DNA of 46,849 nucleotides, taken from Haliea sp. E1-2-M8. Lineage in GTDB: Bacteria; Pseudomonadota; Gammaproteobacteria; Pseudomonadales; Halieaceae. Location of the stretch: assembly GCF_030649675.1 (NCBI RefSeq), contig NZ_JAUTDR010000024.1, forward strand, positions 17,140 to 63,988, read 5' to 3'. The translations under genes were made by a program, and so were the position numbers. Positions 1-46,849 of the stretch are shown here, in pieces. Under the pieces are notes generated by a model. That model searched no databases. It had not been told where the DNA came from and worked only from the letters and a program-made list of their open reading frames with translations. The first letter of the stretch is position 1, and the number at the start of each line of letters is the position of its first letter.

Positions 1-315
1 GGGGGGGTAGGAGCGCGGTCCCCGCGCGATCGCCCGCAGAGCAGGCCCCCACCTCAAGGGGGGGTAGGAGCGCGGTCCCCGCGCGATCGCCCGCAGAGCG
101 GGCTCCCACCTCAAGGGGGGGTAGGAGCGCGGTCCCCGGGCGATCGCCCGCAGAGCGGGCTCCCACCTCACGGGGGGGTAGGAGCGCGGTCCCCGCGCGT
201 TCGCCCGCAGAGCGGGCTCCCACCTCACGGGGGGGTAGGAGCGCGGTCCCCGCGCGATCGCCCGCAGAGCGGGCTCCCACCTCAAGGGGGGGTAGGAGCG
301 CACTCCGCGCGCGAT
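1..315. repeat. Tandem array of paired REP-type palindromes (BIME-like), 57-bp unit
   Basis: Five near-identical 57-bp units begin at 1, 58, 115, 172 and 229, and a sixth, degenerate partial unit runs from 286 to about 315. Each unit starts with seven G residues. It then carries two imperfect hairpins facing each other across a central GCGATCGC-like core. The first has head GTAGGAGC with stem GCGCGG/CCGCGC; the second, read on the minus strand, has head GTGGGAGC with stem GCCCGC/GCGGGC. This head-plus-hairpin layout matches Pseudomonas-type REP sequences arranged as BIMEs (family knowledge). Units differ by a few substitutions: units 1, 2 and 5 end in CTCAA, units 3 and 4 in CTCAC. The array touches base 1, so it may extend leftward. 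There are no unique spacers, so it is not CRISPR. Confidence 0.85.
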
Positions 316-400
316 TTCCTCACTGCCCGGAAAGTCGGTGGCGCCTCCGGGCGCCATTGTTTTAACTGAAGCCCGTTTCATCCCGCCGGAGGCCCAGCCC

Positions 401-946
401 ATGGACCCGAACCTCGAACAACAGCTGCAGGCCCTGCTCGACAAGCAGGCGATCATGGAACTGATCAACGCCTACTGCAACGCGGCCGATCGCCACGACA
501 ACGAGAAGTTCCGCTCGCTCTACCACGAGGACGCTATCGACGACCACGGCTCTTTCTTCAAGGGCCTGGCGATGGAGTTCATCGACACCCTGCCGGATAT
601 CCAGGCCAACATGGAGATCCTGCACCACAACGTCACTACCGTGAACATCAAGCTCGACGGTGACCGCGCCGAGGGCGAGGTCTACATCATCGCCTTCCAC
701 AAGATCCGCACCGACGAAGGTCCATTTGACCTGCTGATCGGCGGCCGTTATTTTGACCGCTACGAGAAACGCAACGGTGTCTGGAAGTTCAGCTATCGCG
801 CAGTGGATGCCGACTGGGCCAACCTGCACCAGCCGTCGATCGTCAACCTGGACAACCCGATCATCAAGGGCGCCCACATCGGCAAGCCCGGCCCGTCGGA
901 CCCGTCCTACTCCATTTTCGACCTGCTGCAGTGGGGCAAGCGCTGA
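401..946 (+). CDS. SnoaL-like (NTF2-fold) domain protein
   Basis: This encodes 181 residues of the SnoaL_4/NTF2-like cone fold, a family that includes polyketide cyclases, dehydratases and the small subunits of ring-hydroxylating dioxygenases. The visible pattern is an N-terminal helix ending in the AYCNAADRHD region, then the LYHEDAIDDHG segment and alternating beta strands with a GGRYFDRYE motif. I chose the ATG at 401 because GGAGG lies 8 nt upstream at 388-392; an upstream GTG at 338 is in frame but has no ribosome site. There is no signal peptide, so it should be cytosolic. It sits 39 nt before a thioesterase and is probably the first gene of a three-gene operon with the quinoprotein dehydrogenase. 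Substrate unknown. Confidence 0.85.
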   Translation: MDPNLEQQLQALLDKQAIMELINAYCNAADRHDNEKFRSLYHEDAIDDHGSFFKGLAMEFIDTLPDIQANMEILHHNVTTVNIKLDGDRAEGEVYIIAFHKIRTDEGPFDLLIGGRYFDRYEKRNGVWKFSYRAVDADWANLHQPSIVNLDNPIIKGAHIGKPGPSDPSYSIFDLLQWGKR

Positions 947-985
947 TTCGCCGCCCCGCGCGGCCCATACTGACAAGGGATACCC

Positions 986-1402
986 GTGACCAAGCAAGAA
1001 CGGCTCGCCGCCGCCAACGAACACCTGCCACCCTGCCTGCAGATTCTCAATACCCGCCTGCTGGACTTTGACAGCGAGGCCGGCACTGCGGAGCTGGAAT
1101 TCGAGGTCAGCGAGCAGTTTTGCCACTCGGTCAACATCGTCCAGGGCGGCAACGTGACGGTGATGCTGGACGCCGCCATGTCCCACGCCCTGTTCCTGCA
1201 GGAAACCGACGTGGTCGCCCTGCCGACCCTGGAACTCAAGGTGAGCTTCCTCGAACCTACCCTGGCCGGTCGCCTCACCGCGCGCGGCAAGGTGATCAAG
1301 AGCGGCCGCAGCATTGCCTTTCTGGAAGGCACCTTGATCAATGCCGAAGGACTGGTCGCGGCGACCGCCTCCTCCACGGCCAAACTCGTGCGCCGCAGAT
1401 AG
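986..1402 (+). CDS. PaaI-family hotdog thioesterase
   Basis: This encodes 138 residues of a single hotdog domain, the size usual for PaaI/YbgC-type acyl-CoA thioesterases. The segment HSVNIVQGGNVTVMLDAAMS has the family layout of a glycine-rich turn followed by the helix carrying the catalytic acidic residue (D in MLDAAM). Later strands (LELKVSFLEP, AFLEGTLINAEG) complete the fold. The start is GTG with an AAGGGA ribosome site just upstream. Family members hydrolyse CoA thioesters in the cytosol, often clearing dead-end aromatic or fatty acyl-CoA. The stop is only 8 nt before the next start, so it is very likely cotranscribed with the quinoprotein dehydrogenase. Its actual substrate cannot be read from sequence. 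Confidence 0.88.
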   Translation: MTKQERLAAANEHLPPCLQILNTRLLDFDSEAGTAELEFEVSEQFCHSVNIVQGGNVTVMLDAAMSHALFLQETDVVALPTLELKVSFLEPTLAGRLTARGKVIKSGRSIAFLEGTLINAEGLVAATASSTAKLVRRR

Positions 1403-1410
1403 GGAATTCC

Positions 1411-3552
1411 ATGCCAGCCTACCGTGTTCGTATCGCCCTGCTGACTCTGCTCACAGGGCTGGGCGCCCAGGCGCTGCAGGCGCAGGACTACAGCGGCTGG
1501 CAAACCTACGGCGGCGACCAGGGCAACAGCCACTATTCCGCCCTGGACCAGATTCACCGCGGCAACATCGCGGAGCTGGAACTGGCCTGGCGCTACGCCA
1601 GTGCCGACGGTCGGGCCCTGCCCCCCAGCTCGGAGCTGCAGGTCAATCCGATCGTGGTCGATGGCGTGCTGTACGGGCGCAACCCGTTGCACAACGTGTT
1701 TGCGGTGGATGCGGCCGGCGGTGCAGAGCTGTGGACCTTCAGTCCGCCGCTGGAGCATGCGGGCCTGTCCAATATGCGCGGGGTGACTCACTGGGCCGAC
1801 GGCGATGACGCCCGCATCCTGTTCAGCACCGGCCACTTCCTGCTGGCCCTGGACGCGCGCAGCGGCAAGCTCGTCACCAGCTTTGGCCGTGACGGCCGCG
1901 TCGACCTGCGCGAGGGCCTGGGCCGGGACCCGGAACTGGTCAGTATCAACGCGCCCTCCCCCGGCGTTATTTTCGAGGACCTCATCATCATGGGCTCGGC
2001 GGTCACCGAGACCGCAGGCTCCGCCCCCGGTGATATCCGCGCCTATGCTGTGCGCAGCGGCAAGCTGGCGTGGACTTTCCACACCATTCCCCGGCCCGGC
2101 CAGTTCGGTGCCGACACCTGGCCCGAGGACGCGCGCGAAACCGCCGGTGGTGCCAACGCCTGGGCCGGCATGAGCGTGGATGAGGCGCGGGGGCTGGTCT
2201 TCATCCCTACCGGCTCCCCGGCACCGGATTTCGACGGCTCCGGGCGCCCGGGCGCCAACCTGTTCGGCAACACCCTGCTGGCCCTGGATGCCCGCAGCGG
2301 CGAGCGTCGCTGGCATTTCCAGACGGTGCACCACGACCTCTGGGACCGGGATCTCAGCTCGGCACCGGCGCTGGTCACCGTCACCGCAGGCGAAAAGTCC
2401 CGCGACCTGGTGGCCCAGGCCTCCAAGGAGGGCGTGGTCTACCTGTTCGACCGCGACAGTGGCGAGCCGGTATTCCCGATCGCGGAAGTGCCGGTGCCGG
2501 GCTCGGACATTCCAGGCGTCTACAGCTACCCGACCCAGCCCCGGGTGACGCTACCGGAACCTTTCGCCCGCCAGCAGATGACCGCGGACGACCTGACCAA
2601 CCTCTCCGCTGAAGCCAATGCCGCGGCGCGCAAGGTCTGGGAGGAAGCGCACGAACTGGCCTGGCTGCGCCCCGCCGGCTTGCGCAAAAGCATTCTGCTG
2701 CCGGGGTTCTATGGCGGTGCCAACTGGGGTGGCGGCGCCTTCGATCCGGCCACCAACCTGTACTATATCAACGCCACCAACGCGCCCAACATCCTGCGCA
2801 TGGAGGCGGTGGAAGTAGGCCGGGGATCCCGCATGGGCGTGGGCGAATTTGTCTTCCGGCAACAGTGCAGCGGCTGCCATGGCGTGAATCTGGAGGGGTT
2901 CTACCCCTACGCACCGCCACTCACCGGAGTGGAGAAGCGCATCAGCAAGCGTGACGCCTTCGACATCACCACCACCGGCAAAGGCCGCATGATGCCTTTC
3001 AGCCACCTCTCGCGCCACGAGCGGGAGGCGGTGGTGGACTACCTGTTTGCCTACAGCGCTGGAGAACTGCCTGCCGCAAGGGGTGGCGAAGCCGCGGATG
3101 CAACCACCGAAACCGTGCACGTGTTTGCCGGCTATCGTGACTTTGTCGACGCCGAGTACTACCCGGCCATCAAGCCGCCGTGGGGCACCCTGACCGCCAT
3201 CGACTTTGTTTCCGGCAAGATACGCTGGCAGGTACCGCTGGGGGAATATGCGGCGCTGACCGAGCGCGGGATTGCGCCCACCGGCACCCGCAATTTTGGC
3301 GGCCCCGTGGTCACCGCGGGCGGACTGCTGATTATCGCGGCCAGCTCCGATGAAAAACTGCGGATCTTCGACAAGACAGACGGCAAGCTGTTATGGGAGT
3401 ACCAATTGCCCGCGGGCGGCTACGCCACCCCGGCCACCTATGCGATCGACGGTCGCCAGTACATCGTCATCACCGCCAGCGGCGGCAAACTGGGCACCCC
3501 CACCGGGGATCAGTACCTGGCCTTCGCCCTGCCCGCAAGCCCCGCGCCCTGA
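1411..3552 (+). CDS. Secreted PQQ-dependent dehydrogenase with inserted cytochrome c domain
   Basis: This encodes 713 residues. The ATG at 1411 is followed by a hydrophobic signal peptide ending near ALQAQ, so the enzyme should be periplasmic; the open frame extends upstream to 1120 but only over the thioesterase gene. PQQ beta-propeller repeats are visible (GGDQGNSHYS, ALDARSGKL, YLFDRDSG, TAIDFVSGKIRW). The segment HHDLWDRDL (about 307-315) matches the active-site region of membrane glucose dehydrogenases. A c-type haem site CSGCH lies at residues 486-490 with a likely Met ligand in GRMMPF near 528. It therefore probably oxidises an alcohol or sugar and passes electrons to its own haem. Propeller sequence resumes after the haem domain, so the cytochrome is inserted rather than C-terminal. 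The vicinal Cys-Cys of methanol/ethanol dehydrogenases is not seen. Substrate unknown. Confidence 0.88.
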   Translation: MPAYRVRIALLTLLTGLGAQALQAQDYSGWQTYGGDQGNSHYSALDQIHRGNIAELELAWRYASADGRALPPSSELQVNPIVVDGVLYGRNPLHNVFAVDAAGGAELWTFSPPLEHAGLSNMRGVTHWADGDDARILFSTGHFLLALDARSGKLVTSFGRDGRVDLREGLGRDPELVSINAPSPGVIFEDLIIMGSAVTETAGSAPGDIRAYAVRSGKLAWTFHTIPRPGQFGADTWPEDARETAGGANAWAGMSVDEARGLVFIPTGSPAPDFDGSGRPGANLFGNTLLALDARSGERRWHFQTVHHDLWDRDLSSAPALVTVTAGEKSRDLVAQASKEGVVYLFDRDSGEPVFPIAEVPVPGSDIPGVYSYPTQPRVTLPEPFARQQMTADDLTNLSAEANAAARKVWEEAHELAWLRPAGLRKSILLPGFYGGANWGGGAFDPATNLYYINATNAPNILRMEAVEVGRGSRMGVGEFVFRQQCSGCHGVNLEGFYPYAPPLTGVEKRISKRDAFDITTTGKGRMMPFSHLSRHEREAVVDYLFAYSAGELPAARGGEAADATTETVHVFAGYRDFVDAEYYPAIKPPWGTLTAIDFVSGKIRWQVPLGEYAALTERGIAPTGTRNFGGPVVTAGGLLIIAASSDEKLRIFDKTDGKLLWEYQLPAGGYATPATYAIDGRQYIVITASGGKLGTPTGDQYLAFALPASPAP

Positions 3553-3585
3553 GCGGAGGGGGCGCCGGGAGCGCGACCCCGAAAC

Positions 3586-3969
3586 TCAGTTCCCCGCAGC
3601 GTTGAGTAACTGGTCCGCGCGCTCAAAATAGCGCGGCCCGTAGTTGCCGATGCGTTCGCTGTCGCCCTTTTCCGAAGCCTGGTGGATCTCCTCCAGGTCA
3701 TCCTCCAGCTCTTCCAATTCGTCCTCAATACGCCCAAGGGCGTTTTCCAGGGTGTAGGTCAGGCGGTGAACCTCGTTGAAATCGTCGCCCTGCACCTCGC
3801 CCTTGTCCAGAATTGCGCGCAGCCGGGTGTTGTACTCGGCCAGGTTGGCGAAGGCCTCTTCCAGGGTCGCCGACGGTTCACCTTTATAGTGTTCAGGGCG
3901 GTCGTCGGCGATAACCGGCGCGGCCGTCAGGGCCAGGGCGGCCAGGGTCAGGGCAAAAGGTATTTTCAT
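3586..3969 (-). CDS. Small secreted alpha-helical protein (DUF6746-like)
   Basis: This encodes 127 residues. The ATG at 3969 has AAGGA upstream and is followed by a classical signal peptide (MKIPFALTLAALALTAAPVIA-D), so the mature protein of about 106 residues is periplasmic. The mature part is acidic and helical: a DRPEHYKGEP start, then a coiled-coil-like stretch rich in E, L and D (IEDELEELEDDLEEI). The overall look recalls DUF6746, a small periplasmic family I associate with marine gammaproteobacteria; I am not certain of that assignment. It converges on the quinoprotein gene with a 33-nt gap and is divergent from the MBL gene at 4087. Function unknown. Confidence 0.75.
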   Translation of the reverse strand: MKIPFALTLAALALTAAPVIADDRPEHYKGEPSATLEEAFANLAEYNTRLRAILDKGEVQGDDFNEVHRLTYTLENALGRIEDELEELEDDLEEIHQASEKGDSERIGNYGPRYFERADQLLNAAGN

Positions 3970-4086
3970 GAGAAGTCCTTGGGACTGGAGGCGCGCGTTG
4001 CACGCAAGTTCACTTGTTGCTCGCATCCTGCCATAAGCGGCGCCACAGTGCGACAATGTGGGTTGTGCAACCACAGAGACTAACCG

Positions 4087-5160
4087 GTGAAAAAAACAAT
4101 ACTTGCTCTCGGTATCCTGGCGCTGGCGGCAGCCGCCCTCTACACCCAGCGCGGCCCCCTCGCGGAGCGGGTGATCGCGCATCTTGCGCCCGCCATGATG
4201 TCGGCCAACACGCTGGCAACTCTGGAAGATGGGCTGCACGTGGCAGTTTGCGGTGCCGGCGGTCCCATGCCCGATGCGGTCAGATCAGGGCCCTGCCTGG
4301 CAATCAGCGCCGGCGAGCGACTGTTGGTAATCGATGCGGGCAGCAACGGTGTGCGCAACCTGGTGCGTATGCGCTACCCGGTCGGTGCGATTGAGGCCGT
4401 GTTCCTCACCCACTTCCACTCCGACCATATCGATGGCCTCGGTGAGCTCGCGACCCTGCGCTGGGTCCAGGGCAGCCATCAGGACCCATTGCCGGTTTAC
4501 GGCCCCACGGGCGTGGAGCAGGTGGTCGACGGCTTCAATCGGGCCTACGCGCTGGATGTCCGCTATCGCACAGCGCACCACGGCGAAGCTGTGGTGCCCC
4601 TGCGCGGTGCGGGCATGCGAGCGCACAGCCTGGGTCCGGGCGGCGGCGGCAAACTGCGCGCAATCAATCTGGGGGGGGACCTCAAGGTCACTGCCTTCAG
4701 AGTGGACCACGATCCGGCAAGCCCGGCGCTGGGCTACCGGGTCGATTACCGCGGCCGCAGCCTGGTCGTGTCGGGCGACACCATCAAATCCGAAGCCGTA
4801 GCCCAACAGGCGCAGAACGTGGACCTGCTGGTGCATGAAGCGCTGTCGCCGGAACTGGTCATGATCATCAACAGTGCCGCCGAGACCACCGGCAACAGCG
4901 GCATGGCGCAGATTGCCCTGGACATACTCGACTACCACGCCAGCCCGGTGGAGGCGGCAGAAGTCGCCCGCGACGCCGGAGCCGGACACCTGCTGTTCTA
5001 CCACATCGTACCGGCACTGCCCCCGATACCCGGCGCCGAGGCCGCGTGGCTGCAGGGTGTCGCCGACATCTTCAGCGCGCACACCCTGGCGCGGGATGGC
5101 ACCACAGTGTCACTGCCCGCCAACAGCGATGCGATAAAGGTCGGTCGCCACCGGCTCTAA
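4087..5160 (+). CDS. MBL-fold metallo-hydrolase, membrane-anchored or secreted
   Basis: This encodes 357 residues starting at GTG 4087. An N-terminal hydrophobic segment (ILALGILALAAAALY) acts as a signal peptide or anchor, placing the enzyme outside the cytoplasm. The metal site is intact: THFHSDHIDG, followed by GDT in VVSGDTIKS and later histidines (HEAL, YHIVPALPP). The layout resembles the RNase Z/arylsulfatase-type branch of the metallo-beta-lactamase superfamily, where a dinuclear zinc centre hydrolyses phosphodiester, sulfate or ester bonds. The N-terminal anchor argues against a tRNA-processing role. It is divergent from the small secreted protein at 3586-3969 and is followed by a strong palindrome that probably ends its transcript. 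Substrate unknown. Confidence 0.88.
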   Translation: MKKTILALGILALAAAALYTQRGPLAERVIAHLAPAMMSANTLATLEDGLHVAVCGAGGPMPDAVRSGPCLAISAGERLLVIDAGSNGVRNLVRMRYPVGAIEAVFLTHFHSDHIDGLGELATLRWVQGSHQDPLPVYGPTGVEQVVDGFNRAYALDVRYRTAHHGEAVVPLRGAGMRAHSLGPGGGGKLRAINLGGDLKVTAFRVDHDPASPALGYRVDYRGRSLVVSGDTIKSEAVAQQAQNVDLLVHEALSPELVMIINSAAETTGNSGMAQIALDILDYHASPVEAAEVARDAGAGHLLFYHIVPALPPIPGAEAAWLQGVADIFSAHTLARDGTTVSLPANSDAIKVGRHRL

Positions 5161-5167
5161 AGTTCAC

Positions 5168-5228
5168 AAAATAAAGGACCTGACCCTTTATTTACTTTAT
5201 GAAAATAAAGGGTCAGGTCCTTTATTTT
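5168..5228. repeat. 26-bp perfect palindrome, likely bidirectional terminator or mobile repeat
   Basis: The arms 5168-5193 and 5203-5228 are perfect reverse complements over 26 nt around a 9-nt loop. Each arm contains ATAAAGG, GGTCAGG (or its complement) and T/A-rich ends, so RNA from either strand gives a stable hairpin followed by U-rich sequence, as in intrinsic terminators. It lies between two convergent genes. The right arm contains the TAA stop (5222-5224) of the minus-strand SDR gene, so the element overlaps coding sequence. The perfect arms are unusually long for a simple terminator and suggest a dispersed palindromic element (inference). Confidence 0.85.
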
Positions 5229-6037
5229 TGGGCAGCGCGAATATTGTCGGCCATTTGCAGCAACGCCTCCCGACGGGGCATGCCGGTGAGTGCGTCGAAC
5301 ATTGCCCGGTTCTGCTCACCAGCGACGTACACCGGACCGTTGCGCAGATTGGCCAGCGCTTCCAAAACCACATCCCGCGGCGACATCATGCCCTCGAGGG
5401 TGCTGCTGTCAATGCCCTGCAGGGCGTGGGCCTCGGTATCGGTACTGCCGGGGCACAGTGCCAGCACGTCCACCCCCGCACTCGATAACTCCCCCCACAG
5501 GGATTCCCCCAGGCTATTGGTAAAGGCTTTGCTGGCGGCATAGGCCGCCGAGTACGGAATCCCCATCAGGCCCTCGACCGAGCTGGTGATGATGATGCCG
5601 CCCTGCCCACGCCGCAGCAGTCCCGGCATTAATCGATGGCTCAGCTGCAGTGGCGCGGCACAGTTGACCTGCAACATCGCCGCCATCCGCGCGGGGTCAA
5701 TGTCCTGGTGCGCACCCTTGAGGCCAAATCCCGCGTTGCTGACCAGCAGGCCGATCTCCAGCCCCGTAGCGGCGGCCATGATCTGCTCCACCGCAGCGGG
5801 CTCGGCGAGGTCGGCAGCACACACCCTCACGGCCACGCCGTGAGCTTGCTCAAGCTCGGCCGCCAGGGTCCGCAGCCGGTCTGCCCGGCGCGCCACCAGC
5901 AGCAGGTCCAGGCCCCGGGCGGCCAGCTCGACCGCAAAGGCGCGGCCGATGCCGGATGAGGCGCCGGTCACCAGCGCCGCCGGCCCATACCGGGTCGCAA
6001 AGTCAGCGTCCGTCATGGGCGGTTGTTGTTCGGTCAT
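5222..6037 (-). CDS. Short-chain dehydrogenase/reductase (classical SDR)
   Basis: This encodes 271 residues, the usual size for classical SDRs. The NAD(P) site is TGASSGIG, followed by NAG (VSNAGFGLKG), the catalytic Ser region (ITSSVEG) and YAASK of the YxxxK motif. The Arg-rich VARRADRLRTL after the second strand favours NADP(H). The ATG at 6037 overlaps the TGA of the upstream MBL gene by 4 nt (ATGA), so translation is probably coupled; a second in-frame ATG at 6016 is also possible. The last codon and stop fall inside the palindromic element at 5203-5228. It is cytosolic and acts on an unidentified alcohol or ketone. The pairing with an alkylsulfatase-like hydrolase suggests the hydrolase's alcohol product is its substrate (inference). 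Confidence 0.88.
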   Translation of the reverse strand: MTEQQPPMTDADFATRYGPAALVTGASSGIGRAFAVELAARGLDLLLVARRADRLRTLAAELEQAHGVAVRVCAADLAEPAAVEQIMAAATGLEIGLLVSNAGFGLKGAHQDIDPARMAAMLQVNCAAPLQLSHRLMPGLLRRGQGGIIITSSVEGLMGIPYSAAYAASKAFTNSLGESLWGELSSAGVDVLALCPGSTDTEAHALQGIDSSTLEGMMSPRDVVLEALANLRNGPVYVAGEQNRAMFDALTGMPRREALLQMADNIRAAQK

Positions 6038-7335
6038 GAGGTGGATTGCTCCCGATAGTCGGTGCCAGAATCCGCGGGCATCGGTACCTGCAGGCGCTGG
6101 ATCTGGTGTCGCAGCCAGGCGCTGAGCCAGAAGTTGTCGCTGGCGGCCAACAGGGTTTCGTGGGCGGCGAGCGCCAGCGCTTGCAGCTCTGCGCAATCCG
6201 GCTCTGCATGCAAGCCGATATCCAGCAGGTGCAGCGCCTCCAGGGTTGCGCCCGCGGCGAGTTTCTGCTCCGCGCGCCCGGCGATGGCGCTGGCGCCACC
6301 CGCCAGCTCCACCAGGTCGCTGTACACCGCGCTCGCAGGCACGGGGTACAACTCGGTGGTGGAACGGTGATGAAACCAGCCGGCATAGTTTTCCCAGATG
6401 GCACGCACGCCCCAGGACACCTTGCCGTAGCCCTGCCCCACCTCCAGCTCCGGCGGCAATTCGATCTCCGCCATCAGGCTGTGTACATCCTTGCCCGCAT
6501 TCATTCCGGCAACGGTGGCGTCGTGTACGTACAGAATCGCATCCCGCAGCACCGTCAGCTCCCGCTGAATCAGTTCCGCACCGTCGACGGGGCTGTGGTG
6601 GCCGTAGAGAATGGTCACCGGCTCCAGCGCCCTGACGGTTTCCACCGCCGCCGCGCAGACCAGTGCGTCGCGATAGCGGTCGCCGCGAATGGTGACCAGG
6701 TTGGGAAAATGGCCAAAGGGACAGCCGAACAGGTTGCCGGTGAAACAGATGCGGTGCTGTGGCAGCCACACAATCAGGGAGTCATTGGTCTCGGCGCCGG
6801 GGACCGCGATCAACTCGACTTCCAGGCCGCCCAGGACGAAGCTGTGCCTGTCCTCCACCAGCAGATCCGGCAGTGGCCGATCCTGCTGCGGAAAGTCGGT
6901 GTAACCCTGCGCCGCATAATAGGCAAAAACCTCCTGGAATTTGTCGGCAAAGGCGAACGCCGAGCGGCTGCCGCGAAAAGCGTGCAGGCGCCCGTCATAG
7001 GCCTGGTGCCCGACATTGCCCGCCTGGGCGATCACCGTCAGGCCCGGGTGCCGCTGCCGCAGCCAGGCCGTGCCTCCCACATGGTCCACATGGCCCTGGG
7101 TCAGGATCAGGTAGCGTGTGGGATGGTCGGTGAAGGCGTCATAGCTGCGCTGGATCACGGGCGCCTCGAAGCCCATACCGGCGTTGATCTGGATATTGCC
7201 CTCGGGTGTCTGCAACAGGTAGCTGTTGGAAAAGGCCTCGCAGAGCAGGATGAAATCGTTGATCCGTCGAGCGCCGAATCGTGCCGCGTTGGGCTCCACG
7301 GGTCGGGACTTGTAGAGTGGTTCACGTGCTGGCAT
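6034..7335 (-). CDS. Alkylsulfatase-like MBL-fold hydrolase with dimerisation domain
   Basis: This encodes 433 residues without a signal peptide. The N-terminal two thirds is an MBL domain and the C-terminal part resembles the alkyl sulfatase dimerisation domain (GYGKVSWGVRAIWENYAGWF near 315-335, then a TPR-like LLDIGLHAEPDCAEL stretch). SdsA1-type members cleave primary alkyl sulfates. The usual HxHxDH zinc motif reads QGHVDH at 80-85, with Gln in place of the first His; GYGHHS-like residues (YGHHSPVDG) and FTGNLFG follow. Activity or metal content may therefore differ from the norm. ATG 7335 has GGGGGCGG upstream. It overlaps the following SDR gene by 4 nt, so the two form an operon. Sulfate-ester hydrolysis is the likeliest role, but unproven. 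Confidence 0.82.
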   Translation of the reverse strand: MPAREPLYKSRPVEPNAARFGARRINDFILLCEAFSNSYLLQTPEGNIQINAGMGFEAPVIQRSYDAFTDHPTRYLILTQGHVDHVGGTAWLRQRHPGLTVIAQAGNVGHQAYDGRLHAFRGSRSAFAFADKFQEVFAYYAAQGYTDFPQQDRPLPDLLVEDRHSFVLGGLEVELIAVPGAETNDSLIVWLPQHRICFTGNLFGCPFGHFPNLVTIRGDRYRDALVCAAAVETVRALEPVTILYGHHSPVDGAELIQRELTVLRDAILYVHDATVAGMNAGKDVHSLMAEIELPPELEVGQGYGKVSWGVRAIWENYAGWFHHRSTTELYPVPASAVYSDLVELAGGASAIAGRAEQKLAAGATLEALHLLDIGLHAEPDCAELQALALAAHETLLAASDNFWLSAWLRHQIQRLQVPMPADSGTDYREQSTS

Positions 7336-7586
7336 CTGCCGCCCCCTGGTATCGAAAATGATTTCTGTTTACGGACCTGATTGGTGATGCATTGTGCGTC
7401 GACGCTGCCGTGGTCACAAGGGGCTACGTCCATGTGGCACAGGAGCCCTTGAGAAGCGTTGGCGTCCTCACTTGCGCACTCACAGTACTGTCATTTATGG
7501 TTGTCACGTTAGGCCCGCCCGCTGTGTTCCCCAGCGGCCCCGGTCTGCGGCCATCATCCGCCGCCTGTCACCCCAGGAGCCACTCC

Positions 7587-10493
7587 ATGCGTCCTCTCTG
7601 CGTCTCCCGCCATCTGTACTCTTTATTGGCCCTCTGCGTCCTGTTGCTGGCCGGCTGCCAGCGCGGCGAGCCCCCGGCAATGCCGGAGATAGTGCAGCCG
7701 GTCGCGGAGGAAAAGGTTATCACCAGTCCCTCCGACAGCCGCGAATACGGCAGCTTCACCATGGGCAACCAGCTTGAGGTACTCCTGGTCTCCGATCCGG
7801 GCGCGCAGACCTCCTCCGCGGCCGTGAGCGTCGGGGTAGGCATGCTGCAGGATCCCATGGAGTACCAGGGGATGGCGCACTATCTGGAGCACATGCTGCT
7901 GCTGGCCTCGGAGGACTACCCGGAGCCCGACGGCTTTATGAGCTTTATCAGCCAGCATGGCGGCACCCACAACGCCTATACCTGGCTGGATCTGACCAAC
8001 TACATGTTCGAAATCCCCAATGCGCACTATACCGAGGCGCTGCACCGGTTTTCCGCCGTATTCCGCAACCCGCTGCTGGATCCGGATTACATCGAGAAGG
8101 AAAAGAATGCCGTCCATGCCGAGTGGTCCATGCGCCGTGCGCGCGACTTTGACGGGATCTTCGAGCTGGACCGGGCGATGCTGGGTGAGCACCCGGCCAA
8201 CCGTTTTCTGGTCGGCAACCTGGACACGCTCGCGGACAAACCCGGTTCCAGCCTGCATGACGCCACGGTCGATTTCTACCAGCGTTACTATTCAGCCAAT
8301 ATCATGAAGCTGGTCATGCTGAGCCCCATGCCGCTGGCGGAAATGCGCATCATGGCGCGCACCTATTTTGGCGCCGTCGAAAACAAGGAAATCACCAAGC
8401 CCGAAGTGGACGCAGGCCTGGATCTCGCGGGCATCGGCGGTCAGCGCGTTCACTACCGGCCCCAGGAAGACTTGCGCCAGCTCAGCCTCGAGTTCCTGAT
8501 CAGCAACAACCGCGACCAGTTCCGCAGCAAGCCCAACCAGTACCTGGCCTATATCCTGGGTTCCGAAATGCCGGGCACACCGGCCGCCACCTTCAAGGAA
8601 CGCGGCTGGGCCAGCGATTTCACAGTGACCGTACAGCCCGATCTGTATGGCAATTACGGCGCCTTCAGTATCGGGGTCGAGGTGACCAGCGAGGGCATGG
8701 CACACCGGGAAACCATGGTGACGCTGATTCTCGGTTATATCGAACAGCTGCGGGCGGCGGGCGTTTCCGACCGCTATGCGCGCGAGTTCAAGACCTCCCT
8801 GGACAACGCCTTCGAGTTTCTGCAGCGCGAGCGCGGCTTTGACTATGTCGCCAACCTCGCCGAGGCCATGCAGCATTACCCGGTGCTGCACGCGGTGGAT
8901 GCCAACTACCGCTTCGAAGGGTTCGACAAGGCGGCGGTGGACGCTGTGCTGGGGCAACTGACGCCCGCAGCCCTGCGGGTCTGGTATATCTCCCAGCAGG
9001 AACCCACCGAGGTGGAGCTGGAGTTTTTCACCGGCCGCTACCAGATCCGGCCGCTGGAGCTGCCGTCAGCGGACGAGCAGCGAGCCGCCGCAGAGCAGGC
9101 CGGCCTGGCTCTGCCGGCCCTGAACACGCTGTTGCCGGAGAAGTTTGCACTGCACGCCGCGGCCACTGAGCCTACCCGCGTTGTGGACAGCGATGGTATC
9201 GAGCTCTGGCTCCAGGGCAGCGAGCATTTTGCAGAGCAGCCCAGGGGCTATACCCAGCTCTATTTCAACACCCCGGCGCGGCAGGAAAGCGCCACCGGCA
9301 GCGTGCTGCTGGCGCTGTGGGCGGACCTCTACCAGCAAAGACAAAAGGCCTGGTTTACCGAGGCCGCGATTGCCGGCATGAACGCCAAAGTCAGCGTGGA
9401 CGACGGCATCCGTCTGTCGGTGACGGGCTTTACCGACAAGCAACTGCCATTCCTGCAACAGGCCCTGGCCGGCCTGCAGTTCAAACCCGGCGCCCAGGAC
9501 CTGGAACAGGCGCGGGATCGTTTCCTGCGCCAGTTGGACAACGACCGCCGCAGCATCGCCATTGAGCAGCTGTTCAGCGCGCTGCGACGGGTTGCCTACA
9601 GCGGACGCTACGATGACAGTACCCTGCGCGACGCCGCTGCCGCAGTTACGCTTGAGCAGCTCCAGGCTTTCATCAGCGATACCCTGGCGCACAACCATAT
9701 TCGCGGCTACCTGTTTGGGAACTACGACGCTGACCACGCCAAAGCCCTCGTCGAGACCCTGAGCTCACAGTTCCCCGAGCGCAGCGCCAGGGCTTACACG
9801 CGCAGTGACCTGTATGCGCCCACCCGCGGACAATCGGTTGTGCTGGCGGAGGACACGGCGGTGGAGGACCTCGGCATGCTGCACCTCTACCTCGCCCCGG
9901 AAGCGGGCTTTGCCGGCATTGCCGCTGCCAGGGTGCTGGGGGCGCATCTTGGGGATCGCGCTTTCGTTCAGCTGCGCACCGAAGAACAGCTTGGCTACGC
10001 AGCTGGCGGCCTGGGCAACGCACTGGGTGATTTCGGCTTTGTCGGGCTGTACATTCAAACCCCGGTCAAAAATGCAGCGGACATGTTTGCCCGTTTGCAG
10101 CGTTTCACCGCGGAGTACGCCGACAGCCTCAGCAAGCTCGATCTGCAGGAATTCACCCCGCTCCGGGACGGCGTATTGAACGAGCTCAGACAGCCCCCGC
10201 AAAACCTTGCCGAGGAGGCGGCACCCTTCCTGCAGGACTGGGACCGGGAGCGCTACGACTTTGATTCTCGCGCCAGGCTGATTGCCGCGGTTGAAGACAC
10301 CGCACTGGCCGATATCCAGAATTTTTACCGGGACAGCGTCCTGGCCGAGGATCGCAGCAGCCTGTTGCTGCAGTTGCGCGGCACCCGGTTTGCCGATGCG
10401 CCCTTCGCGGTCATTCCCGGGGTGGAACCGATTACCGGGTTGGCTGAATTCCACGCCCGGATGGCGCTGCAGAAGCGTGACGCGTCAGACTAG
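7587..10493 (+). CDS. Insulinase-family M16 zinc protease, lipoprotein (pitrilysin-like)
   Basis: This encodes 968 residues, close to the about 960 of E. coli pitrilysin (PtrA). I chose ATG 7587 because AGGAG lies 8 nt upstream; the frame is open further upstream without support. A lipobox LLLAGC ends at Cys24, so the mature protein should be a lipoprotein, unlike soluble periplasmic pitrilysin. The inverted zinc motif HYLEH is at 98-102, with the distal Glu in the EKEKNAVHAEW region. Four M16-type half-domains are expected over this length, and the C-terminal LRTEEQLGYAAGG matches the family's substrate-binding segment. It probably degrades small peptides in the periplasm. Its 3' end overlaps the convergent Rieske gene by 4 nt. 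Confident on family, not on substrate. Confidence 0.92.
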   Translation: MRPLCVSRHLYSLLALCVLLLAGCQRGEPPAMPEIVQPVAEEKVITSPSDSREYGSFTMGNQLEVLLVSDPGAQTSSAAVSVGVGMLQDPMEYQGMAHYLEHMLLLASEDYPEPDGFMSFISQHGGTHNAYTWLDLTNYMFEIPNAHYTEALHRFSAVFRNPLLDPDYIEKEKNAVHAEWSMRRARDFDGIFELDRAMLGEHPANRFLVGNLDTLADKPGSSLHDATVDFYQRYYSANIMKLVMLSPMPLAEMRIMARTYFGAVENKEITKPEVDAGLDLAGIGGQRVHYRPQEDLRQLSLEFLISNNRDQFRSKPNQYLAYILGSEMPGTPAATFKERGWASDFTVTVQPDLYGNYGAFSIGVEVTSEGMAHRETMVTLILGYIEQLRAAGVSDRYAREFKTSLDNAFEFLQRERGFDYVANLAEAMQHYPVLHAVDANYRFEGFDKAAVDAVLGQLTPAALRVWYISQQEPTEVELEFFTGRYQIRPLELPSADEQRAAAEQAGLALPALNTLLPEKFALHAAATEPTRVVDSDGIELWLQGSEHFAEQPRGYTQLYFNTPARQESATGSVLLALWADLYQQRQKAWFTEAAIAGMNAKVSVDDGIRLSVTGFTDKQLPFLQQALAGLQFKPGAQDLEQARDRFLRQLDNDRRSIAIEQLFSALRRVAYSGRYDDSTLRDAAAAVTLEQLQAFISDTLAHNHIRGYLFGNYDADHAKALVETLSSQFPERSARAYTRSDLYAPTRGQSVVLAEDTAVEDLGMLHLYLAPEAGFAGIAAARVLGAHLGDRAFVQLRTEEQLGYAAGGLGNALGDFGFVGLYIQTPVKNAADMFARLQRFTAEYADSLSKLDLQEFTPLRDGVLNELRQPPQNLAEEAAPFLQDWDRERYDFDSRARLIAAVEDTALADIQNFYRDSVLAEDRSSLLLQLRGTRFADAPFAVIPGVEPITGLAEFHARMALQKRDASD

Positions 10494-11533
10494 CGCGGCA
10501 GGTAGAACTGTTCATACCAGCGCCGCAGCTTGTTGATGGGGCCGTCGCCGTCACAGAGGATGGGGTCGGCCTGGTAGATCTTGTCCTTCCAGATTTCAAC
10601 ATCGGAACCGAAGGCCGCGTGGGCGCCGAGCGCGTATTGCTGCACGAACTCCTCCGGCAGCGGCTGCCCGTCCAGGCCACTGACGATGATAGCGCTGCAC
10701 AGGTCCATTTCGGTGTCATTCACCGGAGTGTGATAGTTCACCCACCAGCTCTTGTAGCTCAACTCCTTGCTGCGCGACTCGGTGTAGTAATACATGATTG
10801 CCGGGCCGTGATAAGTGGCGTCACCCCAGGCGTCGGCCGGCTGCTCGATTGCCTGCAGGCTCAGGGCCTCCATGTCAAAAGGCAGATCCGGTGGCACCAC
10901 CATGCGCGCATCGGCTGAGCGCTGCACGGTGGAGAGCTGGGTCACCGTGCGCTCACCGAAGCGGTTCTCGAAGGCTTTCACCACGCCACCATGGACATGG
11001 GGAAAATGCGCGATGTCGACAATGTTCTCAATCACATCGCAGGGCTGGGCGCGAATGCGGGAACGGTGAAAATGCCAGTCGCCCCAGCCGCCCTCTCCGC
11101 TGCCCCAGTCCGGAATGTCCGGCAGGTAGTCCTCCGGCGGTTCATTCAAGGGATCGTACCAGAGGGCGATAAAGCCACTGGCCTCCCGCAGCGGCCAGCC
11201 ACGCAGGGCATGGCGCGCCCGCTCGGGAATCTTGCTGGCATAGGGTATGGCCACGCACTCGCCGTCAGCGGCGAAGGTCCAGCCGTGGAAGGGGCAGGCA
11301 ATAGTGTCGCCGCTCAAGCGCCCGCCGTCACTGGCAAGGTGGGCACCCAGGTGCGGACAGTGGGCATCGACGACTGCAGCCGTGCCCGATTCGCCGCGAA
11401 ACAGCACCAGGTCACGATTGAAGTAGTGCAGGCGCTGCACCTGTCCCACCGCCAGCTCGCGGGAAAAGGCCACGATATGCCAGCCGCGGGCAAAGCGGCC
11501 GGGCTCCAGGAAGGCGTACTTGTAGTCACTCAT
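10490..11533 (-). CDS. kshA: Rieske non-haem iron oxygenase, KshA-like (3-ketosteroid 9alpha-hydroxylase oxygenase)
   Basis: This encodes 347 residues. The Rieske [2Fe-2S] ligands are Cys59/His61 and Cys80/His83 (CPH...CPFHGW). The mononuclear iron site shows N170, D173, H176 and H181 in ENIVDIAHFPHVHG, with a later Asp near GSDVEIWKDK. The C-terminus, with DGDGPINKLRRWYEQFY, closely resembles KshA proteins of steroid degraders. KshA hydroxylates C9 of 3-ketosteroids, which together with KstD opens ring B. The KstD-like gene upstream ends in an ATGA overlap with this start, strongly supporting the pairing. The reductase partner (KshB) is not in the window. The substrate could be another steroid-like or terpenoid compound; family assignment is firm, steroid specificity is inferred. 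Confidence 0.8.
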   Translation of the reverse strand: MSDYKYAFLEPGRFARGWHIVAFSRELAVGQVQRLHYFNRDLVLFRGESGTAAVVDAHCPHLGAHLASDGGRLSGDTIACPFHGWTFAADGECVAIPYASKIPERARHALRGWPLREASGFIALWYDPLNEPPEDYLPDIPDWGSGEGGWGDWHFHRSRIRAQPCDVIENIVDIAHFPHVHGGVVKAFENRFGERTVTQLSTVQRSADARMVVPPDLPFDMEALSLQAIEQPADAWGDATYHGPAIMYYYTESRSKELSYKSWWVNYHTPVNDTEMDLCSAIIVSGLDGQPLPEEFVQQYALGAHAAFGSDVEIWKDKIYQADPILCDGDGPINKLRRWYEQFYLPR

Positions 11534-13224
11534 GCGGAGTCTCCCTCTTCGGCGAACGCGTGGCGCGAGGCAATGTAGGCAAAGGTCATGGCGGAACCGA
11601 TGGTAGCGCCGGCGCCGGGATAGGTGTCCCCCATCACTGCGGCACTGGTGTTGCCGGCGGCATACAGGCCGGGAATGACGGCACCGGCTTCATCCAGCAC
11701 CCGGCCGTGTTCATCACAGCGCAGACCACCCTTGGTGTCGAGATCACCGGCCTCGCAGCGCAAGGCATAGTAGGGCGCGGTTTCCAGCGGACCCAGGCAG
11801 GGATTGGGCTGCACCTTCGGGTCCGCGTAATAGCGGTCGTGCTCGCTGTCACCACGGCCGAAGTCAGGGTCCCGCCCCAGGCGGGCATTGACGTTAAAAC
11901 GCTCCACCGTCGCGGCCAGGCCCTGCGCATCGATCCCCAGTTGAGCCGCAAGCGCCTCCAGACTGTCTGCCTTGGTTAACAGGCCGGAGCTGAACATCTC
12001 TGCCGGCAGGTTCTCATCCCGGGTCATCTTGCCGGGCTTGATGTGCCCCACGGGGTAGCGCTGGCGGTAGCCGGCATCGAACAGCAGGTAGCAGGGTATC
12101 GCCCCTTCGCCGCGTTGCTCGCTGGCGTACTGGTCCTTGACCAGATCTTCGTAGGGCTGGGCCTCGTTGGTAAAACGCAGGCCGGCGCGGTTGACCATGA
12201 TCGAGCCCGGGTAGGCCTTGCCGGCGATCAGGGCCAGCACGCGCCCATCCGGCATGCGGTAGGTGGGCGACCACCAGGCACTGCCCATGAAATCGAGCGC
12301 GGCACCGAGGGCGCGCCCCATGACAATCCCGTCGCCGCTCGCGCCGGGGGCCGCCGCCGTCCACTCGGACCCGATCGGTGCCTGCTGGAACTGTTGTCGC
12401 AGCAGCGCATTGTGGGCGAAGCCACCGGTAGCCAGCAGCACCCCGCGCCGCGCCCTGACCCGCAACGGCTGCCCCTTGTGCTCCACCAGGGCACCGCAGA
12501 CCCTGCCCTCCTCCAGCAGCAGCTCGCGCATGGGCGCATCCAGCCACAGGGGAATGTCCCGGTCCAGCAGCGAGCGGCGCAGCCGCGCCACCAGGGCCGG
12601 CCCCAGGGTCACACGCTGGTCTGTCTTGCCCTTGAGCCGTGCCGGCAGGTCCAGCCAGTAGCGTGCCAGCAGGCGGAAACCCAGCCAGTAGGCGCCCAGA
12701 TCCATGGCACCGAGCCTGCGGCCTTCGGGGACGGTGATATTGAAGCTCAGCAGCGAGAAATAATCATCGCGGATACGGTCCGCTTCCGCGCCCAGGGCGC
12801 GCAGGGAAAAGGCGCCGGGATCCATGGAGCGACCGCCGGACTTGTAGCCCTCGACCTGCGGGTAGTAATCCATGTAGGTCGGCAAGGGCGTGAATTGCAC
12901 ATGGCTGTGATCCATCATGAACGCGAGCATCTCCGCCGCGCGGCTTGCATAGGCGCGCAGTCGGGGTTCGCTGACAGTGTCACCGATCAGGCCGTGCAGG
13001 TAGCGCCAGCCCTCCTCCGTGCTGTCGGCGACGCCCAGGGCTGGTTGCCGATGATTACCCGGAATCCAGGCTACGCCGCCAGACTTGCAGGTGGTGCCAC
13101 CGTAGCGGGATTCTTTCTCCACTACCAAGGCGCTGCCACCCAACTGGTGGGCCACCACCGCGCCGGTCATGCCGGCCGCACCGCTGCCGGCCACCAGCCA
13201 GTCTACCTCGTGATCGTACCGCAA
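11530..13224 (-). CDS. kstD: FAD-dependent 3-ketosteroid delta1-dehydrogenase-like protein
   Basis: This encodes 564 residues of the FAD_binding_2/succinate dehydrogenase-like flavoprotein family. The dinucleotide motif GSGAAGMTGA lies near residue 13, GGTTCKSGG follows, and the C-terminal segment around TYPGAGATIG puts a Tyr (about 535) four residues before a Gly (about 539), as in the active-site Tyr/Gly of KstD. KstD introduces a C1-C2 double bond into 3-ketosteroids. The start appears to be TTG 13224, because an in-frame stop lies shortly upstream and no ATG/GTG precedes the FAD motif. A 139-nt gap separates it from the upstream hydrolase gene, so it may have its own promoter. It is translationally overlapped with the Rieske gene. 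Related ketosteroid or fumarate-type dehydrogenases remain possible. Confidence 0.8.
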   Translation of the reverse strand: MRYDHEVDWLVAGSGAAGMTGAVVAHQLGGSALVVEKESRYGGTTCKSGGVAWIPGNHRQPALGVADSTEEGWRYLHGLIGDTVSEPRLRAYASRAAEMLAFMMDHSHVQFTPLPTYMDYYPQVEGYKSGGRSMDPGAFSLRALGAEADRIRDDYFSLLSFNITVPEGRRLGAMDLGAYWLGFRLLARYWLDLPARLKGKTDQRVTLGPALVARLRRSLLDRDIPLWLDAPMRELLLEEGRVCGALVEHKGQPLRVRARRGVLLATGGFAHNALLRQQFQQAPIGSEWTAAAPGASGDGIVMGRALGAALDFMGSAWWSPTYRMPDGRVLALIAGKAYPGSIMVNRAGLRFTNEAQPYEDLVKDQYASEQRGEGAIPCYLLFDAGYRQRYPVGHIKPGKMTRDENLPAEMFSSGLLTKADSLEALAAQLGIDAQGLAATVERFNVNARLGRDPDFGRGDSEHDRYYADPKVQPNPCLGPLETAPYYALRCEAGDLDTKGGLRCDEHGRVLDEAGAVIPGLYAAGNTSAAVMGDTYPGAGATIGSAMTFAYIASRHAFAEEGDSA

Positions 13225-13363
13225 CCGCCACCCCGTGCATCATCGTTGTTCGAAGAACCTCAGAGGATACGGGGGCTGGCGGCGGCACTGAAACCCGCGC
13301 GGCGGTAAACCCGGGGCTGGTATGAATGCCTGTACGGTGGGGGTCAGTGGCGCAGTTCGGTTG

Positions 13364-14125
13364 TCACTCCGGGCTTGCGGCCAACTCCCTGGCAATGGCG
13401 GCCCGCACCAGGGGGTTGAACGGGAAACCGATGTGGCTGGCGGGGATGGCAACATTGCGTACCCAGCGCGCGTCCCCCTGGCACAGGGCGATGTCGCTGC
13501 CAACAATGCCATCGGTCTTGCTGTAGAGCGCCAGCACTGGCACCTGCAAGGTGCCGCGATAGGCGTGACGGACCCAGCGTTTGATCGCTTTTTCATCCAC
13601 GGGGCTGGCACTGCGCCCACTCATCACCCGATACAGGGCGGTACCACGGGGATCGCCGTAGGGGGTACCCAGGGTAATGACCTGGCGCAGCCATTGCGGG
13701 TACCGATGGGCCAGCGCAGCCGCGACCAGGCCGCCGAGACTCCAGCCGATGAGGGTCACCTTGCGGCCGCTGCGCAGGTATTCCGCCTCGACCAGGGCAG
13801 CAACCCGCTCCTCGGTTTCCGTACGCGCAGCCAGGGACGCTTCCAGGCTGCGGGCCCGGTCCCCGGCACCGTGACGGCCAAGACCCCAGGGCAGGGCACA
13901 GTAGCCGCGCTCAGTGAGAAAGCGGCGCAATCCGGCGGTGGAAGAGTCCGAAGCCATAAAACTCGGCAGGACCACCACGCTGTGGCCATCGCCTCGCGGC
14001 AATAGCCGCGACAAGGGCTGCAACAGCGCCGAGCCACCCATTTCCAGAAAGGCGCGGCCGAGTTCGGTGACACTGTGGCGAAGCAGGGGGGGCCGGGGTG
14101 GTAGCTGTGAGATCGCTGCTGACAT
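13364..14125 (-). CDS. Alpha/beta hydrolase (lipase/esterase type)
   Basis: This encodes 253 residues. The nucleophile elbow is GWSLGG (catalytic Ser), and a C-terminal SHIGFPF supplies the likely His; the Asp is probably in YSKTDGIVG. The N-terminal half carries VVVLPSFMASD and a YCALPWGLGRH segment typical of cofactor-free lipases and acyltransferases that act near membranes. I chose ATG 14125 because GGAG lies 8 nt upstream; a TTG at 14152 is also in frame. It has no clear signal peptide. It lies in the same direction downstream of the wax-ester synthase and extended SDR genes, suggesting hydrolysis of neutral lipid or sterol esters (inference). Confidence 0.85.
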   Translation of the reverse strand: MSAAISQLPPRPPLLRHSVTELGRAFLEMGGSALLQPLSRLLPRGDGHSVVVLPSFMASDSSTAGLRRFLTERGYCALPWGLGRHGAGDRARSLEASLAARTETEERVAALVEAEYLRSGRKVTLIGWSLGGLVAAALAHRYPQWLRQVITLGTPYGDPRGTALYRVMSGRSASPVDEKAIKRWVRHAYRGTLQVPVLALYSKTDGIVGSDIALCQGDARWVRNVAIPASHIGFPFNPLVRAAIARELAASPE

Positions 14126-14193
14126 GACGCTGCTCCACTGCACTAGTCCCAAGTATACGCGCTAATGGGACGGTGGATCATCCCCTCGCCCGG

Positions 14194-15207
14194 CTAGCGT
14201 GGTCGCAACGCGCGTCCCGCCTGTCGGCGGCTGACCAGGCCCCGCCGCTGCAGCCAGGCAATGGTATCGCGCAGGCTGTCTTCCAGTGGACGGAAGCTGA
14301 AGTCCAGTTCGGTTTCCACCCGGCTGTTGTCCAGTGGTACCCAGCGGGTGGCATACTCCATCGCCTCGGAACCGAAGGGTAAATCCAGGGGCAGCAAGGA
14401 GCCGAAACGGTCGTAGAGGTGACCGCTGATGCGCGCCGCGATGCCCGGCAGGGGCACTTTGAGCAGGTGGCGGCCAGTCACCGCCTCCAGCGCACGGGCG
14501 ACCCCGCGCCAGTCCAGATAGTGCCCCCCGAGGACGTAGCGATTGCCGGGCACCACCTCTTCCAGCAGCCTGCGATGGACCAGGGCGATGTCACGCACAT
14601 CCACGTACTGGGTGCCGGACGAGGTGCAGGGCACCAGGCCCTGCAGCAGCATCTGCAGGCCAACGTGCGGTTCGGTCAGGCCCGGATCATCGGGGCCGAT
14701 GACCTGGGCGGGGTAGGTAATGAACACCGCCCCACCGCGGTCCTGCAGCCCGCGCACATAGCGCTCGCAATCCACCTTGGAGCGCCCATAGGCATTGCTC
14801 GCCCGCCCGGGGGGCGAATTCTCATCGAGACTGCCGGCGGCGGGATCGTACAGTGCGGTGACGCTGGAGACGTGGATTACCCGGCCGATACCGCGTTCGA
14901 TGGCGCCGCCCACCACCAGCCGGGTGCCCTCCACGTTGGTCTGGTAGACCCGCTCGGCATCCGCAGCCGCGGTCGACACCAGGGCAGCGGAGTGGACGAC
15001 CGCATCGCAGCCTTGCAGTGCCCGGGCGACCTGGTCGGCGTCGGTGATGTCGCCGCGGGTGACATACTGCACCCGGTCCTGGCCGAACAGCGCCAGCATC
15101 TTGTCCACACTGCGCACCAGCAGGCTGACTTCGTGGCCGGCGTCCAGCAGGGCCTGGGCGGTGTGGTAGCCGACGAAGCCGGTGGCACCGGTGATCATGA
15201 CGCGCAT
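14194..15207 (-). CDS. NAD-dependent epimerase/dehydratase-type extended SDR (3beta-HSD-like)
   Basis: This encodes 337 residues. It begins MRVMITGATGFVGYHT, giving the GxxGxxG nucleotide site directly at the N-terminus. The active-site Ser region is HVSSVTALYD and the YxxxK motif is YGRSK. The size and the YGRSK motif fit the 3beta-hydroxysteroid dehydrogenase/dihydroflavonol reductase branch of extended SDRs. The start at 15207 lies one nucleotide after the wax-ester synthase stop (TGAGATG), so translation is almost certainly coupled. It could oxidise or reduce a sterol or fatty alcohol/aldehyde; the context with WS/DGAT and KstD/KshA genes makes a lipid or steroid substrate likely, but this is inference. 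Confidence 0.85.
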   Translation of the reverse strand: MRVMITGATGFVGYHTAQALLDAGHEVSLLVRSVDKMLALFGQDRVQYVTRGDITDADQVARALQGCDAVVHSAALVSTAAADAERVYQTNVEGTRLVVGGAIERGIGRVIHVSSVTALYDPAAGSLDENSPPGRASNAYGRSKVDCERYVRGLQDRGGAVFITYPAQVIGPDDPGLTEPHVGLQMLLQGLVPCTSSGTQYVDVRDIALVHRRLLEEVVPGNRYVLGGHYLDWRGVARALEAVTGRHLLKVPLPGIAARISGHLYDRFGSLLPLDLPFGSEAMEYATRWVPLDNSRVETELDFSFRPLEDSLRDTIAWLQRRGLVSRRQAGRALRPR

Positions 15208-15208
15208 C

Positions 15209-16714
15209 TCAGCCCGCGCTCTTCGGGGCTTTCCGCGGAGTTTTCCGCGCTGTTTTCCGCGGGGTTTTCCGTGGGGGCTTGCGCGAAGTCGGCGCCTTGA
15301 CAGCCACCAGCGCCGCCATTTCATCGAAACTGGCCTGCAGACACTCGGCATAGCGGGCGGGATCCGGCAGCATCTCGCGGCAGGCGGTGAAGGACAGGGT
15401 CATGCTGCCCTGTTTGTTCTGCACCGCGCTATAGACCACGTGGAACAGGCCGATATTGGGCAGCAGCGGCCCCAGGCTGAGCGCATCCACCAGCCGCGCA
15501 CCACAGAAATACTGCTGGATTGGCGGACCCGGGACATTGGTGACGATGGTGTTGAAGGTCACGGAGGACTCTGTCAGCCCGGTGGCGGCGGCCAGACGCA
15601 GCCCCAGGGCGAGCACATTGCCGGGGACCAGGTCGGTCAATTCCAGCGCCAGTCGCGGCCCCAGCGCCGCAGCATAGGCTTTGGCCTGCAGGCTGTGGTT
15701 ATGCACTGTGCGCAGGCGCTCCACAGGGTCCTCGATCTGGGTGCACAGGGAGACCCCCATGAAACCCACCATGTTGCCGCCGGCCATCTGCTCCTCGGGC
15801 GAGCGCACATCGACAGGGCAACCCGCCACCAGGCTGGCGGCCGGTAACTCCTTCTTGTCCAGCAGGAAGCGGCGCAGCCCACCGGCAACAATGGTCAGCA
15901 TGACGTCGTTGATGGTCGCGCCCGGATGCAACTGCTTGATCGCGCGCACCACCTCGAAGTCGAAGCGCACGGCATCGACTACACGGTTGGCGGAAATGTG
16001 GCCCTGGAAGCGGGTCCGCGGCGGGCTTTTGCGCGGTTCAAAGGCATGTTCACGATAGCCCCGATACAGGCGCCCGGCCATTGGCACCGCCTGCCGCACC
16101 AGTCCCAGGGCCTGCAGCGGCATCTTCCAGGCGTCCAGACAAGCCTTGCCCAGCATACTGACCGGTGAGGGTACTTCCGGTACCCAGGGCGGCGCCGGCT
16201 CCACTGGCGCCGGCACCGGCGAGGGGTCCAGCATCAGGCTCATGAAGCGGGAGCCGGTGGCACCATCCATTGCCGCGTGGTGGACCTTCAGCAACATCCC
16301 GAAACAGTGTTTCGGCAGGCCGTGCACATTGTCCAACCCCTCGATGATGTACATTTCCCACAGGGGTTTGTCGCGTGCCAGGGGGCGGGAATGGATACGC
16401 GCGGCAAGGATGCAAAGCTGGCGCCAGTCTCCCGGTTTGGGCAGGGCGATGTGGCGCACGTGGTATTCCAGGTCGAAGTGGGGGTCATCCACCCAGTAGG
16501 GCTGGCCCAGGCCCAGCGGCACGTTGACCAGCTTGCGGCGAAAGATTGGCGACAGATGTACTCGCGACTGCAGCAGGGCGAGGATGTCCTTGAACCGTAC
16601 CTTGCCCCCGGGGGCGGTACTCTGGTCGTAAATACTGACGCCACCGATATGCTGGGGCATACCTTCGAGCTCCGCATGCACAAACATGGCATCCTGTCCC
16701 GATAACTGCTGCAT
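15209..16714 (-). CDS. Wax ester synthase/diacylglycerol acyltransferase (WS/DGAT)
   Basis: This encodes 501 residues. The active-site motif HHAAMDG is at 145-151, the HHxxxDG of the bifunctional WS/DGAT family, which joins acyl-CoA to fatty alcohols or diacylglycerol to make storage wax esters or triacylglycerol. The second family block is visible at NVPGPPIQ. I chose ATG 16714 because GGAGGAG lies about 7 nt upstream. The last 30 residues are a Lys/Arg/Pro/Thr tail built from PRKT-like repeats encoded by a 12-bp tandem DNA repeat, absent from typical members. It is followed one nucleotide later by the extended SDR gene. The protein is cytosolic or peripheral on membranes and lipid bodies. 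Confidence 0.92.
   Translation of the reverse strand: MQQLSGQDAMFVHAELEGMPQHIGGVSIYDQSTAPGGKVRFKDILALLQSRVHLSPIFRRKLVNVPLGLGQPYWVDDPHFDLEYHVRHIALPKPGDWRQLCILAARIHSRPLARDKPLWEMYIIEGLDNVHGLPKHCFGMLLKVHHAAMDGATGSRFMSLMLDPSPVPAPVEPAPPWVPEVPSPVSMLGKACLDAWKMPLQALGLVRQAVPMAGRLYRGYREHAFEPRKSPPRTRFQGHISANRVVDAVRFDFEVVRAIKQLHPGATINDVMLTIVAGGLRRFLLDKKELPAASLVAGCPVDVRSPEEQMAGGNMVGFMGVSLCTQIEDPVERLRTVHNHSLQAKAYAAALGPRLALELTDLVPGNVLALGLRLAAATGLTESSVTFNTIVTNVPGPPIQQYFCGARLVDALSLGPLLPNIGLFHVVYSAVQNKQGSMTLSFTACREMLPDPARYAECLQASFDEMAALVAVKAPTSRKPPRKTPRKTARKTPRKAPKSAG
15230..15277. repeat. 12-bp tandem repeat encoding the WS/DGAT basic tail
   Basis: Four 12-bp units start at 15230, 15242, 15254 and 15266, each beginning TTTCCGCG or TTTCCGTG on the plus strand. 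On the coding (minus) strand they read as four-residue PRKT/ARKT/PRKA steps at the C-terminus of the wax-ester synthase. Because 12 is a multiple of three, copy-number change would keep the frame. Confidence 0.85.
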
Positions 16715-16747
16715 GGTCGACTCCTCCGCTCGCACCCTGTCCGGGCT

Positions 16748-17053
16748 TTATACCGCACGCACCAGGGCGGCGACCAGTATGCCCGCCGCGATCGCCGGCA
16801 TCGGCCGCCGGAACAGGAGCATCAAAACGGCAGTGGCCAGCAGCGCAAGCTGCCCTGCGCCATCGGCCTTGACCGCAACCGGCACCAGCACGGCGACCAG
16901 CACCGATCCTGCCATGGCATTGATGAAGCCCTCCACCCGGCGGCCCATGGGGATAAAGGACATCAACAGCACACCGCCAAAGCGGGCCAGCAGGGTCACC
17001 AGTGCCATCAGCGCAATCAGCAGCAGGGCGCCTCCATCCTCGATGGCAATCAC
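16748..17053 (-). CDS. azlD: AzlD-type branched-chain amino acid exporter small subunit
   Basis: This encodes 101 residues with about four hydrophobic segments (LLLIALMALVTLLARFG, INAMAGSVLVAVLVPVAV, LALLATAVLMLLF, AIAAGILVAALV), the size and profile of AzlD. AzlD is the small inner-membrane partner of AzlC in export of branched-chain amino acids and analogues. The start is GTG 17053, overlapping the azlC TGA by 4 nt (GTGA), which makes coupled translation likely. The arrangement azlC-azlD is the standard one. It ends 33 nt before the WS/DGAT start, so read-through into that lipid cluster is possible. Confidence 0.88.
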   Translation of the reverse strand: MIAIEDGGALLLIALMALVTLLARFGGVLLMSFIPMGRRVEGFINAMAGSVLVAVLVPVAVKADGAGQLALLATAVLMLLFRRPMPAIAAGILVAALVRAV

Positions 17054-17754
17054 GCCTTGTCCTCCAGCCAGAGTGCACCCACCAGACCACCGGCGAGGGC
17101 ACCCACCACCACATGGCTGTTCTCCGGCAGCCAGAGCCAGGCCGCATAGGCGGCAGCGCCACCGACCACCCAGGCCATGACCGTGCGCGATGTCCGGCGC
17201 CCGGCCAGAACCATGCTGAGCATGAAACAACCCATGACCATGTCCACACCCAGCGCTTTCGGATCAGTGATGGCACTGCCGAAGACCATGCCGATGATGG
17301 TGCCCGTCAGCCAGGTCAACCACAGGGCAAAACCGCCACCCACCAGCGCGCCGAGGGTATTCCTGCCACTCTGCAGGTCGTTCAGGTTCATCGCCCAGTT
17401 GGCATCCGAGAGAATGACCAGGCTGCCGTAGCGACGCCCCGGCGGTAGCAGGGACATCCACGGGTAGAGGGTGGCACCCATCAACAGCATGCGGGCGTTG
17501 ATGGCGAAAGTGGTCGCCAACAGCGGTAGCACCGGGACCTCCGCGCCCCATAGCTCCAGGGCGGCGAACTGCGCGGTGCCGGCAAACACGGTGGCGCTCA
17601 TGAGCACGATTTCGTGGCCCGGAAGGCCGGTCTGGACCGCGGCCAGACCGAACGCCGCGCCAAACACAGCCACAAACAGGGAAATCGGCAACAGGCGCCA
17701 GAAGCCCTGCTTGAAAGCCGCCGGAGACAGCTCCGGCGCGATGTAGTGCGACAT
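17050..17754 (-). CDS. azlC: AzlC family branched-chain amino acid permease
   Basis: This encodes 234 residues. The N-terminal AFKQGFWRLLPISLFVAVFG and the ATVFAGTAQFAALELWG segment are typical of AzlC, as is INARMLLMGATLYPW. Several transmembrane helices follow in the second half. AzlC forms an inner-membrane exporter with AzlD, for leucine, isoleucine, valine and toxic analogues in characterised cases. The ATG at 17754 opens leftward from a 119-nt divergent region shared with the RlmD-like gene. It overlaps azlD by 4 nt. No local Lrp-type regulator is visible. Confidence 0.92.
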   Translation of the reverse strand: MSHYIAPELSPAAFKQGFWRLLPISLFVAVFGAAFGLAAVQTGLPGHEIVLMSATVFAGTAQFAALELWGAEVPVLPLLATTFAINARMLLMGATLYPWMSLLPPGRRYGSLVILSDANWAMNLNDLQSGRNTLGALVGGGFALWLTWLTGTIIGMVFGSAITDPKALGVDMVMGCFMLSMVLAGRRTSRTVMAWVVGGAAAYAAWLWLPENSHVVVGALAGGLVGALWLEDKA

Positions 17755-17791
17755 GACCAGGCAAACTCCCGTCAGTGGGTTTCAAGGCCAG

Positions 17792-17846
17792 ATGATACCA
17801 GCTGGAGGGGGCCTGCATCGCCCACCCAGGGCCACGATGGTATCAT
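17792..17846. promoter_or_regulatory. Inverted repeat in the azlC / rRNA-methyltransferase divergent promoter region
   Basis: ATGATACCA at 17792-17800 and TGGTATCAT at 17838-17846 are a perfect 9-bp inverted pair separated by 37 bp, between two divergent genes. Each arm contains TATCAT, a near-consensus -10 hexamer, oriented toward its own gene: 28 nt before the start at 17874 on the plus strand and 38 nt before the start at 17754 on the minus strand. No convincing -35 boxes were found. The arms may be mirrored -10 elements or a paired operator. Confidence 0.45.
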
Positions 17847-17873
17847 TCCACCCCGGTTTCCAGAGCAGACACC

Positions 17874-19031
17874 ATGCCCGAGCTTCACGAACAGTTCACC
17901 GCCACCGTCCGCGATCTCGGCACCGACGGTAGCGGTATCGTCGAACACCCGGGCGGCCAGGTGTTCTTTGTCGCCGGTGTCTGGCCCGGCGAAACGGCCC
18001 GCTTTGCGGTCACTGGTTTCAAGCAGCGTTTCGGTTTTGCCCGGCTGCTGGAGCTGCTCGAGCCCTCCCCTGCCCGTGTGACGCCACCCTGCGTTCACCA
18101 CGGTACCGGCCCCGGCGACTGCGGTGGCTGCCCCTGGCAATTCGTCAACTACGCAGCCCAGCTCGAAGCCAAGGAGCAGCGCGTGCAGCGGGCTCTGGCG
18201 CGCCTGCAGCTGACGACGGAAATCGCGCCGATCTGGGGTTCGCCCGCTATTTTCGGTTACCGCAACCGGGCGCAATTCAAGACCGACGGCAGGAAGCTGG
18301 GCTATGTCGCAGCGGGCTCCAGGCAGCTTGCGCCCATCGCCGACTGCCCGATCCTGACGCAGCCCAATCGGGGAACCCTGCAGGCACTGCTGCAATCACT
18401 GCCCAACAACCTGTTCCGCCCCGGCCGCAAGCAGGACTGGACCACGCTGGATGTCGACGAGGAGGTCAGCGCCGCGGAGGTGGTACCGAACCAGCGTCGC
18501 CCCTTCCGCCAGGGCAACGCAGCGCAGAACCTGCGCATGCGCGAGTGGCTGGGAGCCCGCGTGGACCAGTTGGACCCAAGCCGCACCGCGCTGGAGCTGT
18601 TTTCCGGTTCCGGCAATTTCACCGAAATGCTGGTGGCCGCTGGCTTCGCGCGTATTCTGGCGGTAGAGGGCGTGGAAGACAGCGTCCAGGCGCTGGCCGC
18701 CCGCCAGCTGCCCGGCGTGGAGGCACAGCGCTATAACCTGTTCGCCGAAGCCGACTGCTCACGACTGCAGGAGCAGGCGCGGGATGCCAGCATACTGGTA
18801 CTGGACCCACCCCGGGACGGGTTCAAGCTTGCGGGGCTGTTGCTGACGAAAAAGCACCGCTTGCGGGACGTGTTCTACATTTCCTGTGACCCGGCCACCT
18901 TTGCCCGGGATATCGACATCTTCATTGGCGCTGGTTTTCGAACCGCCGAAATACAGCCCCTGGACCTGTTCCCGCATACACCGCACGTGGAGCTGCTGTG
19001 CTGGCTGCAGCGACCAGCAGCAAGCCAATAG
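17874..19031 (+). CDS. RlmD-like class I SAM-dependent 23S rRNA (uracil-5-)-methyltransferase
   Basis: This encodes 385 residues, a little shorter than E. coli RlmD (433). The N-terminal TRAM-like domain covers about residues 4-62. Four Cys that fit the [4Fe-4S] site are Cys73, Cys83, Cys86 and Cys158 (CGGC and ADCPI). The SAM domain has LELFSGSGNFTEML, then VLDPPRDG. The catalytic Cys is Cys338 in YISCDPATFARD and the general base fits Glu373 in HVELL. Family members methylate C5 of uracil in 23S rRNA (RlmC/RlmD) or tRNA (TrmA); the TRAM domain and cluster favour RlmD-type. It is divergent from azlC. Position specificity is not provable from sequence. Confidence 0.88.
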   Translation: MPELHEQFTATVRDLGTDGSGIVEHPGGQVFFVAGVWPGETARFAVTGFKQRFGFARLLELLEPSPARVTPPCVHHGTGPGDCGGCPWQFVNYAAQLEAKEQRVQRALARLQLTTEIAPIWGSPAIFGYRNRAQFKTDGRKLGYVAAGSRQLAPIADCPILTQPNRGTLQALLQSLPNNLFRPGRKQDWTTLDVDEEVSAAEVVPNQRRPFRQGNAAQNLRMREWLGARVDQLDPSRTALELFSGSGNFTEMLVAAGFARILAVEGVEDSVQALAARQLPGVEAQRYNLFAEADCSRLQEQARDASILVLDPPRDGFKLAGLLLTKKHRLRDVFYISCDPATFARDIDIFIGAGFRTAEIQPLDLFPHTPHVELLCWLQRPAASQ

Positions 19032-19110
19032 TGAATTCCCCCGCGCTGGGCGGGTCCAATTGCCAGTTATAAGGACATTCTTCACTGGATATTTGACAGG
19101 TACTTCGCCC

Positions 19111-19824
19111 ATGACAGCACCTAAAATCTTGCTCATGCTTGCCCTGTGCACATCGCTGTTGGCCTTTGCTGCAGGAGACGCAGAACGCGCGCCTGGCATC
19201 ACGACCTACGAGGCGGAATACAGCGCTCGCTACAGTGGCTTTCCGATCAAGGCTGAACACAGCCTGCGTCGGACCAGCGGCGGCTACGAGTTGCGCGTAG
19301 AAGCGAGCAACTTCCTCGGCAAAATCACCGAACAAGAGCAGTTCCATCTGGATCAACAGGGTGCCATCATGCCCGATGGCTATCGTCACGACCGCTCGAT
19401 AATGCGCAACACACGCAAAGAATCGATGGCCGTGGATCACGCGGGCATGACCATCCGCTCCTCGCGCAAGGGTGAGCAAACGGAAATGGAGTTCGAAGCC
19501 GGCCAACTCGGCCCGCTCAGTCACCAGCTGGAGCTTGCCCGGGACCTGCAGGGGGGTGTGGAAGAACTGAGCTACAGCGTTATCATTCGCGGCGGCATCC
19601 GCGATTATCGCTATCAGCGCCTGGGTGACGAGGACATGGAGACTGCCCTGGGCACACTACGCGTCGTCAAGCTGGAACGAGTCCGGGATGACAGTGACCG
19701 TGAAACAATTCTCTGGTTGGCGCCAGAGCTCAATTACCAGCCGGTTCTGTTACGGCAAATAGAAGATGGCAGCAGCTATGAGCTCACCCTACAGTCGTTT
19801 CGTTTCACAAAGGAAAACAGTTAG
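19111..19824 (+). CDS. DUF3108 family periplasmic protein
   Basis: This encodes 237 residues. ATG 19111 begins a signal peptide (hydrophobic ILLMLALCTSLLAFAAG), so the protein is secreted to the periplasm; the frame is open upstream only over the methyltransferase gene. The mature protein has the DUF3108 look: YEAEYSARYSGFPIKAEHSL near its start, beta-rich middle, and IRGGIRDYRYQ...LGTLRVVKLERV near the end with LWLAPELNYQPV. DUF3108 proteins are envelope proteins of unknown function, related in fold to lipoprotein carriers. The gene lies 39 nt before a predicted outer-membrane protein gene, so the two probably form an operon. Confidence 0.85.
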   Translation: MTAPKILLMLALCTSLLAFAAGDAERAPGITTYEAEYSARYSGFPIKAEHSLRRTSGGYELRVEASNFLGKITEQEQFHLDQQGAIMPDGYRHDRSIMRNTRKESMAVDHAGMTIRSSRKGEQTEMEFEAGQLGPLSHQLELARDLQGGVEELSYSVIIRGGIRDYRYQRLGDEDMETALGTLRVVKLERVRDDSDRETILWLAPELNYQPVLLRQIEDGSSYELTLQSFRFTKENS

Positions 19825-19863
19825 GCCCTTGCGGTCGGGCAACAATGCCAGAAGGCAATCGCT

Positions 19864-20808
19864 GTGAGGTACTCACGGGCCGCGGGTTTGCTACTGCTTG
19901 CGGCCAGCGCTTCCATCTCCCTTCCGGGGGCAAGCGCCGAAGAGGACACGGCAGAGTTGGATAGACCATGGCTGGATGACAGCCACGATTACGTCAGTGA
20001 GCAAGCTGACAACCTCGCTGCCTGGATGGACAGTTTTTTCGGCGTCAACCGTGTGGACGAAGAGGCGCCCTACTCCACCCTGCGTTTGCGGGTAGAGCCA
20101 GAATGGGACGAGATGGACGGCTGGGACAGCGGTATCAGCCTGCGCGGCAAGGTGCACCTGCCCAATCTGAACAAGCGCGTCAGCCTGCTGTTCTCGGACG
20201 ATGACGAGCGCACCGGGAGCGATGACCTGCTGATTGATCGTCAGAATGCGCCGGATGACATCGCCCTGCAGCTCACCGCGCGCGAACGCAAGCACGACCG
20301 GGTTGATTTCAAGATCGGGCTGCGCTCCACCCTCCATCCGAAAATCTCAGCGCGCTACCGCTACGAGAAACCACTCTCGGACGCGATCATAGGACGCTTA
20401 AGCCAGGAGGCCCTGTACCGGACCGATGACGGCTTTGCCAGCGAAACCCGGGGCGACCTGGATACCATCCTCGGCGAGGACAAAGTCCTGCAGTGGACCA
20501 ACCGCTTGCGCTGGTTCGAGGAAGAACCCGGCCTGAGCTGGAACACCGGCCTGAGCCTGAACCGGCGCCTGAGCAACGATCGTGTGCTCGGTTACTACCT
20601 GGCGGTCGCCGGTGCTACCGAACCCGGCCACTACACCCGGTCCTACGGTTTCGGCATGCGTTACCGCCAGAATATCTTTCGGAAATGGCTGTTTGCCGAA
20701 CTGCAACCGAGCTACTTCTGGCGCCGGGACGAGTTCGAGGACAGGCGAGAGGGGTCTGCGGCGGTTCTGTTGCGGCTGGAGGCGGTTTTCACCCGCGACT
20801 GGGACTAA
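19864..20808 (+). CDS. Predicted outer-membrane beta-barrel protein, unknown function
   Basis: This encodes 314 residues from GTG 19864. A signal peptide (AGLLLLAASASISLPGASA) is followed by an acidic linker and then alternating amphipathic strands (LRLRVEPEWDEM, SLRGKVHLPNLNKRVSLLFS, SARYRYEKPL, WNTGLSLNRRL). It ends in a short strand with aromatic/charged residues (LEAVFTRDWD); a terminal Phe, common in barrels, is not present. The pattern suggests a small outer-membrane barrel or a porin-like protein. No named family was recognised. It follows the DUF3108 gene by 39 nt and converges on the small periplasmic protein at 20887. Confidence 0.75.
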   Translation: MRYSRAAGLLLLAASASISLPGASAEEDTAELDRPWLDDSHDYVSEQADNLAAWMDSFFGVNRVDEEAPYSTLRLRVEPEWDEMDGWDSGISLRGKVHLPNLNKRVSLLFSDDDERTGSDDLLIDRQNAPDDIALQLTARERKHDRVDFKIGLRSTLHPKISARYRYEKPLSDAIIGRLSQEALYRTDDGFASETRGDLDTILGEDKVLQWTNRLRWFEEEPGLSWNTGLSLNRRLSNDRVLGYYLAVAGATEPGHYTRSYGFGMRYRQNIFRKWLFAELQPSYFWRRDEFEDRREGSAAVLLRLEAVFTRDWD

Positions 20809-20886
20809 CCCCCGCGGCGTTTTTCGAGAGGGCTGCTATGGTGATACCCGCCAGGTACGCCGGGCGCGCACTGACGGGCATGCAAG

Positions 20887-21309
20887 CTAGCGAAAGCTGA
20901 CCTCACGTACCAGGGTGCTGCCCATAATGTCCCGCAACTCCCCGCGCTCGATGTTGCGCTTGGCAGAGTCCTCGCGGGAACCGACCATATCACTCATCAG
21001 CTTGTCCCAGTATTCATCGGGCTGATCGAGCATGTCACCGGCTGACTTCCACTCGACCATAAGCCAGAGATTGGGCTCACCCTCTCTTGCGTGAACATTG
21101 CTAAGCAGCTTGTAGCCAACCACCTTCTTTTCCTTGATCAGCTTGTCCATTTGCTTTCGCCACAGATCGTTCAGGTTCTCGATATAGGCATCGAATTTGC
21201 CCGGATGCACTTCGACCGACGTCACCTCCCAGTAAGTGCCCTGTTTAAAGGGCGCTTCGGCAAATGCGAGCATCGGGGTCAACAGGAGCAACAGTATGAT
21301 TTTCTTCAT
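20887..21309 (-). CDS. Small periplasmic protein, possible dimeric alpha/beta-barrel fold
   Basis: This encodes 140 residues. ATG 21309 has GGAGG 10 nt upstream and opens a signal peptide (MKKIILLLLLTPMLAFA-E). The mature part contains EVTSVEVHPGKFDAYIENLNDLW-like strand/helix order (seen in segments YWEVTSVEVHPGKF and WLMVEWKSAGDML), which resembles dimeric alpha/beta-barrel (Dabb/ABM) proteins. I do not recognise a characterised family. It is divergent from the EEP-family gene across a 295-bp region that contains a hairpin with a T-run. Function unknown. Confidence 0.75.
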   Translation of the reverse strand: MKKIILLLLLTPMLAFAEAPFKQGTYWEVTSVEVHPGKFDAYIENLNDLWRKQMDKLIKEKKVVGYKLLSNVHAREGEPNLWLMVEWKSAGDMLDQPDEYWDKLMSDMVGSREDSAKRNIERGELRDIMGSTLVREVSFR

Positions 21310-21341
21310 TGCTTGCCACCTCCACGGTTGGCGGAATAAGG

Positions 21342-21365
21342 CTGCCACGAAATGTGGCAGTTTTT
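21342..21365 (+). terminator. Terminator-like hairpin with T-run
   Basis: CTGCCAC at 21342-21348 pairs with GTGGCAG at 21354-21360 over a 5-nt loop, followed directly by five Ts on the plus strand. It sits 33 nt upstream of the minus-strand start at 21309, with no plus-strand gene ending nearby. It could stop transcription antisense to that gene, or form a leader hairpin on the minus-strand mRNA. Confidence 0.5.
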
Positions 21366-21604
21366 AAAAAATAGACCGTGGTGGGGATAAAGCAAGGTGT
21401 GGCTAACGGGATGGTCAGGCAAGCGTGCCTGGCGCGATGAATCGGCACTCAGGTGATCAGCGGTGAGCGATGGGGTATGGCAACACCGCACCCGATGGAT
21501 CAGCTGCTACACTTGGTCATTGGAGACTACCGAGAGGTGTGGCAGCGAATCAAGTACGCCCGGGGCTGCTTCGTTCGCTGCTGCCGTGTACTGGGTGAGG
21601 TGCC

Positions 21605-22741
21605 ATGGCTGCAAAGCTGTTTCTCTGGACCACCCGAATGCTGACGCTGCTGCTGGCGGTGGTGAGCGTGCTGCCGATGATACCCGTCGGTCAGTGGTGG
21701 ATCCAGCTGTGGGAGTTCCCGCGGCTTCAGTTGACCTGGGCGCTGGCCCTGCCGCTGGGGCTGTTGGCGGTGCACGCATATTGGGATCGACCGCGTAAAG
21801 AACATGCAGCGTGGCTCGCGGTTATCCTCGCGACGGGGGCATGGCAGCTGTCGCACATCCTGCCGTTCACGCCGCTCTGGTCGACCGAGGTGCCGACCGC
21901 CGAGGTTCAACCCGACGGGGACCGGAAGGCCCTGAAACTACTGACAGCGAATGTCACCTACACCAACGACCACTATGCCGAGTTACTGGCGATGGTCCAA
22001 CGTGAGGATCCGGACCTTCTGCTGTTGATCGAGGTGGACCGAGCCTGGGCTGAGAGGCTGAAGCCCCTGAATCAGCAGTATGCGTATCGGGTCGGGGAGG
22101 TGCGCAGCGAGGGCCTGGGCATCGTGCTCTGGTCGCGCTTCCCTCTGCTGGAGCGGGAGATCAAGCATCTGGTCTCCGAGCGTCGCCCATCGATCTTCGC
22201 TACCCTGGATGTGCCGGATATCGGCCCGGTACGGTTCATCGGCACTCACCCCGTCCCGCCGGGGCTGGCGGGCCAGATCGCCGGCGACGACGAGACGACC
22301 GATCGTCGGGACAGCCGGGTCCGCGACGCAGAGCTGATGCTCATTGCCAGCCACGTCCAGAAGGACCCGGACAACCGCTGGATCGTCACCGGGGATTTCA
22401 ATGACGTCGCCTGGTCCGACACCACCCGGCTGTTCGCTGACTTGAGCGACCTGAAGGATCCTCGCCGCGGCAGGCGGCTGTTGAGCTCATACCCCGCAGA
22501 CCGGCCACTGTTGCGATACCCGATCGACCACCTGTTCGTCTCTGACGGTTTTCATCTGATCGACCTCGACCGGGTGAAGGTACCCGGCTCCGACCATTTC
22601 GCCGTCACCGCCACACTGGCCGTCGCAAGAAAAGACGACAAGAAGCCGGAAGCCTCTGCGGAGGAAGAGGAGCAGGCCGGGAAAATGATCGAGGAAGGTG
22701 CGGAAGACGCCGCCGAGCACGGCGTTAGCTCGAGCCAATAG
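21605..22741 (+). CDS. Endonuclease/exonuclease/phosphatase (EEP) family membrane protein
   Basis: This encodes 378 residues. Three hydrophobic helices span about 5-90 (LTLLLAVVSVLPMIP, LTWALALPLGLLAVHAYW, AAWLAVILATGAWQL). The EEP domain follows: TANVTYTND, EDPDLLLLIEVD (metal-binding Glu), GTHPVPP, VTGDFNDVAWS, and the C-terminal GSDHFAV with the catalytic Asp-His. The enzyme domain should face the periplasm. Such proteins hydrolyse phosphodiesters, but targets are mostly unknown. The last about 45 residues are an acidic, Glu-rich tail. It converges on the PAP2 gene with a 37-nt gap. Confidence 0.88.
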   Translation: MAAKLFLWTTRMLTLLLAVVSVLPMIPVGQWWIQLWEFPRLQLTWALALPLGLLAVHAYWDRPRKEHAAWLAVILATGAWQLSHILPFTPLWSTEVPTAEVQPDGDRKALKLLTANVTYTNDHYAELLAMVQREDPDLLLLIEVDRAWAERLKPLNQQYAYRVGEVRSEGLGIVLWSRFPLLEREIKHLVSERRPSIFATLDVPDIGPVRFIGTHPVPPGLAGQIAGDDETTDRRDSRVRDAELMLIASHVQKDPDNRWIVTGDFNDVAWSDTTRLFADLSDLKDPRRGRRLLSSYPADRPLLRYPIDHLFVSDGFHLIDLDRVKVPGSDHFAVTATLAVARKDDKKPEASAEEEEQAGKMIEEGAEDAAEHGVSSSQ

Positions 22742-22778
22742 GGTCGACGCCAACGACAGGGTCAGGCTGACAGTCATG

Positions 22779-23507
22779 CTATTCGGTGCCTGTCCAGCTC
22801 TCCTCTGTTTCCACCTGCCCGCGCCGCTGCATCCAGCGCATCGCGAGCCAGCACAACGCCGCCCAGGCGGCCCCGGCCGTCCAGCCGGCAAGGACATCCG
22901 TCGGCCAATGGACCCCGAGGTAGACACGGCTCATGCCCACCAGCAGCGTGAGCAGTATCGCCAGCAACAGAATGTAAGCCTTCAGCCTCAGCGCGGGTTG
23001 TACGCGGATGAGCAGAGCGGCAAGAGTGAGGTAGGTCACGGCAGACATCATCGCGTGGCCGCTGGGAAAGCTCGCGGTGTAGACGATGGAGTCATGCGGA
23101 ACAAGGTCGGGCCGGGGACGATCAAAGCCAACCTTCATCAGCGTGCTGAGCAGTATACCGCCGGGCACCGCGACCGAGGCAAAGAGCGCCGCGCGATAGC
23201 GTCGGGCGAGTAGCAGGTAGCCCAGGGCACCCAGCGAGACCAGCACCAGCACGCCTACACCGCCGAGCGCGGTAAAGTCCCGCCCCAGCTCCTCCAGCCA
23301 GGCCGGACCGAGCGGATCGGTGTGATCGGCAGGGTTGCGCAGCGAGAGCAGCAGGGTCTCATCAATACTCGTGGTGTCACCTTCAGCCACTTCATCGGCC
23401 AGCTCGACGAACGCCCAAACCCCGGCGAAGAGCACCAGTAAGCTCAGCAGCGCTGCAAACTCGTAGCGCGCGAACCGAGCCAGCATGGAAAGGCCTCGGC
23501 GTCCCAT
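22779..23507 (-). CDS. PAP2 family lipid phosphatase
   Basis: This encodes 242 residues with about six transmembrane helices. All three PAP2 motifs are present: KVGFDRPRPD, FPSGHAM and SRVYLGVHWPTDV, with the catalytic His in the last. The family dephosphorylates phosphatidic acid, phosphatidylglycerophosphate or undecaprenyl pyrophosphate at the periplasmic side. The open frame extends to 23594, but that overlaps the preceding AsmA-like gene; ATG 23507 just after that gene's stop (23530) is preferred, and ATG 23486 is a second option. Co-direction with the AsmA-like gene and a 22-nt gap make an operon likely. Confidence 0.9.
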   Translation of the reverse strand: MGRRGLSMLARFARYEFAALLSLLVLFAGVWAFVELADEVAEGDTTSIDETLLLSLRNPADHTDPLGPAWLEELGRDFTALGGVGVLVLVSLGALGYLLLARRYRAALFASVAVPGGILLSTLMKVGFDRPRPDLVPHDSIVYTASFPSGHAMMSAVTYLTLAALLIRVQPALRLKAYILLLAILLTLLVGMSRVYLGVHWPTDVLAGWTAGAAWAALCWLAMRWMQRRGQVETEESWTGTE

Positions 23508-23529
23508 ATGTTCCCGGTAAAAAAACTGT

Positions 23530-26508
23530 CTAATGAGCTTGCTCCACTTTTTCGCTTCCGGCCGTATCCAACGACGCCGGCGCATCCCCTTCACTGGATG
23601 AAACCAATTGCTGACAACCGGCCTGGCCGCTGGCGGTACCCGGCTCGACCAGAGGAAGCAGCGCTGCGGGTGGAAAGATCACCGCGGCCAGCAGTGTCAG
23701 TGCGCCCCGCGCCACCAGTTCAGCGCTCACCACGTCCAGATTGTAGCTGTCAAAATCGCCGTATACTCTCACCGGACTGCTGCTGGAGAGAACGCTGAAA
23801 TCCTTGGGGCGCGCCTCCAGTACCAGTTCATAGGTTTCGCTGGCAAAATTGACATTGCCTTCGCCAACGATATTGCTGTCGGAGGTGGCCATGGTGAGTG
23901 CCTTGATATTCGCCTGGCCGTCGCTGGCCCAGATTTTGGAGTAAAGGCATAGAATCTCTACTGGATCGGGCTTTTCTTGCCCCAGGCTGAATAGCACTTC
24001 GCCCAGGTCCAATCCCACCGCTTCCACCAGCAGCGCATCAATCTGGCCCCCACTCATCAGCACGTCCAGGCTGCCGTCGAGACTCGCCAGGGCCTGCTGC
24101 ACGGAGTTGCCTGCAAAGGTGGCCTGGCCGTCGCCCCCCAGAATGCCCCTGGTATCGTCTGCGACATCGAAATGCCGGGCGAATTCGTGGAGATCGACAT
24201 GGGCAATTTCGAGTTTTGCGCTGCCCTGAGCGGGATCGGGGTTGGCGTTGATGTCCCCGTTCAGGGTGATTTTCCCCTCGGCAAAGCGAAGAGCGAGGGG
24301 ATACACCTGGAGTACGCCGTCCTCCAGGTCCAGTTTCACGACCACTTCCTCGAAGGGGACTTTCTTCGCCCGCATTTCCAGGGCATTGAAATCGAGATGG
24401 GCATTCACCGCCTTGAGCCGCTTGCGCATGAGTTCCGCCTCCGGCAGTACCTCTTCACTGGCCGCCTGTTGCCGGGCCAGCGCCTCCAGGGCGGGAGAGG
24501 TCACTTCGCCACTGCCGGTGGCGGGGGCGAGGCCAACCACCGGCAAAAGGTCGTCCAGGTCCAGCATGCTGGAGGTGAGGTCCGCCCATACCTCCGGCCG
24601 CTCGCCGGGAGGTGCTCGCCAGCGCACCTTGCCCGCAAGGTCGCTATTGCCCACGGTGCCGTCGATGTCCCGGAGGTGCCAGAGCGCCCCGTCGCGCTCG
24701 AAGCTGGCGTCGATCTCGTAGGGGGGCAGGTGGGGCAGTGGCAAGGGAGAGATATACCACAGCTGCGCTGGATCAGGCCCCTCGACATGTAGCTGGAGGT
24801 CGACCGCCTTGACTATCAGGGGCTGTGTCACAGTGCCGCTGGCGCGGATTTCGGTCTCGCCGAAAGTGGAATTCACAGAGAGGGGATAGGGCTTGCGTGG
24901 ATCGTCGAGATCCAGCAGGGGGCCGCCACTGACCTCAAGATTAAAGAGGTGGTCGCGCAGGGTACCGCTGGCGTCGAGCCGGACCCCGGCGGCGCCGCTC
25001 CGGGTGCGCCGACCGGCGAAATCTACTTCGATATCGGTCTTTTTCTCCTCGTGCCAGTAACGCAGACTGCTCTCCTCCAGCAGGAGGGCATTGTTTTCCA
25101 AACGGGTGGCGAGCCTGCCCTCGAGATATCCGAGCCCGGCAGCCTCGAACGCCGGCAGGGCCCGCCCCATATCCAGAGCCTGGAGCGCGACAGCGAGGTT
25201 GGCACGGGGCAGCGGCCGGGACCCGTCCGCAGTGCCGGTGACGGTGAAGCTCCCCTCCCCCAGCTCGGCGGAGAAATTTTCGATGTCGAGTTGCCCGGAG
25301 GCCAGGGTTGCGCGAAGGATGGCATTGTCGAGCTCTCTGCCCGCGAGCGTCACCCGCTGCGCCTGCAGGTCGAGATCGAAATTGAAGTCCCGCAGTTTCG
25401 CCGTCAGCTCCTTGATCAGGCTGTTCCAGCGTTTGCCCTCTTCCCTTGCGTCTTTCCTGTCCTTCTCCGCTGCCTCATCGCCCTGGCTGGAAGGCACCAG
25501 CATGGGCAGGGTTTTGTCCAGGTTGAGGGTTTCCATGTCAAGGGTCAGGATGAGGGTGGGAGGCTTCTCGCTTTTGTCCAGCCAGCTCAGACTTCCCTCA
25601 AACCCGCTATCGGCGAGCTGACCGTCGATGTTTTCCAGCTGCCAGTTGGTATCGCGCCGGCGAAGAGTGCCTTCGATCCGGTAGGCCGCGTCGCGGGTTT
25701 CGTAGCCGAAAAACCGGGAAAGTGTGCTCGCATCCGGGCCTTTCAGGGAGAACTGGAACTCCAGGGATTGAAGAGTACTCAGGCTGCCACTATGCCCGTT
25801 AAGTGTCAGCTGGTGTTCGCCCCAGTCCAGCTTGCCCTGAAGATCATAAGTCTCCGTCTGTGACCGGTTTGCAACAAGCTCTTCCGTCATCTCTCGCGGC
25901 GGATCGCCGGTGAATCCGAAGGCCAGCCGCTTGCCCTTGAGAGAGCCTTCTCCGTCGAGGCGCAGTCTTTGACCCCTGCCGGTGTCGACCTCCGTGGCAA
26001 TATTGGTGTTTTCCGCGGTGTCCGCATAGGTCAGCTTGCCGTCGTTGATTTCGATCTCTTCAAACCGGGTTTGGAAGAGTGACGGTTCTTCATCGTCGGA
26101 AATCCATGCCTGCCAGTTGGTCCCCTTGTCCGGCGATCGGCGCAGATGTACTTGGGGCTTCTCCAGGACAAGCTTTTCCACCACCAGCTTGCGTTGCAGC
26201 AACTGGGGGAGATCAATGCGTGCCGAGATCGACCTGGCTTGGGCGATGTGGGGTTTTTCGGCCCAGAGTGCATTCTCAATAGTGGGTTGCTCCAGGGTTA
26301 CCGTCGGGGCCAAAGACCAGTCCACCTCGATGCCGCCGGACCAGTCGATTTCCCGATTCCACTTCTCCTCCAGACGGGTCTGTAACTGGCCGCTGAACCA
26401 GGTAGATTCGACCGCCAGAACGACCACCACCAGGGCGACGGCCGCGAGGCCGAGAGTGACGGCGATTACACCCGCGACAGCGGCAAGTACAATTTTCAGA
26501 ATCGCCAC
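23530..26508 (-). CDS. AsmA family envelope protein
   Basis: This encodes about 992 residues. An N-terminal transmembrane helix (ILKIVLAAVAGVIAVTLGLAA) is followed by a long periplasmic part. The AsmA pattern is clear: the post-TM TRLEEKWNREIDWSGGIEVDW region, IDLPQLLQRKLVVEKLVLEKP near 105, and a C-terminal AsmA_2 region with LDGSLDVLMSGGQIDALLVEA and YELVLEARPKD. AsmA/YhdP/TamB-like proteins are thought to bridge inner and outer membrane for phospholipid transport (family knowledge). The frame opens at TTG 26535; I prefer GTG 26508, which has AGGG about 6 nt upstream, but the start is uncertain. It is upstream of the PAP2 gene in the same direction. Confidence 0.87.
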   Translation of the reverse strand: MAILKIVLAAVAGVIAVTLGLAAVALVVVVLAVESTWFSGQLQTRLEEKWNREIDWSGGIEVDWSLAPTVTLEQPTIENALWAEKPHIAQARSISARIDLPQLLQRKLVVEKLVLEKPQVHLRRSPDKGTNWQAWISDDEEPSLFQTRFEEIEINDGKLTYADTAENTNIATEVDTGRGQRLRLDGEGSLKGKRLAFGFTGDPPREMTEELVANRSQTETYDLQGKLDWGEHQLTLNGHSGSLSTLQSLEFQFSLKGPDASTLSRFFGYETRDAAYRIEGTLRRRDTNWQLENIDGQLADSGFEGSLSWLDKSEKPPTLILTLDMETLNLDKTLPMLVPSSQGDEAAEKDRKDAREEGKRWNSLIKELTAKLRDFNFDLDLQAQRVTLAGRELDNAILRATLASGQLDIENFSAELGEGSFTVTGTADGSRPLPRANLAVALQALDMGRALPAFEAAGLGYLEGRLATRLENNALLLEESSLRYWHEEKKTDIEVDFAGRRTRSGAAGVRLDASGTLRDHLFNLEVSGGPLLDLDDPRKPYPLSVNSTFGETEIRASGTVTQPLIVKAVDLQLHVEGPDPAQLWYISPLPLPHLPPYEIDASFERDGALWHLRDIDGTVGNSDLAGKVRWRAPPGERPEVWADLTSSMLDLDDLLPVVGLAPATGSGEVTSPALEALARQQAASEEVLPEAELMRKRLKAVNAHLDFNALEMRAKKVPFEEVVVKLDLEDGVLQVYPLALRFAEGKITLNGDINANPDPAQGSAKLEIAHVDLHEFARHFDVADDTRGILGGDGQATFAGNSVQQALASLDGSLDVLMSGGQIDALLVEAVGLDLGEVLFSLGQEKPDPVEILCLYSKIWASDGQANIKALTMATSDSNIVGEGNVNFASETYELVLEARPKDFSVLSSSSPVRVYGDFDSYNLDVVSAELVARGALTLLAAVIFPPAALLPLVEPGTASGQAGCQQLVSSSEGDAPASLDTAGSEKVEQAH

Positions 26509-26743
26509 ACGAATCCCTGCAATAGAGCTCTCCAAAAGATCGCTGTGGGAGACAGATGCAATGGTGCATGCATCATTAGCCTGTCAGCCGGACTCCGGTA
26601 CTGAGAGTGAACTCATCGGAAGCGATAGAACTCAGGATGACTTTTCAAAGTACGCGGATGGAGCTGGAGAATCTGTTCGTTTACGCACAAAAGTAAGGGC
26701 AGTGCAATGATAGATTAGATCTCACCAGCCCAGTTGAGGAGCC

Positions 26744-28453
26744 ATGCCGTCTCTGTCCCGGGCAAAACCGACCGGGAGACTCCGCTTGGCCGCCAACATT
26801 CTTAATTTTGCCACATTCAAGAATTCATGGAGAGTGCTCGCGCGCAATCTGCTGCCCTGGCTGTTCGCGGTGCTCGTCACATCCGTGCTCGGCTCGCTGG
26901 TGCAGTCGACACTGAACCTTCTCAGCCTGCTGGACATGGGATCGTACGCTACATGGGACGACTGGTTGCGGACGATCTCCAGGGATCTGCTGTCGTTTGC
27001 ACCGTTCTATGCGCTGCTCGTCGGGGCTGCGTTCCTTGTCGCGTTTCCCGCGGGTTTGTGGCTGGCGCGGAGGTGGCCAGGTGGTCGCTCGATGTTGCTC
27101 GGTATGGCAGGCGCCGCGGGACTCGCGGTGGCGTTCTTCACCGCCAACACGCTGTCGCCGATTCCGACAGTGATCTCGGCGACGCGCGGCGTGGTCGGCC
27201 TTATAGCGATGCTCTCCACCGCTTTCATCGGTGCCTGGGTTTTCGCCAGAACCAGCGGCAAGCCAGAGTTCAGGTCGGTGAAGGGCTTTACCTGGACCCA
27301 CCTCGCGTTTCCGGTCGTGATGCTGATCGCCGCGTTCAGCCTGCATCTATTCATGCGTCCGGAGCGTCCGCTCGACATTGATGACTATTCCGTTGAGAGC
27401 TATCGCATCACAACCGTCGCCGACGGACTCGATCACCCGTGGGGAATGGTTCGCCTGCCGGACGGTCGGCGGCTGATTACCGAACGCACGGGGCGCGTGC
27501 GCATCATGGATGCCGGCGGTGCGTTACTCAAGCAACCGCTGGCCGGCGTGCCCCGGGTGCTCGCCGGCGTGCAGGCCGGCCTGCTGGATATCGCGCTGTC
27601 ACCGCATTTCGAACGTGATCGGAGCGTGTTCCTGAGCTATGCCTGCGGCACGAAGCGCGCCAACAACACCTGCGTCGGCCGCGGCGAGCTTCGCGGCAAC
27701 CGGCTGGAAAAATTCCGGCGTATCTTCCAGGCCGAACCACTGAAGGATACCGGCGTGCAGTTCGGTTCCCGAATCGTTTTTCTGCCCGACGACACACTGG
27801 TCGTGTCCATCGGCGACGGCTTCGACTATCGCGAGTACGCGCAGGATCTCGGGAACCACATGGGCAAGCTCGTGAGGCTGAACATGGACGGCTCCGTGCC
27901 CGACGACAACCCGTTTATCCACCAGCAGGGCAAGCGCCCTGAAATCTACAGCTACGGCCACCGCAACCCCCAGGGCCTGTACTATGACCACCAGACCGGG
28001 CGCCTTTATGAAAGCGAGCACGGACCTTACGGCGGCGACGAGATCAACCTCATCGAGCCCGGCAGGAATTACGGCTGGCCGATGGCGACCGAGGGCGTCA
28101 ACTACCCCGGCACGAGCATTTCACCGCACAATGAACTCGAAGGGGTGCAAACTCCTGTCAATCACTGGACGCCGTCAATCGCGCCATCCGGCATCCTGAT
28201 CTACCGCGGTGATGCGTTTCCGGAATTCAACGGCGATCTGCTCGTCAGCAGCCTTGCCGGGAAGGGCGTGTTCCGCCTGGATCTGGAAGACGGCCGAATG
28301 GTCAACGAAACGCGCCTGTTCCACGAACTTGGCAAGCGCATTCGCGACATCGACATTGGCGATGACGGCGAACTGTACCTGCTGACCGACCACACACCCG
28401 GCCAACTGCTGCGCATTGAGGCCGCGAACGCCGACCAGGCCTCGCTGCAATAA
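26744..28453 (+). CDS. Membrane-anchored PQQ-dependent sugar dehydrogenase (GSDH domain)
   Basis: This encodes 569 residues. Residues about 1-205 carry five hydrophobic segments (for example NLLPWLFAVLVTSVLGSL, FYALLVGAAFLVAFPAGLWLA, VVGLIAMLSTAFIGAWVF, LAFPVVMLIAAFSLHLF). The rest is a GSDH/soluble aldose dehydrogenase beta-propeller: DHPWGMVRLPDGRRLITER, LLDIALSPHF, SYGHRNPQGLYYD, GRNYGWP. The E. coli relative (YliI/Asd) is secreted without a membrane domain, so this is a fusion that tethers the catalytic domain. The topology should place the propeller in the periplasm. GAGGAG lies just before ATG 26744. Sugar substrate unknown; electrons may pass to membrane quinone (inference). Confidence 0.88.
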   Translation: MPSLSRAKPTGRLRLAANILNFATFKNSWRVLARNLLPWLFAVLVTSVLGSLVQSTLNLLSLLDMGSYATWDDWLRTISRDLLSFAPFYALLVGAAFLVAFPAGLWLARRWPGGRSMLLGMAGAAGLAVAFFTANTLSPIPTVISATRGVVGLIAMLSTAFIGAWVFARTSGKPEFRSVKGFTWTHLAFPVVMLIAAFSLHLFMRPERPLDIDDYSVESYRITTVADGLDHPWGMVRLPDGRRLITERTGRVRIMDAGGALLKQPLAGVPRVLAGVQAGLLDIALSPHFERDRSVFLSYACGTKRANNTCVGRGELRGNRLEKFRRIFQAEPLKDTGVQFGSRIVFLPDDTLVVSIGDGFDYREYAQDLGNHMGKLVRLNMDGSVPDDNPFIHQQGKRPEIYSYGHRNPQGLYYDHQTGRLYESEHGPYGGDEINLIEPGRNYGWPMATEGVNYPGTSISPHNELEGVQTPVNHWTPSIAPSGILIYRGDAFPEFNGDLLVSSLAGKGVFRLDLEDGRMVNETRLFHELGKRIRDIDIGDDGELYLLTDHTPGQLLRIEAANADQASLQ

Positions 28454-28563
28454 CAGCCAGTAGCGCCGATGCGCCAACCGTTTCAGGAATAGCTGTACCG
28501 GCTGGCCGGGCCCCGACTGCGCTGGCCATTCCGGCAAACATGGTGTTGGCGACCCTCTTCCTT

Positions 28564-29487
28564 TCAGTGAGCAGATTGCGGGTTACAGACATGGACCGGA
28601 CGGCTGGGGTCGTCCCGGGACATGTCCCTCGTCAACCAGAAGCCGGCCCCGAGTAATAGTGCGCCACCGTACAACATACTGGATGCTGGAACTTCGTTGA
28701 AGATCAGAAAGCCCCACAGAGTTGCCACAGCGGGCGAGACGATGATATCGACCAGCGAATACACGTTGGCATTAATCGATTTGAGGACGATGGAGATACC
28801 CAAATAGGCAAACCCCATGGAGATCAGGCCCAACCCTACGGCCCATAGCATGACGGGTAAAGACAGCCCCAGGCCCTCATACCGAATCATGCCGGTGATA
28901 TCCCCGGGCCCGACAAATAGTAGGGACGGAAACATGATGAGGGCGGCGAACAGCAGAGACCAGGCGATATCGTTGCCGGTTTCGGTTTTGCCCTCATGGC
29001 GGATGTAAGTGATCATGGCCGCGTAGATCGCACCCACGCCCAGCGCCACCATGTTGCCGAGCATGTAGCCCTCTTGCAACGGTTTGGCAACTACGATGCC
29101 GACCAAGGCTATCGCAAAAATCAGGATATAGCTTTTCTTCGCTTTCTCCCCCAAAAAAAGCCAGGACAGTATAAAGGTGAAGAAAGGCGCAACGCTCCAG
29201 AAGATAACCGCGTTCGCTATGGGAACCAGGGTCATGGCGTAGTTAAAAAAACCACTTTGGGCGGCGATCAGTGCGCCGATGAAAAACGTGTCCTTCCAGT
29301 TTCCACGTGGCAGCTCAAGAGGCTGCTTTGTCACCCGCGGCAGGGCCAGCATCAGAAATACTGTTGCAATGGCAAATGCGTAAAAGGTGAGCGTTTGGAC
29401 CGGGATGCGGCCATCGGTCAGCTTGACAAAAACACCAATAGTCGCTTCCGACAAGGTGATTAGAGCAAGCAATATCCAGGTCTTCAC
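28564..29487 (-). CDS. EamA/DMT-superfamily transporter
   Basis: This encodes 307 residues with about ten transmembrane helices in two EamA repeats. The first repeat includes LITLSEATIGVFVKLTDG and ANAVIFWSVAPFFTFILSWLFLGEK; the second includes SMGFAYLGISIVLKSINANVYSLVDIIVSPAVATLWGFLIF-like order (seen as two segments). The GEK and FNEVP signatures close each repeat. DMT transporters export metabolites or amino acids. The start is GTG 29487 with GAGGGGG upstream. It converges on the PQQ dehydrogenase gene and lies 56 nt from the 3' end of the glycosyltransferase gene. Substrate unknown. Confidence 0.9.
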   Translation of the reverse strand: MKTWILLALITLSEATIGVFVKLTDGRIPVQTLTFYAFAIATVFLMLALPRVTKQPLELPRGNWKDTFFIGALIAAQSGFFNYAMTLVPIANAVIFWSVAPFFTFILSWLFLGEKAKKSYILIFAIALVGIVVAKPLQEGYMLGNMVALGVGAIYAAMITYIRHEGKTETGNDIAWSLLFAALIMFPSLLFVGPGDITGMIRYEGLGLSLPVMLWAVGLGLISMGFAYLGISIVLKSINANVYSLVDIIVSPAVATLWGFLIFNEVPASSMLYGGALLLGAGFWLTRDMSRDDPSRPVHVCNPQSAH

Positions 29488-29543
29488 GTGCGTAACCCCC
29501 TCAACTTATACTACTTCCAGGTAAAGTATCGGTGCGGTAAATT

Positions 29544-31811
29544 TTATTTCCCATCGCCATGTTCTCCTTTATCGTCATCAGTATTTACTGTGCCAGGGAG
29601 AATGGCGGTCTTCTGATCGACAAGAATGCCAGCATAAAACCGCTGCACGCTTTCACTGAAGCGACTGATGCTGAAATTGTCCGCGAAAGATTCTGCGTTC
29701 GCAGACAGCTTTTTGTGCAGCGCCGGATCAAGAAGCAATTGCTCAATCCGGGCGCTCCACTGTGCCGTGTCCGCCGGTGTCTTGAAGCCGTTGAATCCAT
29801 TGTCGACGATATCATCGATGCCGCTTGATCGCACTGCGACTACAGGCATTCCGGCCGCCATGGCCTCCAGGATTACCATGCCCTGGGTTTCAGAGCGGGA
29901 GGCGAACAGAAAAATGTCGCCCAATCGGCAGTAGACAGGAATCTGCTCCGGCGCAACGGCGCCCAGCAGAGAAACGGAGTCTGCCAGCCCCAGCTCACGG
30001 ATTCGTGCGTCGATCCGCTGTCGCTCCGGCCCATCACCGATAATCAGCAATCGAAAGGGCTCTGCACAGCCGATTTTTAATGTTCGAATGGCATTGAGCA
30101 GGAAGTCGATATTTTTCTCCCCACTCAGGCGGGAAATGCTGATCAGTATCCGCTCACCCCGCGGTGCATGCTCTGCCTGCAGTTGGCGGAGTCTTTCCTC
30201 GGGAACAGCACGAAATTTTTCGACATCGATGCCGGTGGGTTGCACCAGTATTCGCCGCCTGACGCCAATCGTGCGCAGATATTCTTCAGCACTCTCCGTC
30301 GGCACGATGACAGCATCACAGCGATTGGCAAATCGCCGAACCACTGCATGAGATACCAGGTTGCGAAACAGGGGGCCAGGCAGGGGAACATAATGGGCAT
30401 AGTGTTCCAGGCGGGTGTGATAGGTATAGACCACGGGGATACCCAGGCGCCGGGCCAAAAACACGCCGGCGCTGCCCAGCCAGAACGGATGGTGCACGTG
30501 AATAATATCCGGACGAAAGCGGAAGACCTGGCGATACAAGCGGGGTGAAAACACATTGGCCAGGCGAAATTCGCGGTGTCTGCCCAGGGGCAGTAGTGCG
30601 CGCACCCGCAAAATAAAAGGGTCGTCAGCGTCCGTGTTCGGGTAGCGGGGGGCGACAATCAGTACTGTATGCCCCAACTGCACCAACCCCTGGCGCAGTC
30701 GGTCTATGGAAATGGGCACTCCACCAATAAAGGGCAGATAGTTATTGGTAAACATCGCGATGCGCAACGGCATATCGAGCATGGTGTCGGGGTCCGTATC
30801 GAAGTCGGGGTAGTAATCCCGTTCCGTAAATATCCGTGTTTTGAGCCAGATCGCGACGGCGACAAAGATACTGACCAGCAGGATGAAATTGAGGTACCCG
30901 ACATAGAAAAGAGAGTGGACAAAAAACCAGAAACTTTCCAGGTTCCGCCAGATCGGGTGCTGTCCGATCTGTAATCGCCGTTCCTCGACCGCAACCTGGT
31001 CGCCCTCGACGCTCACCGAAACGTAATGATAGTGGCTGCGCTCGTTATTGATCACCAGTCCGCCGGCGCCGCCGGTGACGACATATCGAGTTTCGTCGTG
31101 GGTCTCAAGATCGAATACCGGGAAATTGGCCGAAAATACGGTGTCCACCTCGAAATGCTCGATCAACTTTGCAAAGCGCTCGCGCTCGTCTCCGGCGAAC
31201 AGGTTGTCGTCACTCAGGCCGAACAGCCCCGACCGTTTCACAGGATAGAGTGGATGGGCACTGAACACGAAAAGGTTCGTTTCGTCCGCTGCGGCCAGTT
31301 CCTCCTCCAGCCAGCGGTACTGCCAGCCGAAATCCGTGGTGCCCGTACTGTCGAGAAAGACCAGGCGATTGTTGCCCGCGCCAAAGCTGAAATGCAAGGG
31401 GCCGAAGTGGTCGTAAAAACGAAAGCCACCCAGCCGGCTTTCTTCCTGAGGGCCGAATGTCAGCAGGTAGGGCATATTCAGACGCGTCAGTGTGCGATAA
31501 ATGGCGCGGTATTTGTCTTCACCCCCGGTGGAGAGGGCATTCCCGGCGGACACCACAAAGTCGTAGTCTCCCCTGTTTAGCAGAGGGATGATCTTGCGTT
31601 CGAAAATACCCACCGAGTTGCTGATATTGCCGACAACGGCAAAACGGAAGTTTGTGCGCCCATTGAGTGCAGCTTCAATATCTTCGACCTGGGCGGCATG
31701 TTCCGCAGCGAAGTCCTGTTCAAAAAAGTTGAGATAGATCTTGTAGACCACCAACGCTGCCGCCAACGTCAGGCTGAGCCAGTAGAGCCAGCGAAGCATT
31801 TCTCTACCCAT
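29544..31811 (-). CDS. Glycosyltransferase family 4 fused to an inactive metallophosphoesterase-like domain
   Basis: This encodes 755 residues. TM1 is about residues 8-24, an extracytoplasmic domain spans 50-285, TM2 about 303-323, and a cytosolic GT4 glycosyltransferase runs from about 348 (PLRIAMFTNNYLPFIGG; FRPDIIHVHHPFWLG; SRLSGEKN; ASRSETQGMVILEAMAAG). The middle domain has calcineurin-phosphoesterase architecture (VFLDSTGTTDFGWQYRWLEE, YVVTGGAGG) but its metal motifs are lost: VVGNIS where DxH is expected, AGN for GD, FGPQE for GNHD and FSANFP for SGHxH. His186 (AHPLYP) remains. GT4 likely adds sugar to a lipid acceptor (inference). ATG 31811 has AAGGA upstream and overlaps the flippase-like gene by 8 nt. 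Confidence 0.88.
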   Translation of the reverse strand: MGREMLRWLYWLSLTLAAALVVYKIYLNFFEQDFAAEHAAQVEDIEAALNGRTNFRFAVVGNISNSVGIFERKIIPLLNRGDYDFVVSAGNALSTGGEDKYRAIYRTLTRLNMPYLLTFGPQEESRLGGFRFYDHFGPLHFSFGAGNNRLVFLDSTGTTDFGWQYRWLEEELAAADETNLFVFSAHPLYPVKRSGLFGLSDDNLFAGDERERFAKLIEHFEVDTVFSANFPVFDLETHDETRYVVTGGAGGLVINNERSHYHYVSVSVEGDQVAVEERRLQIGQHPIWRNLESFWFFVHSLFYVGYLNFILLVSIFVAVAIWLKTRIFTERDYYPDFDTDPDTMLDMPLRIAMFTNNYLPFIGGVPISIDRLRQGLVQLGHTVLIVAPRYPNTDADDPFILRVRALLPLGRHREFRLANVFSPRLYRQVFRFRPDIIHVHHPFWLGSAGVFLARRLGIPVVYTYHTRLEHYAHYVPLPGPLFRNLVSHAVVRRFANRCDAVIVPTESAEEYLRTIGVRRRILVQPTGIDVEKFRAVPEERLRQLQAEHAPRGERILISISRLSGEKNIDFLLNAIRTLKIGCAEPFRLLIIGDGPERQRIDARIRELGLADSVSLLGAVAPEQIPVYCRLGDIFLFASRSETQGMVILEAMAAGMPVVAVRSSGIDDIVDNGFNGFKTPADTAQWSARIEQLLLDPALHKKLSANAESFADNFSISRFSESVQRFYAGILVDQKTAILPGTVNTDDDKGEHGDGK

Positions 31812-32865
31812 GGGAGTCCTTCCTCCGGGCAAACGCATAGATCGAAACCGGCACGCCGATCAGCATCCCCAGGTGAACGGTTAAAAAGCGCCAGCCGAGC
31901 ACCAGAAGCAGTAGATCACCGGACTCCAACAGCGAAGTAAAAATCACCGCGAAAACGCCCTCGGCAATCCCGGCGGCGCCTGGCGTGGGGGCAAAGTACA
32001 TGATGAATGTATTCACCAGCATTAATGCCAGGATCAGCGGATAGTCCACCGGGGAGCCCATTCCCCACAGCAGCAGCGCCGGGAATGAGAACAGGGAAGT
32101 CAGGAATATCGCCGTCGATACCAGCGCCAGGACCAGGTCAGCGAGATTGCCTTTGAAAAAGGCCTGGAAGCTGTAGCCGAAGCGGATCATTTCCCGACGC
32201 AGCCGGAACCGCCAGCGACGCTGGCGCGACTCCCCGATCAGATGCAGGCGATGGGCCAGCGCCAGCACCGCGGTGGCGGCGTGGATGAACCAGCGCAAGC
32301 GCCATAGCAGCAACAGGAAAAAGGCGACGTAGAGCACGGCAAAGAGGCCCAGCCAGCCACCCCATTGGCTTGCCAGGGGGCTATCCACCAGCCGGTCAAT
32401 GCTGAACAATAACACCGGCGCCGGCAGGAATATCATCAGGCTGGAGAGCAAAGTACGCACGGTAGTGGCGGCCGTGGCGGCTCCGATATGAATACCGCGA
32501 CGGTGGAGGTACCACACCTGCACCACGCCACCACCGGTGGCCATGGGCGTTATATTGGAAAACAGCAGATTGATGAACACCAGGGGCAGCATCGTGCGCA
32601 GTGGCTGGTGTTGACCTAGCGATCGTAATGTAAACCATAACCTGAGACCGTCACTCACGTAGTACACGGTCAACAATGCCAGGGCCGACACAATGAATCG
32701 CGGAGTGAACAGCTCCCGCCACAGGAGATCGAACTGTCCATTGAGCTCCTTCACGATCGTCACTGGCACCAGGGCGCTGAGCAGGACGAACAGCACAGCG
32801 AACCCGATGATCTTGAAGGGATTGACGGGGAGTGTCATACGGGATGCCAGGTCCGATGGCTTCAT
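31804..32865 (-). CDS. Lysylphosphatidylglycerol synthase TM-region / UPF0104 membrane protein (flippase-like)
   Basis: This encodes 353 residues with about eight transmembrane helices. Family marks are NITPMATGGGVVQVWYLHRRG in the first half (split here as NITPMATGGG and VQVWYLHRRG) and PTPGAAGIAEGVFAVIF near the end, the TPGG-type signature of YbhN/MprF-like proteins. These proteins are proposed to flip lipids or lipid-linked sugars. The ATG at 32865 lies 17 nt after the corA pseudogene; ATG 32838 is an alternative. Its stop overlaps the next gene (GT4 fusion) by 8 nt, so both proteins are probably made together and could act on the same glycolipid (inference). Confidence 0.85.
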   Translation of the reverse strand: MKPSDLASRMTLPVNPFKIIGFAVLFVLLSALVPVTIVKELNGQFDLLWRELFTPRFIVSALALLTVYYVSDGLRLWFTLRSLGQHQPLRTMLPLVFINLLFSNITPMATGGGVVQVWYLHRRGIHIGAATAATTVRTLLSSLMIFLPAPVLLFSIDRLVDSPLASQWGGWLGLFAVLYVAFFLLLLWRLRWFIHAATAVLALAHRLHLIGESRQRRWRFRLRREMIRFGYSFQAFFKGNLADLVLALVSTAIFLTSLFSFPALLLWGMGSPVDYPLILALMLVNTFIMYFAPTPGAAGIAEGVFAVIFTSLLESGDLLLLVLGWRFLTVHLGMLIGVPVSIYAFARRKDSHG

Positions 32866-32882
32866 AAATTCGGCGGCATGGA

Positions 32883-33586
32883 CTAGAGCCAGCCTTTGCG
32901 CTTGAAGTACCAGTAGGGAGCGATTCCCGCGAGTATCATCAGGCCGATAGCCCAGGGGTAGCCCAGCAGCCACGCCAGCTCAGGCATGTGCTCGAAGTTC
33001 ATGCCGTACATGCTCGCCACCAGGGTTGGTGGCAGGAAAACCACAGCCGCAATCGAAAATATCTTGATGATCTTGTCCTGCTCAATATTGCCAGAACAAG
33101 GTAACTGACACCCTCCAGCTGCCGGTGCAGGTCCTCCAGGGTGTCGGCTTGGTTTTCCATTTTCTGCTCGAACAGGGTCACCAGCAGATTCTGAGGTGAG
33201 CGTGCTGCCACCTGGCCCCGCCGGGCTCGCAGCCGAAGCAGGCGGAAGTCGGCGACATCGTCGTCGCGAATGGTAATCAGCCGCTCCTTTTGCAGGATGC
33301 AGGCCACCGAGACCGTATTGTGTCGCCCGTCGGCCTGGGTCAAAAACAGGTTGTGGACATGGATGCCAGCCTGATCCACGAAACACCGGGCCGATGCCTC
33401 AATCTCCTCCATTTCATCGGATTCTGGCAGGTCGGTGTGCAGCATTTGCGCCAGCATGGAACGCTCCTGCTCATCGGGTTTGTGGGCATCGATCCAATCG
33501 GCCTCGGGCAGGCAGGTGAAAATCTGATCCGTTGGGCATTCGATCTCCTGGATCAGTCCGGCGTTGATTCGAAACAGCCTCAGCAT
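32883..33586 (-). pseudogene. corA: corA magnesium/cobalt transporter, internally deleted and frameshifted
   Basis: The N-terminal CorA domain reads in one frame from ATG 33586 (GAGGTGA upstream) through [20 protein letters not shown]; that frame then runs out at 32999 with unrelated residues. The C-terminal part reads in another frame, [20 protein letters not shown]..., including the pore motif YGMNF and the last two helices, to the stop at 32883. The switch is near 33090-33110. In intact CorA about 80-90 residues of the long helix separate these blocks, so the join has lost about 250-270 nt, not a multiple of three. The ORF is therefore a pseudogene, or a sequencing/assembly artefact. Confidence 0.82.
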
Positions 33587-33648
33587 CAGTTCACCTCTAT
33601 TGTTCTCAGCAATTTATCCATGCTTTTTGACGGGCACTGAATAGCCGC

Positions 33649-33834
33649 TCACCCTTCGTTTCCATCGTCATCCTCGTTATCGGGAATAGCTGCATCCACT
33701 ACTGCGCCAGTAGTCTTCGCCACCACCTTCACTCCAGTCGCTACCACCGTAACCGCGGCATCCGCCACCGTAACGACGGCGCAGCCGGAAACTACGAACG
33801 GTATAGCCAGGATCAGTAGTATACGTACAGGCAT
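33649..33834 (-). CDS. Tiny lipoprotein, Ala/Val-rich
   Basis: This encodes 61 residues. The lipobox is VVSGC, with Cys18 the predicted lipidation site after a short hydrophobic signal (ILLILAIPFVV). The mature part is AVVTVADAAVTVVATGVKVV..., Ala/Val rich with an acidic DNEDDDGNEG end. It resembles the small NF038104-type lipoproteins of gammaproteobacteria (recognition from memory, moderate). No strong ribosome site precedes ATG 33834. Function unknown. Confidence 0.7.
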   Translation of the reverse strand: MPVRILLILAIPFVVSGCAVVTVADAAVTVVATGVKVVAKTTGAVVDAAIPDNEDDDGNEG

Positions 33835-33927
33835 GGTAGAGACACAGCAGCAGCTCGGGGATGGGAAGTCTACCAGACCCGGGCAGTGAAGGACTCTGTG
33901 AGTGGGGTTCTACCCCGCTTGTGCCGG

Positions 33928-34731
33928 TCAATAGCCAGGCTGTGGCGCCGGACTGGTTTCCGATTCGCCCTGCCCGCGTTGCAGCAATTTTTGCAGGCCC
34001 TGGACCAGTATCATGGTGTCCACGCCGATGCCGATAAAGTCCGCGCCCTGGGCGATATAGTTGTCCACCAATGTGGGGTCCAGGCACAGCAGGCCGGCGT
34101 ATTTGCCCGCCGCCTTGATGCGTGACAGCGCGGCGGAAATACTGGCCACGACGTCCGGGTGGCCGGCGTTACCGATATGACCCATGGATGCAGACAGGTC
34201 CGAGGGGCCGATGAATACACCGTCCACCCCCTCCACTGCCAGAATTTCATCCAGGTTGTCCATGGCCTCTGCCGTTTCCACCTGCACTATCAGACAGATT
34301 TCCGCATTTGCCTTCTGCAGATAGTCTGGCACGCGATTCCAATCCGCTGCCCGGGCCATGGAAGTACCCAACCCCCGCTTCCCCGCGGGAGGATAGCGTA
34401 GCGCCGCCACCAAGGCCCTGGCCTGGGCGGCGTCGTCCACCATCGGGATCAGAAAGCTCTGCACGCCGATGTCCAACAGCTTCTTCAGCAGCGCCGGGCT
34501 ACCCTCTACCGGCCGCACCAGGGGCGCCACTGGGTACGCCGCCATAGCCTGTAAATGGTTCATGATGTCGCGCAGTTCGAACGGCGCGTGTTCGTGGTCG
34601 ATCAGCAACCAGTCGAAGCCGGCGCCGGCCGCGATTTCCGCCACGCTGTTGTCCGGCAGGCCCAGCCACAGACCGTACTGGGGCCGGCCTGTGGCCAGGG
34701 CGCGTTTTAATCTGTTGGCGGGCAGTTCCAT
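33928..34731 (-). CDS. hpaI: 4-hydroxy-2-oxo-heptane-1,7-dioate aldolase (HpaI)
   Basis: This encodes 267 residues; E. coli HpaI has 262. The HpcH/HpaI aldolase site is visible: IDHEH (His46/His48 region), VQVETAEAMDNLDEI carrying the metal-ligand Glu, and GVFIGPSDLSASMG with the metal-ligand Asp. HpaI cleaves 4-hydroxy-2-oxoheptanedioate to pyruvate and succinic semialdehyde, the last step of the homoprotocatechuate pathway, in the cytosol. It is the last gene of the leftward hpa operon, 14 nt after hpaH. The ATG at 34731 is the first after the hpaH stop. The identification is firm because the whole cluster is present. Confidence 0.93.
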   Translation of the reverse strand: MELPANRLKRALATGRPQYGLWLGLPDNSVAEIAAGAGFDWLLIDHEHAPFELRDIMNHLQAMAAYPVAPLVRPVEGSPALLKKLLDIGVQSFLIPMVDDAAQARALVAALRYPPAGKRGLGTSMARAADWNRVPDYLQKANAEICLIVQVETAEAMDNLDEILAVEGVDGVFIGPSDLSASMGHIGNAGHPDVVASISAALSRIKAAGKYAGLLCLDPTLVDNYIAQGADFIGIGVDTMILVQGLQKLLQRGQGESETSPAPQPGY

Positions 34732-34745
34732 GCTGTATCCAGTTT

Positions 34746-35549
34746 CTATTTGAAATTGACGTTGATTGCACCGAAGGGGCCGTAATCGGCCCGGATGTGG
34801 TCCCCGGCACGCACCACCACCGGACGAGTGAAAGATCCGGACAGGATAACCTGGCCGGCTTCCAGGCCTACGCCCCAGGGGGCAAAGCGCTTGCACACCC
34901 AGCGGACGCCTTCGGCCGGGTGACCCATCACGCCCGCCGCCAGGCCGGTTTCCTCGATCTCGCCGTTCAGGTAAAGCGCGGCACCGGCCCATGGCAGGTC
35001 GACGTTCTGCGGGTCGATATGGGAGTCGCCGAGAATAATGCCGGCGTTGGCCGCGTTGTCGGCAATGGTGTCGAACACCTTGCGGGTGTAGCCGGTCTTC
35101 GGGTCGGTGCGGTAGCTGCGGGCCGCGATCAGTTCCAGGGCGGGCACCACATAGTCGGTGGCCGCCATCACCTGTTCCACAGTGACGTCTTCGCCGAACA
35201 GAGGTTGCCGGAGCACAAAGGCGAATTCCACCTCGATGCGCGGGTCGGTGAAATCCCCCGCGCTTATGGTGCCGCCATTGGAGTAGAGCATGTGATCCAG
35301 CAGCACCCCGTAGTCGGGGGTGTCGATATTGACCGCCATCTGCATGGCGCGTGAGGTCAGGCCAATCTTGTAGCCAATGACTTTGTGGCCTGCGCTGATT
35401 TTCTGGTCCACCCAATGCTTCTGCACGCGATAGGCGTCGCCCAGGTCCATGTCGGGGTAGGTCAGGGTCAGGGCCGGGATTTGCACGCGCTGGCGCTCTG
35501 CTTCATGCAGCTGCTCGGCGGCGTCGGCAATCTGCTGCTCAGTGAGCAT
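34746..35549 (-). CDS. hpaH: 2-oxo-hept-4-ene-1,7-dioate hydratase (HpaH)
   Basis: This encodes 267 residues, the length of HpaH/MhpD hydratases (fumarylacetoacetate hydrolase-type fold). Clear blocks are GHKVIGYKIGLTSRAMQM, DYGVLLDHMLYSNG, PRIEVEFAFVL with metal-ligand Glu, and PALELIAARS. The enzyme adds water to 2-oxohept-4-ene-1,7-dioate to give the substrate of HpaI, in the cytosol. The ATG at 35549 is 2 nt after the hpaF stop; hpaI follows 14 nt later. This gene order, hpaE-dioxygenase-hpaF-hpaH-hpaI, is that of the homoprotocatechuate pathway. Confidence 0.94.
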   Translation of the reverse strand: MLTEQQIADAAEQLHEAERQRVQIPALTLTYPDMDLGDAYRVQKHWVDQKISAGHKVIGYKIGLTSRAMQMAVNIDTPDYGVLLDHMLYSNGGTISAGDFTDPRIEVEFAFVLRQPLFGEDVTVEQVMAATDYVVPALELIAARSYRTDPKTGYTRKVFDTIADNAANAGIILGDSHIDPQNVDLPWAGAALYLNGEIEETGLAAGVMGHPAEGVRWVCKRFAPWGVGLEAGQVILSGSFTRPVVVRAGDHIRADYGPFGAINVNFK

Positions 35550-35551
35550 GA

Positions 35552-35920
35552 TCAGATGTTCTTCCGGTTGAATTTGACATGTGGGTCCAGTTCGCGCATC
35601 TCGAAGGACACCGCGAGAGGCCGGCTGTCGAACAGGGGCTGCAGGTGCTGCATCAGGGTGTCAAACAGCTGCTCCCCCACGGCCGTGCGGGTGTCCAGGT
35701 CACGACCGTGGCCGACTTTTACGCTGAGGTTGACAAAGCCATTGTCGGGGTTGCCGTCGCCCACGCGAAACTCCTCGCACCGCACCGCGCGGCTGCGTAT
35801 ACCGGCCAGCGGAAATACACCAGTGTCGGCGGCCACCCGGTGCATCGTTTGCATGAGCCCCGCCAGATCCAGCTGCTCCGCCGGCAGGTTGGCGGAGTAC
35901 TCGTAAATAAAATGTGCCAT
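35552..35920 (-). CDS. hpaF: 5-carboxymethyl-2-hydroxymuconate delta-isomerase (HpaF), N-terminal Ala variant
   Basis: This encodes 122 residues. Conserved blocks match E. coli CHMI: FPLAGIRSRA, FVNLSVKVGHGRD and SFEMRELDPHVKFNRKN. It would isomerise 5-carboxymethyl-2-hydroxymuconate to its 2-oxo form in the tautomerase-superfamily fold. In E. coli CHMI the residue after the initiator Met is Pro, the catalytic base; here the start reads MAHFIYEYS, so Pro1 is Ala. The codons are ATG GCA CAT, so this is unambiguous. The start overlaps the dioxygenase stop by 1 nt (TGATG). Activity may be reduced or use another residue. Confidence 0.9.
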   Translation of the reverse strand: MAHFIYEYSANLPAEQLDLAGLMQTMHRVAADTGVFPLAGIRSRAVRCEEFRVGDGNPDNGFVNLSVKVGHGRDLDTRTAVGEQLFDTLMQHLQPLFDSRPLAVSFEMRELDPHVKFNRKNI

Positions 35921-36750
35921 CAGGCCGCCTCAGGCAAGTCCACAATCCCCACGGTGCAGCCCACCGCAAAGATGGGGATCGGGCGATAATAGTGCACGGT
36001 GGCCGGGGTGCCGGCGGTGGCGCCTGAGACCGCGATATAGGTGCGAATCTCGAAACCACCCTGCCCGGCCTCAAGGTAGGTGCGTTCGTCGCTGTAATCC
36101 AGCAGGCGCTCGCGGTCATTATTGCTCCAGCGGTCCAGGAAATCGCGATCCCAGGGCGCGTTGATCTTGCCGGAGTCCGGCGTAGCCGGCCAGTGGGAGA
36201 TGCCCCCGGTGCCGACAATGGCAATGCGCTCGGGCACCGCGTCGCAGGCCTTGCGCAGGGCCTCGCCAAGGGTCCAGGCCCGGTGCAACGGCGTGAGCGG
36301 TGGTCCCTGGCAGTTGATGTTCACTGGAATGATGGGCAGATCGTAGCGCGGGGTGAGGAAATGCAGCGGCACCATGATGCCGTGGTCGCACTTCCATTCC
36401 TCGGCGTAGGCCAGGTCGACCTCCTGCATGGTGTGCTCGATGAGGCGCCGCGACAGGTCCGGGTTGCCCGGAATGTTCTGGCGCTCTATGCCCAACCACT
36501 GCGGGTCTTCGATGGGGCCCTGGTAGTCCTGCGCCATGCCCACGCAGAAGGCAGGCATGTTGTCCATGAAAAAATTGGCGAAGTGTTCCGCAGTGATTAT
36601 GATCAGCGCGTCGGGGCGTGAGGCCTCCAGGGCCAGGCGCATGTTGTTCATGGCCGTGTACAGGGTCTCGACGTCATCGGCCCGGGCCATCACCTTGCGG
36701 CCGGTAATGCCCGGGGCGTGGGAACACACGCCGGCGAATACCAGGCTCAT
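35920..36750 (-). CDS. LigB-type class III extradiol dioxygenase catalytic subunit (homoprotocatechuate 2,3-dioxygenase candidate)
   Basis: This encodes 276 residues. Ligands of the LigB site are present: His11 (CSHAP), His56 (TAEHFANFF), Glu234 (GGFEIRTY), and the catalytic His186 (GTGGISHW). This is the protocatechuate 4,5-dioxygenase-type fold, cleaving the aromatic ring between a hydroxyl carbon and its neighbour, with Fe(II). Gene context makes homoprotocatechuate (3,4-dihydroxyphenylacetate) the likely substrate. It differs from the single-chain E. coli HpaD by having a separate LigA-type small subunit directly upstream (ATGA overlap). ATG 36750 is supported by that overlap. Confidence 0.88.
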   Translation of the reverse strand: MSLVFAGVCSHAPGITGRKVMARADDVETLYTAMNNMRLALEASRPDALIIITAEHFANFFMDNMPAFCVGMAQDYQGPIEDPQWLGIERQNIPGNPDLSRRLIEHTMQEVDLAYAEEWKCDHGIMVPLHFLTPRYDLPIIPVNINCQGPPLTPLHRAWTLGEALRKACDAVPERIAIVGTGGISHWPATPDSGKINAPWDRDFLDRWSNNDRERLLDYSDERTYLEAGQGGFEIRTYIAVSGATAGTPATVHYYRPIPIFAVGCTVGIVDLPEAA

Positions 36751-37061
36751 ATTGCCCCCTTGCCGTCGGTGGTTGCATACAGCCCCGCGCGCACATTGCC
36801 GTGCTGCTCCAGGGCCGTCCGCATGGCCTGGATATAGTCTGGCCAGGCATAACCGCACAGGGCCGCGTAGTGCATCAGTAGCTGGCCATTCACGCCCATG
36901 ATGTACAGCATGCCGATATCCGGCTTCTTCAAGGTCGCCAGTTCTTCTTCGTCCAGCCGGTAATGCCTGAGCACGCTATCGGGGTCCTCCAGGTACTGTT
37001 GCTGCAGATCCGGCTCGCGGTTCAGCTGGTAGAGCAGTTTTTGCACATAGTACAGGCTCAT
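36747..37061 (-). CDS. LigA-type small subunit of extradiol dioxygenase
   Basis: This encodes 104 residues of the LigA helical fold: YQLNREPDLQQQYLEDPDSVLRHYRLDEEE-type sequence (visible as LNREPDLQQQYLEDPDSVL and RHYRLDEEEL), then LKKPDIGMLYIMGVNGQLLMH. LigA wraps the LigB active site in protocatechuate 4,5-dioxygenase. The stop overlaps the catalytic subunit ATG by 4 nt, as expected for a stoichiometric complex. The start is 2 nt after hpaE. It lacks metal ligands, as usual for LigA. Confidence 0.88.
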   Translation of the reverse strand: MSLYYVQKLLYQLNREPDLQQQYLEDPDSVLRHYRLDEEELATLKKPDIGMLYIMGVNGQLLMHYAALCGYAWPDYIQAMRTALEQHGNVRAGLYATTDGKGAI

Positions 37062-37063
37062 GG

Positions 37064-38581
37064 TCAGCGCCCCAGTACGGGTACTTTGTGGGTGTCGTGG
37101 GCGATGCAGACGTTCTTGGTTTCCATATAGAAATCAAAGCTGTAGTCGCCGCCGTCGCGGCCGATTCCGCTCATCTTCGCGCCGCCGAAGGGCGAGGGCA
37201 AGTTGCGGTTGTTTTCGGAGTTGACCCAGATCATCCCCGCCTCGACCTGATTGGCCATGCGCAGGGCGCGGCCGGTATCGCCGGTCCAGATGTAGGCGCT
37301 GAGGCCGTACTCGGTGTCATTGGCCATGTGCAGCGCCTCTTCCTCGGTGGCGAAGCTGATGGCGGTGAGCACCGGGCCGAAGATCTCCTCGCGGGCGACG
37401 CGCATGCTGTTGTCGGCCTGGGTGAACAGGGTGGGGCTGACAAAGTTGCCCGGGCCCAGGTCTTGCCGCCGGGTACCACCCACTGCCACGGTAGCGCCGT
37501 CCCGACGGGCGATGTCCATGTAACTCATTACTTTTTCGAAGTGGCCGCTGTGCACCAGCGGGCCGACTTCCGTGGCCGGGTCCAGCGGGTGCCCCACCCG
37601 CAGGGCCTTGACCCGTTGTTCCAGGGCGGCGAGGAAGCGGTCACGGATGCCGCTCTGGACCAGCAGGCGACTGCTTGAGGTACAGCGTTGACCGTTGAGG
37701 CTGTAGATCATGAATACGACAGCGTCCAGGGCGCGCTCGAAGTGGGCATCGTCAAATACGATCACCGGGTTCTTGCCGCCCAGTTCGAAGTGGACGCGCT
37801 TCAGCGTATCTGCCCCCTGGCGCATGATATGGCTGCCGGTGGCGGATTCGCCGACCAGGGCCACGGCCTTGATCGCGGGATGTTCGGTCAGGGCCTTGCC
37901 TGCGACTTCCCCAAAGCCGTTGACGGTATTCCACACCCCGGCGGGAATACCGGCCGCATGGCTGATTTCCGCCAGCAGCATGGCAGACAGGGGGCTCAGC
38001 TCGGCGGGTTTATGCACCACGGTACAGCCCGCGGCCAGTGCCGGGGCAATTTTCCAGGTGGCCAGCATGAACGGTGTGTTCCACGGGGTGATGACAGCGA
38101 CCGGACCCAGGGGGCTGCGGATGGTGTAGTTGGTGTGCTGCTCCTGGTGCAGGGCCAGGCCGTTGCGCGCTTCCGGCGCCTTGTCGGCGAAAAAGCGGAA
38201 ATTGGCAGCACCGCGCTGGGCCGCCTGCTGCATGAAGCGAATCGGTTGGCCGCAGTCCATGCTCTCCACCAGGGCGATCTCTTCCGCGCGCTCTACGACC
38301 AGGTCGGCGAAGTGGTGCAGCAGCTTCTTGCGCTCGTTGCCCGGCATGTCGCGCCAGGCGGGAAAGGCGTCCCGGGCAGCCTCACACGCAGCGTTGACGT
38401 CAGCGGCGGTGCCGGCGACCACCTGGCCCAGAGAGCTGTTGTCACTGGGCGCAACATTGCTGAAAGTCTCCGCCCCAGGTGGTACCCGCATTTCCCCGCT
38501 GAGGTAGTGTCCGGTCACCTGGTCGAGAAAGCGCCGCAGGTAGCCGGAGGCGGCGGATTTATTGCCTTCAAAGTCGGCCAT
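37064..38581 (-). CDS. hpaE: 5-carboxymethyl-2-hydroxymuconate semialdehyde dehydrogenase (HpaE)
   Basis: This encodes 505 residues of the NAD-dependent aldehyde dehydrogenase family. Active-site residues are Asn168 (PWNTP), Glu266 (FELGGKNP) and Cys300 (GQRCTSSSR); the Rossmann motif lies at VGESATGS. HpaE oxidises the semialdehyde from ring cleavage. It is the first gene of the leftward operon (hpaE-ligA-type-ligB-type-hpaF-hpaH-hpaI) and starts at ATG 38581. A predicted promoter with TTGTCT and TACATT boxes lies about 50-75 nt upstream, overlapped by a palindrome likely bound by the regulator. Confidence 0.93.
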   Translation of the reverse strand: MADFEGNKSAASGYLRRFLDQVTGHYLSGEMRVPPGAETFSNVAPSDNSSLGQVVAGTAADVNAACEAARDAFPAWRDMPGNERKKLLHHFADLVVERAEEIALVESMDCGQPIRFMQQAAQRGAANFRFFADKAPEARNGLALHQEQHTNYTIRSPLGPVAVITPWNTPFMLATWKIAPALAAGCTVVHKPAELSPLSAMLLAEISHAAGIPAGVWNTVNGFGEVAGKALTEHPAIKAVALVGESATGSHIMRQGADTLKRVHFELGGKNPVIVFDDAHFERALDAVVFMIYSLNGQRCTSSSRLLVQSGIRDRFLAALEQRVKALRVGHPLDPATEVGPLVHSGHFEKVMSYMDIARRDGATVAVGGTRRQDLGPGNFVSPTLFTQADNSMRVAREEIFGPVLTAISFATEEEALHMANDTEYGLSAYIWTGDTGRALRMANQVEAGMIWVNSENNRNLPSPFGGAKMSGIGRDGGDYSFDFYMETKNVCIAHDTHKVPVLGR

Positions 38582-38627
38582 GAGGGGCCTCGCTGGCTGG
38601 GTAATAATCGTGGTACCGAACGCATTT

Positions 38628-38656
38628 AATGTAACATGTTAAATATCTTGAGACAA
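38628..38656 (-). promoter_or_regulatory. Predicted hpaE operon promoter with overlapping palindromic operator
   Basis: Minus-strand -35 TTGTCT (38656-38651), a 17-bp spacer and -10 TACATT (38633-38628) match sigma70 spacing. The perfect palindrome TAACATGTTA (38632-38641) overlaps the spacer and the first two bases of the -10 box. A bound MarR-type regulator there would block polymerase. The start codon of hpaE is 46 nt downstream of the -10. Confidence 0.55.
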
Positions 38657-38720
38657 ATAAACGCCGACCGAGGTTTCTTTTCCTGAATATAGTAGGCGTA
38701 ATTGTCGCTATAACGCCAAC

Positions 38721-38760
38721 TTCGCCGGAAGATGCTGGTAGAATATCATTAACTGGTTAA
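38721..38760 (+). promoter_or_regulatory. Predicted hpaG-hpaR promoter with downstream inverted-repeat operator
   Basis: Plus-strand TTCGCC (38721-38726), a 17-bp spacer and TATCAT (38744-38749) form a weak sigma70-like promoter. TTAAC-TG-GTTAA (38749-38760) is an inverted repeat directly after the -10, about 20 nt before the hpaG ATG. Its GTTAAATAT right half matches the right half of the hpaE-side palindrome, so both are likely bound by one regulator. Confidence 0.45.
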
Positions 38761-38779
38761 ATATTTTTGGGGTGTTACT

Positions 38780-39658
38780 ATGCGATTCCTGACCTACAGC
38801 CTCGCTGGTGCTGAGACCTGGGGAGTGGTCGCGGACGGCGGTGTCATTGACCTTGGGGCGCGCTTCGGTGGCGACCTGCACCAGACGCTCCGCACAGGGC
38901 AACTCGCCCGGATGATGGACGCGGCCGCGGCGCTGGACCCCGATGCCAGCCTGGACGAGATTGTCTACCTGCCACCGGTGCGCACGCCGGAGAAAATCGC
39001 CTGTATCGGCGTGAACTACGCCAATCGCAATGCCGAGTATCGGGACAACAGCGCCGATCCGGAGTGGCCCAGCCTGTTCCTGCGCGCGCCGGACTCTTTC
39101 ACCGGCCACGGCCAGCCCCTGTGGCGTCCGCCGGAGTCCGCGCAGCTGGACTACGAAGGCGAAATCGTGATTGTGGTGGGCAAAACCGGTCACCGCATCC
39201 CCGAAGACGAAGCGACCGGATACATTGCCGGCCTGACGCTGATGAACGAGGGCACCATCCGCGACTGGGTGCGGCACGCCAAGTTCAATGTGACTCAGGG
39301 CAAGAATTTCGTACACTCCGGCAGTATCGGCCCATGGATGGTAACGGCCGACGGGTTCGCGGGCTACGAGGACTTGATCCTGAACACGCGGGTCAATGGC
39401 GAGCAGCGCCAGCACGACACCACCGCCAACCTGATGTTTCCGTTTCACTTTCTGCTCAGCTACCTGTCGCGCTTTTTTATCCTCAAGCCCGGCGACCTCA
39501 TCTCCACAGGCACCCCACTGGGTGCAGGCGCCCGTTGCGACCCGCCCAGGTACCTCGCACCGGGCGATGAAGTCGAAGTGGAGTCACCCGGCATCGGTTT
39601 GTTGCACAATGGCGTGATCGACGACCCGACAGTACAGGCACCCCATGAGACAGTTTGA
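38780..39658 (+). CDS. hpaG: FAH-family HpaG-type decarboxylase/isomerase
   Basis: This encodes 292 residues of the fumarylacetoacetate hydrolase family. Metal-site Glu126 and Glu128 lie in LDYEGEIVIVVG; the third position, commonly Asp, reads Glu158 in LMNEGTIRDW. The GVNYANRN segment begins the catalytic domain near residue 77. In the homoprotocatechuate pathway HpaG decarboxylates 5-oxo-pent-3-ene-1,2,5-tricarboxylate to the HpaH substrate; E. coli HpaG is a tandem two-domain protein, whereas this is a single-domain protein. GGGGTG lies upstream of ATG 38780. It overlaps hpaR by 14 nt and is divergent from hpaE. Confidence 0.85.
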   Translation: MRFLTYSLAGAETWGVVADGGVIDLGARFGGDLHQTLRTGQLARMMDAAAALDPDASLDEIVYLPPVRTPEKIACIGVNYANRNAEYRDNSADPEWPSLFLRAPDSFTGHGQPLWRPPESAQLDYEGEIVIVVGKTGHRIPEDEATGYIAGLTLMNEGTIRDWVRHAKFNVTQGKNFVHSGSIGPWMVTADGFAGYEDLILNTRVNGEQRQHDTTANLMFPFHFLLSYLSRFFILKPGDLISTGTPLGAGARCDPPRYLAPGDEVEVESPGIGLLHNGVIDDPTVQAPHETV

Positions 39659-40082
39659 TCGCTCCCTGCCGATGGCCCTGCTCAAGGCCCGGGAAGCGGT
39701 GATGAGAAAGTTCACGCCACATTTGCGCGAACATGGCCTGTCAGCCCAGCAGTGGCGCGTGCTGCGCGCGCTGGTGGAGTCCGGGGCACTGGACGCCACC
39801 GAAATCGCCAAACGCTGTGCCCTGCTGATGCCCAGTCTGTCGCGTATCCTGCAAAACCTGGAAAGACGGGATCTGATTGTCCGAGTCGCCGAGCAGGCTG
39901 ATCTCCGCCGCAGCCTGGTTTCTCTTACGCCGGCGGGGATAGCGCTGTTCGAGAAGATCGCTCCGCAGTCCGAGGAGCGCTACCGCCATATCACCGAGAA
40001 ATTCGGCTACGGCAAACTGGAGCTGTTGTACGAGTTGCTGGACGAGTTGGTGGAAAAGCTGGAGGATGACGCTGCGGCTTGA
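39645..40082 (+). CDS. hpaR: MarR-family regulator of homoprotocatechuate degradation (HpaR)
   Basis: This encodes 145 residues. The winged helix-turn-helix is clear: LSAQQWRVLRAL, LDATEIAKRCALLMPSLSRILQNLERRDLI, and the wing RVAEQADLRRSLVSLTPAG (each shown in parts). HpaR homologues repress the hpa genes and release on binding 3,4-dihydroxyphenylacetate-type ligands (family knowledge). The ATG at 39645 lies inside the end of hpaG, so the two are translationally coupled. The likely targets are the two palindromes at 38632-38641 and 38749-38760. Confidence 0.9.
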   Translation: MRQFDRSLPMALLKAREAVMRKFTPHLREHGLSAQQWRVLRALVESGALDATEIAKRCALLMPSLSRILQNLERRDLIVRVAEQADLRRSLVSLTPAGIALFEKIAPQSEERYRHITEKFGYGKLELLYELLDELVEKLEDDAAA

Positions 40083-40109
40083 CCATCCGGCTCCAGATCA
40101 CCGTACCAG

Positions 40110-40248
40110 CTAGCGCGCAGCCCAGGCACAGGGCGAACAACTCGTTGAGGCTGCCGATCTGCAGTTTGGCGAAGACGCGCTTGCGCACGCCAATATTAGC
40201 CTCGACCGATTGGATCAAAGCGTACTGCTGGACGGCCAGCCTGCCCAT
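40110..40248 (-). pseudogene. Remnant of a LuxR/FixJ-type response-regulator helix-turn-helix
   Basis: A short minus-strand frame reads LIQSVEANIGVRKRVFAKLQ then IGSLNELFALCLGC, which follows the recognition-helix pattern of FixJ/NarL-type regulators (TVE-HR-xxV-xxKL-xxxSL-xEL). No receiver domain or upstream half is found, and there is no supported start. It probably is the decayed 3' end of a regulator gene lying in the 309-bp hpaR-czc gap. Short similarity, so moderate to low confidence. Confidence 0.4.
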
Positions 40249-40391
40249 TGATGCCTCAACTGTGACAACGGTACAATCGTTTCACACCGGTAACTGTTTC
40301 CTATTCCCACGAAGAAACAGGCCTTACATCATCGAGCCTTTAGTTGTGCTATGCTCCCGGAGCGAGTCCCTGAGAGTCACCTGCTAGCCAC
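40249..40391 (+). promoter_or_regulatory. Upstream region of the metal-efflux operon with inverted repeat
   Basis: CTGTTTC (40294-40300) and GAAACAG (40314-40320) form a 7-bp inverted repeat with a 13-nt centre. Further on, TGCTATGCT (TATGCT at 40350-40355) looks like an extended -10 box 36 nt before the ATG at 40392; no good -35 was found. The repeat could be an operator for a metal-responsive regulator or a hairpin after hpaR. Confidence 0.35.
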
Positions 40392-40736
40392 ATGCCAAGA
40401 ATCTGGACCTTAATACTGTTTGCGGTGTTGATGGTAGTGCAATCACTATCCATCGCTGCCGACGTATTGCCTGTCCATTCAGACCACGAAAGTCAGGAGC
40501 TGGCAGATATTGCTCCAGGGGATGATTCGAATTACACGGTAGATCCATCTTCGGGCTCAGAGCACAACACACCCCCCAGCCACTGCCATTCCTGCCATTG
40601 CCATGGCTCGCATTTGCTGCTGTCGATGCAGATGCCCACCTTGCCTGCCTGGTCTCCCAATCAGGCTTCACGGTTCTCTACGGCAGACCACCCCTCACCA
40701 CCCATCGCTGGTATTCTCCGCCCTCCTAAAGCATAA
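40392..40736 (+). CDS. Small secreted His/Cys-rich protein of the Czc operon (CzcI-like)
   Basis: This encodes 114 residues. An N-terminal signal (IWTLILFAVLMVVQSLSIAA) should export it. The mature region has a dense metal-binding cluster, HCHSCHCHGSH at 64-74, plus scattered His and acidic residues. Small His-rich periplasmic proteins often precede czcCBA operons (CzcI in Cupriavidus) and are thought to bind or sense zinc, cadmium or cobalt. It lies 65 nt before czcC. I do not recognise a closer family; the role is inferred from the cluster and context. Confidence 0.7.
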   Translation: MPRIWTLILFAVLMVVQSLSIAADVLPVHSDHESQELADIAPGDDSNYTVDPSSGSEHNTPPSHCHSCHCHGSHLLLSMQMPTLPAWSPNQASRFSTADHPSPPIAGILRPPKA

Positions 40737-40801
40737 CCTCACGTTTTCCGGTCCCCCGACCGGCACCAGGATTTTTCAAAAATCTTCTCGTGAGGTGATT
40801 C

Positions 40802-42217
40802 ATGCTCATGCTATTCCGTTATCGACCGGATTCAGGCTCAAACCTGATGCACCGGACAGCGCGCTTATTGATAGGCAGCGTGCTCATTGGCTTTTCCGGG
40901 CTGATCTTTGCCGCGGACCGCGACTACACAACATTGACGTTACCCGAGGCGCTTGCCCGAGTGCTCAGTGACAATCCTGAACTGGCCCACTATCCCTACG
41001 ATGTCCGCGCGGCCGAGGCGCGGGCACTGCAGGCGGGGTTTCGGCCCAACCCGCGGGTTTCACTCGAGGTAGAGAATCTCGCCGGCAGCGGCGAGCTTTC
41101 CGGGATCGACGCCATGGAAACCACCCTGGCACTCAGCCAGGTCATTGAAATGGGCGGTAAACGCCCGCTGCGTCAGGATGTCGGCCAATGGCGTCGCCAA
41201 TCCATTGAGCGCGACTATGAACTTGCCCGCCTGGACGTGTTCTCCACGGCGGCAAGCCGGTACCTGGAGGTGGTGCAAACCCAGAGCCTGCTGGCCTTCG
41301 CCCAGCAAGTCGTCGACTTCACCACCACCGCGGAAGCTGTCGCCCAGAAGCGGTTTGACGCCGGTAGCGCCAGCCGGGCCGAGCTCAGCCGTGCCCGCAC
41401 GGACCTGATGCAAGCGAAACTGGCGGTGAGTACTCTCAAGGTGGGCCTGGCTAACGCCAAGCGTCGCCTGGCGAGCTTGTGGGGGCAGGCCGAGGCGGAT
41501 TTCAGCGGCGTGGAGGCCGAACTCTTCGCCCTGGCCCCGGTTCCTGACTTCAGCAGTATCCAGCTCCAACTGGAACAGGCCCCTCAGCTGCAACGGTTCA
41601 TGACGCTGTCAAGGTTGCGCCAAGCCGAGCTGGACCTGGCCATCGCCCGGGGCCGGCAGGATATCGAGGTAGGCGCCGGTATTCGAAGGTTTGAGGAAAC
41701 CGGGGATACAGGCCTGGTGGTGCAGTTCTCCATGCCCCTTGGCGTCTTCGATCGCAATCAGGGCGACATCACCGCCGCAAGGCAAGACCTTGCAAAACTT
41801 GACCTGGAGGAGAAGGCCACACGGGTAAAAGTCTTCACTGAACTGCGCAATGCCTTCGCCCAGCTGGAACAGGCCCGGGAACGGGTGACCGTGTTGCGAG
41901 AGCAGATTTTGCCCGAGGCGCAACAGGCACTGGCTCTGGTTCAGGATGGCTACGGCGATGGGCGCTTTTCCTACCTGGAACTGGTAGAAGCCCGGCGCCA
42001 ATTGCTGTCCTTCGAAACCGAGGCCGTCACGGCCGCCACCGACTTTCACCAAACCCTTATCACCCTGGAGACCTTGACTGGCCAGCCGCTGACGGGAGAA
42101 CGCGAATCACTGTATCCCCCGAATGCGGCCAATCCTCTCCGGTCTGAACTGCGCCTACCCATGCTCGGTGGCGCCGCTGACCACGCGTCTTTTTTGCAAC
42201 AGGATGAATCAGAATGA
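40802..42217 (+). CDS. czcC: Outer-membrane efflux protein, TolC family (CzcC-type)
   Basis: This encodes 471 residues. GAGGTGA lies 5-6 nt before ATG 40802. A signal segment (LLIGSVLIGFSGLIFAA) is followed by two OEP repeats rich in helical coiled-coil (ARYLEV, LRQAELDLAIARGRQDIEVGAGIRRF, ELRNAFAQLEQARERVTVLREQ). PNPRVSLEVENLAGSGELSG is typical of CzcC. It forms the outer-membrane channel of a tripartite metal pump with the adaptor and RND genes following. Its stop overlaps czcB by 4 nt (ATGA). Confidence 0.92.
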   Translation: MLMLFRYRPDSGSNLMHRTARLLIGSVLIGFSGLIFAADRDYTTLTLPEALARVLSDNPELAHYPYDVRAAEARALQAGFRPNPRVSLEVENLAGSGELSGIDAMETTLALSQVIEMGGKRPLRQDVGQWRRQSIERDYELARLDVFSTAASRYLEVVQTQSLLAFAQQVVDFTTTAEAVAQKRFDAGSASRAELSRARTDLMQAKLAVSTLKVGLANAKRRLASLWGQAEADFSGVEAELFALAPVPDFSSIQLQLEQAPQLQRFMTLSRLRQAELDLAIARGRQDIEVGAGIRRFEETGDTGLVVQFSMPLGVFDRNQGDITAARQDLAKLDLEEKATRVKVFTELRNAFAQLEQARERVTVLREQILPEAQQALALVQDGYGDGRFSYLELVEARRQLLSFETEAVTAATDFHQTLITLETLTGQPLTGERESLYPPNAANPLRSELRLPMLGGAADHASFLQQDESE

Positions 42218-43197
42218 ACAAGCTATTGCGCCATGTAGTTAGTGGATTGTTGATCGTCGCATGGTCACCTTACGGCGCCACTATCGCGACAGCCGCCGCG
42301 GAGGATCACGCCGACGGAGCAGGCGACCATGCCGGAGAAACCACGGATCAAGCCAGTCATGAAGAGACTGAAGAGCCTGAACTGACCTTTAATGCCGGTC
42401 TCTTAAGGGATTTTGGTGGTGAAATCGCCACCGCCGAGGCTGGGGTGATTCTCCAGCAGGTATCACTCCCAGGCGAAGTGAAACTGAACGAGGAAGCCGT
42501 GGCGCATATCACGCCGCGCTTTTCGGCCAAAATCGTCAAGGTACAGGCAAAAACCGGGGACCGGGTAAAAGCTGGAGATATTCTCGCCACCGCAGAAAGC
42601 TCGGAAACACTGTCCCGCTTTGAGCTGAAATCCCTGATCGACGGTGTCGTCATCAAACGCCACGTCACCCTGGGTGAACATCTGGCGGCCGATGATACTG
42701 CCTTCGTTGTTGCTGATCTGTCCACGCTGTGGGTGGATATCGCCCTCTACCCCAAACAGGTGCCACTGGCAAAAACGGGACAGCCCGTGCGGATTAGCAC
42801 CAGCCACGGTCCTGCGCCGGTGGGGGCCCGTCTCGATTATGTCGCTCCCCTGGTGGACGAAGGTACGCGCACAGGCTTGGCGCGGGTTTTCCTCGCCAAT
42901 ACAGACAACAACTGGAAACCGGGCATGTTCGTTGAAGGCAGGATTACCCTGGGTGAATATCCTGCCGCGGTAGTGGTCCCCAAAACCGCCGTCATCGATG
43001 TTGAGGGCAAGCCCACAATATTCGTTCAGCATGACGAAAGCTGGGAACCCCGCAAAGTCGGGTTGGGGCGCGAAGACCGCGACTCCGTGGAAATCCTGGC
43101 GGGGCTGGAAGCGGGCGAACGGTATGTTGCCGCGGGTGGATTCGTGCTCAAGGCACAGCTGCAGAAGAGCGAATTCGAAGCCGGTCACAACCACTAA
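42214..43197 (+). CDS. czcB: RND periplasmic adaptor, heavy-metal type (CzcB)
   Basis: This encodes 327 residues. After a signal sequence the N-terminus is His/Asp-rich (EDHADGAGDHAGETTDQASHEE in parts), a likely metal-collecting region. The barrel-sandwich hybrid is visible in KIVKVQAKTGDRVKAGDILATAES and SLIDGVVIKRHVTLGEHL (in parts), followed by a beta-barrel and the membrane-proximal domain (VVVPKTAVIDVEGKPTIFV). It links CzcC and CzcA in the periplasm. The gene starts inside the czcC stop and ends 15 nt before czcA, so all three are one operon. Confidence 0.92.
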   Translation: MNKLLRHVVSGLLIVAWSPYGATIATAAAEDHADGAGDHAGETTDQASHEETEEPELTFNAGLLRDFGGEIATAEAGVILQQVSLPGEVKLNEEAVAHITPRFSAKIVKVQAKTGDRVKAGDILATAESSETLSRFELKSLIDGVVIKRHVTLGEHLAADDTAFVVADLSTLWVDIALYPKQVPLAKTGQPVRISTSHGPAPVGARLDYVAPLVDEGTRTGLARVFLANTDNNWKPGMFVEGRITLGEYPAAVVVPKTAVIDVEGKPTIFVQHDESWEPRKVGLGREDRDSVEILAGLEAGERYVAAGGFVLKAQLQKSEFEAGHNH

Positions 43198-43212
43198 TCG
43201 CGGAAGAACCGT

Positions 43213-46200
43213 ATGCAAACTCTTATTCGTTTTGCGCTGGAGAACCGACTGTTGGTGGTCGTGATTTCTCTGGCGATGCTTGCCGGCGGTTACTTTGCCT
43301 ATCGCACCCTGCCGGTTGACGCCTACCCGGATATTTCTCCGGCGCTGGTGCAGGTCTTTGTGGAAACCGAAGGCCTTGCGCCTGAGGAGGTGGAAAAATA
43401 CGTCACCTACCCCGTCGAGAGCGCCATGAATGGCCTGCCGCAGCTGGATCACGTGCGCTCGATCTCCAATTTCGGTTTGTCAGTGGTCAACATCTATTTC
43501 GAGGACGGTACTGACATCTACTTTGCCCGCCAATTGGTGGGCGAACGGCTACAGGTGGCGCGGGGGGCTATTCCCGACGGTTTCGGCGAGCCGGTGATGG
43601 GCCCCATCACCACCGGGCTGGGCCAGATTCTGTTCTACGTGCTGGAGGACACCAGCGGGCAATACAGCAACACCGAGCTGCGTGAAACCCAGGACTGGAT
43701 CGTCAAGTTCAACCTGCAAACGGTGAAAGGCGTTACCGAAGTCCTCTCCATCGGCGGTGAGGTCAAGCAATTCCAGGTGCGTATCGACCCCGACGCGCTG
43801 ATCCGCTACGACGTGTCTCTGCCCGCCATCAAGGAGCGCATCGAGGCCAACAATGCCAATGCGGGCGCCCAGTTCATTGTCAAGAACGATGAGGAGTACA
43901 TCGTGCGCTCGGTGGGCCTGGCCACGGATCTGGAGGCCCTGCGCAACATCGTGGTAAAAACCATCGACGGCACCCCGGTTTATCTGCATCAGCTCGCTGA
44001 GCTGGAGATCGGCGGCGAAATCCGGCGTGGCCTCACCACCAAGAACGGTGAAGGCGAAGTCGTTGTGGGCATGGTATTGAAGCTGATCGGCAGCAATACC
44101 TCCCAGGTGATTGCCGCGGTCAAGCAGGAATTGGCCACGATCAACGACAACCTGCCCGCAGGTATCGAGGTGCAGCCCTATTACGACCAGGCGACACTGG
44201 TCAAGGCAGCGGTCAGCACGGTGATCAACGCCCTGCTGCAGGGCATCGTTCTGGTGGCGCTGGTGCTGTTGGCGTTTATGGGCGGCCTCAGGCCCAGCCT
44301 GGTGGTGGCGCTGTCGATTCCTTTTTCCGTCGGCTTCACTTTTCTGGCCATGAAATTTTTCAACATCTCCGCCAACCTGATGTCCCTGGGTGGGATTGCC
44401 ATTGCCATCGGCATGATGGTGGACGGCGCGGTGGTGGTGGTGGAGAACATCGACCGCATGTTACGCGAATCCTCGCCGGACGAATCGCGCATGCACGTGG
44501 TAGCGCGGGCCTGTCAGTCGGTGGCGCGGCCTATTCTGTTTGCGATCAGTATTATCATCATCGTGTTTCTGCCACTGTTTACCCTGCAGGGCGTGGAAGG
44601 TGCCACTTTCCGTCCGCTGGCCTATACGGTTGCGGTGGCCATGCTCGGTTCGCTGCTCTATGCCCTGATCGTGGCGCCAGTGGCCTCGTCTCTGCTGATG
44701 AGACGTCCCAAGACAGACCCTGATAAACCGCGCAAGGACATCATCAGCTTCCTGCTCAAAGGCTACCAGCCACTGGTTCACGCCATGGTTGCCCGGCGTT
44801 GGATAGCGGTGTCTCTCGCTGCCGTGGTGCTGCTTATCGGCATCGTCGTTGCCCCACGTCTGGGTTCGGAGTTTGTGCCGCGCTTCAATGAAGGAGATCT
44901 GCTGATCCGCGCCACCATGGCGCCCTCCATCTCCCTGGAAAAAGCCGAGACCACCATCAATGTATTCGAGCGCCAGTTGCTTGCGGCGTTTCCGGAAGTC
45001 ACCCAGGTGGTGTCGCGCATCGGCCGGGGCGAAGTTGGCGCCCACGCGGACCCGGTGAACAACGCGGAGATTTTCGTCGCCCTTAAACCCCAGGATGAGT
45101 GGCAAAGTGCAGAGACACTGGATGGCCTATACGCGGCCATGAGCGAAAAGTTTGCGAATTTCCCGGGTGCCCAATTTAACTTTACCCAGCCCATTGCCGC
45201 GGCCGTTGATGAACTGCTGACTGGCACCAAGGCTGAACTGGCTGCGAAGTTGTTTGGCGATGACCTCGATGTGCTCGTGGAGAAGGCGCAAGCCATTGAA
45301 CAGGTGATGCGCACTGTCCGCGGTGCCCAGGACGTTCAGCGTGACCAGATCGGCGGTACACCGCAACTGCGCATAACGCTGGACCGGGCTGCAATCGCCC
45401 GTTACGGACTCAATGTCAGCGATGTACAGCGCACCCTGAGCGTCGCTGTGGGTGGCAGCGAGGCCGGACAGGTGTTCGAGGGCATCCGCCGCTTTGACAT
45501 CTACCTGCGCCTTGAGGAAGCCGCGCGCAATCGGGCCGATGTCATCGCCCAGCTGATTATCAAGAACGCCACCGGGCAGCGCATACCTCTGGAAGAACTG
45601 GCCTCCATTAAGGAGGTGGTGGGACCGCGCCAGATCACCCGTGAAAACAATCAGCGCTTTATCACCATCCAGACCAATGTTCGCGATCGGGACATCGGCT
45701 CCTTCGTGGCCGAGGCTGATGCCGCCATTGCGCAGCAAGTGGATTTGCCGCCGGGCTATTTTCTGAAATGGGGCGGGCAGTTCGAACTCCAGCAACAGGC
45801 CAACAAGCGCCTGATGATCGTGGTGCCGATCACCCTGGCCCTGGTGTTCCTGATGCTGTTCGTCAATTTCAGGTCCCTGCGCAACGCCCTGTTGATCATG
45901 CTCAATATCCCGCTGGCGCTGGTGGGCGGTATCGTTGCCCTGTGGCTCAGCGGCCAGAGCCTCTCGGTGCCTGCGTCAGTGGGCTTTATCGCCCTCTTTG
46001 GTATCGCCCTGGAGAATGGGCTGGTATTGGTTAGCTATTTGAATGAACTGGTCAAGGATGGGGTGTCGATTGCCGAAGCGAGTGTGCGGGCGGCCTGTGC
46101 CAGGCTGCGGGCGGTATTTATGACCGCCATCACAACCGCTCTGGGGCTTTTTCCGCTCCTGTTCGCCACCGGCACCGGCAGCGAAGTGCAGCGGCCACTG

Positions 46201-46314
46201 GCCACCGTTGTTGTCGGCGGCTTGGTGACCGCCACTATTCTTACCCTATTGGTTATACCTGCGCTGTATCAATGGTTTGCCGACAAGCCCGACGATATAA
46301 ATGAGCCCCACTAA
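43213..46314 (+). CDS. czcA: Heavy-metal efflux RND transporter (CzcA/CusA family)
   Basis: This encodes 1033 residues, typical of HME-RND pumps. The N-terminal helix is followed by PVDAYPDISPALVQV and the first porter domain. The fourth transmembrane helix carries IAIGMMVDGAVVVVEN, with Asp of the proton-relay (VDGAVV). The second half repeats the layout, with FNEGDLLIRATMAPSISLE near 560 and VGFIALFGIALENGLVLVSYL near 930. It exports divalent cations (Zn, Co, Cd) or monovalent Cu/Ag; the VDGAVV motif favours divalent metals, not proven. It is the inner-membrane engine of the CzcCBA pump. Confidence 0.93.
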   Translation: MQTLIRFALENRLLVVVISLAMLAGGYFAYRTLPVDAYPDISPALVQVFVETEGLAPEEVEKYVTYPVESAMNGLPQLDHVRSISNFGLSVVNIYFEDGTDIYFARQLVGERLQVARGAIPDGFGEPVMGPITTGLGQILFYVLEDTSGQYSNTELRETQDWIVKFNLQTVKGVTEVLSIGGEVKQFQVRIDPDALIRYDVSLPAIKERIEANNANAGAQFIVKNDEEYIVRSVGLATDLEALRNIVVKTIDGTPVYLHQLAELEIGGEIRRGLTTKNGEGEVVVGMVLKLIGSNTSQVIAAVKQELATINDNLPAGIEVQPYYDQATLVKAAVSTVINALLQGIVLVALVLLAFMGGLRPSLVVALSIPFSVGFTFLAMKFFNISANLMSLGGIAIAIGMMVDGAVVVVENIDRMLRESSPDESRMHVVARACQSVARPILFAISIIIIVFLPLFTLQGVEGATFRPLAYTVAVAMLGSLLYALIVAPVASSLLMRRPKTDPDKPRKDIISFLLKGYQPLVHAMVARRWIAVSLAAVVLLIGIVVAPRLGSEFVPRFNEGDLLIRATMAPSISLEKAETTINVFERQLLAAFPEVTQVVSRIGRGEVGAHADPVNNAEIFVALKPQDEWQSAETLDGLYAAMSEKFANFPGAQFNFTQPIAAAVDELLTGTKAELAAKLFGDDLDVLVEKAQAIEQVMRTVRGAQDVQRDQIGGTPQLRITLDRAAIARYGLNVSDVQRTLSVAVGGSEAGQVFEGIRRFDIYLRLEEAARNRADVIAQLIIKNATGQRIPLEELASIKEVVGPRQITRENNQRFITIQTNVRDRDIGSFVAEADAAIAQQVDLPPGYFLKWGGQFELQQQANKRLMIVVPITLALVFLMLFVNFRSLRNALLIMLNIPLALVGGIVALWLSGQSLSVPASVGFIALFGIALENGLVLVSYLNELVKDGVSIAEASVRAACARLRAVFMTAITTALGLFPLLFATGTGSEVQRPLATVVVGGLVTATILTLLVIPALYQWFADKPDDINEPH

Positions 46315-46329
46315 TCCGGAGATACTGTC

Positions 46330-46440
46330 ATGCAAGAAGTCAAAGCCTATATCAAACACCACATCGGGCCTTATCCGACCAAGAAGGAGGCAGAAGTATC
46401 CCTCGCGGAGTTTCTGGAAATTGTGAAGAAAGATGCGTAA
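46330..46440 (+). CDS. 36-residue microprotein downstream of czcA
   Basis: This short frame encodes MQEVKAYIKHHIGPYPTKK followed by EAEVSLAEFLEIVKKDA. GGAGA lies 7 nt before ATG 46330 and the gene begins 15 nt after the czcA stop, so it has real coding features despite its length. It contains a paired His (HH) and amphipathic charged helices. It may be an operon microprotein tied to the pump, or the start of a truncated gene. No family recognised. Confidence 0.55.
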   Translation: MQEVKAYIKHHIGPYPTKKEAEVSLAEFLEIVKKDA

Positions 46441-46772
46441 ACAAAAGCCAGAAGCTTTACCAAGGTTGCCAGAGCACGGCGTGATCGAATATGGCGTAGC
46501 TAAATGGATGCAATACCAGGCCACGCCCAAAGCCCTTATACAGCTGGGGATAGTCCTTTTTCTACCACGCACCACACGAGCTTGATCCAATGAGTCATGA
46601 CCATGTCCATGTGCCCGCCGAGACCAAGGATAAACGCGCCCCGTGGATATCGACACCGATGCCGTGTTTCGGCCCCTGCGCGATCGCACTGTCGGGTCAC
46701 GAAGGCGCAACCCTTGTTGATACCCAGGTAGTCATTCCAGAATCTATGGTAAGTCGTCGGCCAGTTCGCTGA
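46433..46772 (+). other. Gene fragments after the efflux operon, no intact gene recognised
   Basis: Two short frames follow: ATG 46433-46585 (50 residues, MRKQKPEALPRLPEHG...) overlapping the microprotein by 8 nt, and ATG 46590-46772 (60 residues, beginning MSHDHVHVPAETKDKR). The MSHDHVH start is His-rich like many metal-transport proteins, but the rest matches nothing I know. They look like decayed pieces of metal-resistance genes. Low confidence that either is a functional gene. Confidence 0.35.
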
Positions 46773-46780
46773 TATACCCG

Positions 46781-46849
46781 GGTAGTGTCCCGTCAAGTGG
46801 TGTAATTCCGGTCTCCAGATTCATCCCTCAGGCGGCCTCTGGTTGTGCC
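46781..46849. mobile_element. Possible insertion-sequence end, cut by the window
   Basis: GGTAGTGTCCCGTCAAGTGG then TGTAATTCC from 46781 resembles terminal inverted repeats of IS256-type elements, from memory only. Reading leftward from the window end on the minus strand gives AQPEAA followed by a stop (46830-46828), which would fit a transposase C-terminus about 30 nt inside the repeat. The element would continue beyond 46849. Without the missing part this is only a suggestion. Confidence 0.3.

Follow-up and report, generated by a model that had tools for sequence, protein, structure and literature searches.

A dead metallophosphoesterase domain fused to a GT4 glycosyltransferase in a candidate two-gene glycolipid module of Haliea sp. 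E1-2-M8

What might a dead phosphoesterase domain be doing on a glycosyltransferase, apparently on the opposite side of the membrane from it? The question is raised by two genes in a 46,849-nucleotide stretch of Haliea sp. E1-2-M8 DNA (contig NZ_JAUTDR010000024.1, positions 17,140 to 63,988; the window), both on the minus strand, as are all features given below. One (29544..31811) is a single ORF for a 755 aa fusion protein with the order TM1, calcineurin-fold ectodomain, TM2 and GT4, counted from an ATG at 31811 that is preceded by GGAGGAAGG; a longer reading from the first ATG (29544-31838) gives 764 aa. The other (31804..32865, 353 aa) encodes a flippase-like UPF0104/LPG_synthase_TM partner, which passes the cut-offs of PF03706 (5.3e-30; 105.4 vs 33.4 bits) and TIGR00374 (1.4e-21; 77.3 vs 43.2 bits). 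The 8-nt overlap of the two genes reported in a preliminary description of this DNA is present as ATGGGTAG (31804..31811), with the stop of the upstream gene. TM1 (approximately residues 3-29, 31725..31805) is seen as an AlphaFold2 helix at residues 3-29 and a Kyte-Doolittle peak at residues 9-30, and TM2 (approximately residues 304-328, 30828..30900) as an AlphaFold2 helix with a Kyte-Doolittle value of 2.32 at residues 304-322. Counts of K+R in the TM flanks support a predicted topology with the dead domain outside and GT4 inside, in agreement with the earlier placement of the two domains across the membrane from each other. The AlphaFold2 model of the whole fusion is of moderate confidence (pLDDT 75.3, pTM 0.51).

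Misassembly of two adjacent genes, which would have undone the preliminary description, and chance fusion are both ruled out, as the fusion is a single ORF in 13/13 loci found in other genomes. All 30 full-length fusions compared, Rhodobacterales plasmid copies among them, are single ORFs, one of them (L111) being read stop to stop. The search covered overlapping samples of 369, 58 and 398 genomes and 34 plasmid records, with five plasmid stretches read. A single Pseudosulfitobacter locus (L113) represents 30 records, the other 29 being left out of the comparison, and a truncated Desulfosarcina fusion (L114) and an incomplete second copy in L009 were omitted.

The N-terminal domain of the window protein (approximately residues 54-280, 30972..31652), delimited by profile, AlphaFold2/Foldseek and position counts, has no Pfam match when scanned alone. 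However, when matches with E as high as 10 were allowed, 7/14 family members hit PF00149 (Metallophos; best E 7.1e-5), and a Sulfitobacter plasmid member scores 25.6 bits against its cut-off of 21.5. Searching PDB sequences with a profile built on these 14 members brought up purple acid phosphatases (best E 1.9e-4). Residues 1-345 were also modelled with AlphaFold2 (mean pLDDT 72.0, pTM 0.69), and in Foldseek this model matched GpdQ best (E 1.3e-10), followed by purple acid phosphatases, Rv0805 and GAP50, while Vps29 ranked further down. From the modelled structure and the PF00149 score of the Sulfitobacter member, the ectodomain is assigned the calcineurin fold of calcineurin-like metallophosphoesterases.

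The metal-ligand motifs of such enzymes are D-x-H/Q, GD, GNH[DE], H and GHxH. In the window protein every one of them is altered, just as the preliminary description held: the aspartates of motifs I and II are N62 and N91, NH of motif III is P121 Q122, the histidine of motif IV is A185, and GHxH of motif V is ANFP (motifs were assigned by alignment with a relative that keeps them intact, together with position counts). The proposal to look for the architecture in other genomes, checking motif loss in each, was borne out by the 30 fusions, none of which has intact motifs or keeps the ligand set (0/30), with at most one of the eight ligand positions held by any. Intact motifs in homologues, which were to count against a pseudoenzyme, do occur among weaker relatives without GT4, but in none of the fusions. 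GNH[DE] is found in 18/19, GHxH in 16/19 and both in 16/19 of these relatives, which comprise every weak match of three genome samples (6, 5 and 8), the motifs being counted as patterns anywhere in the ORF. It may be that the ectodomain is still an enzyme with an altered mechanism, since all 30 fusions have E123 and 16/30 carry an acidic residue, D or E, at position 121, making one metal site possible. We regard this as very improbable, as both motif aspartates are replaced in 30/30 and none of the fusions holds more than one of the eight canonical ligand positions.

Loss of the motifs does not reflect decay of the domain, which is ruled out by dN/dS far below 1 in 13 close pairs (dN < 0.15 and dS < 1): the dead domain ranges over 0.063-0.177 and GT4 over 0.045-0.218. 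Ratios of up to 0.53 in more distant pairs are given no weight because synonymous sites are near saturation there. Among far members the dead domain (43.6-52%) diverges faster than GT4 (50.3-60.7%). We conclude that selection has preserved the ectodomain as a dead metallophosphoesterase, a clear bacterial example of a pseudoenzyme domain retained in this way.

The GT4 domain (approximately residues 349-735, 29607..30767), delimited with Pfam and NCBIfam, passes the cut-offs of PF13439 (1.8e-35) and PF00534 (1.2e-36). Both glutamates of the GT4 motif, E-x7-E, are conserved in 30/30 fusions as E641 and E649, in keeping with GT4 membership. The two best NCBIfam models for the domain are those of lipid-modifying enzymes, both below cut-off. 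The Mgs alpha-monoglucosyldiacylglycerol synthase model (NF049988) misses its cut-off at 193.4 vs 400 bits and the GlcN-PG synthase model at 127.7 vs 480 bits, and identity with either named system was rejected since both scores are far too low.

The gene adjoining the fusion is of the UPF0104 type in 18/30 cases and belongs to the VTT/DedA superfamily in 12/30. Four of the 12 VTT partners (L004, L005, L047 and L048) were scanned with PF09335 and exceed its cut-off (84.8-90.9 vs 33.9 bits), and the other eight were assigned by homology. The UPF0104 subfamily gives one match per genome in 15/15 UPF0104-type genomes and 0/11 VTT-type genomes, and the VTT profile at E < 1e-90 matches 11/11 VTT-type and 0/15 UPF0104-type genomes. 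As members of these kinds went into the profiles themselves, the evidence lies only in the absences and in the class samples. In the class sample of 369 genomes, seven have the fusion, five with strong UPF0104-subfamily matches and two with strong VTT matches, and outside these seven no strong match to either partner subfamily was found. Replacement of the UPF0104 partner by an unrelated VTT/DedA-type gene in some lineages is new here. Lipid export is supported because two unrelated families linked to lipid translocation fill one slot: MprF of P. aeruginosa, whose translocation domain is described as related to UPF0104 (PMC5898192), is reported to scramble lipids in vitro (PMC11980842), and COG0398 DedA proteins are described as resembling phospholipid scramblases (PMC10127716). 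The lipid-moving role earlier suggested for the partner is thereby strengthened, while its identity as UPF0104 turns out not to be universal.

We suggest, at a probability of roughly 0.62, that the two genes form an inner-membrane module for glycolipid synthesis and translocation, in which the ectodomain most likely binds a ligand. The cytoplasmic GT4, its catalytic residues intact, is nearest to alpha-monoglucosyldiacylglycerol synthase models and would glycosylate a lipid of the inner leaflet with a nucleotide sugar as donor. The UPF0104 or VTT/DedA-type neighbour, judging from its family and the swap, would carry the glycolipid to the outer leaflet. The lipid could instead be a carrier, because undecaprenyl phosphate (UndP) flippases are described among DedA proteins (PMC10127716). 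GT4 would then glycosylate a polyprenyl carrier or feed a glycan pathway, with the partners moving UndP or its sugar form and not a membrane glycolipid. Archaeal UPF0104 genes are described beside glycan genes (PMC5898192), and one VTT partner (L047) matches UptA weakly (E 2.3e-4, far below cut-off). The two lipid-modifying models that best match GT4, though below cut-off, and the absence of glycan-polymer genes among the scanned window neighbours (AsmA, GSDH, EamA and CorA) make a carrier or glycan role improbable.

Within the proposed glycolipid module the weakest step is the last, in which the ectodomain would bind a ligand outside, to hold, sense or regulate; candidates are the flipped lipid and a phospholipid, either of them bound by its head group. 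Ligand binding is favoured because the former active-site loops are unusually invariant, with 16/51 invariant sites in motif loops vs 20/176 elsewhere in the domain (Fisher p 0.0011, a test inflated by fold-required glycines). Alternatively, the domain could be a scaffold or anchor only, holding another envelope protein near GT4 with no small ligand. GAP50 and Vps29, both among the Foldseek matches, use a calcineurin or purple-acid-phosphatase fold non-catalytically (unlike the window protein, they are eukaryotic and have no glycosyltransferase fusion), and structural glycines lie in the motif loops. We hold a scaffold to be unlikely, as docking to one translocase is hard to reconcile with two unrelated partners and all 30 fusions share the polar pocket residues N65, S66, N91 and E123. 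Sensing of phosphate, divalent cations or salt, tuning GT4, would suit the many hosts from marine or halophilic genera, and sodium/calcium exchanger genes lie near 7/29 loci and corA near 2/29 (raw counts, several of these loci being kin). Against it, 1/17 upstream regions (L013) scored above shuffles in a Pho-box scan, the window having 4/14 mismatches, a score equalled by 31/200 shuffles. Sensing of this kind appears quite improbable. A more elaborate and rather doubtful idea is that the outer pseudo-phosphoesterase is a transmembrane receptor whose former active site binds a lipid head group (or phosphate/cation) and signals to GT4. The amount of outer-leaflet glycolipid would thus feed back on synthesis, and any competent translocase, UPF0104 or VTT, would serve.

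Several known systems share parts of the proposed module. To our knowledge, MprF has no phosphoesterase-like domain. It couples head-group modification to translocation, as proposed here, but by aminoacylation and not glycosylation (PMC11980842). The gpgSDF operon of Pseudomonas aeruginosa (GlcN-PG) combines a GT4 with a COG0392/UPF0104 predicted flippase and glycosylates a membrane lipid (PMC12713373). Unlike the fusion, GpgS is predicted in the cited passages to be cytoplasmic, with no TM or ectodomain, and the operon includes a deacetylase (PMC12713373), a function absent among the scanned window neighbours; the window partner misses the gpgSDF flippase model (38.6 vs 320 bits). In PlcP-Agt a metallophosphoesterase is linked to a glycosyltransferase making glycosyl-diacylglycerols, but PlcP is described as a separate, active Mn-dependent enzyme (PMC4796936, PMC8231724), whereas the window domain is dead, fused and, as predicted, outside. 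Control by a Pho box, the form of phosphate regulation looked for in comparison with PlcP-Agt, has no clear counterpart in the window. In AglD and archaeal UPF0104 proteins the membrane domain is likewise fused to a glycosyltransferase or found next to one, but in a glycan pathway and, in the cited passages, with no dead phosphoesterase domain described (PMC5898192). Glycolipid pairs of GT4 and flippase are already known, but a conserved dead phosphoesterase fixed outside a glycosyltransferase, in a phosphoesterase/TM/GT4 architecture, was not found described in the open-licence papers searched.

The exchange of partners amounts to a natural experiment, and the module could be used to test whether UPF0104 and such bacterial VTT proteins move lipids. 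On the fusion tree the partner must have changed at least twice, and VTT genes adjoin fusions in two arrangements; the VTT genes linked to fusions may or may not share a single origin, with support of 65/30. In one fusion-free genome a plain GT4 lies tail-to-tail with a related VTT gene.

The fusion gene (29544-31811, minus strand, 755 aa by ORF reading) is preceded by GGAGGAAGG, with its start at 31811 overlapping the stop of the upstream UPF0104 gene (31804-32865, minus strand, PF03706 match in Pfam): ATGGGTAG. Its product has two transmembrane segments, TM1 (about residues 3-29) and TM2 (304-328); between them lie a soluble domain (54-280) and a helix (286-301), and Pfam places GT4 domains in the C-terminal half. 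Mean lysine plus arginine counts across 30 members were 3.4 before TM1, 2.2 after TM2 and 1.0 on either side of the ectodomain. Together with the fact that a GT4 enzyme can reach nucleotide sugars only from inside the cell, these counts fit a predicted topology with the N-terminus in, the ectodomain out and the GT4 part in.

The ectodomain has a calcineurin fold, as indicated by Pfam, profile searches and a predicted model. The window's ectodomain alone had no match in Pfam; PF00149 matched 7 of 14 relatives when E values up to 10 were allowed (best 7.1e-5), and one plasmid member passed its cut-off. A search of PDB sequences with the family profile found purple acid phosphatases (E 1.9e-4), and the predicted model resembles GpdQ (E 1.3e-10), purple acid phosphatases, Rv0805, GAP50 and Vps29. 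The preliminary description had read this domain as a pseudoenzyme stripped of its metal motifs, and this was borne out in every fusion compared: none of the 30 carries the canonical ligand set and each keeps at most one of its eight positions. Aligned to L022, a relative with intact motifs, the metal ligands are substituted throughout: residue 62 is N in 27/30 and E in 3/30, residue 91 is always N, residue 185 is always A or G, and H occurs at residue 229 in 0/30 and at residue 231 in 3/30. Neither GNH[DE] nor GHxH occurs in the first 340 residues of any fusion, and among 19 weaker relatives, none with a GT4 match, they are present in 18 and 16, respectively.

The same domain is under purifying selection, with dN/dS of 0.063-0.177 compared to 0.045-0.218 for GT4 (13 close pairs, dN <0.15, dS <1). 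N65, S66, N91, Y101, E123, D154 and H262 are invariant in all 30 fusions, and invariant sites are more frequent in the motif loops (16/51) than at other ectodomain positions (20/176, p 0.0011), a difference to which fold-required glycines contribute. Judged by its sequence, the ectodomain is dead and conserved in that state. However, it diverges faster in far members, whose identity to the window is 43.6-52% in the dead domain and 50.3-60.7% in GT4.

The UPF0104 partner proposed in the preliminary description holds for 18/30 members, where its gene immediately precedes the fusion on the same strand, but not for the remaining 12, in which UPF0104 was not found at the locus and a VTT-type gene (VTT/DedA superfamily) adjoins instead. 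The latter stands head-to-head with the fusion in seven (Halomonas/Vreelandella) and tail-to-tail in five (L047-L050 and L111, the last with a short VTT frame of 183 aa). Genome-wide, leaving aside plasmid members and L111, the UPF0104-subfamily profile gave a single match in each of 15/15 genomes of the UPF0104 sort and none in 11 of the VTT sort; the VTT profile at E <1e-90 matched 11/11 and 0/15, respectively (best in the latter 1.6e-61). As both profiles were built from such members, the weight rests on the absences. The linkage extends to a 369-genome class sample, where the strong matches (five UPF0104, two VTT) fell in exactly the seven fusion genomes, the next-best values being 4.8e-10 for UPF0104 and 1.0e-66 for VTT.

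VTT members fall into two clades that stand apart on the fusion tree, whose starred branches force at least two partner changes. VTT genes from both clades cluster (82/87), with that of genome G160 apart, hinting that the VTT gene was kept while the glycosyltransferase changed in bacteria of both clades; tree values of 65/30 speak neither for nor against a single origin of all fusion-linked VTT genes. In the complete chromosome of Halomonas sp. A40-4 (L009, 1-9489) the VTT-fusion pair occurs twice, about 8.85 kb apart; the chromosome gave two strong VTT matches, and the start of a second fusion lies at 9312-9488.

A simpler form of the fusion-VTT pair is seen in genome G272 (4909-7141 of its stretch L106), where a plain GT4 of 511 aa lies tail-to-tail with a VTT gene and the ectodomain profile has no match in the genome. 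Its VTT is 44.6% identical to that of L047, its GT4 31-37% identical to those of the fusions, and several flanking genes are common to G272 and L047 in a different order. The best model for this GT4, as for the fusions', is the alpha-monoglucosyldiacylglycerol synthase Mgs (142.9 against a cut-off of 400 bits). The existence of a GT4-VTT pair lacking the dead domain argues that the latter is an added layer, outside the basic reaction.

We propose that GT4 would make a glycolipid at the inner face, which the partner may move, and that the ectodomain would bind something outside. For the fusions' GT4 the two best models, Mgs and GlcN-PG synthase, both fell far below cut-off. Published reports describe many lipids moved in vitro by P. 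aeruginosa MprF (PMC11980842), phospholipid scramblases and UndP flippases within the DedA family (PMC10127716), and a flippase role proposed for the whole of COG0392/UPF0104 (PMC5898192). An ectodomain acting solely by docking to one translocase is spoken against by the two unrelated partners that serve. A GT4 paired with a lipid translocase is already known; the added domain is what is unusual here, and searches of open-licence papers turned up no description of the fusion architecture.

Fusions were found in 7/369 genomes of the class, 3/58 relatives (two from the window's own family) and 7/398 of the phylum, the samples overlapping. A scan of genome contigs gave 13 loci: seven in Halomonas/Vreelandella, two in Marinobacter, and single loci in Rheinheimera, Pseudohongiella, Neopusillimonas and a gammaproteobacterium without classification. 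Thirty-four plasmid records matched, 30 from Pseudosulfitobacter; one carrier is a conjugative Sulfitobacter plasmid, and one copy is flanked by IS elements on both sides. Outside Pseudomonadota, a mobilizable Desulfosarcina plasmid carries a truncated fusion (L114, 8007-9506; ectodomain end, TM2 and GT4) near an integrase and a Tn3 transposase. This patchy distribution, and the grouping of the Neopusillimonas copy within the window's own starred clade on the fusion tree, suggest horizontal transfer.

Sodium/calcium exchanger genes lie near 7/29 loci (L004, L006, L009, L011, L053, L112 and L115, from Gamma- and Alphaproteobacteria) and corA near 2/29, including the window; these are raw counts, with several loci kin and flank lengths unequal. 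The Sulfitobacter plasmid copy (L112) has PhoD-like and CorA genes alongside its exchanger. Such neighbours are a lead, no more, towards cation or salt physiology. The window's corA-like gene (32883-33586, minus strand) is broken: its N- and C-terminal parts fall in separate reading frames, and it lacks the middle of the profile (about 138-228). The C-terminal part shares 82% identity with the L112 CorA next to the module. An RlmD-like ORF (17874-19031, plus strand), whose best stretches against two models are limited to the first part (about 15-185) and the last part (about 267-432), similarly looks as though it had lost an internal segment. The window also holds homoprotocatechuate (hpa) degradation genes (34746-38581, minus strand; HpaE and HpaH pass their cut-offs) and CusA/CzcA-type heavy-metal RND efflux genes (40802-46314, plus strand; IhpA-like, IhpB-like and CzcA family).
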